Both the position numbers and the translations under genes were made by a program. The notes below the pieces were generated by a model. That model searched no databases and was not told where the DNA came from. It saw only the letters and a program-made list of their open reading frames with translations. A stretch of 64,000 nt of DNA from Globisporangium splendens (Eukaryota; Oomycota; Peronosporomycetes; Pythiales; Pythiaceae), in contig VFIW01000010.1 in NCBI GenBank assembly GCA_006386115.1, positions 806,001-870,000 on the forward strand, written 5' to 3'. Shown here in pieces: positions 1 to 64,000 of the stretch (position 1 is the first letter of the stretch; each line of letters starts with the position of its first letter).

Positions 1-3000
1 AGGAAACTGCCTTCGTGGATGCAAAACTAGCTGGCACCGAGATGCTCTCGCTAAATCGGCAGTGCGTGATGTTGTAGGGTGCTGCATCTTTCTCCAACTC
101 AATTGTCACAAGCGTTCCTCCACGTAGTGGTCTAGTCATTGGGTGGATGCTTGCCAGTTGAACCACTGGTGCAAACGTGAACGGAGTGTTCAAAACCAGG
201 AAATCAGCGCCATTGTTTGATATCTCGACCTTTGCGGTGGCGAGCGTCGACTGAGCCCACGACGAAGCATCGGATGTCGCCATGTACGGAGCCAGGGACG
301 GCATCTGGCAGCTCATCAACTGGCTGCTATAAAACGTGCTGTTGATTGTCACTTGAATTATTTCCAGGCGCTGTTGAAGCAACGAAATCGTCAGTCGGCA
401 GACAAGAACATCGGTATTGAGGATCCCTGAATGTGCGCCAATCTTTAACTCGGTACCTCCCATGCTCGGACCGTGAAGCGGGGCAAACGAGTCAAAACGG
501 ATCTCAGAGTACTGAAACAGCGAGTTGGACTCGGAGACAATGCCATGCTCTGGCCGACCCAAACTAATGGCTTTCAAGTTCACAAACACACTTGCCGGAG
601 TCGTTCCGTGTGGTGGAGACAGACAGTGCACTTTGCTCGGACTCACAAACTGAGCTAGCGCTTCCCAATCTCCGAACACGCACGCGAGATCTGGCCCGGA
701 CACAAAATTCTCACCGCGGATCGTCACATTCGTTCCTCCAGCGACTGGTCCCATAATGGGAGTCACCGATATCACGCGAGGAACATTGACATACACAAAC
801 TGGAGTCGCCGGCCACCAGCAGTGTCCTGTCCATTCAAATATACCTGGACAGGTACGCAGGGAGACGATACCTGCTTTACATCAACAGCTACTTCAGTGC
901 CCACCAAATGGGTCGCATCAGCTTCAAAGAGTGGTGGCTCGCACAATTTGCCTCGTGATGAGAGATCAAACGCTCCGAGATGGGATGTGATATCCCAAGT
1001 AACGATAGTGTAGTTCTTGCCGTTCACTATTTGACCTACTGTTGCGACTTGAACCTTTTGGATCTTTGCAGATGTGCCGGCTTCCGTGATCTTCAGAATG
1101 TCCGAGCTGGTAGCATTTAGAGGGATTCTTGACGTAGCGTTACTGTCAAACTTCAGCGACAGATGCCCAACTGTAGACGGAATGCCTTCCTGCGTGCGCG
1201 ACACCTGGACCATCGCGGCTGCTCCCATCAGCTTCTGAGCGTCAACAAGAAGAGGCTGCACAGAGAAGCCATCTGCGGAAAGGAACTCGACAGTCCATGC
1301 GTAAGCTTTCCCTGCTGCTGGCCGTACTTTCACGCTTCCTTGGGGAACAATGGTCACGATCGCTTGCTCCAGCTCCTCCGCTGTTGTCGTCACGGGGATA
1401 TCACTAGTAGGCACGCCTCCGTGGCTTAACCGAAACGTACCAGCAAGCGAAGACCCTCGGCTCTGGGCTGCAACGCGAGCAGACGCCTGTGTTCCTGTGA
1501 GCTTGTCTGTGAAGACTTCCAAGCACTCATACTGCGGCGCATTGGCGACGCTGTTTGCCCCAAACGTGACTAGCCATTGATAGCCGCCGTTGCAATCTTG
1601 TGCTGATCGAGTCACTTTGAACGCTGCAACGTCCGGGAACGCCACACTGACTGCAGTCTGGACGTCAGACGCTGTTGCGTCATAGGCGATATCCGCAGTT
1701 CGTTTACTGCGGTAGCTCAACTGGAACGATCCGCCAATTTTCGAAGACGAAGCAGCTTGCACCAGGAGCCATCCTGCTTTTACAGCGTTTAGATTCGACG
1801 ACACAATGCCAGACGTGTCGAAGACTAGGGATCGTGCGGTTGCAGCTTCGGAAATGAACGTCACAAACCATCCGTAGCCATCTCCATACGAGTAAGCGGT
1901 CTCAGGCAACCGCTTTCTCTCCACAGACACCGTCTTATAAAACCCAGGCGACTCGAGCGCTTGTTTCATCGCTTTTGCCGACGTGTCCCACGGCACCGAG
2001 ACGACTGAAACTCCATCGACGGTCATTACGAACGTGCCACTAATTGGGCTACTTCCGTACACGTAAATCATTCGAATCTCACCATATTCCAGATCTTTGA
2101 GTTTGGCCACTTTCGGCGTGATCCCGACACTTCGCGCCACGGTTGTAGTGGCACGAATGAGGCCAAAGGGGTTTCTTTTGTTAAAGGTCACGCGCCAAGC
2201 CACTTCTCCGTTCACGTCGCGCTCGGATTGAGCAACTGAGAGGCTGGTTCCTTGTCCGAGCGAGTTCAAGTTCATCGCCAACATGTCTGTGGAGATCGAG
2301 GGCGACACATCGTCAACTCGTGGCTGACGAAACGCGACGAGATTTTGCTGCGTCTCACCTGAGCACGCGGCATCCAACGGGATCACAGTACCGTTAAACG
2401 GGAGAAACTGATCAACAGTGAACACCAAGTTCCCGATTCGGAGCAAGTCTCCGCGGTTGATGGTGCGCGTCAGGTCCACGGATGTCTGCACGAGCTGCCA
2501 GTTTCTCTCCACCGACATGACACCTGGTAGACTCACGTTGATCTCCCCGAACGCCAGCGAGAACGGACTCGTAAGGCAACAACTCATCGCTCCATTTTGC
2601 ACGTTCTGCACAGCATATCCGATACTGCCAGTGGACATGAGTTTCGAAGTATCGACAGTCAAATCGGCGACGTCACCACTGTTGCTGAACGTGATCAACC
2701 ACGAGAACACCCCATACGCTGCGGCGCCGACCGCAGTGCGAGACACGGATGCGACAGCGACGCCAGGCAGCTTTTGCAGTTGGTATGCGACTTCGCTCGC
2801 GGTCGCGTTGGACGCGAGCGAGATGCTTTTCCCACTGAGACCGAGCGAGAAGTTTCCAGAAAGTGGCGTGAGGGAGCCTTTCGTTACTTCTGCCACAGAA
2901 ATCGTCGCATCCGATTTCGTGGACAACAGCGTCGTCTGCGCGCCGCCGGCGAAAAGCAGCAGCGGGTCACTGTGAACCGCTGGCGATGTAAATGTAACTA

Positions 3001-6000
3001 GCCACACATACGACGTGCTGCTGGTCGTTCCAGTGGAACGTGTCACGGTTGTCGTACCAACGGATGGCAACAAATTCAAGGCCGTTTGCACCTCCAGCGC
3101 TGTGCAACTGAACGAAAGCGCCGACGTCTCCTCGCTCCCATAGGCCAAGAAAAACGACCCAGAAAGTGTTCCTCCACCTACGCTTCTCGTTTCGATCCGC
3201 TGCACTTCCACCTGAGTCGCACTTTGCGTTTTCTGCACTGTTGCGTACGGGAAGTCACCCTTTGTCGAGGCGACATCGACATTGAACAGCGCAAGCGAGG
3301 GATTCCAGGACGAGAATGTCACGTCCCACGCACGACCACCGACCAGATCGGTTCGAGTAATGCTGACCGCGAGAGTTTGTCCCGTCGCCGTACTCAGCGC
3401 TTGTAGTGCCGTCTGCACTTGGGCCGCCGTTGCACTCACAGAGAGCGTCGTCGATTGACCCTGATAGGAGACCGCGAAGTTTCCCGACACGGACACCATT
3501 CGGCCTTTGACATACTCCAAAACGCGAATACTGGGTGGGGCTCGACTACTGCCACTACTTGCTGTATAAATCAGATCCTGGGCTTGCAGCGCAGGCAAGT
3601 CGCCCGATTGGAACGGAAACGTCACCATCCAAGTACTGCCGCCTTCGGAATTCTGTCGAACGAGCGTCGCGTTCACGGCGTCTATAGTGTTCAATTGCTC
3701 GAGAGCTGCTTTGGCATCGATGCCAAGTGCATCGAATGCGATGGGTGCTGTTTTGACTCCGCCAAATGTCAGTGTGAATGACCCCGTCGCTGTTGTACCG
3801 AATGGCGCTGCCAACGTGACATTTCGAACCTCGCACGTGACGCTTTTCCGGATTTCCAATACTTGCTGAATCACATTTGTCGTTGCCGCTCCTGTGATAT
3901 TGGACTGCACGCTCAACGCGGGAATATCCCCAGCCGTGTAAAAGGTGATATCCCAGCGGTAGCCAGTATACGTTGTCCCTTGTGTGACAGCAGCTCGGGA
4001 AACAGACACGTTGCCGCGTGGGAATACTTCGGTCACTGCGAGCTGCACATCTGCTTCTGTCGCAGCAGGCTGAAGCAGCCTAGAGACTGCCGAACTCAAT
4101 CCGATTTGAGAGAATCCGGTGACGCCACTGCTGCCATCTGTGAGCACTTGAATAGACTGAATCTCCCACGTGTTGCCGCGCTGCGACACGTAGAGTCGCT
4201 GAACCTCCGGGACGTTCGTCAGACTCAGCGATACACGCTGGATATCGTCCTTCTTGCCTGCCGCAGTGCGAACGATCGTGACGCTCGGAGATGCGCCAGT
4301 CATCCCTGTATTTGAGACGGCGATCGCATACGGAATCACATACGTTGGGGCAAACTCGATTCGCCACGAGCGTTCTCCAGATAGTCCAGGGCCAAGAACT
4401 GAGCACGACTGACCTCCAACGAGAACCATCAACGACGCACAGTCAGCGGTCACTGCTATCGCCGCGAGCTGGCCAGTGGTGGCACTTGTAACCTGAAAAG
4501 GACCTGACAGCGGCTTCCCAACAACCACCGACATCGCAATCACATCAAGCCCGATGACAACGTACTTTGCTGATCCCCGTACGCGCCTCCGATGTTTGAG
4601 CTTGATTGATATGTCGCAGTTATCAACGGCAGGTTTCCATTCGACGGTGGAAACGTGACTCGGAGACTGCGAACTTGCGTCGTATCCTCTTCTTGGATGA
4701 TTGCTATACTGACAGCAGTGAAGCTCTCCAGCGCTGCTTTCAAGTCGAGAATTGGAACATCCCAACGAAGCACAGGTGTCGTTTCCGTGCCAAGAGTGTA
4801 AAGGATCCATCTGGAGGCGGCGCAGTCCCGGCTTGGGTTCTGGCCACAACACTAAACACGTTCGCATGCTGTACCTTCGTTTGCAATAATCGAATCGGTT
4901 GGGTCTTGGTGTTGAATTGAACATCCCATTTGTAGACCGTGGTCATGCCAGCGACCGTTACCGAGTACGTCACCGAGACGCCTTTGGTCATTGCGATAGT
5001 CATCAGCGCACTCTTCATTTGCGCAGCGGTTGCCTGAACGCTCACACTGATTGTCTGGCCTTCGTAGGTCACATCGAACGTCCCGACAGCCCCATTTAGC
5101 CCCGTGCCGTAGACGATGAGCGTCTGGATTTCATACACTGTGCCAGCGCGTACACGCGTTATGCTCGCACCGGCTTGCGTCCCCGTGAGAGACTTGGTTG
5201 GAACAGTCATCAAGGGAATGACCCCAGTGTCTGAGACAAAAGTCACGTACCATGTGTACCCATACAAAGCTCCTGTCAATGCATCTCGCGTGGCCAAGAA
5301 CGAGCGGCTCCCACCTGTAGCATTGATCAGTGCCTGGCGCAGCACAGTTGCAGTTGCGCTTGACGAGATATCAGCCGTGGTAAAGCCAAGCATTGTGAGC
5401 TTGAGCGTGCCCGAGAGTCCCGTAGTCGCGAACGCCGTCACACTCCGAACTTCAGGCAGTTGCGGCGAGTTTTGAAGCACGAGGCGCTGAACATGTGGCT
5501 GGTAGTCACAACTCGTCGTGATCTGGATTCGCTCCGATGAGGATGCAGGTGGGTACACAAGCTTCAATTCTTGTACTTCAGGTGCTTCTCCCCAGCCTTT
5601 CGTCGTAATCGATTGGACTTCGGGTCCACTGGGTTCGGCTTCAATCGAGACACGCTGGATTTCGTTCTGCGGGGAACGAGACGTGATTGACACGCGCTGC
5701 AATTTGGGTGCTGCTGCTCCCGGGGTCGAGATGCACTCAATCTGCTGGGAAGATATTCGTGTGGCAGGAACGCGATCGGCATCGCCAAATGCACACTCCA
5801 GTGCACTCGTGTCATTGAAATCACTCCCCATGATTTGGGTCACGGACGCTCGTGTTTCAACAAAAAATGGCACAAAGGACTCACTGAAATCGACGCCGTT
5901 AGTCGAGATCTCCAAGAAAACCCTGCCGCGTGTCATCGACGGCGATACGTACGTCACCGAGTCGGCACCTGCTTTTCTTACGCCTGCAACGATGACCACA

Positions 6001-9000
6001 TCAAATTTGCACCAAATCGTCGTCAACAGTGCATCGACCCCGGTTGCATGCACACTCACACGGGTTCCTCCAGACTCGGGTCCCGTCGATGGATAAATGT
6101 CCATCACGGTTGGGAGTGCTCTGTACGCGAATGTAGTCCTTGGGTCTGTCGATGAGTCTGCATTGTAATCCGAAAAGACGATGCCATCTGGAAACGTCGA
6201 AGCGCGGAAGCTACCGAGACACTGACAACAACTGGAGACCGAGGATTATGGGGAGGCGTCAGACACTCGAGCTCGGTCGCAGATACCACTTGTGTTGGCA
6301 CGATCGCACTTCCAAACTGGCAATGCCAGGAATCTTCTGATACTGCGAACCCTTCACCTGAGATTTGCACTAACGTACCACCGTGATATGGTCCCGAGGT
6401 CGGAGAAATATCAAACACGACAATCTCGTCTTCATAGGTAAATGGCTGAGGTACTGGGGAAACTGCACTCCATTTGCTGAGATTGCGAGACGGACCTCGG
6501 AGACTCGGGACGAAGGGGGTAACACACATGAGATCGTGTGTTCAGTCACAAACGTCGCGGGGACAAAATGCGATTCCCCAACAAGGCACTGTACATCTGT
6601 GAGAGGTGAGAAATTGCTGCCGCTGATCTTCACAGGCACAGGTTCATTGATGCGTCCTCTTGAAGGAATGACGCCGAGTGCTTCAATCGGAGCCAGCAGC
6701 ACGACCTCCAGCTCACTGTTTGTGAAATCCTGGTCATTGTTCGATACCTCGATACTGAGCGTTTCATCCTTCGACGTGGATAGCAACTCGAGCATTTCGT
6801 ATACAACACACTCGATCAAAGTAGGTGATAGAAAGGTGCCTCGTGTACGCTTGTCACCAATCAAGCACGTCAGTAAGGACGTGTCCATAAATCCCTTGCC
6901 AGAGATGCGGATGGCATCCAAATTGCTGCTCAAAAAGATGAATGAGGCTCGATCGTCTTGATGACTGGCATGTTCATGTACTCAAAGCTCCAGATCGAGC
7001 TCACAGACAGAACCTCGTCGCTCAGAAAATCGTCAATACGACTTCCTTGGCGATACCCAATGGAGAAATCTACGGTGTTGGGTCCGTTGCTCTGTGGAGG
7101 ACTCTTGCATTCGGCAACTTCAGTGCTGATCACGCGCAGATTCGATTCGACGGCACCAAATAGACAGACGAACTCGTTCTTCGTGCTGATCACGTCAGAG
7201 TTGGCACCAGTAATGCTGACGGTCGTGTTTCCATGGACAGATCCAAACGGAGGACTGACCTCATTGACGATATAAGTGCCATGGTAGAAGATCTCAAGGC
7301 CGTCGTTCGTAAAATCAACTCCGTTCAAGGAAACATCGACCTGGTGCCCGCCACTTGGTAGATTGGGCGGCGAATTACACAGGATCTGGGACGACGATAA
7401 CCATGTCGCGTTGGACAAAAGTGGTTTGTCCAGACCGACTCGACAGATAATCGATTCTCTCGCGTACTCGGCGAAATTGGCCCCCAAGATGAAGATTTGC
7501 ACATGCGTCGCGCCAATGCGATAGTCTCGGAAAACGCGACGCGGAGAAAGCGACATCAAAGTCACTTGCGGCTGGTAGATAAATACCAAACTGTTACTGA
7601 AATCCACATAATTCATCATGACTGCTACGCCAACCGGTCCACCAACGACCTCCATCTCGTGTTCCGGGATCGTCACAGCGAGTTCTGTCGACGAACGTAA
7701 TACAGCAAGCGCTAGCGACGCTGTTGGGCCAATCCCAAACCGAACCGTGATGCTGGCGGTCACCTTGAAACCAGTTCCGATAATCGAGACCACGGTGTGA
7801 TCAAGAGAGTTCCCGAAGCCTGGAGACAGCGAGTGCAATCGCGGCATGACTTCGTATTCAAACACCAGCGGGTTCAGTTGGCTGGCGACGAGTTTGTCCT
7901 GCGTGCCACTGACTCGCCAGAACAAACTCACTGGAACAATTGCGGGACTGCGAACCGCTGGACTCGTACAGGCCATTGCTGTCCCATTCGCTGCTTTAAG
8001 CGCAATAGCTTCATAATCCCCAAATCCACAAAAGAAACGCACATTTGCATCCTTAACAGCTAATGGATTTTTCAGCGTCAACACGACGTTGGTACCGCCT
8101 TCAATGGGTCCACTTGTCGGAAGCATAGTTGTGACAACAACATCAGGTGTGAACGCGAGCGGCAGTGCGTAATCGACGAAGTCTTGCGCGTTCAAGCTGA
8201 CGCCGACCGCTCGTGCCGACAGTCTGGAGTCCGGTACGACGCATTTCACTAGCGATTTATCCACAAACGTCGCGGCAAGAGGCTTCAAATCATCCCCGAT
8301 GCGGCAAGACAGATCTGACGAGTTGACAAAGTTGGTGCTTTGATCAGTAAAATCGTACCATTTTGCTGCTGGCTCGCATGGTGATCTCTCGTGATCGAGT
8401 GAATCTCATGCAAAGGGTCGTGAGTGAATCGTACAGCATTAGATGCCACGCCAGAGTCCACCATCTGCACTCGAACTGCTATCGTCTCTCGCGTGCTAAA
8501 GGACGAGTTACTTATACCCTGGACGGATGGGACAGTGCACTGGACTTCTTGCTCGGTGACCAAGTGAGGTGGCACCACCAAATCGTCTCCAAAGACACAG
8601 TAAACTGAATGGCCCTCCACGAGAAAGTTGCCACCTCGAATGGTCAGTATTGCACCGCCGATCGATGGTCCGTGCTGGGGAGAGATTGAACGAATACGCT
8701 GCTCATTGATGAACGTCACCATTCCCGTCGATAGAAGCCGCGTTTTTTCATCGACTAGCACGCCAACTTGAGCAGTTCCAGGTATCCATCGAGGCGAGCG
8801 ACACTTCAAATCCGTCGCGTTGACGAAATACGCTGGTTGAGTAAGCGTTTGATTGCAGTGGACGAAGATGCACTCGTAGTTTGCGTCAGAATTCATAATT
8901 GACGAGCTTAGTTTCACTGCAAGCTGAGTGCCGCCTGAAACTGCAACCACGCGAGGCACGACGTCGACAATGACCGCCGTGTCCTGGATATTGACGACTT

Positions 9001-12000
9001 GCTGGCTAGTCGTAAACTCGATCCCGTTCAGCGATACCTCGGAGCACATGTGAGTCGTAGCACAGAATTTGCAGAAGACTTTGCTTTTTGCAACGAGAGC
9101 AGCGGAAGAGATGCCTCCAATCTCTAGCCGTGTCCCGCCCGATTCAGAGCCGAGCCGCGGTCGCATCCACCGGTTCGTCTCGATTGGCGTCACCACTTCC
9201 AGCTCACTTGGGACAAACACAGCGCTCATTGCAACCGCAAGATCAATCACACCAATTGGCACGCGAGCTCGCGTCAGCTGTCGAATCTTGCATGCAATCT
9301 CCGAATCGGATACATAAGTTGCGCGTGTCAGACCGTCTCCAACAGCGCACCGAAGACCTGTCGAGTTTCTAAATTCCCGTCAATAGAGCGTCAGAATTGA
9401 GTTGGTCACTTTGGTGGTTACCGTGGGCGTAAACGTGAGTATGAGTGGACTCGGTACAAATTCAAACACACCCGAACTCTCCGAGTAATCCTGAAAATTG
9501 CTCGTTACGTACACGTTCACAAACCCGGGACGATGCTGCGGTACCATGCAGACAAGAGATTGTTCCGAGATCCACTCGGCCGGCACGACGTCAGATACAC
9601 CAAATCGACAGCGCAGAGCCGAGCTACGAACAAAGTTGCTCCCGGTCACCAATAGCTGGTATTGACCAGACTCCGATCCTTGCCGAGGACTAATCGAAGT
9701 AACGGTGGGCATGGGCGTGTATCGGAAGGATAGGGTGAGCTTGGTATTCGCTGGCATCTGCGACTCTCGAATGGAAAACCGAATGGTCTGCAACGCGCTC
9801 TGGGGCGACACGCAAACCAGCTGGGATTCCGAGAGATACTCCGCGGCGACTTCAACTGATCCAAATGTACAAAAATACCTCTTGGTGAGCTCGAACAAGC
9901 CACCGTTGACGAGTACGCGTGTTCCTCCTTTCGTGGGGCCATTCGTTGGAACTATGGAGTGCATGAAAAGACTTGATGCGAAACAGTACTCGAGGCCACT
10001 TGATGCGGGCTGGACTTGACTATCAATAACCAGTTCGAAGTGCTTGCGTCCACGAGTGAGCTTTGGTATCCCACACTCGATTTGAGTTTCGTCAAGAGAC
10101 TTGCCTGGCGTAACTGCATTGTCACCAAACTTGCACTTGATGGACGAGGCGTTGAAAAAGCCATATCCGATTACCTTCACCACAGTATTTTCAGATTGAT
10201 ATCCGAAACTCGGCACCAGCTCTCGGATTACTGGGAACAACCGATACTCAAACCAGACGAACGAAGTCGTGCAGTCGATGTCATGGACACAAATTCGCAG
10301 TTGCAGTCGTTCCGGACTGTGCGGTGGTGCCATGCACGAAAGCATTGTGGAATTCACGATTTTTGCAGGAACTTGGAAAGCCGAGGAACCAAACTGACAC
10401 ATGGTGTCGATCCTTTGCGGAAAATGTAGACCTGTGACGTGAATAAGGGAGTGGCCAGTGTCGAGAATCACATTGGGAAACGCGCTTTTTACAACAGGAG
10501 GGACATAATACCAGAATGGAGCCTCGAGCAGCACCGTGTCTTGGCCAACTTCGCGAACTTGTACGTTGACATCAAGTCCTGTAGATTGAGTCACGATTGG
10601 AGCCGTGTATTCGCATGCTGAACCATTCACTGCTGATGCGTGCACTGTGACGTTTAACTCGGTGAAGTAGCAGACGAGTCGAACATCTTGTCGAAACCCC
10701 TTGCCGACGAGTTTAATTTGTGTCGGACGTCCTATGAGACCTGAGCTTGGCTCAAAATACTGGAGATTTGCGGCAGCATGTATGTCTAAGCTAAGTGTTT
10801 CCGAACCAAAGTCTTGACCATTAGTCGATATCTGGACATCGACTCGTCCAGGACTCCGTGCAGGGACTTGACAAACCACAATGTCTGACCCCACAAAGCG
10901 CTGAGGTGCGACAATAATATCACCAAAGCAGCATCGAAACAATGATGATTTCACGAAACCTGACCCGTGAAGTGCCACCGACGTGTTTCGTGCCTCCATG
11001 ACAGCTTTCGGCTGGATTGAGAGTAGCCGTGGCAGCACTGCATCAGTGTCACATCCGAAAAAACGACAAATGGTTTCAATGAGTCAACAGCGATACGGGA
11101 TGGCAAAATAACTACAGACTCTCACCTGTATAGTTGTACTCGAGGTAACTATCTGAGACCACCTCGTGCAACTTGAGTCGGACTATAGCTGTTCCGGGGC
11201 TGAATCGTGGTGAAACACATGCAACGGTTTTCTCATTCACTCGAAACGCTGCTGTGATGAGCCTCTGGGATCCATCGCGTGCCTCAAAAACGCATTCCAC
11301 GCCATTTGTGGCAATGACATTTTCACCGATAATCAGAAGCCTCGAGTTCCCAGCCTCGGATCCAAATGGAGGGAACACACTTTGCAGGACCGGATCCTCT
11401 AAAAGCAACAGCAACAACAAGATACATTGTCAGCAGCAGCAGCAGAGAAAATGTCTGGGAGGAGGCGGCCCTCTGCACGAACCAATGTACTCGAAGGCGT
11501 GTTGCTCATCTACACGTTGCAACTGCCCATCTCGCTGCAGCGAAAATGCAACTTTGCCTGCTTTGTGCGGTGGAGCATCGCACGCAACTCTCGAGGTCGA
11601 TACAAAACGGGCGATCACTGAAATCGAGCCAAACTGGCAAAAAATGTGACGATCTTCAGTGAATCCGCTTCCGTGCACCAGAATACGGGTGTTTGCGGAC
11701 GCATACCCCATCTGAGGCAAAATTCTGGCGATTTGCAACATCTCTACGTATTCAAACTCGAGGCTGTCCTGGGACAGCAATGGTATACCATTCTCCCTGC
11801 ACTGCACTTTGACGACGCTGAGACCTGCTGTCGATGGCGGTGTGGTGACGCTGATCGCAGTAAAGTTAATGCAGGTTGCTTGCGCTTGCGCATCTCCAAA
11901 GTAGCAATTCAGCCCAGCGTGCTCGTTGAACCCGCTACCTCGGATAGTGACAGCAGTGCCACCGTCCAGTTCGCCAAAAGACGGCGTCAGCATCGACAAC

Positions 12001-15000
12001 GTGGCTCCGAACTCGTAGGTGAACTGGACGCTGTTGGACACGAGATCGCGCGCTCGAGTAGACACGCGCAAGCTAGAATTTCGTTTCTGGCTCGGTGGCG
12101 AGGCACAAGTGAGCAACCCACGATCGAGTCGTACGGATGCTACACTTGTGTCGTCAAAGAGACGCAAAAGCGGTTCATATGTTAGAAAGCCCGTCCCGAT
12201 GGTAGAAACAGCAGTATTCCCGTCCAGTGGACCACCTGCAGGGTAAATCTGGCGGATCACCATTGCTTCAGTCACTGTGATGCTCAATACGTTTGAACCG
12301 GGTGTCGACCCAGCATTACTAATTGTCAGTTGGACGGTGCCTGGAGTATCGGATCCAGCAAACTCGCACTCCAAAACTGAATCCGATACCACACGACCCA
12401 CGGCCGCGTTCTGCTGCGTGCTGAAATGGCAAAGTGTCTCGTTGTGTCGGAAATTGCGCCCCGTGATCGACATCATTACACTCGTGTTTCGGGCGACAAA
12501 TTTCGGAGATACTTCAGAGACTGATACTGCATACCGCATCCGTAACACAGCAAACGACGACGAGAAATCGGCGAGGTTGTTCGAGATTCGAACCTCAAGC
12601 TCGCTCTCTGTAAATACTTTGGGTATTCGACATGATGCGCACGTCGAGTCGAGGACTACTGCCGATGCAGAGATCTCCGAACTGAACAGGCACGAGAAGT
12701 TTAGATCCTGTCGAAAGCCCTTTCCAAACACAAATATCTCGCCTTCCTTCCCGATTTCTACCGAATCTGGAGCAATTGCCACGATGTCTGGAACCTCGTA
12801 AAGCTCAATCTGGAAGGATCTGACTGATTTCCGAGTCACTTCGTCCATAATGTCGATCTGTCCTTTCCCAATTTCGCAGTTGATGGCACTGTGCATTGCA
12901 AGCATGTCGAACTAAACCAAGTCACTTTATCTGTCGAACCAGCAACACCAGCGTGAGCACAGAGGTAGCTCAAACTCGGATCGAAAGACTGGCTGCAAAC
13001 CGTGACAACAGCTATACTGGATCCTGCGACTGGAATTGACTCGGGGTAAACAACATCCAGCGAGCTTGACGGAGAAGCAATCATCATCTGCAGTCCAGTA
13101 TTCACAAAGTCAACGCCGTTCTGTGATACACGAATTGAGAGTTTATCACCGTCAGTGAATTTCTCGCCATCGAACTCAAATGCAAAGGCGCTGCGGTTTG
13201 GCAGCATGATCGCATTCCAGATCAAAGAACCATCGCCGAGAGTAACTTGGTAGTTACGAGTCCGAGAAAATCGATATCCTTCAATGATGACAGTATTGCT
13301 TCGCCCTGAGATGACGGTATCTGGGTGTACACGAGTGAACACTGGCGGTGTGGAAAATGTAAAGACTAACGACGTTCTCGCCAACTTGGAATGACATGGA
13401 TACTTTATTCTCATCGAAACTGGAGCCAACGTCGGGGGTTGAGCATTCAAGAGACGACGCATTCAAGATCTTGGCTAGTACAGGATTCATATCGCCAAAA
13501 ATGCAGAATACTGGAACAGCATTGTCAAGACTGTCGTACCCCGCTCCAATGATAGTAATTTGCTCTCCCCCATAGCTCATGCCGGACGCAGGCAACACCG
13601 CCGAGAACGTCGGCATCTCGTACACGAACACAAACACCCCCGGCGAACCAGAGAAATGAACACCATTGAGGCTGACAGCAGCCTCGAACTTGCCTTGGGG
13701 CAGATCCTGAGGCAATGGACAAAACACCAAGTCAGCTGATGCAACAGAACCGTTCACCTTACTCGCCCCAAAAGAACAGGTCGCACAGTCCGTTGCCAGA
13801 AACCCCCTTCCTAATACTTTGACAACCGCGTTAGAGCCGCGAGCAACGTACGCGGGTTCGACACGTGTGAGGTTGATACCCTTGTGGATCATTACTGTCT
13901 GAGTGCTGTAGGTATAATCTTGGCCATTGAGCGACACACCAAGGTCTAGAGTGCCTGCGCCAGTTGGGGTACGAATTGAGCCGCACTTGATTCGCTCCGA
14001 GTCAAGAAGTTCTGCTTTCACAACACTGGTTCCAATGCGGCAGAATAGGTCATATTGGCGACTGAAGTAACTTCCAGTCACAACAAGGGAGATCGACGAG
14101 TTCACTGGAGCAGTCGACGGCACAACATTTGTAATGGCAGGCGGGACGTAGTAGGTAAAGTTGATACTTTGCGTCGAAAACTGAATCCCGTTTGGAGCTA
14201 TTCGGATTGCCACGGTTCTGTCGATAGATTGCTCGTTCCAGGCAGGACTGGTGCATCGAATGGCTGTATTTGACAGGAATTCTGCTCGACTCACCTGGTC
14301 TCCAAACTTGCACGTCAAATGTTCTGATGCAATGAATTGTTTTCCGATGATTGTAACCTCACAGCCACCAGTTGACGGTCCTGATGCAATCGATGCGTTG
14401 AGGAGAGCCAACTCATCGTAGGCAACAAACTTTGCTCGTTCACTTTGAGGAGAGAAATCTTGACCATTCAATGACACTCTCACATAGTAAGTTCCAGTTT
14501 GAATTTGTGCCGGCGCACGGCAAAAAATCAACGTTGAATCAACTCGTTCGGCGACGGTTTTCCACTGTCCATCTCCATTCTCGAATGCACAACGCAAAGG
14601 ATCGACATCTTCAAACCCTTTTCCCGAGATTGCCACTTGGGTCTCTCTTCCGACTTCACCAAGATGTGGAAAGACTCGATCAATCGTGGGTACCGCTGCG
14701 AACATGAACGAGAGTGACATCGTCGGGAGCACGATTTCATTTGCAAGCACTGTGAGGTCAACTTGGCCGGTACTGTTCATCCGAGTCGTTTTGCAATGCA
14801 GTGTCGACGGATTGACGAACTCGGTCGGTTCTCTGGTGTACGCTCCAAACCGGCACGAACATAATGCATCCTTGGAGAAGTTCTCACCGCTGATTTGGAC
14901 GCTCGTGCTGCCCGCAATTGGCCCGTTTGCAGGGAACACACTCTTGACCGACGACACCACTAATTGGCTGTACACAATCCCTGACTTTGAAAAGTCGACT

Positions 15001-18000
15001 CCGTTCACTGATACTTCAACAGGTAACGTTGGATCAGACAGGTTTTCAGGGGCTGGAAGAGAACATCTCACATGAGTAGCAGACACGAACTTTCCGGGAA
15101 TACGACGGCCGCCGATATTGCACAATAGTTCAGATCTGTCCAAGAAATTTGATCCAAACAAATCGATTTGCTGGAGCTTGACTGGAAAGTAGCCGCTCGG
15201 AGGATACAACCGGTTGATTTGTGGACGTTTCACAAAGTGAAAATCCCCTGCTGACACGAAATTCACCATATTCTGAGTGATTGAGAGGTTGATCGTACTC
15301 GATTCGCCCTCGATGGCGACAAACGGAATCCGGCATGCAATAGAGCTAGAAGTGACTCGGTGCGGAATCACCACAAGCGATTTCGAGACTTGGCATCGGC
15401 ACGAGGACTGTGACCGAAGCGTTGAGGACAGCTGCACAAGCACTTCTGAGCCAGAATGGACCATTCGATTTGACGGCACTACTGACGAAATCTGGATCGA
15501 CGGTGCGATGGTCACACTAACTGTATTGCTTTTGTCGTTTGCCATCCCGCCAGGAAAAACGGACAATGCGATCAACCCGAAGCTGTCTTGCTTGGGAATG
15601 GTGCATCGAAGGTGCGTTGGAGACACATACGCAGCATGTGAAAATGTTGCGTCACCCACTGCACAAATGAACGATTCCGCGAAATTCTTGCCGTACAGCT
15701 CGACAGTCGATCCTTCAGCTGGAATTTCATGCGGGGACACCTCAAAAATGACTGAACGCGATCCGATCAAGTGGTCAAAGCTGTATCGGCTCACGAACTC
15801 GCTCTCACTAGACAGATCGGAGGAACCAATACTGAGGCGGAATCGAGCTGAAAGAGGGTTCTCTTGATTGGTTTCTGTCTTCATGCTGCTTGCAAGAAAG
15901 TTGATTTCTGAAGTTGTCCCACTTCCGCGCACCATAGACGACGTACTTGACGCTTCGCCTGGTGAGATTGATGCTGACGAGCCAACGGGAAGCTTCACGG
16001 TAGGCGCATATCCTCCCTCAACTTCGAGCGCAAAGGAGGAAGGAGCTGAGCTGTGCTCAATTTCGTCGGGATCGTATGCATTGACCATTGACAGGCTGTA
16101 CTCAACTCGACTTGCAAGAGTGTAATGTGGAATTTCTTGAACGGAGTGAACGTTAACGGTGACTCGCACCCTTCTTAGGCTTTGAGCACCATCGCAGCTG
16201 GCAGAATACAAAAACGAGGTTGCCTTATCCTGGTTCAAGTGGTCTGGAACTTCAAAATATACCGATCCACTTGAGAGAGAGTCTTCTGCCCTGATCAAAT
16301 CACCTGGTTTTGTCGTCAAACTTTGATCTGACTTGTACAATGAGCCATAGTCGGGCACGTCGTGTATAGTGAACGCAAGCGACGCACAAGGCTCAAAATG
16401 ACGAGCTTCTAACTGAATCAGCTTCGCTTCGCTACTGAATGTATCCACTGTGTCTGAAACGCTTGTACCCGAGGAGCCGATAAACAGTGACCCATATTCA
16501 CTGCTTGCGTCAAATCTCGCAAGCCGAATCTCCATATCTAGCATCGAGTTCGTTTCAATCGCTTGATTCAAAACTTGCAGAGCCGGAATCACATTTTCAA
16601 ACTGCCAGTACCCTTTTAGCTGTGACTCCATCCCAGTCAACTGGTCGAACGCATTCGCCGCGTTTTGTGCATCGAGAACATCAGACCACAGCGATATTTC
16701 GTCCATGCGCCCCTTGAAAACTTGGAGTCCGTTTCTAGGTACATCGCACGCACCAACTTTGATATCCATACCACTAATCAGCTTTGTCATATCAATATCA
16801 AGAGGGATCTACGCACATCAAAGCAAATCACAGATCAATACACTTGCCACACCTGCAATCATAAAATCAATACTTACCACGAGGATCCCATTGATGTACA
16901 CATGGACAAACGACTTTCTCCATGTCACTGCAAAGTGCTGCCATTCACCTGTCGTTGAGATGACAGCCTCTGGGTACAAATACTCGGATGCTCCGTCGTC
17001 ACGCGCGCTATCCTGATCAACCACGCGAAGAAACGACACTGCAGCCCGCTGGTCATACGTCGCCCACACCGTCAGCGATCTCGAGACAGACGAAGATGTA
17101 AGCTGGCACACACAGAAGGACTGCTCCGTCGGCACGTGCGGTGCTACCCACATAAATAGACTTCCACCTGCAAATGCATCTCTCCCCATTTTCGACGCTG
17201 GGATAGCGAGGTAGGCTTGCGCACTATCGTCGGATTGCTCAAAGGCGTACCCCCAACGCCCAATAGCCAACGGCAACGGCTTGCGCTTAGACGTCATCAG
17301 GTACCGCAGCTCATGATCGTTCAGCGCTTCGCCATAGAAAAACACACTCTTGATGGATCCAGCAAAGCCGTTGTTGGCGTTGATTCCTGAGCCAACCACC
17401 GCCGACGCGTTGTATATTCTGCTACCATCGCCATCACATGCAGCGCTTGAATCCAACAGCACGAGAGCGCCATCAACAAATAGACTCATCGAGCGCGCGG
17501 CATTGTCGTACACCACGGCGACAAACGTCCACGCTCCCGTTGCTACATCCATTCGTGGTTCGCGCTGTCCGTTGACTCGCCATTTCCCATCCTGCATACA
17601 CATCGAACAGCCGACACCCGAGCCATCTTCCGACAGTATGCAACTACGCATATACAAGAAGCATATCAATAATGAAGTGAGAACCAGGCAAAGAGGGAGC
17701 ATATTTGCGATATACTACACACGATCACCTACGCTGGCTGGGCCGACGTCGACTCGGTGTAGACCCACGCACCCATCGTCAGCCTCGGAAACACCGCTTG
17801 ATGGATACTGAGCGGCAGATCGATGCCGCTCGTGCGGTCGAGTCGCGTGCCTCCCAGGGCATTCGGATTGCTGCTGGCAGAGTCTACCGCTCGCTCTCTA
17901 CCGTGCTGTCCGTATCCGCTGCTACTCGATCCGCTAGGCGCGTAGTCTTGGAAGCCGTTCAGCAGTGGATACAGCGTCAGCAGGTGCCGCGGACGCAGCG

Positions 18001-18112
18001 CCGTGTACGGATCCCATACCGCTGACGTCGAATGGACCACTGTGAAGAGCAGCGTCGCTAGGACTGTCACGACGGATCGAAGCCGTGGGGACGCTTGAGA
18101 GTGCCATCGCAT
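1..18112 (-). CDS. Giant secreted IPT/TIG-repeat protein, 3' end outside the window, several frame breaks
   Basis: This is one gene read on the minus strand, about 5,900 codons in the window and still open at base 1. Exon 1 (17733-18112) starts MRWHSQASPRLRS and has a hydrophobic stretch ending VVHSTSA, a signal peptide. Introns I can place by GT-AG and domain continuity are 17644-17732, 16809-16877, 11399-11482 and 11038-11125. Order: signal peptide, LamG-like modules, about 40 IPT/TIG repeats, then repeats ending W.VTF. IPT/TIG repeats are Ig-like folds of large surface proteins; a cell-surface or adhesive role is inferred. The reading frame changes without an intron near 13390, 12865, 8337, 6933, 6447, 6205, 4795 and 4590, and there is an in-frame TGA at 9380-9382. 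From about 4600 to base 1 one frame has no stop. It could be a decaying pseudogene or hold sequence errors. Confidence 0.8.
1000..5500 (-). repeat. About a dozen W.VTF repeats in the giant protein
   Basis: Between the main IPT array and the last IPT units, the minus-strand frame repeats a unit of about 95-110 residues. Each opens like GSFTLTFGG..T..I and continues with a helix-like segment (ATA..VQ.AL..L), then V.V.R and a closing strand W.VTF (for example YQWLVTFGA, RAWDVTFSS, STWMVTFPF). I do not recognise a named family. The regular spacing and conserved aromatic ends suggest a beta-sandwich module. The segment between 4590 and 4795 holds two frame changes. Confidence 0.65.
9380..9382 (-). 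other. In-frame TGA inside an IPT unit of the giant gene
   Basis: Reading frames on both sides (8285-9262 and 9383-11038) are the same. They join across TGA as TLY[stop]REFRNSTGLRC, which is a normal IPT strand with the stop where a glycine or similar residue is expected. There is no GT-AG pair that would remove it. It is a nonsense mutation, a base-call error, or less likely readthrough. Confidence 0.7.
11399..11482 (-). other. Intron containing a short CAG/CTG run
   Basis: Removal joins FEYI to EDPVLQSVFPP, matching the FEY-to-next-IPT linker seen elsewhere (FEYVEML, FEYVPSP). It is 84 nt, has a GT start and a TTTTAG end, and includes five consecutive CAG units (plus strand) and an in-frame stop. 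Confidence 0.65.
16300..18112 (-). other. Signal peptide and two LamG/concanavalin-like modules at the N-terminus of the giant protein
   Basis: Exon 1 ends in a strand with the motif TMGAWVY, typical of the start of a LamG-like fold. Exon 2 (16878-17643) continues it with WTFVAVVYDN and SLFVDGALV. A second module follows: SLFMWVAP, then WQHFAVTWR and VHVYINGILV at the exon 2 end, completed in exon 3 by RMDEISLWSDVLDA. The intron at 16809-16877 falls inside the second module in phase 0, so the splice is supported by the domain itself. Beyond it (to about 15.9 kb) lies a region with ESLSSGSVYFEVP-like text that I cannot assign to a family. Confidence 0.7.
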
Positions 18113-18791
18113 TCTCCAATATGCGGAGACTGTGTGTCAATCAATGTGTGTATATGTGCGCTTGAGTGTGGGCGGCAATGCCTTCTGGCAAGAACGCTGC
18201 GGACGCGTCACTTTCTTCCGCGGATCCATCAGCCGCACCCTTTCATTTTGCCGCCTTTCGCTTTTGTCACGCACAGAATGCAGAGCTGGCAGTGCAGTCC
18301 CCTAGAATGCTTGCCAGTTATCAAAGGCGCATACATTTATATAGGATAACAAATTGCCGAACATTTGTCAATGCTGTGCCGGTTTTGGTCTGATTACGAG
18401 TATACTGCATTGAATAAAGTGTGCAAGGTTATTTAAAGATACGCTATTGACTACAGCGAGAGTCAACTGCACCAGTGAGCGCGGTACACTGTACCGCTTC
18501 TTGCAGTACACTTTTAAGAAAGCCATCGAGTGTCTTTAGGTGCACACGCGCACAAACCCGACCCGCGTCTTTGCGTTCTCGTTGCAGTACAAAATGGCTC
18601 GCCACGGGCCGGGTTTCTGTATCTTCTGGAAACGGGCCGCGTCGTCCAAAAAGCAGGAATGATGCGGTGTGGGTCGCCCTGCTCGGGAGTTGAACTTGCG
18701 TCCCAGATTCAACTCTTCCGGCGGAAACGCAAGTGATCACGAGTCCGCATTTCCGCATTCGCCGCAGTGAAGAGAGACCGAGAGAAGGACG
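18113..18791. promoter_or_regulatory. Divergent intergenic region between the giant gene and PCCB
   Basis: The two flanking genes are transcribed away from each other, so both promoters should lie here. There is a TTTATATAGG stretch near 18334-18345 that could act as a TATA-like element. No ORF here has recognisable protein features and I see no RNA gene. Confidence 0.4.
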
Positions 18792-20988
18792 ATGGCGGCG
18801 CGCACGCTCTCGATGCGCAAGCACGCGCCCCTGCTGCTGCAGCGCATGCAGCAGCAGCCCAACGCTGTACGTTCTCTTTGTGTGTGTGGCGATCTTTTTG
18901 ATTGGTCCATGTGTTGTGCAGATCAGCGTGTTTGTTTGAGTGGTTGGCTGGCTGTGTGGGAGCCAAGTGTGCGATCTAAGCCCATGCATGCATTGGTCGT
19001 GCTTGTTTTCACCTTTCTCTGCATATGACGTGCTTTGTTCGTTTTCTGTGCATTTGACAAATTAAAAGGCCACTTGTGAGCCATTTGATGATCTTAACGA
19101 AGTTCGATGCTGTGCTTTTTTTTCTTTCATTTTTTGGTGCTCTAGTTGATGCAAGCACGATGGATGAGTGCTGCGACGTCGTCGATTGCGACGCCTGCTG
19201 CGCGCAAGCTCGCGTTCAAGAAGGAGTTGGACGACGCGAGACTGCAAGCGCTTGAAGGTGGCGGCGCTAAGCGTCAGGCCAAGCAGCACGAAAAGGGCAA
19301 GTTGACGGCGCGCGAACGCATTGATCTGTTGCTCGACCAAGGCTCTTTCCGTGAGTACGACATGTTGAAGTCACACCGCTGCTCGGATTTTGGCATGGAC
19401 AAGCAGCACTACCCTGGTGACGGTGTGATCACGGGTCGTGGGCTGATCAATGGCCGTCTGACGTTCGTTTTCAGCCAAGATTTCACGGTGTTTGGCGGAA
19501 GTCTCTCGGAAACGTACGCTGAAAAGATCGTCAAGATCATGAACCAAGCTATGCAATTGGGTGCGCCTGTCATTGGTCTGAATGACTCGGGCGGCGCTCG
19601 TATTCAAGAAGGTGTGGCTTCGCTCGCTGGGTATGCCGACATTTTCCAGTTGAATGTGCTCGCATCGGGAGTGATTCCGCAACTGACGATGGTCATGGGT
19701 CCATGCGCTGGTGGCGCGGTGTACTCTCCTGCAATGACGGACTACATCTTCATGTCGCGAGACTCCTCATACATGTTCGTGACGGGTCCTGATGTCGTCA
19801 AGACGGTCACGAACGAAGAAGTGACTCAAGAAGAGTTGGGTGGTGCTGGCACGCACACCAAGACTTCGGGTGTTGCCCACTGCGCGTTCGACAATGATGT
19901 CGAGGCGATCCGTGAAATGCGACGATTCTTTGACTTCTTGCCATTGAACAACAAAGGTTTGTGCACTTCTTGTCTGATTTATGGGTGGCTACGTATCTTA
20001 TGACGTTGCTGATGCACTATGTTTTTGCTTGCTTGTTCCAATCACAGAGAAGCCTCCAGTTCGCAAGTCCGACGACGATCGCTACCGCCCGGTGCCAACG
20101 CTGGAAAGCATTGTGCCACCAGATCCAAATGTTCCATACAACATGAAGGACATCATTCACCAGTTGGTGGATTCTTTCGACTTTTTCGAGATCATGCCTG
20201 ACTACGCCAAGAACATGATCATTGGTTTCGGTCGTATGGAAGGACGAGTGGTCGGCATCGTCGCGAATCAACCAATCGAACTCGCTGGTTGTTTGGATAT
20301 CAACTCGTCGGTGAAGGCAGCTCGATTCGTGCGCTTCTGTGATGCGTTCAACATTCCGCTTGTGACGTTGGTTGACGTGCCAGGCTTCTTGCCAGGTGTC
20401 GATCAAGAGTACGGCGGTATTATCCGACATGGTGCGAAGCTGCTGTACGCTTACGCTGAAGCGACCGTGCCGAAGATCACCATTATTACGCGTAAGGCGT
20501 ACGGTGGTGCGTACGATGTCATGAGCTCGAAGCACCTGCGTGGTGACATCAACTATGCGTGAGTGCCATGTTAACTCGGTGTGTTTGCGGCTTTGGTGAT
20601 GGTTATTAACTGAGTGTCGTTTGTATGTGTGCAGTTGGCCATCGGCTGAAATTGCAGTGATGGGAGCGAAGGGCGCTGTCGAAATTATCTTCCGCGGCCA
20701 AAACGTTGAAGAAAACACTGCTGATTACGAGCGCAAGTTCGCCAACCCAATGGTACGTCCGGACACTTGCTATCTGCCGCGTGCGTGGACGAATGGTGGC
20801 ATGTGCTAACGGTTGATGTGCACTCTTTGGTGTCTGTCATGCGTGAGCAGGTCGCTGCGCAGCGAGGGTTCGTTGATGATATCATCGAGCCGACGAACAC
20901 GCGCCGCCACATCTGCGAAGACCTCGACGTCCTCGAGTCGAAGAAGCTGGAGAACCCGTGGAAGAAGCACGGCAACATTCCACTGTAA
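18792..20988 (+). CDS. PCCB: Propionyl-CoA carboxylase beta chain, mitochondrial
   Basis: Carboxyltransferase subunit that moves CO2 from carboxybiotin to propionyl-CoA to give methylmalonyl-CoA, in mitochondrial odd-chain and branched amino-acid catabolism. Exons: 18792-18866, 19146-19956, 20048-20558, 20635-20752 and 20851-20988; all introns are GT-AG and the joins keep frame, giving 550 residues (human PCCB 539). Exon 1 is a basic leader ([13 protein letters not shown]), consistent with mitochondrial import. Conserved carboxyltransferase blocks are visible: [32 protein letters not shown], the C-terminal half [19 protein letters not shown] and [18 protein letters not shown]. It ends [12 protein letters not shown] biotin-bearing alpha chain must be elsewhere. 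No breaks are seen. Confidence 0.95.
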
Positions 20989-21380
20989 GCCACGTGTGCC
21001 ACATTCCTGCGACTTGCCTGTAGACGACTCACGGGCTTTCCCACCCATTCAAAGTTGATGTGTGTTGTGCAATCCCCCCTCCGAGAATGAATATGTAGTT
21101 CCAAACCTTGTATGTTCTCTGCGCCACAGTGTGCTGATCCTTCTCGTGAAACCTGATAGTCCCTTTCTTGCTGCGATCTACGCCCGAAGTGTACGCCTAA
21201 ACCTACCCTTGAAGTTGGGAGGATGCGTTTGTGGTGCTCCCATAGTGAACCGCGGTGGACGCAGAATGCACTGTTGGGAAGGGGCCAATTTCGTCCGCTG
21301 TTCTCTGATGATGAGTGGATCATTTCGCAATTCTGCTCGAAGCGCTCACTCACCCTCCTCCCCTCCCTCAAGCCAGCAAG
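20989..21380. other. Intergenic region, PCCB 3' flank and DNPEP promoter
   Basis: These 392 nt hold the PCCB 3' flank and the upstream region of the next plus-strand gene. A pyrimidine-rich stretch (CACCCTCCTCCCCTCCCTC, about 21351-21369) lies just before the DNPEP start codon and may be a promoter or leader element. Nothing coding is supported. Confidence 0.4.
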
Positions 21381-23002
21381 ATGGTCAAGCTCGCGCTCTC
21401 CAAGACCACCCCACAGACCGTCGCCTGTACGTTTTCCATGACCTTCGTGTCTTTCTCTGCATAGCGCTCATTGTGATGGACCTTGGAAAGATTGCTTGTC
21501 TGACATATCGCCTATGTGCGGTTCTGGTGGTTCATCTTGCGATCTTTTCTTCTTCTTTGCTTTGTTGCACCAGCTTTCCTCAGCTTCATTAACAAGAGTC
21601 CGTCTCCGTTCCACGCGGTGCACGAGACCATCGCCTCGTTGAGCGCCGCGGGCTTCAAGCCTCTCCGTGAAGAAGAGTCGTGGAAGGGTGCGATTCAGCC
21701 AGGTGGCAAGTACTACGTCACCCGCAACCAGTCTGCCATTGTACGTGTTTTGCTCTGTGACCGTCATACCACACATGTGCGCTCCCTCACGTTATCGTCT
21801 TCTTCTCTGTCCTATAGATCGCGTTCGCGGTTGGTGGCAAGTACAAGGTCGGCAACGGTTTCCACATCATTGGTGCCCACACCGACAGCCCGTGCTTGAA
21901 GGTGAAGCCGATCTCGAACTTGGAATCCCAGGGATGGCTCCAGGTCGGCGTCGAGTGCTACGGTGGCGGTCTGTTCCACACGTGGTTCGACCGTGACTTG
22001 GGTATCGCTGGTCGCGTCATCGTGCGCGAAAACGACTCGAGCTTCCGCTCGAAGCTGTTGCTCGTGAACAAGCCGATCATGCGCATCCCGACGCTCGCGA
22101 TCCACTTGGACCGCGAAGTAAGCCAAGGATTCTCGTTCAACAAGGAGAACCACCTTCGTCCTGTGATCGCGACTGCTGCTCGCGCGCAATTGGAGTCGAC
22201 GACCTCGGACGACAAGGACAAGGACAAGCCAAAGTCGAAGCACACGTCGGTGCTCTTGCAATTGATCGCCAAGGAACTGGAGATCACGGTCGACCAGATT
22301 TGCGACTTTGAGTTGTGCTTGTTTGACACCCAGGGCGGCAACGTTGGTGGCGCTTTGGACGAATTCATCTTTGCACCTCGTCTCGACAACTTGTGCTGCT
22401 CGTGGTTGTCGACGCAGTCATTGATCTCGTCGCTCGGCAACTTGGACGAGGATGAAAACGTGCGCGTCGTCGCACTTTTCGACAACGAAGAAGTCGGATC
22501 GGACTCGTTGATGGGTGCGGGCTCCAACTTTTTGCAATCCGTGAGCGAGCGCATTGCACAGGGCGAATTGTGCGCGGCGGCTGCCCGCAAGAGTTTCCTC
22601 GTGTCAGCCGATATGGCGCACGGCGTGCACCCGAACTACTCGGAGAAACACGAAATGAACCACCGCCCAGCGCTCCACGCAGGTCCGGTCATCAAGTACA
22701 ACGCGAACGAGCGCTACGCGACTACGGGCGAATCGGCGTTCTTGCTCAAGGAGCTTGCGCGTCGCCACAACATTGACATCCAAGAGTTTGTCGTGCGCCA
22801 AGACACAGGCTGTGGCTCGACCATTGGTCCGATCCTCGCGACGAGCACGGGTATTCGCACCATCGACGTCGGTCTCGCGCAATTGAGCATGCATAGCATC
22901 CGCGAGATGTGCGGCACCGAAGATTTGGAGAAGGCGATGGCGTGGTTCACGGCATTTTTCTCGGAGTTCTCGGCGCTCGACAAGTGCTTGAAGACCAACT
23001 AA
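21381..23002 (+). CDS. DNPEP: Aspartyl aminopeptidase (peptidase family M18)
   Basis: Cytosolic zinc aminopeptidase that removes N-terminal Asp or Glu. Exons: 21381-21426, 21574-21740 and 21818-23002; joins are GT-AG and in frame, giving 465 residues, close to the usual 470-480. The start MVKLALSKTTPQTV leads after splicing to FLSFINKSPSPFHAV, the family's N-terminal signature. M18 metal-site motifs are present: GAHTDSP (His about residue 92), FDNEEVGSDSLMGAGS with the catalytic glutamate pair, SADMAHGVHPNYSEKH, QDTGCGSTIGPI and the last ligand in QLSMHSIRE. No breaks. It is convergent with the next gene, with 232 nt between the stop codons. Confidence 0.95.
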
Positions 23003-23234
23003 ACTGTTCAGATTAAAGCACAAGTAAGTGGGGAAGTCTTTTCGAGTTCTATTTTGCATTCAATTGTACGGAGTTGTTGGTCGTCGCTTTCTCTTCCAAT
23101 ATGAAAACACGTGTCAATGGTTGTCCATTTTGAAAAATGAGTACCATTGTCGCAAGCGCCAATTTTCTCCAAGCATGAGTCACACTGACACAAACACCCG
23201 AGGTATGTAGCTGCCAAGACCCGAGCTTCATAGT

Positions 23235-24637
23235 TCATTCCTTTTTCTTCTTGGCGCCGCCTTTCTTCTTTTTCTTCTTCTTCTTGTCCAGTTCAGCGCG
23301 CGCTGCGAATTCTGCCGCCTTCCGCGCCGCGAGCTGGCGCAGTCGGTCTTCTTCGAGCTTGAGCTGCCGCTGCCGCTCAGCCTCCTTCGCTTCGCGGTCC
23401 TGCTGTCGCTCCAGTTTGCGCTCTTCAACCCATTGATCCTGTTAGTTTATCAATCAAAGTCAAAGCCATCAGCAGACATTTCAAGACAAAGAGCAAACAA
23501 TTCGGCACAGCAGCACGCACATATTCCGCCTGTTTCTGGAGATCCGCCTGCCGCGCACGCTCCTTCTCGGCGGCCTTGAGCTGCGCCTCGCGGAAGCCGA
23601 TCTTTTGTGCCTCGCGCTGTGCGAATGCATGGCGGTTCTTGCTGACCCGCTGGTCGGTCTTCAGGCCGTCGCTGGTCGCGATGCGGTTGTTGCCGATGTC
23701 GACGCAGAGCAGTGTCGAGTTCTTCTCGAGTCCAACTGCAAGATGCTTGCCGCCCTCGGCACCGAGCCGCGTGCGCCACAGATTGAGCGTCAGAAGCGTC
23801 TTGTGTGCGCGAGCATGGCCCCCAGCGCGGCGATACCCGAAAAATCCTTCTCGTTGTCTGTGAGTGGATTGCTCTCGAGGTTCAGGTACTGCAGCGCCTC
23901 GTTCACGCGCAGTGCGTCGGCAAAGTCCGTGGCAGATTGCGGGCCAAAGCCGTTGCTCTCGAGCTCGAGACGACTCAGCGTCGTGTTGCGGCGCAGCATC
24001 TGTGCGATGCACTTGCCCGCGACGTCGTCGAGGTGGTTCCGACTCAGGTTGAGCGAGTGGTTGAACACGAGGCTCTTGCAGAGTGCGCGCGTGCCGATGG
24101 CATTGAGGCGCAGATTCGCCTGCTTGGGCGTCTCGTTGTCCTTGACGAGGCCGAGCCAGACCTCCAGCTGCGGGTTCTTGGCGACCTCGCTCACTTCTTC
24201 GCGCAGCTCCTTCTCGCGTTCCATACGTCACCAATGCACCGTCTCGCGCAGGTAGCTCTTCACCGCGAACTGGATTCGCTGCTGCATGCGTGCCTCCTTC
24301 TCGGCCACGTGCTCGCGGTTGAATTCTTCTTGCAGTCGCGCCGCATCGTCGTTGTAGAAGCCTTTCGGTTGGATCCCGCGATCGATCATCTACATGTGAC
24401 ACACAGTTTAGTTATTAGAGCCCAACTTCTGCTACTCAGTCTCCCATACAAGCACGTTACCTCTCGCCGGATCTCATTCTGTGCAAGTGCAAACGCGTCA
24501 GGAGGCGCGCTGTCGTCAGGCGTCACGCGCGCCATGATCGCGTCGCGGTCCTTCGCCGCCAAGCGCGCGAGGTCCACATCAGCGTCGTCGTCGAACGCAG
24601 GCTCCTTGCCGCCGACCACGGCATCAAAGTCCAGCAT
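23235..24637 (-). CDS. Leucine-rich-repeat protein with charged coiled-coil tail, two breaks
   Basis: Exons 24461-24637, 23521-24389 and 23235-23438 (GT-AG introns of 71 and 82 nt) give about 415 residues. The N-terminal part is acidic (MLDFDAVVGGKEP). The middle has ribonuclease-inhibitor-type LRRs: LNLSRNHLDDVAGKCIAQML, LELESNGFGPQSA, LNLESNPLTDN, LNLWRTRLGAEGGKHLA and VDIGNNRIA. The tail is Lys/Arg/Glu-rich and ends in a polylysine stretch (AELDKKKKKKKK). An in-frame TGA at 24228-24230 separates LRETVHW from RMEREKELREE. A one-base shift near 23803 falls within one LRR (MLAH to KTLLTLNL). No named family is assigned; similar architectures occur in axonemal proteins, but that is only a possibility. 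It may be a pseudogene or carry base-call errors. Confidence 0.65.
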
Positions 24638-24833
24638 CCTTGGAGGCACTGCACACACACAAATCACAAACTGACAGTTGTTCCAGAGGCAACAGGGGGA
24701 CTTCCACAACGCAAGACAATGGCGACTGGGCCGCTGGGAAGGTGGTGGTTTCTCTATTGGTGTGTTTCGTTACAGAAATTGTCGTTCGTGCACCACCCGA
24801 CACCCTTTTTCCTCTTCAAACGTCGTATCCTAT

Positions 24834-26840
24834 TTAGTTCGCTTCTTGCGGCTGCTGCAGCGTCTTGGAGCGTTTGGACATGAGGTACTCGGTTGAGTCT
24901 CCTCCACCAACGCCTTCGGTCGCGTTCACTGCGGCAGCGACGCTGTCGGCATTGTCTTCATTTGCAAGCTCCGGTGTCGGCGGGGTTTCTTCAGGCTCGG
25001 CGCCGCTTTGGCCAAACTCGTTCGTGCGCGTAACGTCCACGGGGTAGATCCACTTCTGGTAGAGGTAGATGAAGAAGATGAGGTCGTCGCGGAAGCAGCT
25101 CAGGCGGTGCATCCACGGCATCTTGATCACGAACGCGAACAAATCGTCGATGAATGTGTTGAGCGACTTGTACACCATCGCGCGCCACGGCAGGTGCGCG
25201 ACCGACTTAAGCTTGTAGTTGATGTACAACTGCGGCGTCATCATGATGAAGCCGAACGCGTACACGAAACTCGTCAAACTGGACACAACCCACGAGTACC
25301 AGCCCTTGTGCACGCCGTACGCGAGTGTGTAGAACGCGTGTCCGACGATCAAAGGGTACAAAACGTACGAAAGGTGCGCGACGGCCACGCGATCGTGCTC
25401 GGCTGTCGGTGAGTCGTTATACGAGTCGGCGCCAGAGATCACGATCTTGTTGTTCTCGTCGCGCGAGATCTTGATCGCCTTCTTGATCTTCCACGCCTCA
25501 ATGAGCAGCGAGATGAACGAGCTCGCGAGGATCATCCACGACGTGTCGTTGTCCATCAAGTACAGAAAGATCACGAGCTGGAAGAACGTGTTGAGCACAA
25601 TCGTGCGTAGCGAGAGCCCTGCGAGCGACTTCTGGTTCTTCCAGAAGCTCACGTCGTTCTTGAACGCGAGGAAATCAAACAGCGAGTGCAGCAGCGACAC
25701 GCACACCGTGAGACCGAGCAAATACGGGTTCGTCTCGATAAACATCTCCTTCATCTTGTCCGTGTCCTTCTTGGTCGACGTGCCCGACGCCTGCTGGTTC
25801 TTGAAATTCTGCTCCATCTGCGTGTACAGCGCGAATTTGTACAAGTGCAGCGGGTAGAATGAGAGCTCGAGCGGCAACGCGGTCACCGAGTTGTTCACCG
25901 GTAGCAAGTGGTCTTCCAGGATCCAAAACTCGTTCATGTACAGAACGGGGAGATAGAGTTGTGCGTCGTGGTTGACGTGCATGCCTGTTGCAAGGAACGG
26001 AGGCGGCTTGAGCTTCGCAGAGTACACGTTGGCGTCGTGCACGACGTTGATCGCGAACGCAGGCTTCCACATCGACACGTACGTGTTGTCCTCGCCTTCC
26101 ATAGTCGTAGCGCCCGCTTGCTCTTCTTCTTCTTCTTCCTTCACAGATTCCAGCAGATTGCGCTTCTTCGTGGCTTTCACGCGCGGGCGGAAGGTCGTGA
26201 GCTCGATAGTGCTGTTGAGACTGGCCATGCGGTCGTATGCTGAGTCCTCGGGGTTGGGCGAGAAGCCCTCCTTCGTAATAAACACGTGCGCGTACAGCGA
26301 GCCGTTGTTGAGCAGGTACTCGTCCACGGTCACATTGAGACTCTTGGCCCACACACCGTCTTCGTCTTCCGGGTTGCCCTGCGGGTCGTAGCGGATGTCC
26401 TTGATCCACCACATTAGCTGCTCCTGCTCGAACTCCGAGTTGAACTCGAAGCGCTCGTCGGGGGACACGTACACGCGCAGACTGAGCATGTCGCCGACCT
26501 GGAACGCGTTCTTGAACGACTTGAGAGGTTGCGGTGCTACGCCCTTGGCGCCGTTCTTCTGCTTCAGGTCGTGCTGCTGGAGGTTGAGCGCGTCGGGCGC
26601 GCTGCTGATGCCGCCGCCGGCCGGAGCGACCGCGTCGCCGATAGGGTCGGCAGAGGGCGGGTTCATGGCGTCCTTGATGCGCGTGAGCGGACCGCCGCCG
26701 CCCGTGACTGACTGGATGAGGTACCAGAAGAGGATCATGCGCACCACCGGGAAGAGTCGGTCCCACAGCGTCTGCGGCTGCTCTGCGTTCGCATTGGCGT
26801 CATTCGCAGGCGCCTGAGGCGCGTTCGCGTTCGCTGCCAT
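24834..26840 (-). CDS. CLPTM1-family multi-pass membrane protein
   Basis: A single uninterrupted frame of 668 residues, matching the usual CLPTM1 length (about 670). I chose the ATG giving MAANANAPQAPAND because upstream codons in the same frame read like untranslated leader. A first membrane segment (VVRMILFWYLIQSV) is followed by a long lumenal region with LRVYVSPDERF, YAHVFITKEGFSP and LPLELSFYPLHLYK. A C-terminal bundle of hydrophobic segments follows (SLAGLSLRTIVLNTFFQLVI, LIVGHAFYTLAYGV, FVYAFGFIMMTPQLYINY), with DDLIFFIYLYQKWIYPVD, a hallmark of the family. The tail is acidic and Thr/Glu/Pro-rich. CLPTM1 proteins sit in ER membranes and affect receptor assembly and trafficking in animals; the role here is unknown. 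It starts 196 nt upstream of the LRR gene on the same strand. Confidence 0.92.
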   Translation of the reverse strand: MAANANAPQAPANDANANAEQPQTLWDRLFPVVRMILFWYLIQSVTGGGGPLTRIKDAMNPPSADPIGDAVAPAGGGISSAPDALNLQQHDLKQKNGAKGVAPQPLKSFKNAFQVGDMLSLRVYVSPDERFEFNSEFEQEQLMWWIKDIRYDPQGNPEDEDGVWAKSLNVTVDEYLLNNGSLYAHVFITKEGFSPNPEDSAYDRMASLNSTIELTTFRPRVKATKKRNLLESVKEEEEEEQAGATTMEGEDNTYVSMWKPAFAINVVHDANVYSAKLKPPPFLATGMHVNHDAQLYLPVLYMNEFWILEDHLLPVNNSVTALPLELSFYPLHLYKFALYTQMEQNFKNQQASGTSTKKDTDKMKEMFIETNPYLLGLTVCVSLLHSLFDFLAFKNDVSFWKNQKSLAGLSLRTIVLNTFFQLVIFLYLMDNDTSWMILASSFISLLIEAWKIKKAIKISRDENNKIVISGADSYNDSPTAEHDRVAVAHLSYVLYPLIVGHAFYTLAYGVHKGWYSWVVSSLTSFVYAFGFIMMTPQLYINYKLKSVAHLPWRAMVYKSLNTFIDDLFAFVIKMPWMHRLSCFRDDLIFFIYLYQKWIYPVDVTRTNEFGQSGAEPEETPPTPELANEDNADSVAAAVNATEGVGGGDSTEYLMSKRSKTLQQPQEAN

Positions 26841-27600
26841 GGAGGCGTCTCGAGGGGAAGTGCACAAGTGTGCACGCACACTGACAGTGAGACCTTGGGA
26901 GATGGGGGAAGAAATAAACGCACGATGTGATTGGCCGAAAACGATTTTGACCAATGAAGGAGGTGATGGGGATAAGAGAGGGAAAGTTGTTTTGGGCAAG
27001 CATTTTGGGTTTTTGTGCAAGTGGCAAAGCATAGAGAACGACACACCTCTAATCCTTACGGACAGTGTTTGTTGGCTCACGTTATCCAGCGTGCAGGTCG
27101 AGAGAGTTTGCTCCTCGGTTCTATGAGTAGGTTATTTGCGTGTACAACGGAGAGGTTAATGTCGACGCAAAACAATGCAGTTATTTCATGTAAGTTCTAA
27201 CTGGATAAAATCAAAACTGCGGCTCTGCGGTTGGTCGAAAGAAATGACCAGCTCACTCAATCCATCGATCAGCCAACCAATCAGCCATGTGAGGAGGCTT
27301 GAGTCTTTGATGGTAAATTGAGAAGTGAGATTGAGAAAACTGTTGAAGAAAAAAACTCAACTACTTCGTTGCTAGTCCTTGCTCCCCTTGGGGCTCTTCC
27401 TACTCGTGTTCTTTCACTTGCGTGCTACTTGGTTTTTTACTGGATTTTCTCATATCTGATTTTTCTTCATTTTGTGTGGACAGGAGGGCTTCTAAGATAA
27501 CAGATGGATTCTCGTCCTATCTTTACCTATGCATAAACATACAATCATTCCTAAAGATGTCGTAATCATCTACCAACATTCCGATGTACCGAAATATTGG
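26841..27600. other. Intergenic region upstream of the CLPTM1 gene
   Basis: Contains the CLPTM1 leader and presumably its promoter on the minus strand. The rest is AT-richer than the genes and has no ORF with recognisable features, RNA gene or repeat that I can support. The right end borders the decayed gypsy fragment. Confidence 0.4.
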
Positions 27601-28739
27601 CACATTGTACCATCATGGTACCGTCGACCCTTACATCCTCCCGCGATTGACTTCTCGTTGGAGCTGTTGATATTCTCCGACGAGAACATTCCAATGGGAG
27701 ACGTTTTTGACGTTGTCTTCATTTTTGGTCGTAGTAGCGTTTCTGAGACTCTTGTGCTTGCTTAAGTTGCTTCTTCGCTTTGTCAATTATCTTTTCTCTC
27801 TCATCGTGGAAGGTTTTTGCAATCTCAGCAAGATCGGTTGTTTCTTTGCGTTTGCTTATCTTACTTGCTGCGGGTAGACCCACCGGATGACGCTCCTTAC
27901 GTCCAGTGTCGATTTCAAACGGCGAAAGTCCAGTTGAAGCGCTGGTTAATGTTGTGTGAGCGTACTCTGTCGTTGCCAGTTTTTCTGTCCAGTCACGGCC
28001 GTGGTACGATGTCATGCACCGAAGAGCGTCTTCCAATATCAGGTTTTGTCGTTCAGTTTGACCATCAGCTTGGGCACGATGTGGCGTGGTCATGTTCAAC
28101 TTGATTCCCATAATCTTCGCTAACGAGCACCAAAAGTGCGACGTGAACTTCGGATCTCTGTCACTTATGATCACAGCTGGCATGCCGTGGTGGCGAACGA
28201 CGTCATCGAAGAAGACGTGGGCAATTTTTTCTGCGTTGTCGGTAGTCTTGACTGCGACGTACTTGGCTCGCTTGGAGAGTTTGTCGACGACTGTGAAAAT
28301 CGCATCGAATCCATTCGATTCTGGGAGTCCGGTGATGAAGTCCATTGAAACAACTTCCCAGCATTCCTCTGGGATAGCGATCGGAATCAGCTTGCCATTC
28401 TTCTTTGCATTGCTGTGCTTCCATCTTGCACATGTCTCACAGTTGCTGACGTAGTCATGGATGTCTTTTTCTATACTCTTCCAATAGTATCATTGCACAA
28501 TTCGGAGGTATGTTCGACGGATACCTAGATGAGCTGCGATGGCTGAATCGTGGAAACTCGTGATGATCTTCGTGCGAAGTTGATAGTCCTCAGGTACACA
28601 CAAACGAAGAGTGTTATTCTGCGTGCGGAGATAGAGCGGCTCATCCATCTTTACGGACTTATCCGACGTGTCTTGGTTTTCTCATGCGTCGCGATACTTC
28701 TTATCCTTTTTACAAGCGCTGATGAAAGCATTGCGCTCG
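27600..28739 (-). pseudogene. Decayed Ty3/gypsy pol fragment (element D): integrase and start of C-terminal region
   Basis: Reading on the minus strand from 28739: a linker, the integrase zinc finger (H...H near LRTKIITSFHDSAIAAHLG and C..C in VSNCETCARWK), then the catalytic core (SMDFITGLPES, AVIISDRDPKFTSHFW, ADGQTERQNLILEDALR; D, D and E visible). The core ends at 27719 with a stop, and a further reading-frame-shifted stretch to about 27600 still resembles the following domain. In-frame TGA codons lie near 28490 and 28685, at sites where arginine or tryptophan is expected. Neither LTR is visible. Its sequence differs clearly from A, B and C, so it is an older, different family. Its 5' side is cut by element A. 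Confidence 0.8.
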
Positions 28740-29390
28740 TGTAATGGGCTATACCTAGCCATTACATGAAGGTGGATCTGTTCACAGATCTAGTGTGCCA
28801 CACACCACCTTCAGTGTGCATTGTGGAGAGACAATTAACAAACGGATTACGGTACGACAGTCCCCACATGCACATGTGACGTCATCCCATGACGTCACGA
28901 GCGCTCTCTGTGCTGATCAGTGCACAATGTTGTTCACATGTACTAATCAGTACAGAGTGATGGCATCCATGTACTAATCAAGTACTGAGTGATGGTTCCT
29001 ACTTGGGAAACTGCACTGGTGATGAGACCGACGTGTGTCTGCCACCTAAAGTGAGTGGCTGTAGCCAATCACTTTGCAGTGAATTTTCCACGGGACTTCA
29101 AGTTCAAGCTTCTCGAAGATCTCGTGGGTTCAACCTCAGTGTACCCAAGGTTTTATATACCAGATTCATAGGTTTTATTGTGTATGTTTAGGTTTTAGTT
29201 ATAAAACCTCTAGGAGCCCTTGGGGTTCATTTACAAGTAGCGACAGGAACCATAACCTTTTCAATTCAGTTGCAAATTTTTTCTCAAGCCCTCAAGTCGT
29301 TCTTCTCTCCCTCCAAGTCGGGATTGCTTCCTCGTCGCACAAGCGTGTGTGCCGTGTTTTGGGGACTGTTTGGAACAGCGCCCCATTACA
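28740..29390 (+). repeat. 5' LTR of element A
   Basis: 651 bp, TG...CA ends. It begins with a near-perfect inverted repeat, TGTAATGG ... CCATTACA (28740-28766), and ends CGCCCCATTACA. It carries two perfect TGACGTCA sites, a block of related GTACTAATCA/GATCAGT motifs (28910-28990) and a TATA-like TTTTATATACC near 29150. It is very similar to the two LTRs of element B. Confidence 0.9.
28877..28897. promoter_or_regulatory. Pair of TGACGTCA (CRE-type) palindromes in the LTR
   Basis: Two perfect 8-bp TGACGTCA palindromes 13 bp apart, the classic site for bZIP factors of the CREB/ATF class. The pair is present in both LTRs of B (39342-39362 and 46316-46336). The 3' LTR of A keeps one (35833-35840) and has TGACGCCA for the second. 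Conservation in three LTRs favours a role in LTR transcription. Confidence 0.5.
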
Positions 29391-29392
29391 CC

Positions 29393-29410
29393 TGGTAGCA
29401 CTTCGAGCGG
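29393..29410 (+). promoter_or_regulatory. Primer-binding site of element A
   Basis: TGGTAGCACTTCGAGCGG starts two bases after the 5' LTR, where a tRNA 3' CCA end would pair. The first eight bases match what an initiator-Met tRNA end would give; the rest does not match a tRNA I know. Element B has the same sequence, and C has a similar one starting CGG. Confidence 0.55.
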
Positions 29411-29494
29411 TCCTTCCAGCGACCAAGCCAAGAAAGGTTTGACGAAGCGGCTTTGAGCACTTCGCGCATTCCTGTCCAAGACCTACTTCCGTCT

Positions 29495-30550
29495 ATGTCT
29501 GAGAACATGGAAGGAGTAGATGTGCCACTCGGTCCAGCAGTACCGGAAACTGTCGAGTTGACGAATGAGTATTTTCCTCATTTGTCTCCTTATGAGTGGT
29601 CGGCGCTGGAGCGGATGCGAAACGTCATCGGGGAGGCTGCTGTAATCAGCCTGCTACGATCGGCGTCTCCTGAAGACCAGAAGAACGCTGCGGTCAGTTT
29701 CATGCACCACGAGATTATTGAATCTCGAAAGCAGGTCGCAACCCCTGTTTCGTCCTTCAGGACGGTGCCGCTGAAGCTGGATGTGTCTCCGTATCGTGGC
29801 GGAGAGAACGAGCCTCTTTCGAGATGGTTCGTCGAGTTGGATGCAGCCACCACTGCAAGACAACTTCGTGACCCAATGCAGCAAGTGTTGTTCGCGATGT
29901 CCAACCTTGCGGGTCGTGCAAAGAGCTGGGCTTATGGGAAGCGTTTGTCGGATCCAAACTGCTTCTACAGCTACGAAGACTTCAAGGCGGAGCTCAAGGC
30001 AGCGTTTGAACCACCGCAGAGTGAGTTCCGTGCGCGTGCCGAGTTCCTCAAGCTTCGCCAAGGCCGTTTCGATCTGCATTCGTATGCACAACGAGCGCGC
30101 TTCTTGGTCTCAAGCATCGTGGACGAGCCGATTGACGTTCCAACGCAAGTTGTGACGTTCATGACGGGTCTGAACGACGGGCCAATCCGGAACCAATTGT
30201 TCCGTGAGTATCCCAAGACGCTGGACGAAGCCATCAGCCGTGCGATGCAAGAAGAGTTCAGCATCAAGCAAGCCAAGTTCCAAGGGTTTCCGTCAAGGCC
30301 ACCAAGACAAGCGAATGTCGCGCACGATGGCCCAGAGCCGATGGACATCTCGTACATTTCCACGCCTGGAAATGGACGTCCTCACAACGATGTAAAATGT
30401 TTCCGTTGTGGGAAGTCGGGTCACTTCGCTCGGAACTGCAAAGTGTCTTTGCCTGACCGGCAAACGACACAGGGTTTGCGCTCGAACAACTACGGTCGCG
30501 GCCGTGGGTTCGATCGTTCCCAACGTTCAAAAAACGGGAACGACCAGTAG
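29495..30550 (+). CDS. gag: Gag polyprotein of element A
   Basis: 351 residues from the first ATG (MSENMEGVDVPLG). The frame is open upstream to 29453, but only non-ATG starts occur there. A retrotransposon Gag domain is recognisable (LSRWFVELDAA, MSNLAGRAKSWAYG, FEPPQSEFRARAEFLKLRQG). Near the C-terminus is one CCHC zinc knuckle, CFRCGKSGHFARNC, followed by a basic tail. Gag forms the virus-like particle and packages RNA. The last codons contain the slippery heptamer and the stop lies inside the downstream stem. Confidence 0.93.
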   Translation: MSENMEGVDVPLGPAVPETVELTNEYFPHLSPYEWSALERMRNVIGEAAVISLLRSASPEDQKNAAVSFMHHEIIESRKQVATPVSSFRTVPLKLDVSPYRGGENEPLSRWFVELDAATTARQLRDPMQQVLFAMSNLAGRAKSWAYGKRLSDPNCFYSYEDFKAELKAAFEPPQSEFRARAEFLKLRQGRFDLHSYAQRARFLVSSIVDEPIDVPTQVVTFMTGLNDGPIRNQLFREYPKTLDEAISRAMQEEFSIKQAKFQGFPSRPPRQANVAHDGPEPMDISYISTPGNGRPHNDVKCFRCGKSGHFARNCKVSLPDRQTTQGLRSNNYGRGRGFDRSQRSKNGNDQ

Positions 30551-30569
30551 GGGCGGGGCCTCCTACTGG
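30529..30569 (+). promoter_or_regulatory. Programmed -1 frameshift signal between gag and pol (element A)
   Basis: Slippery heptamer A AAA AAC at 30529-30535, in the correct register (gag codons TCA AAA AAC). An 8-nt spacer follows, then a perfect 8-bp stem, CCAGTAGG (30544-30551) with CCTACTGG (30562-30569). The loop can add three GC pairs (GGC with GCC). The gag TAG is inside the 5' arm. pol lies in the -1 frame and is open back through the heptamer. Confidence 0.8.
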
Positions 30570-33500
30570 GCTCGAAAAGAGGACTGTGTTTGTGGATACA
30601 CAGGACTCTGGCCCCAATGTGCATGATGCGCATGCAGTTTCCACGAGGGAGAACAGTGTCAGTCAAACGTCAAGTTTGATCGTTCTCAAAGTTCAAGTAG
30701 ACGGTATTGCAACGCCTCTACGAGCTTTGGTTGACACTGGTGCGTCGAACAATTTTGTTCGAAATGAAGTGATCGTCAGGCATGGTGTCTTCGTGCCTGA
30801 TGCGAATGAAGACAAGACGATGATTATCCGGTTGGCCAACTGGTCGACTGTGAAGATGCCAAAGCGCGTGGTGCGCTTGGCAATCAAGTGTGAAGATTTC
30901 CGAGGTGAAGACGAGTTCATTTTACTCGACCTCGATGACAAGTTTGATCTGATTCTGGGAATGCCGTGGTTGAAGCGTTATCAACCTAGCATTGACTGGA
31001 TGAAGATGAAGATCTCCGTTGACAAGTCACGTGATGTTGACTTGTGCTGCACAACAACGGACGAAGTGGTGTGGGTGTACACATCTGTGGAAGAGATCCC
31101 GGATGACCCTCGTGATATTGCGGTGTGCGATGGCCCCCCATGTTCACGAGCGGTACCCATCTTGAAGAAGACTACTGGAGGTGGAGCAGTCAGGCGCCAA
31201 CAAAAGACTGTCTCCTTTGCCATCGACCCCATGGGTGAGGCGATGTGCGTGGAAGAAACGAATGGGAAAAGAGCCGAAGAGCCATCCCGAGAGAAGAAGA
31301 AGAAGACCAGCAAGAAGAGTGTCCCGTGTGCCCCTGATGAAGGTACATGTTACGGTGACGAAGGAAGTGTCCAAGCACAAGACATTTCAAGCGAGTTTGC
31401 GAATATCGCGGTCTACAATGAAGATGGTGACAGCAACGTAATGCGTCACATTGAAGTCGAAAATCCTCCAAGCTCAGTCGAAGAGTTGATTTCCTTGCCA
31501 TGGATGAGCAAGAAGACGCTGAAGCGTAGCCTAGCGAAAGGCGAAATTTCGCAGGTCTGCATGATCGTCGATGTTGACGACGCAGAAGACATCAACACGG
31601 TATCAGCAACGGAGGCTGAAGTGTTCGATGAGAAGACACGGAAGGAAAGGTTCGAGGAGCAGTCATGGGACGGTCTCAAAACGAACCCCGTGTATGAACT
31701 TGTCAAGGAATATGAGGACATATTCCCAGACAAGGTGCCGGACGAACTGCCATTCGATAGAGGCATTCGTCATGAGATTGACATACTTCCTGGCACGAAG
31801 TATTGTATCACACGGCAGTGGCCGTTGCCAAGAGAACAAGTCGTTGCGATCGACGAGTTCTTTGCGCAACGTGCTAAGGCTGGGCATGTGCGAGAGAGCA
31901 AGTCTCCACATTGCAGCCCAACCTTCTGTGTGAAGAAGGCAACTGGTGGTTGGCGCATCGTTCACGCTTTCAACAGGCTGAACGACGCTACCATTCCAGC
32001 CCAAACTCCGGTTCCACGCAAGGATATGATCCTTGATGGAATGGTTGGCAGTACTGTCTTTAGTGCTATCGATCTGAAAGATGGGTTCTATCAGATTCGA
32101 ATGCGCGAAGATGATGTACCACTGACCGCAGTGAGTACCTCGAGTGGTATGCTGTGGGAATGGATGGTGATGCCACAGGGTTTGAGGAATGCTCCTGCAA
32201 CCTTCAATCGAATGGTCACGAACGTTCTTCGTCCTTTGCGAACATTTGCACCGAGTTACTTTGACGATATTTTCGTTCATAGTAAGTCCGCGAATGGGAA
32301 ATCTGATGTCGATGTTCATCTAGATCATCTTCGTCAAGTCTTCCAGGTCGTGCGTGAAAACAAACTCTACGCAAACTTGAAGAAGTGCATGTTCTTCGCC
32401 CCCGAGATCCCTGTTCTCGGTTGTTTTGTGGGCAAGAGCGGTGTTCGAGCCGATCCGGAGAAGGTCAAAGCTATTGACGATTGGCCTGTGCCTCAGAATG
32501 TCAAACAGCTGAGACAATGGTTGGGTTTGGCCAATTACTTGCACAAGTACACGCGCAATTATGCAGCGTTGGTGCAACCCCTCACACGGCTCTTGAAGAA
32601 AGACGTTGAGTGGAAGTGGTCGAGAGACCATGAGACGGCGTTCGAAGAAGTCAAGAGGAGTCTTCGAGAAGCTCCTGTGTTGGCTCTGCCAAACCACGAC
32701 AAGCCGTTCCACGTCGTCTGTGATGCGAGCGACTATGCCATCGGTTGCACATTGATGCAACACGATGATGAGGGTCATGAGCGAGTTGTGTCGTATCAGT
32801 CACGACAACTCCGACCCGCAGAACGGAACTACCCAGTTCATGACAAAGAACTTCTGGCGATGAAGTATTCTTTGGTCAAGTTCCGTGTGTATCTGCTTGG
32901 AGAGGAGCGCTTTGCGATCTACACAGATCATGCGTCGCTGCGTACAGCGGTAAAGACTCCTCACTTGTCGCAAAGAATGGCGAGATGGTTCTCCTTCTTT
33001 GCAGAGTACAACTTTGTTGTACACTACAAGCCAGGCAAGACGAACATCTTAGCCGATGCGCTTTCAAGACGTCCGGATTACGATCCGAAGACCAAGAGTG
33101 AAGACACGGACGGAGCGTGTCGACTCTGTGAAGATGTTCAAGCGATCGCAGTGCAAGCTACGACTACAGTGCGAGAAGACATTGTCGAAGGGTACAAGTC
33201 TGACGAAACATGTCAGGACTTGTTGAAGTATTTCAAGGACCCTTCGGACAGAGCACTGCAAGGTCTTCCGTCACGCACAAGGTCGCGAGTTCACCGCTTC
33301 CGAGTACACAATGGGTTGTTGTACTACGCGGTTGAACAAGGGGATACAGCAAGGGTTGTTGTTCCCAACGACGAAGGTCTGCGTCATCGACTCTTGTATG
33401 AGTACCATGACAGTCCTTCGGGTGGCCACCTCGGACGTGAGAAAACGTTTCTCAGTCTTTCCCGGGATTACTACTGGCCACACATGTACAAGTGGGTGCG

Positions 33501-35301
33501 CAAGTATGTGAGGACTTGCGAGATCTGCCAACGAGCGAAACCTTCTGGTTCAACGCAGGCACCACTTCGTTCATTGGCTGTCCCATCGGACAGTTGGAAG
33601 TCTGTGAGTATGGATTTCATATTCGGACTTCCAAGAGACAAACACGGACGCAATGGCATCCTTGTGTTTGTGGACCGATTCAGCAAGATGGTCCATCTTG
33701 CGCCTGTTTCGGACAAGGTCTCAGCCGAAATGACGGCCAAGGTCTTTGTAGACGTCGTATTCCGTCTGCATGGCCTGCCCGTTGAGATCGTGTCTGACCG
33801 TGACACTCGGTTTACGTCCAAGTTCTGGCGTGCACTGTTCGGACTTCTGGACACCAAGTTGGCCATGTCAACAGCGGCACATCCTGAAACGGACGGTCAA
33901 ACAGAGCGAGTGAATCGTGTCCTTGAAGACGTGTTGCGAAGCTACGCAACGTCTTTCAAAGAGTGGAGTGAGTTTCTCCCTCTCGCAGAGTTTGCGTTGA
34001 ACAACTCCACGCATGTCTCGACGGGTCACTCTCCATTTTATGTGAACTATGGCATTCATCCTCGAGTGCCTGCTTCCATAATGGGTGAGGTCTCTACCTT
34101 AAGTGGGGGAGGGACTACGGCTAAAGGCAATAAGCCGCAGTCGTCTTATGACCTGAATGCTGTTGCCGAGTTGAAAGCAAATTTTGACTCGATGAAACCC
34201 CTCAACGACATCACTAGTCGTGAGGAACAGCAAGTCGATGACTTTGTTGTGAGGAGACAAGCCGTTGTGAGGTTTGTTCGAGACGCAATCGCGAAGGCTC
34301 AGGATCTGCAAAAGGAACAAGCAGACAAGAGCGGAAGGAAGAACAAGCAAGTGTATAAGATCAATGATCTTGTATTGCTTAGCACGGCGAACCTGCCTGA
34401 ACATGCAGTGTCCAACTTGGGAAGCTCGAAGCTTCTGCCAAGGTTCATTGGACCGTTCAAGGTAGTGAAATGCAATGGTGATGCCTATACGCTAGACATA
34501 CCTACACGCATGCGTCTACACCCGACATTTTATGTGGGTAGACTAAAGCCTTACCTTCCAAGCGGATCAGCGGATCCTACGAGATCTTCCGCAAACGATC
34601 AAGCTGATCTTGAAGCTTCTCCACTTGATTGCGAAGAGCAAACAGCTCGTCGCTCTGGAGATTCTTCTCGGCGTACAAGAGTTGCAGGACGTCGAAGGAT
34701 TGGTCCTTCACCGACTCCAGCGCTTGAAGACGAGAATGGTACTCACCACGAAGTACCTCAAAAGCCGAACCTGCCTCTTCCACAGAGTGCAGAAGACGTT
34801 CGTGATACGCATCACGAGCTTTCTCAGCCTTCTGGAGTCGTTCAAGCTCGGCTTGAATCTTCCCGAACCTCTGTTCGAAATGTGACTCCATTGCCGAACG
34901 CTGGGCAAGACCATCGAAGAGCAAGTCGATCTTCGACTCCTGCTCCTTCAACCGGTCTTCGAGGCTTTCGCACCGGTCTTCGAGTACCGCGTTGCGAACT
35001 TCAAGAGCCTCGATCTGAGCGCGGTGAGCACTCTTCCACTTCCAGAGTCGCACAATCGTTTTCGCGTTCAGCCCCACCTCCTCTGATCGATCATCAGGGA
35101 GAGCGTCGTTGGATCGTTGAGTCGATAGTCGATCACGAGGATCGATCGACTCGTCGTCGAGGAGAGAAGTCGTTGAACCGTCAACGCTTCTACAGAGTAC
35201 GGTGGCTTGGCTATCCGCCGGACTCGGACACGTGGGAACCTCGAGAGACTCTTCAGTCTGATGTTCCCGACGTGGTTCGCAGCTACGAACAGAACTTGTA
35301 G
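30535..35301 (+). CDS. pol: Pol polyprotein of element A (PR-RT-RH-IN-chromodomain)
   Basis: About 1,588 residues from the frameshift point. Aspartic protease near residue 75 (RALVDTGASNNFV; ILGMPWLKRYQ). RT: KSPHCSPTFCVKKATGGWR, DLKDGFYQIRM, VMPQGLRNAPATFNR and catalytic SYFDDIFVHS. RNase H: HVVCDASDYAIGC, AERNYPVHDKELLAM, YTDHASLR. Integrase: HHCC finger (HDSPSGGHLGREK, RTCEICQRAK), core aspartates in SMDFIFG and VSDRDTRF, glutamate in RVNRVLEDVLRS. Then a GPY/F-like module (LLPRFIGPFKV, HPTFYVGRLKPYL), a Ser/Arg/Pro-rich linker and a C-terminal chromodomain (RWIVESIVDHED, FYRVRWLGYPPDSDTWEPRE). No stop or frameshift. The last 725 nt overlap the antisense ORF. Confidence 0.95.
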   Translation, partial: RERPVGAGPPTGLEKRTVFVDTQDSGPNVHDAHAVSTRENSVSQTSSLIVLKVQVDGIATPLRALVDTGASNNFVRNEVIVRHGVFVPDANEDKTMIIRLANWSTVKMPKRVVRLAIKCEDFRGEDEFILLDLDDKFDLILGMPWLKRYQPSIDWMKMKISVDKSRDVDLCCTTTDEVVWVYTSVEEIPDDPRDIAVCDGPPCSRAVPILKKTTGGGAVRRQQKTVSFAIDPMGEAMCVEETNGKRAEEPSREKKKKTSKKSVPCAPDEGTCYGDEGSVQAQDISSEFANIAVYNEDGDSNVMRHIEVENPPSSVEELISLPWMSKKTLKRSLAKGEISQVCMIVDVDDAEDINTVSATEAEVFDEKTRKERFEEQSWDGLKTNPVYELVKEYEDIFPDKVPDELPFDRGIRHEIDILPGTKYCITRQWPLPREQVVAIDEFFAQRAKAGHVRESKSPHCSPTFCVKKATGGWRIVHAFNRLNDATIPAQTPVPRKDMILDGMVGSTVFSAIDLKDGFYQIRMREDDVPLTAVSTSSGMLWEWMVMPQGLRNAPATFNRMVTNVLRPLRTFAPSYFDDIFVHSKSANGKSDVDVHLDHLRQVFQVVRENKLYANLKKCMFFAPEIPVLGCFVGKSGVRADPEKVKAIDDWPVPQNVKQLRQWLGLANYLHKYTRNYAALVQPLTRLLKKDVEWKWSRDHETAFEEVKRSLREAPVLALPNHDKPFHVVCDASDYAIGCTLMQHDDEGHERVVSYQSRQLRPAERNYPVHDKELLAMKYSLVKFRVYLLGEERFAIYTDHASLRTAVKTPHLSQRMARWFSFFAEYNFVVHYKPGKTNILADALSRRPDYDPKTKSEDTDGACRLCEDVQAIAVQATTTVREDIVEGYKSDETCQDLLKYFKDPSDRALQGLPSRTRSRVHRFRVHNGLLYYAVEQGDTARVVVPNDEGLRHRLLYEYHDSPSGGHLGREKTFLSLSRDYYWPHMYKWVRKYVRTCEICQRAKPSGSTQAPLRSLAVPSDSWKSVSMDFIFGLPRDKHGRNGILVFVDRFSKMVHLAPVSDKVSAEMTAKVFVDVVFRLHGLPVEIVSDRDTRFTSKFWRALFGLLDTKLAMSTAAHPETDGQTERVNRVLEDVLRSYATSFKEWSEFLPLAEFALNNSTHVSTGHSPFYVNYGIHPRVPASIMGEVSTLSGGGTTAKGNKPQSSYDLNAVAELKANFDSMKPLNDITSREEQQVDDFVVRRQAVVRFVRDAIAKAQDLQKEQADKSGRKNKQVYKINDLVLLSTANLPEHAVSNLGSSKLLPRFIGPFKVVKCNGDAYTLDIPTRMRLHPTFYVGRLKPYLPSGSADPTRSSANDQADLEASPLDCEEQTARRSGDSSRRTRVAGRRRIGPSPTPALEDENGTHHEVPQKPNLPLPQSAEDVRDTHHELSQPSGVVQARLESSRTSVRNVTPLPNAGQDHRRASRSSTPAPSTGLRGFRTGLRVPRCELQEPRSERGEHSSTSRVAQSFSRSAPPPLIDHQGERRWIVESIVDHEDRSTRRRGEKSLNRQRFYRVRWLGYPPDSDTWEPRETLQSDVPDVVRSYEQNL

Positions 35302-35626
35302 TGCTCTCGCGAGCACTAGAACGACGAGAGCCAAGCTCTTTATGGTCGTTCTCGAGCGTGCCTCCTAGGTTCCCTAGCAAACGCTCGACAAGATTCTCGT
35401 TCTCGAGTCGGACAAACGTCTTCCACGACTCGAGCTTCGCTGTGCTGGACTGGCCAGGATCGTCGCTGCCGGACATCTTGCGCCAGAGGAAGAACAACTC
35501 CTTGTAGAACCGACGCCCTCCACGCTTCTTGCGAATAGCGGAGATGTCGTACAAGCCGGGAGTCATCCGCTGCCGCTTTGGCTCGGGCCGTTCTTCGCGC
35601 TTCACTTGGTCGCTTGATCGCTTCAT
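34577..35626 (-). CDS. Antisense coiled-coil ORF of element A
   Basis: 349 residues, starting MKRSSDQVKREERPEPKRQR 77 bp inside the 3' LTR and reading toward the 5' end of the element. The first 325 nt lie outside pol; the other 725 nt are antisense to the pol linker and chromodomain. The N-terminus is basic and NLS-like, followed by FYKELFFLWRKM and TFVRLENENLVERLL, then an acidic Ser-rich middle. From residue about 200 there is a long coiled coil ending in heptads (LFALRNQVEKLQDQLDRL). Element B has a homologue with the same overlap length. The frame stays open further upstream into the LTR, so the true start may be earlier. The function is unknown; it has no canonical bZIP basic region. 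Confidence 0.7.
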   Translation of the reverse strand: MKRSSDQVKREERPEPKRQRMTPGLYDISAIRKKRGGRRFYKELFFLWRKMSGSDDPGQSSTAKLESWKTFVRLENENLVERLLGNLGGTLENDHKELGSRRSSARESTTSSVRSCEPRREHQTEESLEVPTCPSPADSQATVLCRSVDGSTTSLLDDESIDPRDRLSTQRSNDALPDDRSEEVGLNAKTIVRLWKWKSAHRAQIEALEVRNAVLEDRCESLEDRLKEQESKIDLLFDGLAQRSAMESHFEQRFGKIQAELERLQKAEKARDAYHERLLHSVEEAGSAFEVLRGEYHSRLQALESVKDQSFDVLQLLYAEKNLQSDELFALRNQVEKLQDQLDRLRKIS

Positions 35627-35689
35627 GGTCAATTGGAAAGTAAGAGCGGGTACCTCTTCCGAAAGAAGTAAAGTCCGTGATGGAACTTT

Positions 35690-35702
35690 AAGGGAGGGAT
35701 GA
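35690..35702 (+). promoter_or_regulatory. Polypurine tract of element A
   Basis: AAGGGAGGGATGA directly abuts the 3' LTR; it is the expected primer site for plus-strand DNA. B has AAGGAGGGGATGA in the same place. Confidence 0.75.
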
Positions 35703-36312
35703 TGTAATGGGCTAAGGCTGCCATTACATGCAAGATGGCTCCTTGTGTGTGTCACACACCACCTTGTGGAAGTGCATTGTGGGTGCGAAGATATTGGGTG
35801 AAGCACATAAAAGTGATCCCCACATGCACAGGTGACGTCATCGTCTGACGCCAGAGCAATCTGTGTCTGAGTTGAGTGTTGGTCGCTCGCAATCATTGAG
35901 ATTCGGCGTGATTACGCACAACAGTACTCTAGACACGTGAGTGATGGTTCCTACTTGGTAAACTGCACTGGTGATGAGACCGACGTGTCTCTGCCACCTA
36001 AAGTGAGTGGCTGTAGCCAATCACTTTGCAGGGAATTTTCCACCGGACTTCAAGTTCAAGTTTCTCGAAGATCCCCTGGGTTCAACCTCAGTGTACCCAA
36101 GGTTTTATATATCAGGTTCATAGGTTTTATTGTGCATGTTTAGGTTTTAGTTATAAAACCTCTAGGAATCCCTAGTGGTGTTTTACATGTAGTGTCAGGA
36201 ACCATAAGCTCATTTCAATTCAGTTGCAATTTTGATAATTTCCTCTCAAGCCTTCCTCTTCAAGCGCAAGCGTGCGTGCCGTGTTTGAGGTTGTCTCGGA
36301 TAGCCACTTACA
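35703..36312 (+). repeat. 3' LTR of element A, diverged from its 5' LTR
   Basis: 610 bp, TGTAATGGGC ... CCACTTACA. It shares the general plan with the 5' LTR (CRE-type site, CTACTTGG ... CTGCCACC block, TATA-like TTTTATATATC) but differs by many substitutions and length changes from the first 15 bp on. It also lacks the GTACTAATCA repeat block. LTRs of one insertion start identical, so this pair was not made by one simple insertion. Confidence 0.85.
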
Positions 36313-36355
36313 CTCTCCCCACAAAAATATAGCTCGCCAAACCTCGGACGAAGCC

Positions 36356-36903
36356 TGTAACTGGACACTTCCGAGTCACGCAGCACGGTACGTGTGTGAG
36401 GAAGCGTGTGCACGACTTCTCTCAAGGACTCTGTTCCAAGAGCTGTTGCCTGCTTCCTGCAGTGCAACGATCGGTTACCTATAGATCTCTATAGAGTAAC
36501 CGTCAATAACTAAAGGCTTAGCCAGAGGTAAAAAATGGAACTGTTTATTTGTTGGGGGTTGCCCTCTGCAGGACACCCTGAGTTATCTTTAGTTCACTAT
36601 CTAGCAGAGTGAACTTCCGCTTATTTCAATGTGGACATAAGTGAATGGCTCTGAATTGCCGTGTTATTCAATTGGTCTAAAAGCATAGAGTTTTAGCCTA
36701 TGAGAGTCGTGTCTGTGACCGACCTCTAATCAGAGTAGCTTGGCTACCTTTGTGGTTCTAGTAAGTGCGGCGAACCGAATGAATCGGCTGCTTTGGTGTT
36801 TCTCGTAGCTAAGTACGGAAACTTTAGTTGCATGCGGATTAGTCCAACGTGAACAGATTGAGCTAAGTTGCTGCGGTGCAACTTAGCGTGTGACCCCATT
36901 ACA
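36356..36903 (-). repeat. 3' LTR of element C (left copy)
   Basis: On the plus strand TGTAACTGGACAC ... GACCCCATTACA. It differs from the right copy by a small number of substitutions (for example TGTAACTG against TGTAACCG, and a few changes near 36770-36810). Confidence 0.9.
36472..36502. repeat. 31-nt hairpin palindrome in the LTR of element C
   Basis: CGGTTAC ... GTAACCG arms (7 bp), one mismatch, then TATAGA with TCTATA (6 bp) around a 2-nt loop. The same palindrome is in the right LTR at 51958-51988. A role such as RNA folding or a protein site is possible but not shown. Confidence 0.6.
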
Positions 36904-36916
36904 CCACCCCCCACCT
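36904..36916 (-). promoter_or_regulatory. Polypurine tract of element C
   Basis: On the minus strand AGGTGGGGGGTGG, immediately before the 3' LTR. Confidence 0.7.
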
Positions 36917-37085
36917 AAAGTGCGAAACACGGGAGTGGTTTCGAAAGAGTGGTGGCCACGCTGCGACACACGAAGTCGTGGTCAGAATTCTTCGGGAGAG
37001 GCACTGCGAACACGCGTGCAAATCTCTCCGAACAGCATCGCAACATCACAAGTGTGAACTCACACGTGATGGCGACGAACAATCA

Positions 37086-38598
37086 ATGCGCGAAAAGATC
37101 ACCCGAAGCGTGAGCGGTCCTGCAGAAGGACTCGTCCAAAGACTGCAGAAGCTCGACGCTGAGAAGCGCGAGGCGGCAAGCGCAAAACAACGCGCTGCCG
37201 CTGCGGTCACGTCTGCCACGGAAGACGTGAGCATGAGCGACGACGAGTCGGCTCAATTGAAGACTGCTCCTGACGGTGTCAGTGAGCTGCAGTTTGGCGA
37301 TCTCCCTGTCATCAAGCCGATGAGCAGGGCAAGCGACGCCGATGACGACACGGCAGTCGACTACCAAGAGTACTCACCCGAGGAAGGGGAGGAAGGCATC
37401 ACCGTGAGGCGCGACTCCATCGACGAGTGGGTCGAGTATGAGGAGCTGCGTTATGGGAGCGGTAGCCCCGAACTGCACGAGTTGGAACGAAATCCCTCGG
37501 CAGACGTCTCGATTTATCGGACAAAGGAAGAGAATGACGTCGCAAAGACTGTCAATGAAAGGGAGAAGAGGGAGGTCATCATTACCAACAATGAGACCGG
37601 ACTGAAACCACCACCAAAAGGTTCCGTCCATTTTTCGCTTCCCATAATGCCGCCGCCAAAGGAATGGCCGACAGCGAAAACCCCGGCAAATTTACTTGCA
37701 CGGGCGCAGGTTCCACTCGAGAGGTATGACTCCGAGTTCGCACGATGGCGCGAAGCCGATCTGCGAGGACGTGATGGGGCACTGCGCGTGCACCCGATCC
37801 CGGTTATCCTTTACGAAGGTGAGACCGAGGATCAATATGAAACCGCGTTCTTGGCATCAAGAACCGGTGTGAAACGCTTTGGGGCTGCGCGTACATTGGC
37901 CACCGATCCTGGGGCACAACGTAGCCAGCGCATGCAATTTGCTGTGCAGCGCGTACAAAAGTACCGCGAAGCAACAAAGAGTGATGACCGTGCTCGCACG
38001 AGTCTCGGTATTAACAAGCGACAGATGGACGAGTCTCACTCGCCATCAACGCACGCTCAAAAGCGGCGACCATGTCGGGAACGTCCTCGAGGAGGCGCTC
38101 AGCAGGCTCCCATGTGCTCTGCGACAAATCGTATCCACGCCACTTCACAAGGTAGTGGGTGTTCCCCTTGCGCCGCTGCACACGCAGCAGACGCTCGACA
38201 TGGTAGTGGCGCTGTCCCTGCTTATCAATCAGCGGGACCGGTGGCACCCTACCGCGCTTCAGCATCGGTGGTTGCACCAGATGCGATGGTTCAGATGGTT
38301 CACGCGAACGCATCGTCTTTGGGGGGCGCTACAGCAAGACGTCCGTGCCCTTCGCCAGCAATATCTGGACGAGACCTCGCTGTTAAAGCAGAGGGTGACG
38401 GCGCTTGAGACGGAGCTGAGGGAAGCTCGTCAGATGCTGGAGGAGTACCATGTCCGCGGGAAGAACTTCCACGCGAGGTACGCTCCGCGAGTGAAGACGC
38501 TTTGGGAGAGGCACAACGCGCTCGTGTCTCGATGGGCGGCGTCTGAGCCCCCTGATGAGACCGACGTGCTCCCGCACTGGGATAAGAATCCGCAGTAG
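37086..38598 (+). CDS. Antisense ORF of element C with C-terminal coiled coil (one-base frame break)
   Basis: It begins 182 bp inside the 3' LTR (MREKITRSVSGPAEG; first ATG in the frame) and reads against pol. About 500 codons if the frame change at the G6 run (38315-38320) is treated as one extra base. The N-terminal half is highly charged (SMSDDESAQLK, YQEYSPEEGEEG, DEWVEYEELRYGSG). A middle part has YDSEFARWREADLRG and QRMQFAVQRVQKYRE. The end is a coiled coil (QQDVRALRQQYLDE, LKQRVTALETELREARQML). It overlaps the pol end (38011-38598) and stops just after the pol motif HPVFYVGLLKRY, the same landmark as in A and B. No clear sequence similarity to the A/B protein except the architecture. 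Function unknown. Confidence 0.6.
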
Positions 38599-38844
38599 CG
38601 TCATGGTAGCGTTTCAGCAAACCCACGTAGAACACGGGGTGCGTTGCCATTCGCGTTGGGAGATCGAGCTTGTAATTCAAGTCTCCAATCTTCTCCACAA
38701 CAGTGTACGGCCCGATAAATCGTGGCAACAACTTACTCCCGCTGGGGAGCGTTGTGACTGCATCGTTTGGTAGGTTTTTAATGCTCAATAGCACTTTATC
38801 ACCCACACAAAACGTTTGTTTGTTCTTTCTACCCGATTTATCGG
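38011..38844 (-). pseudogene. 3' end of pol of element C: GPY/F-like module, linker, chromodomain
   Basis: It continues the integrase C-terminus interrupted by B (KSGRKNKQTFCVGDKVLLS, LLPRFIGPYTVV, HPVFYVGLLKRYHD). A Ser/Pro/Arg-rich linker follows, then a chromodomain (HYHVERLLRVQ, THYLVKWRGYDLSQSTWEP, DVPDMVAAFERAL). The frame changes at a run of six C on this strand (38315-38320); the sequence carries one base too many there. The stop is at 38011. The 588 nt before it are antisense to the coiled-coil ORF. Confidence 0.85.
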
Positions 38845-39499
38845 TGTAATGGGGCGCTGTTCCAAACAGTCCCCAAAACACGGCACACACGCTTGTGCGA
38901 CTTGAGGAAGCGATCTCCCGACTTGGAGGGAGAGAAGACGACTTGAGTACTTGAGGGTAAAATTGCAACTGAATTAAAATGCTTATGGTTCCTGTCGCTA
39001 CTTGTAAATGAACCCCAAGGGCTCCTAGAGGTTTTATAACTAAAACCTAAACATACACAATAAAAACCTATGAATCTGATATATAAAACCTTGGGTACAC
39101 TGAGGTTGAACCCACGAGATCTTCGAGAAGCTTGAACTTGAAGTCCCGTGGAAAATTCCCTGCAAAGTGATTGGCTACAGCCACTCACTTTAGGTGGCAG
39201 AGACACGTCGGTCTCATCACCAGTGCAGTTTCCCAAGTAGGAACCATCACTCAGTACTTGATTAGTACATGGATGTCATCACTCTGTACTGATTAGTACA
39301 TGTGAACAACATTCTGCACTGATCAGCACAGAGAGCGCTCGTGACGTCATGGGATGACGTCACATGTGCATGTGGGGACTGTCGTACTGTAATCCCTTTG
39401 TTATTTGTCTCTCCACAATGCACACTGAAGGTGGTGTGTTCGGCACACTAGATCTGGGAACAGCCACCTTCATGTAATGGCTAGGTATAGCCCATTACA
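38845..39499 (-). repeat. 3' LTR of element B (left copy)
   Basis: 655 bp; on the minus strand TGTAATGGGC ... GCCCCATTACA with the paired TGACGTCA sites and the terminal inverted repeat. Confidence 0.92.
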
Positions 39500-39512
39500 T
39501 CATCCCCTCCTT
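39500..39512 (-). promoter_or_regulatory. Polypurine tract of element B
   Basis: On the minus strand AAGGAGGGGATGA, abutting the 3' LTR. Confidence 0.75.
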
Positions 39513-39575
39513 AAAGCCAAAAGTACCTTGCGTACTTTTGCAGACCTTTCGGAGCAGTTCACTTTCCAATCGGCC

Positions 39576-40646
39576 ATGAAGCGACCAAGCGACCAAGTGA
39601 ACCAAGGTGAAGAACGTCCGTTGTCCAAGCGACAGCAGACAGCTCCAGAACTCTTCGACATATCTCCCATTCTGAAGAAGAAGGGGGATCTCGAGTTCTA
39701 CAAGGAGCGGTTCTTCAGTTGGCGTCGGATCAACGATCGCGATGATCCGAACCAACACATCGCAGCCCAGAGAGACTCATGGCGAACATTCGTTCGTCTT
39801 GAGAACGAGAACAAGATGGAGCGTCTTCTTCGCCGTGGCAATGCTCGTGCCCAAAGAAGAACTCCTGCTGACGACAGAGCGAATCCCAGCTCTGGTCGTC
39901 GTAGTGTCGCCCCTGGCGACGCTACAAGCGGTTCTCGTAGCTGCGGACCACGTCGGGAACATCAGACTCCATCGTCTGCCGTGGTTCCCACGTGTCCGAG
40001 CTCGGTGGATATCCACGCCACCGAACTCTGTAGAAGCGTTGATGGTTCAACCGCTTCTTTCCTCGACGATGAGTCGGTCGATCTTCGTGATCAACAATCG
40101 ACTCAACCACCCAGCGATGCTCTCCCTGAGAGTCTAACAACGGGGGTGGGGCTGAACGAGAAAACGATTGAGCGACTCTGGAAGTGGAAGAGTGCTCATC
40201 GTGGGCAAATCGAGGCTTTGCAGCAGCGTTGTTCGACACTTGAGGAACGCTGCGAGAGTCTCGAGAACCTTGTCGCCGATCATGAGTCAAAGATCGATGT
40301 CCCGACAGAAGGTTGTGCCCAGTGTTCGGCTTTGGAGTCCCGTTTCGAGGAACGGTTCCAGCAAGTTCAGGGCGAACTTGTCCGACTCCAGAAGAACGAG
40401 AAGTCTCGTGAGTTGGCTCACGATCGCCTTTTGCGCTCTGTGGAAGAGGCAGGTTCGGCTTTTGAGGTACTTCGTGGTGAGTACCATTCTCGTCTTCAAG
40501 CGCTGGAGTCGGTGAAGGACCAATCCTTCGACGTCCTGCAACTCTTGTACGCCGAGAAGAATCTCCAGAGCGACGAGCTGTTTGCTCTTCGCAATCAAGT
40601 GGAGAAGCTTCAAGATCAGCTTGATCGTTTGCGGAAGATCTCGTAG
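39576..40646 (+). CDS. Antisense coiled-coil ORF of element B
   Basis: 356 residues from MKRPSDQVNQGEERPLSKRQ, beginning 77 bp inside the 3' LTR exactly as in A, and overlapping pol by the same 725 nt. Identity to the A protein is about 60% over the first 85 residues, which are not covered by pol, with several synonymous codon changes (DIS: ATC TCC against ATA TCT). It is about 66% from VGLN to GSAF, and the last 67 residues are identical. The same blocks are kept: FYKERFFSWRR, TFVRLENENKMERLL, LCRSVDGST, RLWKWKSAHRGQIEAL and the terminal leucine heptads. An in-frame ATG inside the LTR (39477) could also serve as start. Function unknown. Confidence 0.72.
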   Translation: MKRPSDQVNQGEERPLSKRQQTAPELFDISPILKKKGDLEFYKERFFSWRRINDRDDPNQHIAAQRDSWRTFVRLENENKMERLLRRGNARAQRRTPADDRANPSSGRRSVAPGDATSGSRSCGPRREHQTPSSAVVPTCPSSVDIHATELCRSVDGSTASFLDDESVDLRDQQSTQPPSDALPESLTTGVGLNEKTIERLWKWKSAHRGQIEALQQRCSTLEERCESLENLVADHESKIDVPTEGCAQCSALESRFEERFQQVQGELVRLQKNEKSRELAHDRLLRSVEEAGSAFEVLRGEYHSRLQALESVKDQSFDVLQLLYAEKNLQSDELFALRNQVEKLQDQLDRLRKIS

Positions 40647-43600
40647 GATCCGCTGATCCGCTTGGAAGGTAAGGCTTTAGTCTACCCACATAAAATGTCG
40701 GGTGTAGACGCATGCGTGTAGGTATGTCTAGCGTATAGGCATCACCATTGCATTTCACTACCTTGAACGGTCCAATGAACCTTGGCAGAAGCTTCGAGCT
40801 TCCCAAGTTGGACACTGCATGTTCAGGCAGGTTCGCCGTGCTAAGCAATACAAGATCATTGATCTTATAAACTTGCTTGTTCTTCCTTCCGCTCTTGTCT
40901 GCTTGTTCCTTTTGCAGATCCTGAGCCTTCGCGATTGCGTCTCGAACAAACCTCACAACGGCTTGTCTCCTCACAACAAAGTCATCGACTTGCTGTTCCT
41001 CACGACTTGTGATGTCGTTGAGGGGTTTCATCGAGTCAAAGTTGGCTTTTAACTCGGCAACAGCATTCAGGTCATACGACGACTGCGGCTTATTGCCTTT
41101 AGCCGTAGTCCCTCCCCCACTTAAGGTAGAGACCTCACCCATTATGGAAGCAGGCACTCGAGGATGAATGCCATAGTTCACATAAAATGGAGAGTGACCT
41201 GTCGAGACATGCGTGGAGTTGTTCAACGCAAACTCGGCAAGAGGGAGAAACTCACTCCACTCTTTGAAAGACGTTGCGTAGCTGCGCAACACGTCTTCAA
41301 GGACACGATTCACTCGCTCTGTTTGACCGTCCGTTTCAGGATGTGCCGCTGTTGACATGGACAACTTGGTGTCCAGAAGTCCAAACAGTGCACGCCAGAA
41401 CTTGGACGTAAACCGAGTGTCACGGTCAGACACGATCTCAACGGGCAGGCCATGCAGACGGAATACGACGTCTACAAAGACCTTGGCCGTCATTTCGGCT
41501 GAGATCTTGTCCGAAACCGGCGCAAGATGGACCATCTTGCTGAATCGGTCCACAAACACAAGGATGCCATTGCGTCCGTGTTTGTCACGCGGAAGTCCGA
41601 ATATGAAATCCATACTCACAGACTTCCAACTGTCTGATGGGACAGCCAATGAACGAAGTGGTGCCTGAGTGGAACCAGAAGGTTTCACTCGTTGGCAGAT
41701 CTCGCAAGTCCTCACATACTTGCGAACCCACTTGTACATGTGTGGCCAGTAGTAATCCCGGGAAAGACTGAGAAACGTTTTCTCACGTCCGAGATGGCCA
41801 CCCGAAGGACTGTCATGGTACTCATACAAGAGTCGATGACGCAGACCTTCGTCGTTGGGAACAACAACCCTTGCTGTATCCCCGTCTTCAACCGCATAGT
41901 ACAACAATCCATTGTGTACTCGGAAGCGGTGAACTCGCGACCTTGTGCGCGACGGAAGACCTTGCAGTGCTTTGTCCGAAGGGTCCTTGAAATACTTCAA
42001 CAAGTCCTGACATGTTTCGTCAGACTTGTACCCTTCGATAATGTCTTCTCGCACTGTAGTCGTTGCTTGCACCACGATCGCTTGAACATCTTCACAGAGT
42101 CGACACGCTCCGTCCGTGTCTTCACTCTTGGTCTTCGGATCGTAATCCGGACGTCTTGACAGCGCATCGGCTAAGATGTTCGTCTTGCCTGGCTTGTAGT
42201 GTACAACAAAGTTGTACTCTGCAAAGAAGGAGAACCATCTCGCCATTCTTTGCGACAAATGAGGAGTCTTTACTGCTGTACGCAGCGACGCATGATCTGT
42301 GTAGATCGCAAAGCGCTCCTCGCCAAGCAGATACACACGGAACTTGACCAAAGAATACTTCATCGCCAGAAGTTCTTTGTCATGAACTGGGTAGTTCCGT
42401 TCTGCGGGTCGGAGTTGTCGTGACTGATACGACACAACTCGCTCATGACCCTCATCATCGTGTTGCATCAACGCGCAACCGATGGCATAGTCGCTTGCAT
42501 CGCAAACCACATGAAAAGGCTTGTCGTGGTTTGCGATTGCCAGCACGGGAGCTTCTCGCAGACTCCTCTTGACTTCGGCAAATGCCATTTGGTGGTCACT
42601 GGACCACTCCCACTCAATGTCCTTCTTCAGGAGCTGTGTGAGGGGTTGCACCAACGCTGCATAATTGCGCGTGTACTTGTGCAAGTAGTTGGCCAGACCC
42701 AACCATTGTCTCAGCTGTTTGACATTCTGAGGCACAGGCCAATCGTCAATAGCTTTGACCTTCTCCGGATCAACTCGAACACCATGCTTTCCCACAAAGC
42801 AACCGAGAACGGGGATCTCTGGTGCAAAGAATATGCACTTCTTCAGGTTAGCGTAGAGCTTGTTCTCTCGCATGACCTGAAAGACTTGACGGAGGTGGTC
42901 AAGATGAACATCAACGTCAGACTTTTCACCCGTGGTTTTACTATGAACGAATATATCGTCAAAGTAACTCGGTGCAAACCCTCTCAATGGACGAAGTAAA
43001 TTCGTGACCATCCTATTGAAAGTCGCAGGAGCGTTCTTCAAACCCTGTGGCATCACTAACCATTCCCACAGCATACCACTCGGGGTACTCACTGCAGTTA
43101 GTGGTACATCATCTTCGCGCATTCGAATCTGATAGAACCCATCTTTCAGATCGATAGCACTGAAGACAGTACTGCCAACCATTCCATCAAGGATCATATC
43201 CTTGCGTGGAACCGGAGTTTGGGCTGGAATGGTAGCGTCGTTCAGCTTGTTGAAAGCGTGAACGATGCGCCAACCACCAGTTGCCTTCTTCACACAGAAG
43301 GTTGGGCTACAATGTGGAGACTTGCTCTCTCGCACATGCCCAGCCTTAGCGCGTTGCGCAAAGAACTCGTCGATCGCAACGACTTGTTCTCTTGGCAACG
43401 GCCACTGCCGTGTGATGCAGTACTTCGTGCCAGGAAGTATGTCAATCTCATGACGAACGCCTCTATCGAATGGCAGTTCGTCCGGCACCTTGTCAGGGAA
43501 TATGTCCTCATATTCCTTGACAAGTTCATACACGGGGTTCGTTTTGAGAGCGTCCCACGACTGCTCATCAAACCTTTCCTTCCGTGTCTTCTCATCGAAC

Positions 43601-44658
43601 ACTTCCGCAGTGTTGATGACATCGTCGGCAACTTCATCGACGATCATGCAGACCTGCGAAATTTCGCCTTTCGCTAGGCTACGCTTCAGCGTCTTCTTGC
43701 TCATCCACGGCAAGGAAACCAAATCTTCAACAGAGCTTGGAGGATTTTCAATCTTCACGTGACGGATTACATCCACGTCACCATCTTCATTGTAGACCGC
43801 GATATTCGCAAACTCGCTTGAAATGTCTTGTGCTTGGACACTTCCTTCGTCACCGTAACTTGTACCTTGATCAGGGGCACACGGGACACTCTTCTTGCTG
43901 GTCTTCTTCTTCTTCTCTCGGGATGGCTCTTCGGCTCTTTTCCCATTCGTTTCTTCCACGCACATCGCCTCGCTCTTAGGGTCGATGGCAAAGGAGACAG
44001 TCTTTTTCTGGCGCCTGACTGCTCCACCTCCAGTAGTCTTCTTCAAGATGGGTACCGCTCGTGAACATGGGGGGCCATCGCACACCGCAATATCACGAGG
44101 GCCATCCGGGATCTCTTCCACAGATGTGTAAACCCACACCACTTCATCCGTTGTTGTGCAGCACAAGTCAACATCACGTGACTTGTCAACGGAGATCTTC
44201 ATCTTCATCCAGTCAATGCTAGGTTGATAACGCTTCAACCACGGCATGCCCAGGATGATGTCAAACTTGTCATCGAGGTCGAGTAGAATAAACTCGTCTT
44301 CACCTCGGAAATCTTCACACTTCATTGCCAAGCGCACCACGCGCTTCGGCATCTTCACAGTCGACCCGTTGGCCAACCGTATAACCATCGTCTTCTCTTC
44401 GTTCGCATCAGGCACGAAGACACCATGCCTGACGATCACTTCATTTCGAACAAAATTGTTCGATGCACCAGTGTCAACCAAAGCACGCAGAGGTGTTGCA
44501 ATACCGTCTACATGAACTTTGAGAACGATCAAACTTGACGTTTGACTGACACTGTTCTCCCTCGTGGAAACTGCATGTGCATCATGCACATTGGGGCCAG
44601 AGTCCTGTGTATCCACAAACCACAGTCCTCTTTTCGAGCCCAGTAGGAGGCCCCGCCC
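39922..44658 (-). CDS. pol: Pol polyprotein of element B
   Basis: About 1,578 codons after the gag stop, with the same domains as A: LVDTGASNNFV protease, SYFDDIFVHS in RT, RNase H, HHCC and DDE integrase, FIGPFKV/HPTFYVG module, chromodomain (FYRVRWRGYPPSSDTWEPR). No internal stop. Unlike A, there is one extra G near 44623 (GACTGTGG against GACTGTG). This puts pol in the same frame as gag, behind the gag TAG, so the -1 frameshift would lead to a premature stop. Either B is defective for Gag-Pol or it depends on TAG readthrough. Confidence 0.9.
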   Translation of the reverse strand, partial: GRGLLLGSKRGLWFVDTQDSGPNVHDAHAVSTRENSVSQTSSLIVLKVHVDGIATPLRALVDTGASNNFVRNEVIVRHGVFVPDANEEKTMVIRLANGSTVKMPKRVVRLAMKCEDFRGEDEFILLDLDDKFDIILGMPWLKRYQPSIDWMKMKISVDKSRDVDLCCTTTDEVVWVYTSVEEIPDGPRDIAVCDGPPCSRAVPILKKTTGGGAVRRQKKTVSFAIDPKSEAMCVEETNGKRAEEPSREKKKKTSKKSVPCAPDQGTSYGDEGSVQAQDISSEFANIAVYNEDGDVDVIRHVKIENPPSSVEDLVSLPWMSKKTLKRSLAKGEISQVCMIVDEVADDVINTAEVFDEKTRKERFDEQSWDALKTNPVYELVKEYEDIFPDKVPDELPFDRGVRHEIDILPGTKYCITRQWPLPREQVVAIDEFFAQRAKAGHVRESKSPHCSPTFCVKKATGGWRIVHAFNKLNDATIPAQTPVPRKDMILDGMVGSTVFSAIDLKDGFYQIRMREDDVPLTAVSTPSGMLWEWLVMPQGLKNAPATFNRMVTNLLRPLRGFAPSYFDDIFVHSKTTGEKSDVDVHLDHLRQVFQVMRENKLYANLKKCIFFAPEIPVLGCFVGKHGVRVDPEKVKAIDDWPVPQNVKQLRQWLGLANYLHKYTRNYAALVQPLTQLLKKDIEWEWSSDHQMAFAEVKRSLREAPVLAIANHDKPFHVVCDASDYAIGCALMQHDDEGHERVVSYQSRQLRPAERNYPVHDKELLAMKYSLVKFRVYLLGEERFAIYTDHASLRTAVKTPHLSQRMARWFSFFAEYNFVVHYKPGKTNILADALSRRPDYDPKTKSEDTDGACRLCEDVQAIVVQATTTVREDIIEGYKSDETCQDLLKYFKDPSDKALQGLPSRTRSRVHRFRVHNGLLYYAVEDGDTARVVVPNDEGLRHRLLYEYHDSPSGGHLGREKTFLSLSRDYYWPHMYKWVRKYVRTCEICQRVKPSGSTQAPLRSLAVPSDSWKSVSMDFIFGLPRDKHGRNGILVFVDRFSKMVHLAPVSDKISAEMTAKVFVDVVFRLHGLPVEIVSDRDTRFTSKFWRALFGLLDTKLSMSTAAHPETDGQTERVNRVLEDVLRSYATSFKEWSEFLPLAEFALNNSTHVSTGHSPFYVNYGIHPRVPASIMGEVSTLSGGGTTAKGNKPQSSYDLNAVAELKANFDSMKPLNDITSREEQQVDDFVVRRQAVVRFVRDAIAKAQDLQKEQADKSGRKNKQVYKINDLVLLSTANLPEHAVSNLGSSKLLPRFIGPFKVVKCNGDAYTLDIPTRMRLHPTFYVGRLKPYLPSGSADPTRSSANDQADLEASPLDCEEQTARRSGDSSRRTRVAGRRRIGPSPTPALEDENGTHHEVPQKPNLPLPQSAKGDREPTHETSRSSGVGQVRPELAGTVPRNGTPKPNTGHNLLSGHRSLTHDRRQGSRDSRSVPQVSNNAAAKPRFAHDEHSSTSRVAQSFSRSAPPPLLDSQGEHRWVVESIVDHEDRPTHRRGKKRLNHQRFYRVRWRGYPPSSDTWEPRQTMESDVPDVVRSYENRL

Positions 44659-44680
44659 CTACTGGTCGTTCCCGTTTTTT
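44640..44680 (-). promoter_or_regulatory. gag-pol -1 frameshift signal of element B
   Basis: Same heptamer A AAA AAC (44674-44680), 8-nt spacer and 8-bp stem (44658-44665 with 44640-44647) as in A. The downstream single-base insertion means that slipping no longer enters pol. Confidence 0.7.
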
Positions 44681-45714
44681 GAACGTTGGGAACGATCGAA
44701 CCCACGGCCGCGACCGTAGTTGTTCGAGCGCGAACCCTGTGTCGTTTGCCGGTCAGGCAAGGACACTTTGCAGTTCCGAGCGAAGTGACCCGACTTCCCA
44801 CAACGGAAACATTTTCCATCGTTGCGAGGACGTTCATTTCCAGGCGTGGAAATGTACGAGATGTCCATCGGCTCTGGGCCATCGTGCGCGACATTTGATT
44901 GCCGCATAGGTCTCGACGCAAACCCTTGGAACTTGGCTTGCTTGATGCTGAACTCTTCTTGCATCGCACGGCTGATGGCTTCGTCCAGCGTCTTGGGATA
45001 CTCACGGAACAATTGGTTCCGGATTGGCCCGTCGTTCAGACCCGTCATGAACGTCACAACTTGCGTTGGAACGTCAATCGGCTCGTCCACGATGCTTGAG
45101 ACCAGGAAGCGCGCTCGTTGTGCATACGAATGCAGATCGAAACGGCCTTGGCGAAGCTTGAGGAACTCGGCACGCGCACGGAACTCGCTCTGCGGTGGTT
45201 CAAACGCTGCCTTGAGCTCCGCCTTGAAGTCTTCGTAGCTGTAGAAGCAGTTTGGATCCGACAAACGCTTCCCATAAGCCCAGCTCTTTGCACGACCCGC
45301 AAGGTTGGACATCGCGAACAACACTCGCTGCATTGGGTCTCGAAGTTGTCTTGCAGTGATGGCTGCATCCAACTCGACGAACCATCTCGAAAGAGGTTCG
45401 TTCTCTCCGCCACGATACGGAGAGACATCCAGCTTCAGCGGCACCGTCCTGAAGGACGAAACAGGGGTTGCGACCTGCTTTCGAGATTCAATAATCTCGT
45501 GGTGCATGAAACTGACCGCGGCGTTCTTCTGGTCTTCAGGAGACGCCGATCGTAGCAGGCTGATTACAGCAGCCTCCCCGATGACGTTTCGCATCCGCTC
45601 CAGCGCCGACCACTCATAAGAAGACAAATGAGGAAAATACTCATTCGTCAACTCGACAGTTTCCGGTACTGCTGGACCGAGTGGCACATCTACTCCTTCC
45701 ATGTTCTCAGACAT
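44659..45714 (-). CDS. gag: Gag polyprotein of element B
   Basis: 351 residues from MSENMEGVDVPLG, differing from A at about a dozen positions (for example QQVL/QRVL, FPSRPP/FASRPM). The Gag domain and one CCHC knuckle (CFRCGKSGHFARNC) are intact. Confidence 0.93.
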   Translation of the reverse strand: MSENMEGVDVPLGPAVPETVELTNEYFPHLSSYEWSALERMRNVIGEAAVISLLRSASPEDQKNAAVSFMHHEIIESRKQVATPVSSFRTVPLKLDVSPYRGGENEPLSRWFVELDAAITARQLRDPMQRVLFAMSNLAGRAKSWAYGKRLSDPNCFYSYEDFKAELKAAFEPPQSEFRARAEFLKLRQGRFDLHSYAQRARFLVSSIVDEPIDVPTQVVTFMTGLNDGPIRNQLFREYPKTLDEAISRAMQEEFSIKQAKFQGFASRPMRQSNVAHDGPEPMDISYISTPGNERPRNDGKCFRCGKSGHFARNCKVSLPDRQTTQGSRSNNYGRGRGFDRSQRSKNGNDQ

Positions 45715-45798
45715 AGACAGAAGTAGGTCTTGGACAGGAATGCGCGAAGTGCTCAAAGCCGCTTCGTCAAACCTTTCTTGGCTTGGTCGCTGGAAGGA

Positions 45799-45816
45799 CC
45801 GCTCGAAGTGCTACCA
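45799..45816 (-). promoter_or_regulatory. Primer-binding site of element B
   Basis: On the minus strand TGGTAGCACTTCGAGCGG, two bases from the 5' LTR, identical to A. Confidence 0.55.
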
Positions 45817-45818
45817 GG

Positions 45819-46473
45819 TGTAATGGGGCGCTGTTCCAAACAGTCCCCAAAACACGGCACACACGCTTGTGCGACTTGAGGAAGCGATCTCCCGACTTGG
45901 AGGGAGAGAAGACGACTTGAGTACTTGAGGGTAAAATTGCAACTGAATTAAAAATGCTTATGGTTCCTGTCGCTACTTGTAAATGAACCCCAAGGGCTCC
46001 TAGAGGTTTTATAACTAAAACCTAAACATACACAATAAAACCTATGAATCTGATATATAAAACCTTGGGTACACTGAGGTTGAACCCACGAGATCTTCGA
46101 GAAGCTTGAACTTGAAGTCCCGTGGAAAATTCCCTGCAAAGTGATTGGCTACAGCCACTCACTTTAGGTGGCAGAGACACGTTGGTCTCATCACCAGTGC
46201 AGTTTCCCAAGTAGGAACCATCACTCAGTACTTGATTAGTACATGGATGTCATCACTCTGTACTGATTAGTACATGTGAACAACATTCTGCACTGATCAG
46301 CACAGAGAGCGCTCGTGACGTCATGGGATGACGTCACATGTGCATGTGGGGACTGTCGTACTGTAATCCCTTTGTTATTTGTCTCTCCACAATGCACACT
46401 GAAGGTGGTGTGTGGCACACTAGATCTGGGAACAGATCCACCTTCATGTAATGGCTAGGTATAGCCCATTACA
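45819..46473 (-). repeat. 5' LTR of element B (right copy)
   Basis: 655 bp, almost identical to the left copy; carries the paired TGACGTCA sites and the TATA-like stretch. Confidence 0.92.
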
Positions 46474-49400
46474 ATCGGCGTAGAGCTTTTGCATGTCTTG
46501 TGCAGCAGCTAGTTGGTCGCGTACGCGACGCAACAATGCTGCGCGCTCATCGACAAATTGGCGCGCTGCCGCGACGGCTTTGTCTTGCTTTTTCGTTGCT
46601 CTCGCAGCGCATGCTGCAGAGAGATCTATTTCTGCGCCGGTGTGTGTCACCTCGCGCCCTCCCTTTCGTGGCTGACGCTCGCACGAGCAGTCGCCTGATT
46701 CTGTCTGAGACTGGCTATTTTTAGCACGAGTACCGTAACTCAGTACCGTGGGAGACCCATCTATAGGGACACGAGTACCGTAACTCTGTACCGTGTTTTT
46801 CTCTCCAAATGTGGAACGCGTGCCGTCCGGTAAGACCGTGACAGATTCGAAGTGCGACCGCACAGGCGGCGCATTGCGCGCGTCCACGTGAGCGGTTAAC
46901 GCCACGTCTGGTGACGGAGGTCGCGCACTCGCATCGAGCGCAGCGAGTTGCCCTCCCACCGCAGAATATTCGACGCCCTCAAACAGAGTGGCGGGTACGC
47001 GCGGGTGCCGCAGCGAGTTAAAATAGAACGGAGTCACGGCCGTAGAGGCGTGCTCGCTGCTATTTATAGCAAACTCGACGTACGGCAGCCAGCGGCTCCA
47101 GTCGCGGGGATGATCGACAGCGATGCTGCGAAGAATATCCTCGACGGCACGGTTCACGCGCTCGGTTTGCCCGTCTGTCTCGGGGTGATCGGCAGTGGAC
47201 ATCGCCAGATCTGTGCCGAGCAGGCGAAAGAGTTCGCGCCAAAAGGCAGCGGTGAAACGCGGGTCCCGGTCTGATACAATAGACTCGGGCAAGCCGTGAT
47301 AGCGGAACACGTGCTCTAAAAATAGGCACGCCGTCTCTTGCGCAGTGACATGCTTGCGCACAGGCGCAACATGCACCATTTTGCTCAGTCGGTCGACGAA
47401 CACGACGACGCCTGTGTTGCGCGCCTTGTCTTCCGGGAAACCGAAGACGAAATCCATGCTGACCGACTTCCAGCAATCTTGCGGAATCGGCAGCGGCGCT
47501 TTGTTCTTGCCCGCAGGCTTCACGCGCTGGCACTGTTCGCATGAACGTACATAATTGGCCACCCATTTGTATTGGTGTGGCCACCAAAACACATTGGACA
47601 CTTGCAAGAAGGTCTTTTCACGCCCGAGATGCCCACTCGCTGGCGCATCGTGAAACTCATGAAGGATCGAAAGTTTCAGATCCTGGTCATGCGGTACATG
47701 CACACGCGGGTAATCGAAGTTGGACAGTTGATGCCACAACAACCCGTCGTGATAACTGAACCGAGCAAGCTTTGACTCGAGTTTGGCAGGCAATGACTCT
47801 TTCGACGAGCCGTCAAAGTAAGCAATCAACAAGCGACATTCATCGTCGTTTGGATAAAGCGACTGAATATTGTCCTTGAGCTTTGTTTGCACTCGACTGA
47901 TGCTCAGATGCATGAGATCAGGAGAGCGCTCCGAACACAGAGCGTCGGCGCTGTTGTCAACGCTCGACTCGTGATCTGGACGGCGCGAAAGCGCGTCCGC
48001 CAGAACATTTTCCTTTCCCGGCTTGTATTCGACCCAGAAGTTGAACTCGGAGAAGAATGCAAGCCATCGCGCCATTCGCTGCGACAAATGGGGAGAATTA
48101 ATCGCGGTCCGCAAGGACGCGTGATCCGTGTACACAACAAACGGTGTCGCACCCAAAAGGCGGACCCTGAACTTCAAGAGAGCGTACTTGATCGCAAGCA
48201 GCTCCTTGTCGTGCACAGGATAGTTCTTTTCAGCTGCTTTAAGCAGTCTGCTTTGGTATGATACGACGCGCTCATGGCCGTCATCATCCTTCTGCATCAG
48301 CGCACAGCCGATTGCAAAATCGCTGGCATCGCACACGACACTGAAAGCTTTCGTGTGGTCCGGCAACGCCAGGACAGGAGCGCGAACAAGCGACTCCTTC
48401 ACGTCAATGAATGCATTCATGACATCGTTGGTCCAGTCCCATTCGACATCCTTTTTCAAGAGATGCGTGAGCGGACGGACTCTCGCCGCATAGTTGTGGC
48501 TGTACTTGTGCAAATAGTTTGCCAAGCCAAGCCACTTGCGCAAATCCTTGACGTTCTTTGGGATCGGCCAGTCGGCGATCGCCTTGATCTTCTCTGGGTC
48601 CGCGCGGACTCCAGCTTTGCCAACATAGCACCCCAGGATCGGAATCTCTGAGGCGCCAAAGATGCACTTCTTCAGGTTGCAATACAGACTGTTGTCTCGT
48701 AAGCACTGCAACACTGAGCGCAAATGTCTCTTGTGCACGTCAACGGCGCTGAGATCTCCTTCGGCACGACTGCGCACGAAGATGTCATCGAAGTAGCTCG
48801 GTGCGTACGCACGATGAGGACGCAGAAGATGCGTTACCAGACGATTGAACGTCGCTGGTGCATTCTTCAGACCTTGCGGCATAACGAGCCACTCCCACAG
48901 CATTCCGCTGGGTGTGCTTACTGCCGTCAAGGGAACGTCACTCTCTCGCATGAGGATCTGATAGAACCCATCCATCAGATCCAATGCTGAGAACACAGTT
49001 GAGCCGCCCATGGAGTCGATCAAGACATCCTTTCTTGGGATCGGCGTTTGTGCCGGAATGGTGGCGGCGTTCAGCTTGTTGAAAGCGTGAACAATGCGCC
49101 AGCCACCAGTCGCTTTCCGCACACAAAACGTGGGTGAGCTGTGTGGAGACTTGCTTTCTCTCACATGACCGGCGAGGGCTCGTTTCGCGAAGAACTCGTC
49201 GATAGCCTCAACCTGCTCGCGGGGCAGCGGTCATTGTCTGGTCACGCAATATTTGCTCCCGGGCTCGAGACCGATCTCGTGCCGTACGCCACGGTCAACG
49301 GGCAGGGCACTTGGCACTTTGTCGGGGAACACATCTTTGAACTCCCACAACAAGTCAAAGTATGGACTGCCTTTCACGGCGTCCCAGTCCTGAGCAGCAA

Positions 49401-50625
49401 ACCGCCTCTGTTTGTCTGACTCCAAAACACTCTCATCCGCAGTGGACGAGGTGCACAGTTCGCTACGCGTAAACGCGGTAGGAACGACGATCTCGCGGAT
49501 CTGATCACGCTCTAGATCCGTAAGAAAGAGCTCCAAGCTCATTTCTTCGAGGGATACGATCGCCTCAACGGTACTCGGCAGCTCATGGAGCGCCGCAAAT
49601 TCAGCGAAGAACACTTCGTCTGATGCGTTTGCTTCCGGACTGCGCTTTGCGTGTCTGAGCGCCACGTCAACGTGAGCGCGATCTATCGACGGATCCGAGA
49701 TCCTATCAAAGGCGCGCAGCGAAGCTGCAGCTGCGTTGAGAGATGGGGCAATCGTGTGCGAGGCGGCCGTTTCCTCAGCAACAGATGCCAATGCACTGTC
49801 TCTCTTGCGAGCTGACAACTTGCGTCACCCTCGTCGGTTGATGCGAACACGCGACCTCGCGGTTCTGAGCTCCAGTACTGCACCGTCAAGGTGGTACGAG
49901 CTGGCTGACGCGTGTACGCCTGTACTGTCGCTGTCACTTGCGGGGGCTGGCTCGGATTCTCTGGAGCCGCACACTTGCGCACCAGTGTCCACGTCTGGAC
50001 TTTCTGGCGCTTCCGCACAAACTGGGCTACCTGCCTCAGCGCATCTTCTTGCTGGGCTCCCTGCCGCCGCGTGTTCAACGCTCACATCCACAGCGTGGAA
50101 ATATTCCCGCAATCTTCGCTCTTCATCAGAGGAAGGGGTGGAGCTCCCGATTGTGCTTGCTCGCCAATCGATCCAAGGCTGATGTTTCGCCAGCCAAGGC
50201 ATTCCTAGGATGAGGTCGTACTTCGACCCCATCGCTAGTACTACGAAGGTTTCTTTGCAGACAAAGTCGCAAAATCTGAAAGAGAGTTCAACTCGAACTC
50301 CTTCAGTGTGTACTGTCGACCCATCGGCCAGACGTACGATCATCTTCTCGCGCTTGCCAGTGTGGACAAGTCGCTCATACGCTTGCAGACTCTGTTTCAG
50401 AGCTGACTTAGAGACGAAGTTCTGTGACGCACCGCAGTCAACAAGAACCGTCATTTTCTTCTCATAGCCCTTCACATCGGCGCTATATACCAACATCTCA
50501 CTCGGAGCCTTGTTGTCAAGAGCTCCTGGGACTAAGCTTCCCATCTGCACGACTCTAGTAGTCGGCGACGCCGAAGCTATAGAGTCCGTCTCAGTAGAGC
50601 GTCCCGCTTCTGCTGAGACGTTCCG
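46474..50625 (-). pseudogene. pol: Pol of element C, main part (PR-RT-RH-IN), two in-frame TGA, cut by element B
   Basis: The protease motif reads LVDCGASQNFV, a cysteine where Thr or Ser follows the catalytic Asp in other families, with ILGMPWLAKHQ. RT: KSPHSSPTFCVRKATGGWR, VMPQGLKNAPATFNR, SYFDDIFVRS. RNase H: VVCDASDFAIGC, VHDKELLAIKYA, YTDHASLR. Integrase: ASGHLGREK, RSCEQCQRVK, SMDFVFG, VSDRDPRF, RVNRAVEDILRS. TGA codons at 49825-49827 (after VRINRRG) and 49231-49233 (in TRQ[stop]PLPREQV, where A and B have tryptophan) stay in frame on both sides. The coding sequence is cut after QKLYAD by B and continues at 38844. Confidence 0.88.
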
Positions 50626-51770
50626 TTTCCCTTTCTTGCCGCAGCGGATCTGCCACCTCGATGAGCGTGGCTGCCGCGCGGTGGTTGGTAGTCTCTTGCC
50701 TGATTTCCAGTGCGAGGAGCGGATTGCCTTGGAGCGGGACACTTCGACTGATAGTGTCCTCGCTTGCCACAATTGAAGCAGGTCACTTCGGCACTGCTAA
50801 GATCCATTGGCATCGGGCCATGGAAGCGCTGGCTGTTCGTGACTGCTCGGTGGCTGGTATGCGCACCATTGTGGCGGCCAGCGTTCCAATCAGGTCGACT
50901 GACTCTGAATGATTGCTGCTCAACGAGCGCAATGCGGATCGCATCTTCCATCGTGGCCGGCAAGCGTCGGTACAGCTCCTGACGCGCTGGTCCACTGTTG
51001 AGGCCGTTGAGAAACGCAGGCACTTTCACGGACTCAGGCAAAGGGCTGATCGTGATCGCCGCGCATAGGCTTCTCATCTCCTGGATGTATCGTTCCAGCG
51101 AGAGCTTCCCTTGTCTCAAGGAGAAGAAACGACCTTGCAACAGCACTTCGCTGTTCGGAGGCTGATACATGGCGGTGATTTTCGCACGGAAAATATCCCA
51201 CGTGTCGAACGCACACTCATCGGCGAGCAACGTCGAGAATGCCCATTCCGACGCTCGACCGCGCAGGTTCGAGGTGGCGAAAGACACCATCTGCTCGTTG
51301 CTGTCGATGAGCTGAGCCTTGGCGCAACGCTCCACGGCGAGTAGCCAGTGGGTGAGCTTGTCGCCATCCGCACCATCGAATTTCGGAGCGTCAATCTTGA
51401 CAGCTCTTGGGCGGGGAGTTTGGGACGTTTGTGTCTGAGGCGCAGCAGCCGCACTCGACAAAGACGTGGCTGCACCAGCAACCACAGATACCACTCGCTC
51501 GAGCGCTTCACGCGACTCAGCGGCTGAGCGCAGCATCTCTGCGGTCAAGCTTGCGGCGACTTGCATTTGTGCTTGCGCACTTCGCTCTCCTTCGAGGCGC
51601 TGAGCGTTCGAGAAGTTCTCGAACTGCTCGAGTCGAAAGATTTGCTGCTCCGGCGACGCCGAGAGCAACTCTAGCGCGACTTGGTCGCCTAGAGCTTGTG
51701 CCATTCGGGTCAGCACACTCCGGTGTTCAGCCGAGAGGTGCGGGAACTGCGCAGGGTCAATTGACGCCAT
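50577..51770 (-). CDS. gag: Gag polyprotein of element C
   Basis: 397 residues, MASIDPAQFPHLSAEHRSV. Recognisable Gag domain (LTHWLLAVERCAKAQ, SNLRGRASEWAFS, YQPPNSEVLLQGRFFSLRQG) and one CCHC knuckle, CFNCGKRGHYQSKC, before a basic tail. No breaks. It lies two residues from the 5' LTR leader and overlaps the pol frame at its 3' end. Confidence 0.92.
   Translation of the reverse strand: MASIDPAQFPHLSAEHRSVLTRMAQALGDQVALELLSASPEQQIFRLEQFENFSNAQRLEGERSAQAQMQVAASLTAEMLRSAAESREALERVVSVVAGAATSLSSAAAAPQTQTSQTPRPRAVKIDAPKFDGADGDKLTHWLLAVERCAKAQLIDSNEQMVSFATSNLRGRASEWAFSTLLADECAFDTWDIFRAKITAMYQPPNSEVLLQGRFFSLRQGKLSLERYIQEMRSLCAAITISPLPESVKVPAFLNGLNSGPARQELYRRLPATMEDAIRIALVEQQSFRVSRPDWNAGRHNGAHTSHRAVTNSQRFHGPMPMDLSSAEVTCFNCGKRGHYQSKCPAPRQSAPRTGNQARDYQPPRGSHAHRGGRSAAARKGNGTSQQKRDALLRRTL
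50587..50631 (-). promoter_or_regulatory. Programmed -1 frameshift signal between gag and pol (element C)
   Basis: Slippery heptamer G GGA AAC (50625-50631) in the gag register AAG GGA AAC, the same heptamer class used by feline immunodeficiency virus. After a 4-nt spacer comes an 8-bp perfect stem, CGTCTCAG with CTGAGACG (50613-50620 and 50587-50594). Its loop can form a second AGCG/CGCT stem. pol is in the -1 frame and open through this point. Confidence 0.75.
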
Positions 51771-51822
51771 GATGAATCCTTGAGGGAGCGATTCAGGCAG
51801 TCACCTCTGCCGGGTCGTAGAT

Positions 51823-51840
51823 TGACTACGAGTGCTACCG
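51823..51840 (-). promoter_or_regulatory. Probable primer-binding site of element C
   Basis: On the minus strand CGGTAGCACTCGTAGTCA begins one base from the 5' LTR; it resembles the A/B site with T changed to C at the first base. Confidence 0.4.
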
Positions 51841-51841
51841 T

Positions 51842-52388
51842 TGTAACCGGACACTTCCGAGTTACGCAGCACGGTACGTGTGTGAGGAAGCGTGTGCACG
51901 ACTTCTCTCAAGGACTCTGTTCCAAGAGCTGTTGCCTGCTTCCTGCAGTGCAACGATCGGTTACCTATAGATCTCTATAGAGTAACCGTCAATAACTAAA
52001 GGCTTAGTCAGAGGTAAAAATGGAACTGTTTATTTGTTGGGGGTTGCCCTCTGCAGGACACCCTGAGTTATCTTTAGTTCACTATCTAGCAGAGTGAACT
52101 TCCGCTTATTTCAATGTGGACATAAGTGAATGGCTCTGAATTGCCGTGTTATTCAATTGGTCTAAAAGCATAGAGTTTTAGCCTATGAGAGTCGTGTCTG
52201 TGACCGACCTCTAATCAGAGTAGCTTGGCTACCTTTGTGGTTCGAGTGGGTGCAGCGAACCTAATGGGTCGGCAGCCTAGGTGTTTCTCGTAGCTAGGTA
52301 CGGAAACTTTAGTTACATGCGGATTAGTCCAATGTGAACAGATTGAGCTGAGTTGCTGCGGTGCAACTTAGCGTGTGACCCCGTTACA
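51842..52388 (-). repeat. 5' LTR of element C (right copy)
   Basis: 547 bp, on the plus strand TGTAACCGGACAC ... GACCCCGTTACA; nearly identical to the left copy and includes the hairpin at 51958-51988. Confidence 0.9.
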
Positions 52389-52500
52389 AAGCCTCCCAAC
52401 GCGTCCACACCTGCTGCAATCTCGACACTCGCCGCCGGTGCGCCAACCTCTGCCACGCCACAACCACTCATCTGCGCCAGCATGCGGCACACACAAACAC

Positions 52501-52812
52501 TGTTGTGAAGACGCCTCGATCTGCTACTGCCTGATACCGGTATCTACCGGTGATACCGACCTCCACTCATGGCATCGCAGTCATTCCAGTGTTTACGCTA
52601 TTATGTTTACAACAGGTAAGACATGATTGTGGGTGCAGGATCTGATCGCACCCACCAGCTGTTTATGTGTAACGTTCCTAGTGGATAGTACAGACAAGAA
52701 TCCAGTAGGAATCCAGTAGGCTTAGATGCAGCATGTGTGCATGTGAACTAAGGACCTCATTCAATCAACCACTTTGCATTTTGCATCCAACCACTCAAGC
52801 AGCTTTCCAACA
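52501..52812 (+). repeat. Probable 5' LTR of copia element E
   Basis: 312 bp with TGTTG ... CAACA inverted ends, directly followed by the primer-binding site. The left limit is set only by the terminal motif, because the other LTR is not in the window. The 112 nt before it (52389-52500) hold nothing I can identify. Confidence 0.6.
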
Positions 52813-52824
52813 GGTTATGAGCCC
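52813..52824 (+). promoter_or_regulatory. Copia primer-binding site overlapping the gag start codon (element E)
   Basis: GGTTATGAGCCC is the complement of a Met tRNA anticodon arm (anticodon CAU). Its ATG is also the start of gag. The same motif follows the LTRs at 57151-57539 and 61938-62328. Confidence 0.65.
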
Positions 52825-55414
52825 AAGCTCGTACGACTCTGCCTCCGCCGCCTCCACCACCAACGCAACCATGGACCACGCCAGCACCGCCCGCATCAAC
52901 AAGTTCGACGGGAACAACTTCCACGCGTGGAAGTTCAAGATGCAGATGGTGCTCGAAGAACGTGACCTGTGGAAGGTCGTGAGCGGGGAAGTGAAGCCCG
53001 AGCACTGTGTGACCGAGCTGGACCAAGCGACGTTCAAGAGGAAGTCTCGAAAGGCGATGGCGACCATCTGCCTCGCGATGGAAGACTCGCAACTGCCGTT
53101 GGTTCGCTCGGCGAGTGGTGCGCATGATGCATGGTCAAGACTGGAAGACCACTTCGAGAAGAAGAGCCTCGCGAACAAGCTCTTTCTTCGTCGTCGTTTC
53201 TTCACGGCCATGATGGAAGAAGGTGATGATGTGCTCGCGCACATCAACAAGGTCAAGACGCTGGCGGAACAGCTCGACGCGGTCGGCGCTCCGGTCAGCG
53301 AGGACGACTTGGTGATCACGCTTCTCGGCAGCCTGAGCGAGTCGTACCAGTTCCTGATCACGGCGTTGGAATCGCGTTCTGACACGTTGACATGGGAGCT
53401 CGTGACGTCTCGGCTCCTGCATGAAGACATGAAGCGCAAGGAGCAAGGCGGCGACGGGGTCGCTGCAGGCCAAGCGTTCATGACGGGAGACAAGAAGCGC
53501 AGTACGCGGCCAGGCAAGAAGACTGGCGCGTGCAACTACTGCGGCAAGATGGGTCATTGGATCGCGGAGTGTCCCTCGCGGATCCATGACAACGCGGACC
53601 GGCAACGTCCGCAGCGTGCGAATGTGGCACACAACCAAGACGAAGACTCGGGTGATTTCCTGTTTGCGGTCGGCAAGGGGAGCGGCGACGACGCCAAGAA
53701 CCCGACATGGCTCATCGACTCGGGTGCGACGCAGCACATGTCGTACTCGAAACGGTTCATGACCAAGTACAAGACCATCGATCCAGTCGACGTACACCTC
53801 GCAGACGACGGAGTCGTGCAAGCGATCGGCAGCGGCGACATCGTGATGATGATGAAGACTCCAAGTGGCGTCAAGAAGGGTGTGCTCACGAACGTGTGGC
53901 ACATCTCCAAACTGACGCGCAACTTGTTCTCGGTCGGCCGATTCACCAAGGATGTCGCGCCAATAACGTTCGACACCAGCGTTTGCTATGTGAACCTCAA
54001 GAACCAGAAGTGGAAGATCGGCGAGCGCGCCGGCAAGGGTCTGTTCAAACTGTGCATGACGCCTGTGCAAGCGGAGAGTGCGAGCGTCGCGAGTGTGCCC
54101 GAAGCGCCGCGGATGAGCAAGTCGTACTTGTGGCACCTTCGACTCGGCCACATCGGCCACGGCGGACTCGACGCGATAGTGAAGCAGAAGCTCGGCGTCG
54201 GCATCGACATCGCGTCAGTGAGCAAGTGGGAGCTCTGCAGCGGATGTGCGCTCGGTAAGCAGACGCGAGTGAATTTCCAGTCGACTGCTCCCGAGCGTGC
54301 CAAGAACATGCTCGACGTCGTGCACAGCGATGTGTGCGGTCCGATGCAGACGGCGACATTCTCCGACAAACGCTACTTCGTGACGTTCATCGACGACAAG
54401 TCGCGGTTCTGTGTGGTGTTCCTGCTTCGCAGCAAGTCGGAAGTGCTGGACAAGTTCGTGCAGTTCGTCAAGTTTGCTGAGACCCAGACCGGGAGGCGTG
54501 TGAAGGTGCTTCGGAGCGACAACGGCGGCGAGTACGTGTCCAACAAGTTCGCCGCGTTCTGCCGCAACCGAGGCATCGTGCAGCAGTTCACGCCGCCGTA
54601 CACACCCCAGCTCAACGGAGTGGCCGAGCGCATGAATCGGACGTTGGTCGAGAGTGCGCGGTGCATGATCGAGCACGCGGGACTGTCCAAGCGCTACTGG
54701 GGTGAAGCAGTGACGACGGCAGCGTTTCTGCGCAATCGGTGTCCGACGCGAGCGACCGGTCACGACAAGTCTCCACACGAGGTGTGGACGCAGAAGAAGC
54801 CGTTGTTGAAGAATCTGAAGGTCTTCGGGTGCCACGCGTACGTGCACGTGCCAAGCGAGAAGCGATCGAAGCTCGACGCGCGGTCGGTATTGTGTCGCTT
54901 CTTGGGCTACTCGGACCACGAGAAGACGTATCGGTTCGAGGAGCTGTCGAGCAGCCGGATTGTGGTGAGCCGCGACATGCAGTTCATGGAAGACACGTTC
55001 GACAGCGGCAAGCACGGACAAGTCGGCAGCAAGGCAGTCGAGTTTCGTGACGCGGATGGAGCGACCGACGGTGAAGACGACGACGACCACGACAACGAGG
55101 ACAGAGACGAAGACATGAACGAGCAACCGGCGGAGCCAGCATCGACGAACGAACGGTCGCAATGGCAGCAACGTCAACCTTCGCGTCGGCAGCCACAGCG
55201 ACCGCAGCAGCCGCAGCCGAATGTCGAGTACCCACCGGGGTCCAAGCGCCATTCGCGGACGCACTCGCTCGAAGCTCTGTCGGAGCCACCCGTGGAGAAG
55301 CGTTACGGACGAGTGGGTCGTACAAGTGGAGCAAGTTCGACGCCAGATCCAAGGTCATCGCTCGATGACATGTCGGCGCTACTCGCATCGATTGACGAAG
55401 AAGAATGTACTCAC
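52817..55414 (+). CDS. Copia element E Gag-Pol, 5' part (gag-PR-IN), cut before RT
   Basis: 866 codons without a break, MSPSSYDSASAAS. Domains: copia-type Gag (RINKFDGNNFHAWKFKMQMV), CCHC knuckle CNYCGKMGHWIAEC near residue 240, protease LIDSGATQHM near 300, pre-integrase finger (HLRLGHIGHGG ... CSGCALGKQ), integrase core (HSDVCGPM, LRSDNGGEYVS, NGVAERMNRTLVE), then a linker rich in Asp/Glu and Gln/Pro (RQPQRPQQPQP). The sequence is cut by the LTR of element F before RT begins. It is a different family from F/G/H. Confidence 0.9.
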
Positions 55415-55805
55415 AGTTAAAGGTCTAGAGCGCGGAGGAAGAAGGATGAACCGGAGTGAGCTTGAGATGGCAAATTGGAAAGTAAGATTGTTTAAGGTTG
55501 GTCTCCTACCCGTGCGACACTGAGCGTGTCCACTCGGTGTTGGACACAAACGGAGGCTCCTGTGAGCCACAAGATCCTGAGATGTACGGAGAGGATCTAA
55601 CCAATCAAAATGCACTATCCTACGCTGTCACCCTAAAGATTCCCCAACATTCAATGATTATGCTACGAGACATGAACAATGCTTACGCTCTATGAGAAAT
55701 TCCAGTGTTTACGCTTGGCGTAAACAAGTGTCCCATACGGGAACGTTCCACGAAAGAGACGTGCGGTTGGCATCGTTCGTACCACAAACACGGTACATCT
55801 CAATA
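55415..55805 (-). repeat. 3' LTR of copia element F
   Basis: About 390 bp, on the minus strand TATTGAGATG ... CCTTTAAC. It follows the polypurine tract CTTGAGGGAGGC of F and joins E at ACTCACA. It contains a GTTTACGC...GCGTAAAC inverted repeat. Confidence 0.85.
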
Positions 55806-55818
55806 GCCTCCCTCAAGG

Positions 55819-57150
55819 TTAACAACCTTGGATGCCGAGATCTTCCGTGAGTTCTTGGTGTCTCGGTCCGGGCAATCCCTTCGTGAGCAAATCGGCCAAC
55901 ATCATCGAAGTGCTGCAGTACTCGACTTCGACTTCACCGGATTTCACTTCATCACGGATGTGATGGTACTTGATGTCAATGTGCTTGGCCCGACCATGAT
56001 TGACTGGGTTCTTCGTCATCTTGATGCACGACTGATTGTCTTCGAAAATCACAAGCTTGGGGGCCTCAACACCAGCGGCAACCAAAATCTCACACAACAG
56101 TCGGTGTACCCACTTGCCTTCTTGGATCGCCAAACTGAGAGCAATGTACTCGGCTTCGCTCGTCGAGAGGGACACACTTGACTGCTTCTTGCTTCCCCAA
56201 CTGATCGGGCCACCGGCCAACTTGAACACATAGCCGGACGTTGACTTTCGATCAGCAACGTCGCCCGCCCAGTCGGCATCCGAAAAACACTTGAAGTCGA
56301 GTTCATCACTTGACTTGAATCGGATTCCATGCGACTTGGTGCCTTGCAAGTAGCGAAAGATTCGCTTCACCGCAGTCCAGTGCATGTCTTGCGGGGTTTC
56401 CATGAAGCGAGCCACCATGCCGACGGCAAAGGCAATGTCTGGTCGCGTCGCACACATCAAGTGCGTGAGTGCACCGACAGCTTCACGGTAGGGAACATCG
56501 GTCGCAGGCGCTTGATTTTCACCTTGTACCATCTTCGCGCTGATGTCGACTGGACTCGCGACGGACTTGCAATCTTCCATGCCGAAACGCTTGAGGATGT
56601 CGTCGATGTAGCGCCGTTGGCACAAAGTCACACCACCGTCCTCATGTTCGATCAGCTCGATGCCGAGAACGAACTTGCACGCGCCACTGTCAGTCATCTC
56701 AAAGCGCTGCTTGAGTTCATGCTTGACTTCAGCAATCAGATCGCTCGAACTTCCGGTCACAATCACGTCGTCGACGTACACCAGAAGCAAAACGCAATGT
56801 CCTGCGACGCATTTGATGTAGAGGCACGGGTCGAACTTGGACACTTCAAAGCCAATAGAGCGCACATACTCGTCGAACGTCTCGTTCCATACGCGAGAAG
56901 CTTGTTTCAACCCATAGATCGACTTGAGCAATTCCAAACAGTCGAACTTGTCGTCGACTTCCATGCCTTCCGGAATGAGGATGAACACGAGTTCCTTCAT
57001 TTGGCCGTACAAAAAGGCAGTGACCACGTCAAGTTGGTCGATCGGCCATCTGAGCAGTTTGGCAAGCGCGATCACCATGCGAAGAGTCACGTACTTGACA
57101 ACTGGCGCAAACGTCTCCGTGTAGTCGACGCTGTATTTCTGCTTGAAACC
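55819..57150 (-). CDS. Copia element F pol, 3' half (RT-RNase H)
   Basis: 443 codons from GFKQKYSVDYTETFAPV, the copia RT entry motif, to DLGIQGC and TAA. RT has QLDVVTAFLYGQ, YGLKQASRVWNE and the catalytic LLLVYVDDVIVTG. RNase H has TRPDIAFAVGMVARFM, CFSDADWAGDVADRKSTSGY and SLSTSEAEYIALSLA. No stop. The 5' half of F is displaced by element G, inserted in the opposite direction at GGTTT. A polypurine tract (CTTGAGGGAGGC) lies just past the stop. Confidence 0.9.
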   Translation of the reverse strand, partial: GFKQKYSVDYTETFAPVVKYVTLRMVIALAKLLRWPIDQLDVVTAFLYGQMKELVFILIPEGMEVDDKFDCLELLKSIYGLKQASRVWNETFDEYVRSIGFEVSKFDPCLYIKCVAGHCVLLLVYVDDVIVTGSSSDLIAEVKHELKQRFEMTDSGACKFVLGIELIEHEDGGVTLCQRRYIDDILKRFGMEDCKSVASPVDISAKMVQGENQAPATDVPYREAVGALTHLMCATRPDIAFAVGMVARFMETPQDMHWTAVKRIFRYLQGTKSHGIRFKSSDELDFKCFSDADWAGDVADRKSTSGYVFKLAGGPISWGSKKQSSVSLSTSEAEYIALSLAIQEGKWVHRLLCEILVAAGVEAPKLVIFEDNQSCIKMTKNPVNHGRAKHIDIKYHHIRDEVKSGEVEVEYCSTSMMLADLLTKGLPGPRHQELTEDLGIQGC

Positions 57151-57539
57151 TATTGAGATGTACCGTGTCTGTGGTACGAACGATGTCAACTGCACGTCTC
57201 TTTCGTGGAACGTTCCCGTATGGGACACTTGTTTACGCCAAGCGTAAACATTCGAGTTTCTCATACAGCGTAAGCATCGTTCATGTCTCGTAGCATAATC
57301 ATTGAATGTTGGGGAATCTTTAGGGTGACAACGTAGGATAGTGCATTTTGATTGGTTAGATCCTCTCCGTACATCTCAGGATCTTGTGGCTCACAGGAGC
57401 CTCCGTTTGTGTCCAACACCGAGTGGACACGCTCAGTGTCGCACGGGTAGGAGACCAACCTTAAACAATCTTACTTTCCAATTTGCCATCTCAAGCTCAC
57501 TCCGGTTCATCCTTCCCTCCGCGCTCTTGACCTTTAACA
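57151..57539 (+). repeat. 5' LTR of copia element G
   Basis: 389 bp, TATTGAGATG ... CCTTTAACA, with noncanonical TA...CA ends. Left flank AAACC (57146-57150); right side is the primer-binding site GGTTATGAGCCC. Confidence 0.88.
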
Positions 57540-57543
57540 GGTT

Positions 57544-60203
57544 ATGAGCCCAAGTACAAGCACCACGACCGACAAGACGATCATCGACAAGTTCAACGGC
57601 GACAACTTCGCGACGTGGGCACGCTACATGCGTGGCGTGTTCCTCACCAAGTCTGTGTGGGACGTCGTCAACCGCCAAGATACTCCGGTCTTCACCGATG
57701 CGCGCATCAAGGACGAATATGTTCGCACGAACAATGTTGCGTTTGGTTTGCTGCTGCTGCACATCGACGCCGAGTATCATCATGTCGTGGATGATTGCGA
57801 AGAAGCGTGGGTGGCATGGTGCCCGTCTGAAGGTTCTCTACCAAGATTCCCAGAAGGCCGGCCGCATCTATCTCAAGCGTCAGTTGTTCAGCATTGAGAT
57901 GAAGGAAGGCGACAACCTATTGCACCACTGTAATGAGGTCCTCAACATCCACGCCAAGCTTGTGGGTATCGGCGCGAAGATGGAGGACGAAGACGTCGCG
58001 ATTTGCTTGCTTCGAAGTTTGCCGAAGAGCTACGAGAACGTGGTTCTGCACATCGAAATGAGCAACGCCGACTTGAAGACCCAAGATGTGGTCAAGGTGC
58101 TCAACAACGAGCATGTGAAGCGTTCGGGCGAGAAGAAGACCGTGAAGACTGAAGACCATGCGAAGGCGTTCAATGCCGAGAATGAGCCTCGCGTCTGCTC
58201 GTTCTGCGGCAAGGTTGGTCACTCGGTCGACCGGTGCTGGACCAAGAACAAGCAAGCTGGACGCAAGCCAAGTCGCATGGGTGGCAATGGCCGCAAGCGT
58301 GTAAACTACGTCGAGCGCGACTACGACGATGATGAAGCCCCGCTTGCGTTTGCTGTGTCGATGGAGTGTGGTGTCACGTCCACGAAAGAAAATATGCGAG
58401 GAATGTGGGCGATCGACAGCGGCGCGACGCATCACATCTGCAATGACAAGTCCAAGTTTGCTGTTTTGGACGAGCGCGACCATGGTGATTTGGTCGTCGC
58501 GAACGGCAACAAGACCAAGATCCTTGGCGTTGGTACTGTGAACGAGCGAATCGCTCTACCAAACGGCGAAGTGCGTGATCTCAAGGTGGTCGATGTGTTG
58601 TACGTGCCAAGTGTGGGGAAGAATTTGTTGTCGATCCCCCAGATCAACAAGTCGAACAAGTTCCAAATCGTGTTCGACGGTCCAAGTATGAGCGTGCTGA
58701 ACAAGACTTCAAGCAAGGTGGTCGCAACCGCTGACTTTGTCGATGGCCTGTACTGGCTTCGGGTGCCACCAAATGCGATGACCAAGTCCGCGATGACAGC
58801 TGCAGTGCCAAGTCCGCGTCGACTCTTCACGAGCGAATGGGTCATGCATCGGTCCAAGTGTTGCGCCAACTAGTCGACAAAGCCATGGTGAAGGATGCCA
58901 ATTTTCCATCCAACACTCGAGACTTGGCGACCTGTCGTGGCTGTCAACAAGGGAAAATGGTTCAAAAACCATTCAAGTCGAATGTGGAAAAGCGCACGTT
59001 TGGGGTGTTTGAGCTGATCCACTTGGACATTTGTGGTCCGATGGAAGTTGAGAGCATCGGCGGCAGCAAGTATTTGCTTTTGATCGTCGATGAGGCCAGT
59101 GGGTCGATGAAGGGATTTTGCCTGCCGAACAAGTCCGACAGTGAAGACATGTTGAAGAAACTCATCGTTCAAGTCGGCAACCAGTTCAACAAGAGCGTGA
59201 AGTTTGTCCGACACGATGGTGCCAAGGAGTTCACAACCAACTCGATCAAGCGATTCTACGCTGATCGCGGCATCCAGCAACAAGTGACTGTGCCGTATGC
59301 TCACCAGGCGAATGGTACCGCTGAACGCGCGATCCGAAGCATCGTGACAATGGGTCGCAGCATGCTGCACCACGCGCGTTTGGACAAGTCGTTTTGGGCC
59401 GAAGCTGCAATGACCGCGATTTACATCAAGAATCGTCTTCCTTCTCCCAAGTCCGACACGAAAACACCATTCGAAATGGTCAACAAGTCCAAGCCAAGTG
59501 TGAAGCACATGCGTGTTTTCGGGTGTTTGGCGTACGTCTTGACTCCGAAAGAGAAGCGTTTGAAGTGGGATCCCAAGTCTCAACCTGGTCTGTTCATGGG
59601 CTACGAAGAATCGTCCAAGGCTTGTCGCGTGTATGACATCGAGGGGGACAAGGTGGTGATCAGTCGCGATGTCAACTTCGATGAAGCCGTTATTGGTGGA
59701 ACTTTGCTGAATGACTCGGCGGATGGTATGACCGACATCCTGAACCGACTTGAAGACATCGAGATCGAAGGCACTCGTCCGCTGTCGGTGTTCAAGTGCA
59801 CTGGCAAGCGCCATGCTGGAACTTCGCAGTCTGCTGAAATCCCAACCAACGCCGACGAGTCAACCACTGAAGCTGATGAAAGCGATGAGGACGGCGCAAC
59901 TCGTCGATCGACTCGCCGACGTATCTCGCCTGTCGAGTGGTGGCGTGCAAGTGCCAACATGGTCGAAGTTCGCGACTTGTCCGAGCCTACTTCATTCCAA
60001 GAAGCTGTGAGTGGTGCCGAACAAGTGCATTGGCGCAACGCGATCCGTGCTGAGCTCAAGTCTATGCGTCTTCGTGGTGTGTTCCGTGCTGCCAAGCTTC
60101 CGACCGATCAGCGTGCAATCAGCACCAAGTGGGTGTTCAAGATCAAGCGCAACACCGATGGAACGATCAACAAGTACAAGGCTCGACTTGCCGCGAAGGG
60201 TTT
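57544..60203 (+). pseudogene. Copia element G gag-PR-IN and start of RT, two frameshifts, then cut
   Basis: Starts [17 protein letters not shown] inside the primer-binding site. Gag ([17 protein letters not shown]), one extra base near 57823 compared with H, knuckle [14 protein letters not shown], protease [10 protein letters not shown], a second frame change near 58820, integrase finger ([10 protein letters not shown] ... CRGCQQGK), core (HLDICGPME, VRHDGAKEFT, ANGTAERAIRS), the acidic linker and the beginning of RT (QRAISTKWVFKIKRNTDG, KARLAAKGF). The gene is then cut by the LTR of F' inserted in inverted orientation with target duplication GGTTT (60199-60203). Confidence 0.88.
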
Positions 60204-60593
60204 TGTTAAAGGTCTAGAGCGCGGAGGAAGAAGGATGAACCGGAGTGAGCTTGAGATGGCAAATTGGAAAGTAAGATTGTTTAAGGTTGGTCTCCTACCC
60301 GTGCGACACTGAGCGTGTCCACTCGGTGTTGGACACAAATGGAGGCTCCTGTGAGCCACAAGTTCCTGAGATGTGCAGAGAGGATCTAACCAATCAAAAT
60401 GCACTATCCTACGTTGTCACCCTAAAGATTCCCCAACATTCAATGATTATGCTACGAGACATGAACGATGCTTACGCTGTATGAGAAACTCGAATGTTTA
60501 CGCTTGGCGTAAACAAGTGTCCCATACGGGAACGTTCCACGAAAGAGACGTGCGGTTGCATCGTTCGTACCACAAACACGGTACATCTCAATA
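60204..60593 (-). repeat. 3' LTR of copia element F'
   Basis: 390 bp, plus strand TGTTAAAGG ... CATCTCAATA; nearly identical to the LTR of F. Confidence 0.88.
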
Positions 60594-60606
60594 GCCTCCC
60601 TCAAGG

Positions 60607-61937
60607 TTAACAACCTTGGATGCCGAGATCTTCCGTGAGTTCTTGGTGTCTCGGACCGGCCAATCCCTTCGTGAGCAAATCGGCCAACATCGTCGAAGTG
60701 CTGCAGTACTCGACTTCGACTTCACCGGATTTCACTTCATCGCGGATGTGATGGTACTTGATGTCAATGTGCTTGGCCCGACCATGATTGACTGGGTTCT
60801 TCGTCATCTTGATGCACGACTGATTGTCTTCGAAAATCACAAGCTTGGGGGCCATTCAACACCAGCGGCAACCAAAATCTCACACAACAGTCGGTGCACC
60901 CACTTGCCTTCTTGGATCGCCAAACTGAGAGCAATGTACTCGGCTTCGCTCGTCGAGAGGGACACACTTGACTGCTTCTTGCTTCCCCAACTGATCGGGC
61001 CACCGGCCAACTTGAACACATAGCCGGACGTTGACTTTCGATCAGCAACGTCGCCCGCCCAGTCGGCATCCGAAAAACACTTGAAGTCGAGTTCACCACT
61101 TGACTTGAATCGGATTCCATGCGACTTGGTGACTTGCAAGTAGCGAAAGATTCGCTTCACCGCAGTCCAGTGCATGTCTTGCGGGGTTTCCATGAAGCGA
61201 GCCACCATGCCGACGGCAAAGGCAATGTCTGGTCGCGTCGCACACATCAAGTGCGTGAGTGCACCGACAGCTTCACGGTAGGGAACATCGGTCGCAGGCG
61301 CTTGATTTTCACCTTGTACCATCTTCGCGCTGATGTCGACTGGACTCGCGACGGACTTGCAATCTTCCATGCCGAAACGCTTGAGGATGTCGTCGATGTA
61401 GCGCCGTTGGCACAAAGTCACACCACCGTCCTCATGTTCGATCAGCTCGATGCCGAGAACGAACTTGCACGCGCCACTATCGGTCATCTCAAAGCGCTGC
61501 TTGAGTTCGTGCTTGACTTCAGCAATCAGATCGCTCGAGCTTCCGGTCACAATCACGTCGTCGTACACCAGAAGCAAAACGCAATGTCCTGCGACGCATT
61601 TGATGTAGAGGCACGGGTCGAACTTGGACACTTCAAAGCCAATAGAGCGCACATACTCGTCGAACGTCTCGTTCCATACGCGAGAAGCTTGTTTCAACCC
61701 ATAGATCGACTTGAGTAATTCCAAACAGTCGAACTTGTCGTCGACTTCCATGCCTTCCGGAATGAGGATGAACACGAGTTCCTTCATTTGGCCGTACAAG
61801 AAAGCAGTGACCACGTCAAGTTGGTCGATCGGCCATCCGAGCAGTTTGGCAAGCGCGATCACCATGCGAAGAGTCACGTACTTGACAACTGGCGCAAACG
61901 TCTCCGTGTAGTCGACGCTGTATTTCTGCTTGAAACC
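60607..61937 (-). pseudogene. Copia element F' pol, 3' half, with damaged RT active site
   Basis: Near-copy of F. Three bases are missing in the RT active site, so LLLVYVDDV becomes LLLVYDDV. A 2-nt insertion near 60853 shifts the frame inside RNase H, splitting it into 60837-61937 and 60607-60855. Other differences are scattered substitutions. The 5' half is displaced by element H at AAACC (61933-61937). Confidence 0.88.
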
Positions 61938-62328
61938 TATTGAGATGTACCGTGTCTGTGGTACGAACGATGTCAACTGCACGTCTCTTTCGTGGAACGT
62001 TCCCGTATGGGACACTTGTTTACGCCAAGCGTAAACATTCGAGTTTCTCATACAGCGTAAGCATCGTTCATGTCTCGTAGCATAATCATTGAATGTTGGG
62101 GAATCTTTAGGGTGACAACGTAGGATAGTGCATTTTGATTGGTTAGATCCTCTCCGTACATCTCAGGATCTTGTTGCTCACAGGAGCCTCCGTTTGTGTC
62201 CAACACCGAGTGGACACGCTCAGTGTCGCACGGGTAGGAGACCAACCTTAAACAATCTTACTTTCCAATTTGCCATCTCAAGCTCACTCCGGTTCATCCT
62301 TCATCCTCCGCGCTCTTGACCTTTAACA
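61938..62328 (+). repeat. 5' LTR of copia element H
   Basis: 391 bp, same ends as the LTR of G, followed by GGTTATGAGCCC. Confidence 0.88.
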
Positions 62329-62332
62329 GGTT

Positions 62333-64000
62333 ATGAGCCCAAGTACAAGCACCACGACCGACAAGACGATCATCGACAAGTTCAACGGCGACAACTTCGC
62401 GACGTGGGCACGCTACATGCGTGGCGTGTTCCTCGCCAAGTCTGTGTGGGACGTCGTCAACCGCCAAGATACTCCGGTCTTCACCGATGCGCGCATCAAG
62501 GACGAATATGTTCGCACGAACAATGTTGCGTTTGGTTTGCTGCTGCTGCACATCGACGCCGAGTATCATCATGTCGTGGATGATTGCGAAGAAGCGTGGG
62601 TGGCATGGTGTCGTCTGAAGGTTCTCTACCAAGATTCCCAGAAGGCCGGCCGCATCTATCTCAAGCGTCAGTTGTTCAGCATTGAGATGAAGGAAGGCGA
62701 CAACCTATTGCACCACTGTAATGAGGTCCTCAACATCCACGCCAAGCTTGTGGGTATCGGCGCGAAGATGGAGGACGAAGACGTCGCGATTTGCTTGCTT
62801 CGAAGTTTGCCGAAGAGCTACGAGAACGTGGTTCTGCACATCGAAATGAGCAACGCCGACTTGAAGACCCAAGATGTGGTCAAGGTGCTCAACAACGAGC
62901 ATGTGAAGCGTTCGGGCGAGAAGAAGACCGTGAAGACTGAAGACCATGCGAAGGCGTTCAATGCCGAGAATGAGCCTCGCGTCTGCTCGTTCTGCGGCAA
63001 AGTTGGCCACACGGTCGACCGGTGCTGGACCAAGAACAAGCAAGCTGGACGCAAGCCAAGTCGCATGGGTGGCAATGGCCGCAAGCGTGTAAACTACGTC
63101 GAGCGCGACTACGACGATGATGAAGCCCCGCTTGCGTTTGCTGTGTCGATGGAGTGTGGTGTCACGTCCACGAAAGAAAAATGCGAGGAATGTGGGCGAT
63201 CGACAGCGGCGCGACGCACCACATCTGCAATGACAAGTCCAAGTTTGCTGTTTTGGACGAGCGCGACCATGGTGATTTGGTCGTCGCGAAACGGCAACAA
63301 GTCCAAGATCCTTGGCGTTGGTACTGTGAACGAGCGAATCGCTCTACCAAACGGCGAAGTGCGTGATCTCAAGGTGGTCGATGTGTTGTACGTGCCAAGT
63401 GTGGGGAAGAATTTGTTGTCGATTCCCCAGATCAACAAGTCGAACAAGTTCCAAGTCGTGTTCGACGGTCCAAGTATGAACGTGTTGAACAAGACTCAAG
63501 CAAGGTGGTCGCAACCGCTGACTTTTGTCGATGGCCTGTACTGGCGGTGGTACCACCAGTGCGATGAGCAAGTCTGCGATGACAGCTGTGCGTGCCAAGT
63601 CCGTGTCGACTTTTCACGAGCGAATGGGCCATGCATCCCCCAATGTGCTGCGCCAATTGGTCGATAAAGCGATGGTGAAGGACGCCGTGTTCTCTCCGAA
63701 TGCACAAGATTTGTCGACCTGTCGTGGTTGCCAACAAGGAAAAATGGTTCAAAAGCCATTCAAGTCGAACGAGGAAAAGCGCACCTATGGGGTGTTTGAG
63801 CTAATCCACTTCGACATCTGTGGTCCGATGGAAGTTGAAAGCATCGGTGGCAGCAAATACCTACTTTTGATTGTAGATGAGGCCAGTGGGTCGATGAAGG
63901 GATTTTGCCTTCATAACAAGTCCGACAGTGAAGCTTTGCTGAAGAAGTTCATCATCCAAGTCGGCAACCAATTTGGAAAACGTGTCAAGTTTGTGCGGCA
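62333..64000 (+). pseudogene. Copia element H gag-PR-IN, many frame changes, runs off the right edge
   Basis: Same family as G. Gag and the knuckle ([14 protein letters not shown]) are open and lack the extra base of G at 57823. One base is missing near 63179 and one is added near 63291, so the protease active site (DSGATHH in G) is read out of frame in between. More single-base changes occur near 63493, 63525 and 63545-63600. The integrase finger and core (GVFELIHFDICGPMEVE, VDEASGSMKGF) continue to the window end. Inactive as it stands. Confidence 0.85.

What the first reader, a model, noticed from the sequence alone, without database searches (positions are those of the whole stretch)
34577..40646. 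Conserved antisense gene at the 3' end of gypsy retrotransposons
Seen: elements A and B each have an antisense ORF (349 and 356 residues) starting 77 bp inside the 3' LTR, overlapping pol by exactly 725 nt and ending in leucine heptads. Element C has a similar one (37086-38598). In all three the antisense stop lies just past the pol motif HP.FYVG.LK. Known: antisense ORFs near the 3' LTR occur in some plant LTR elements and, functionally proven, in HTLV-1 (HBZ). Inference: these oomycete chromodomain elements encode a third protein, read from an antisense promoter in the 3' LTR. It could regulate the element, package with it or counter the host.
Basis: partly seen in the sequence, partly recalled or inferred. 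Interest (0 to 1): 0.9.

Follow-up and report, generated by a model that had tools for sequence, protein, structure and literature searches.

The report
Antisense coiled-coil gene in retrotransposons
Families of jumping genes in this genome carry an extra protein gene written backwards across the end of their main gene, and natural selection has kept its sequence, so it is very probably a real protein that the element uses.

Summary
Antisense ORFs of 349 aa (34577-35626, -) and 356 aa (39576-40646, +) overlap pol by exactly 725 nt. The one in element C is a frameshifted copy of a gene that is open elsewhere, 509-514 aa in 21 of 23 copies.

They are protein-coding. Outside pol, dN/dS in the antisense frame is about 0.2-0.4 in three families. 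In 11 tested pairs it was the only stop-free frame of six.

Inside the overlap, selection is split in family A/B. Opposite pol's chromodomain the pol frame is conserved (0.27-0.56) and the antisense frame is not (1.64-2.42). Opposite the integrase-chromodomain linker it reverses (antisense 0.21-0.29, pol 1.43-1.85). The linker is largely a passenger of the antisense coiled coil. C and F show the same trend more weakly.

A third family, F, has the same layout. Three of 3 linker-less copies read lack the ORF.

So an accessory protein is strongly supported; transcript, promoter and function are inferred. The ATG lies 76-77 bp inward of the 3' LTR. Most likely it is a nuclear coiled-coil regulator. 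Antisense accessory ORFs are known in plant and Botrytis elements: a new variant of a known kind.

The parts
34577..35626 (-). Antisense gene of element A (349 aa, A-type). Codons outside pol 35302-35626
39576..40646 (+). Antisense gene of element B (356 aa, B-type). Codons outside pol 39576-39921
37069..38598 (+). Antisense gene of element C, broken in this copy: shifted out of frame near its start and again near 38.3 kb
30586..35301 (+). pol of element A; linker about 34555-35070, chromodomain about 35071-35298
39922..44616 (-). pol of element B; chromodomain about 39925-40146, start of linker about 40147 to beyond 40643
38011..38968 (-). 3' part of pol of element C in two frames (SH3/GPY-F-like domain 38300-38968, chromodomain 38011-38313); above about 38844 the sequence is the LTR of B
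35704..36233 (+). 3' LTR of element A, as far as it aligns to the LTR of B
38845..39499 (-). 3' LTR of element B (TG...CA, 655 bp)
39559..39565 (+). Initiator-like TCACTTT (fits YCAYTYY) starting 17 nt before the antisense ATG of B

Best explanation
The antisense ORF is a genuine accessory gene of a group of chromodomain Ty3 elements. An antisense mRNA would start near the inner edge of the 3' LTR and run into the 3' end of pol. The protein has a family-specific N-terminal domain, a weakly constrained middle encoded opposite the pol chromodomain, and a C-terminal coiled coil encoded opposite the pol linker. It most likely associates with itself in the nucleus and regulates the element (LTR transcription, or handling of the integration complex), working like HTLV-1 HBZ or maize Grande GENE23 without being their relative. 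Shown: codon-level selection, layout, conservation in three families, split selection in the overlap. Predicted: coiled coil. Inferred: transcript, nuclear location, regulatory role.
For: dN/dS outside pol: A/B median 0.23 (436 of 496 pairs, those with dS > 0.05), A against L065/L066 dN 0.38, dS 1.27-1.67; C1 against C2 subfamilies about 0.28-0.33 in the pairs printed; F 0.29-0.34 in 3 of 3 pairs. Six-frame control: synonymous excess z 3.0-6.1 in 8 divergent pairs and no stops. Split selection in the overlap. Heptad pattern above shuffles in A, B, C and F types, z 3.8-5.7; helices 195-355 predicted for B. A/B and F proteins share an N-terminal motif. Linker-less relatives lack the frame, 3 of 3 read.
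Against: No transcript or protein evidence. The initiator-like site is not shared by A, C and F. A/B and C proteins show no similarity. C median dN/dS over its 181 pairs is 0.39, with upper values to 0.75. In F the overlap alone is weak evidence (23% open after shuffling; antisense dN/dS 0.50-0.54 over the whole overlap). Nuclear location rests on basic residues seen by eye.
Confidence: 0.6

Rival explanations
1. The antisense protein is a structural or integration accessory. It joins the particle or pre-integration complex and, through its coiled coil, works with the integrase tail or chromodomain to steer integration.
For: It is encoded over the chromodomain and linker, and the ORF is missing in the 3 linker-less copies read. 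Coiled coil predicted.
Against: A protein from a separate antisense mRNA is not in the gag-pol precursor. No gag-like or nucleic-acid-binding family matched.
Confidence: 0.2
2. It counters host silencing, for example small-RNA or chromatin repression of the element.
For: Family-specific, fast-changing N-terminal domains and their exchange between subfamilies would fit an arms race. Small RNAs of both strands map to Gypsy elements in Phytophthora infestans (PMC3522703 passages).
Against: dN/dS is well below 1 outside pol, with no sign of diversifying selection there.
Confidence: 0.12
3. The antisense RNA, not the protein, matters: a non-coding antisense transcript controls the element and the ORF is incidental.
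For: Antisense non-coding transcripts with regulatory roles are described for other elements (PMC7264820, part 2 read).
Against: Selection follows antisense codons, also where pol is free to change.
Confidence: 0.05
4. The ORF is a by-product of composition and of pol's own sequence in young copies.
For: Many copies are young. In family F the overlap part stays open in 23% of synonymous shuffles.
Against: The frame continues 108-378 codons beyond pol, stop-free and under purifying selection. A and B shuffles: 0 of 2000 each. In the linker it is the pol frame, not the antisense frame, that looks unconstrained.
Confidence: 0.02

Closest known systems
Antisense additional ORFs (aORF-3R) of plant Ty3 elements: Grande gene23, RIRE2, Retand (TRP28 domain), PvRetro13
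   Same: ORF antisense to gag-pol at the pol-3' LTR end, present in many copies, no known function, nuclear or DNA-related role proposed (PMC7264820 parts 1-2; PMC11963269 passages and discussion)
   Different: Those lie between pol and the 3' LTR as described. Here 469-725 nt are shared with pol, through the chromodomain and linker, with selection split between strands. No TRP28 match.
brtn of Boty-type elements (Botrytis cinerea)
   Same: Additional antisense gene in a fungal Ty3 element (named in PMC7264820 and in the reference list of PMC8365987)
   Different: Sequence not compared here; I did not see the brtn paper.
HTLV-1 HBZ and HIV-1 ASP
   Same: Antisense retroviral genes; HBZ is a leucine-zipper protein read from the 3' LTR side; ASP overlaps env (PMC10186651 passages, and recalled)
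   Different: No bZIP family match and no basic region before the zipper seen. The ORF here overlaps pol and is kept in three families with hundreds of copies, unlike ASP.
Chronos and other stramenopile chromodomain Ty3 elements
   Same: Chromodomain after the integrase in oomycete and brown-algal elements (PMC5348765 and PMC12477816 passages)
   Different: 'Antisense' does not occur in the main text of PMC5348765; in PMC12477816 it is used for small RNAs in the passages seen. Chronos has a second RNase H; none matched in B's pol at E up to 1.

Membership tests
Antisense additional ORF of LTR retrotransposons (aORF-3R, broad sense) | Long ORF antisense to gag-pol at the pol-3' LTR end, conserved in most copies of a family | tested here: met
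Antisense additional ORF of LTR retrotransposons (aORF-3R, broad sense) | Antisense transcript | not testable with these tools
   no transcript data held
Retand TRP28 antisense protein | TRP28 domain (PF04195) | tested here: not met
   not among Pfam matches at E up to 1 for the A, B, C and F proteins
HBZ-like bZIP factor | bZIP domain | tested here: not met
   no bZIP Pfam match at E up to 1
HBZ-like bZIP factor | Transcription from a promoter in the 3' LTR | not testable with these tools
   initiator-like site only in 29 of 31 A/B copies, outside the LTR
Coiled-coil protein | Heptad pattern and predicted long helices | tested here: met
   (prediction only)
Ty3 chromodomain element | gag, protease-RT-RNase H-integrase-chromodomain, LTRs, target duplication | tested here: met
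   element B:
Common ancestry of the antisense proteins of families A/B, F and C | Detectable sequence similarity | tested here: inconclusive
   A/B with F: about 64 columns, hhalign score 31, above all 60 column shuffles each way, but hhalign probability only 35-38%; C with either: none

The most novel reading that the evidence does not exclude
A clade of stramenopile chromodomain retrotransposons has an ancient, fixed antisense gene laid back-to-back over the 3' end of pol. The two strands divide the DNA domain by domain: pol's chromodomain over the antisense protein's unconstrained part, the antisense coiled coil over pol's unconstrained linker. The integrase-chromodomain linker exists only because the other strand needs it. 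The antisense protein acts in trans on all copies as a copy-number or targeting regulator and is swapped between subfamilies by recombination.
Probability: 0.3. Interest if true: 0.8.

Novelty: new variant of a known kind. Interest (0 to 1): 0.62.

Why it matters
Antisense ORFs in LTR elements are mostly listed without proof that they code. Here many copies in one genome show codon-level selection and, inside the overlap, which strand is selected in which stretch. That is a clean natural case of overlapping antisense genes in a eukaryotic mobile element. It predicts a third protein that annotation of such elements would overlook, and it makes it testable whether antisense regulators such as HBZ have counterparts in old retrotransposons.

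Tried and rejected
Chromodomain in the antisense N-terminus: a weak profile match of B residues 23-82 to a CDYL chromodomain (2dnt, E 0.28) was not seen with single sequences or in Pfam, and the model there is low-confidence helix. Rejected.

C-type domain structure: single sequence, mean pLDDT 33; uninformative. The fold search of the A/B model lists generic coiled-coil matches and barely tested the N-terminal part. SMC matches of the coiled coil (E about 1e-4, far under the curated cut-offs) are taken as coiled-coil similarity only.

A shared promoter: the initiator-like site starts 17 nt before the ATG in 29 of 31 A/B copies, but is absent in C (0 of 23) and F (0 of 3). By chance such a 7-mer turns up within 125 nt about one time in eight (my estimate), so it is a hint only.

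Relatives elsewhere: three scans of viral contigs and one of genome contigs, with the C-type alignment only, found none. These collections hold few or no oomycetes, and the protein database was off, so the distribution in other species is unknown.

Weak points in my own counts; the C set held 30 copies (L031, L032, L035, L036 dropped), included sequence upstream of the ATG and included copies whose first part is read in a shifted frame (L033, L034, L037, L042), which raises dN. L029 was dropped from A/B for lacking the start; L013 and L029 are missing from the full-length A/B set (31 of 33), and 11 of 34 C loci from the full-length C set. 'within C1, opposite linker' includes two copies frameshifted at their end (L048, L052) and is not used. 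The low C1-C2 divergence opposite the linker points to recombination, so C says little there; the 11 pairs were chosen by me; the reverse frame sharing third positions with the antisense frame also has a synonymous excess (z up to 3.5, and 2.5 against 2.4 in pair L066-L024), as an echo would, but it has stops. The A/B pairs share sequences and are not independent, and the chromodomain value for L065-L018 rests on 6 differences. The segment contrast is not significant in 1 of 3 A/B pairs and 2 of 3 F pairs. Searches stopped on script errors after printing the A/B part; one search did the C part.

Papers: PMC7264820 parts 1 and 2 of 3; PMC11963269 passages and discussion; PMC3599244 passages and section 6; PMC5348765, PMC3522703, PMC8365987, PMC10186651 and PMC12477816 passages only. 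No report of antisense genes in oomycete Ty3 elements turned up in the listings. In one search one of the three terms was malformed, so it searched only the other two. Subscription papers were not searched.
Full report
What is there. A 5-bp duplication ATCGG flanks B. The antisense ORFs are as reported: 349 and 356 aa, 725 nt shared with pol. Their ATG lies 76-77 bp inward of the 3' LTR edge, between pol and the LTR.

How common. All counts are lower bounds and stop counts were read off the tables by hand. The B protein scored 106 copies, 84 without a stop in the match. The A protein scored 116 rows: 73 A-type (73-100% identity, 57 without a stop) and 43 B-type (66-68%). The C-type search scored 89 copies of 53-100% identity, 70 without a stop.

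Element C. The window's copy is shifted out of frame near its start and again near 38.3 kb. Of 34 C-type loci fetched, 23 have an intact reading from MATN, 494-514 aa. About 316 codons lie outside pol, and a coiled coil lies opposite the pol linker.

A third family. Among 150 scored matches to the SH3_Tf2-1 domain I read five 3' ends. Two (L072, L073) are family F, with a pol linker and chromodomain. In L072 a 565-codon antisense frame (536 aa from its ATG) shares about 469 nt with pol and stops just past FYVG.LK.Y; L073 is partly degraded. Its protein has 81 scored matches, fragments included, 57 without a stop. The other three (L070, L071, L074) have a chromodomain straight after the integrase, no linker, and no antisense frame of 110 aa or more over pol.

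Is it coding? Outside pol, NG86 dN/dS: A/B median 0.23 over 436 of 496 pairs (dS above 0.05); C median 0.39 over 181 of 435, with C1-C2 pairs printed at 0.28-0.33 and others up to 0.75, partly from copies read out of frame near their start; F 0.29-0.34 in 3 of 3 pairs. The main part of pol gives 0.15 between A and B. In a six-frame control with re-placed substitutions, the antisense frame was the only one without stops in all 11 pairs, with synonymous excess z 3.0-6.1 in 8 divergent pairs and 1.3-2.4 in 3 close ones. The reverse frame sharing its third positions echoes this (up to 3.5; 2.5 against 2.4 in one pair) but has stops.

Who is selected inside the overlap? In A/B, C and F the first pol base falls at the same antisense phase, so antisense codon position 1 faces pol 1, antisense 2 faces pol 3, antisense 3 faces pol 2 (assignment worked by me). 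Opposite the chromodomain pol's third position changes fastest; opposite the linker the antisense third position does. For four A/B pairs: linker, antisense frame 0.21-0.29 and pol frame 1.43-1.85; chromodomain, pol frame 0.27-0.56 and antisense frame 1.64-2.42. Fisher tests of the segment contrast: A/B 0.0008, 7.8e-5 and 0.087; C 0.019 and 0.0081; F 0.038, 0.069 and 0.44. The pairs are not independent and F is weak. Reading: the pol linker is largely a passenger of the antisense coiled coil, and the antisense stretch opposite the chromodomain is a passenger of pol.

What the protein looks like. B's C-terminal part is predicted as helices 195-239, 244-327 and 332-355, pLDDT mostly 70-95, from a two-sequence alignment. 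The hydrophobic heptad pattern exceeds 1000 shuffles in all four types (z 3.8-5.7; segments chosen by me). N-terminal domains have no convincing relative in Pfam, NCBIfam or the PDB. A/B and F share about 64 columns (L[FY]D[IV]S ... EFY..F.S.R ... W..FV..NE); the score of 31 exceeds all 60 column shuffles in each direction (maximum 21-22), though hhalign's own probability is only 35-38%. C is unrelated at this sensitivity. Basic residues at the A/B N-terminus (MKR...KR) suggest a nuclear signal, by eye only.

How it might be expressed. TCACTTT starts 17 nt before the ATG in 29 of 31 A/B copies and fits the oomycete initiator YCAYTYY (PMC3599244 section 6). A itself has one mismatch, and C (0 of 23) and F (0 of 3) lack it. 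A promoter in or near the LTR is not shown.

Mosaic history. A is a chimera. Its 5' LTR is 95.6% identical to B's, and pol is 88-100% per 300-nt window up to about 34.7 kb. From there to its 3' LTR identity drops to 60-86%, and its two LTRs are 82-92% alike in matched blocks. L063 joins a C1-like N-terminus to a C2-like middle. Antisense genes are thus exchanged between subfamilies.

Mechanism. I commit to a nuclear, self-associating accessory protein that regulates the element, by analogy with HBZ (recalled) and Grande gene23 (PMC7264820). Coding is close to certain (about 0.95). The coiled coil is likely. Nuclear regulation is about 0.6 given coding. Integration help and anti-silencing stay open.

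Comparison. Antisense ORFs between pol and the 3' LTR are described for plant Ty3 elements and Boty (PMC7264820, PMC11963269). What I read of these does not describe deep overlap with pol or selection split by strand and domain. Eight searches of the open library gave no report for oomycetes in their listings. So: a new variant of a known kind.

Noticed in passing
28740-36233: Element A is a chimera: 5' LTR and most of pol are B-type, the 3' end and 3' LTR are A-type, and its two LTRs differ.
   Followed up: partly
36.9-51.77 kb: Element B sits inside the pol gene of element C, with target duplication ATCGG; the two halves of C are 46444-51770 and about 36.9-38.84 kb.
   Followed up: yes
L061 941-1921; L063 and L064, same strand as the antisense gene: A further open frame of 327 aa overlaps the C2-type antisense gene in another frame in 3 of the 4 loci L061-L064.
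   Followed up: no
G000:C122:228559-228915 and G000:C179:14151-14507: Fragments like residues 171-289 of the F antisense protein start 1195 nt before A-type antisense genes on the same strand in two places.
   Followed up: no
4740-16790, minus strand: A cluster of large ORFs with IPT/TIG domains, up to 1169 aa.
   Followed up: no
52733-55420: A Copia-type gag-integrase ORF of 895 aa next to the Ty3 cluster.
   Followed up: no
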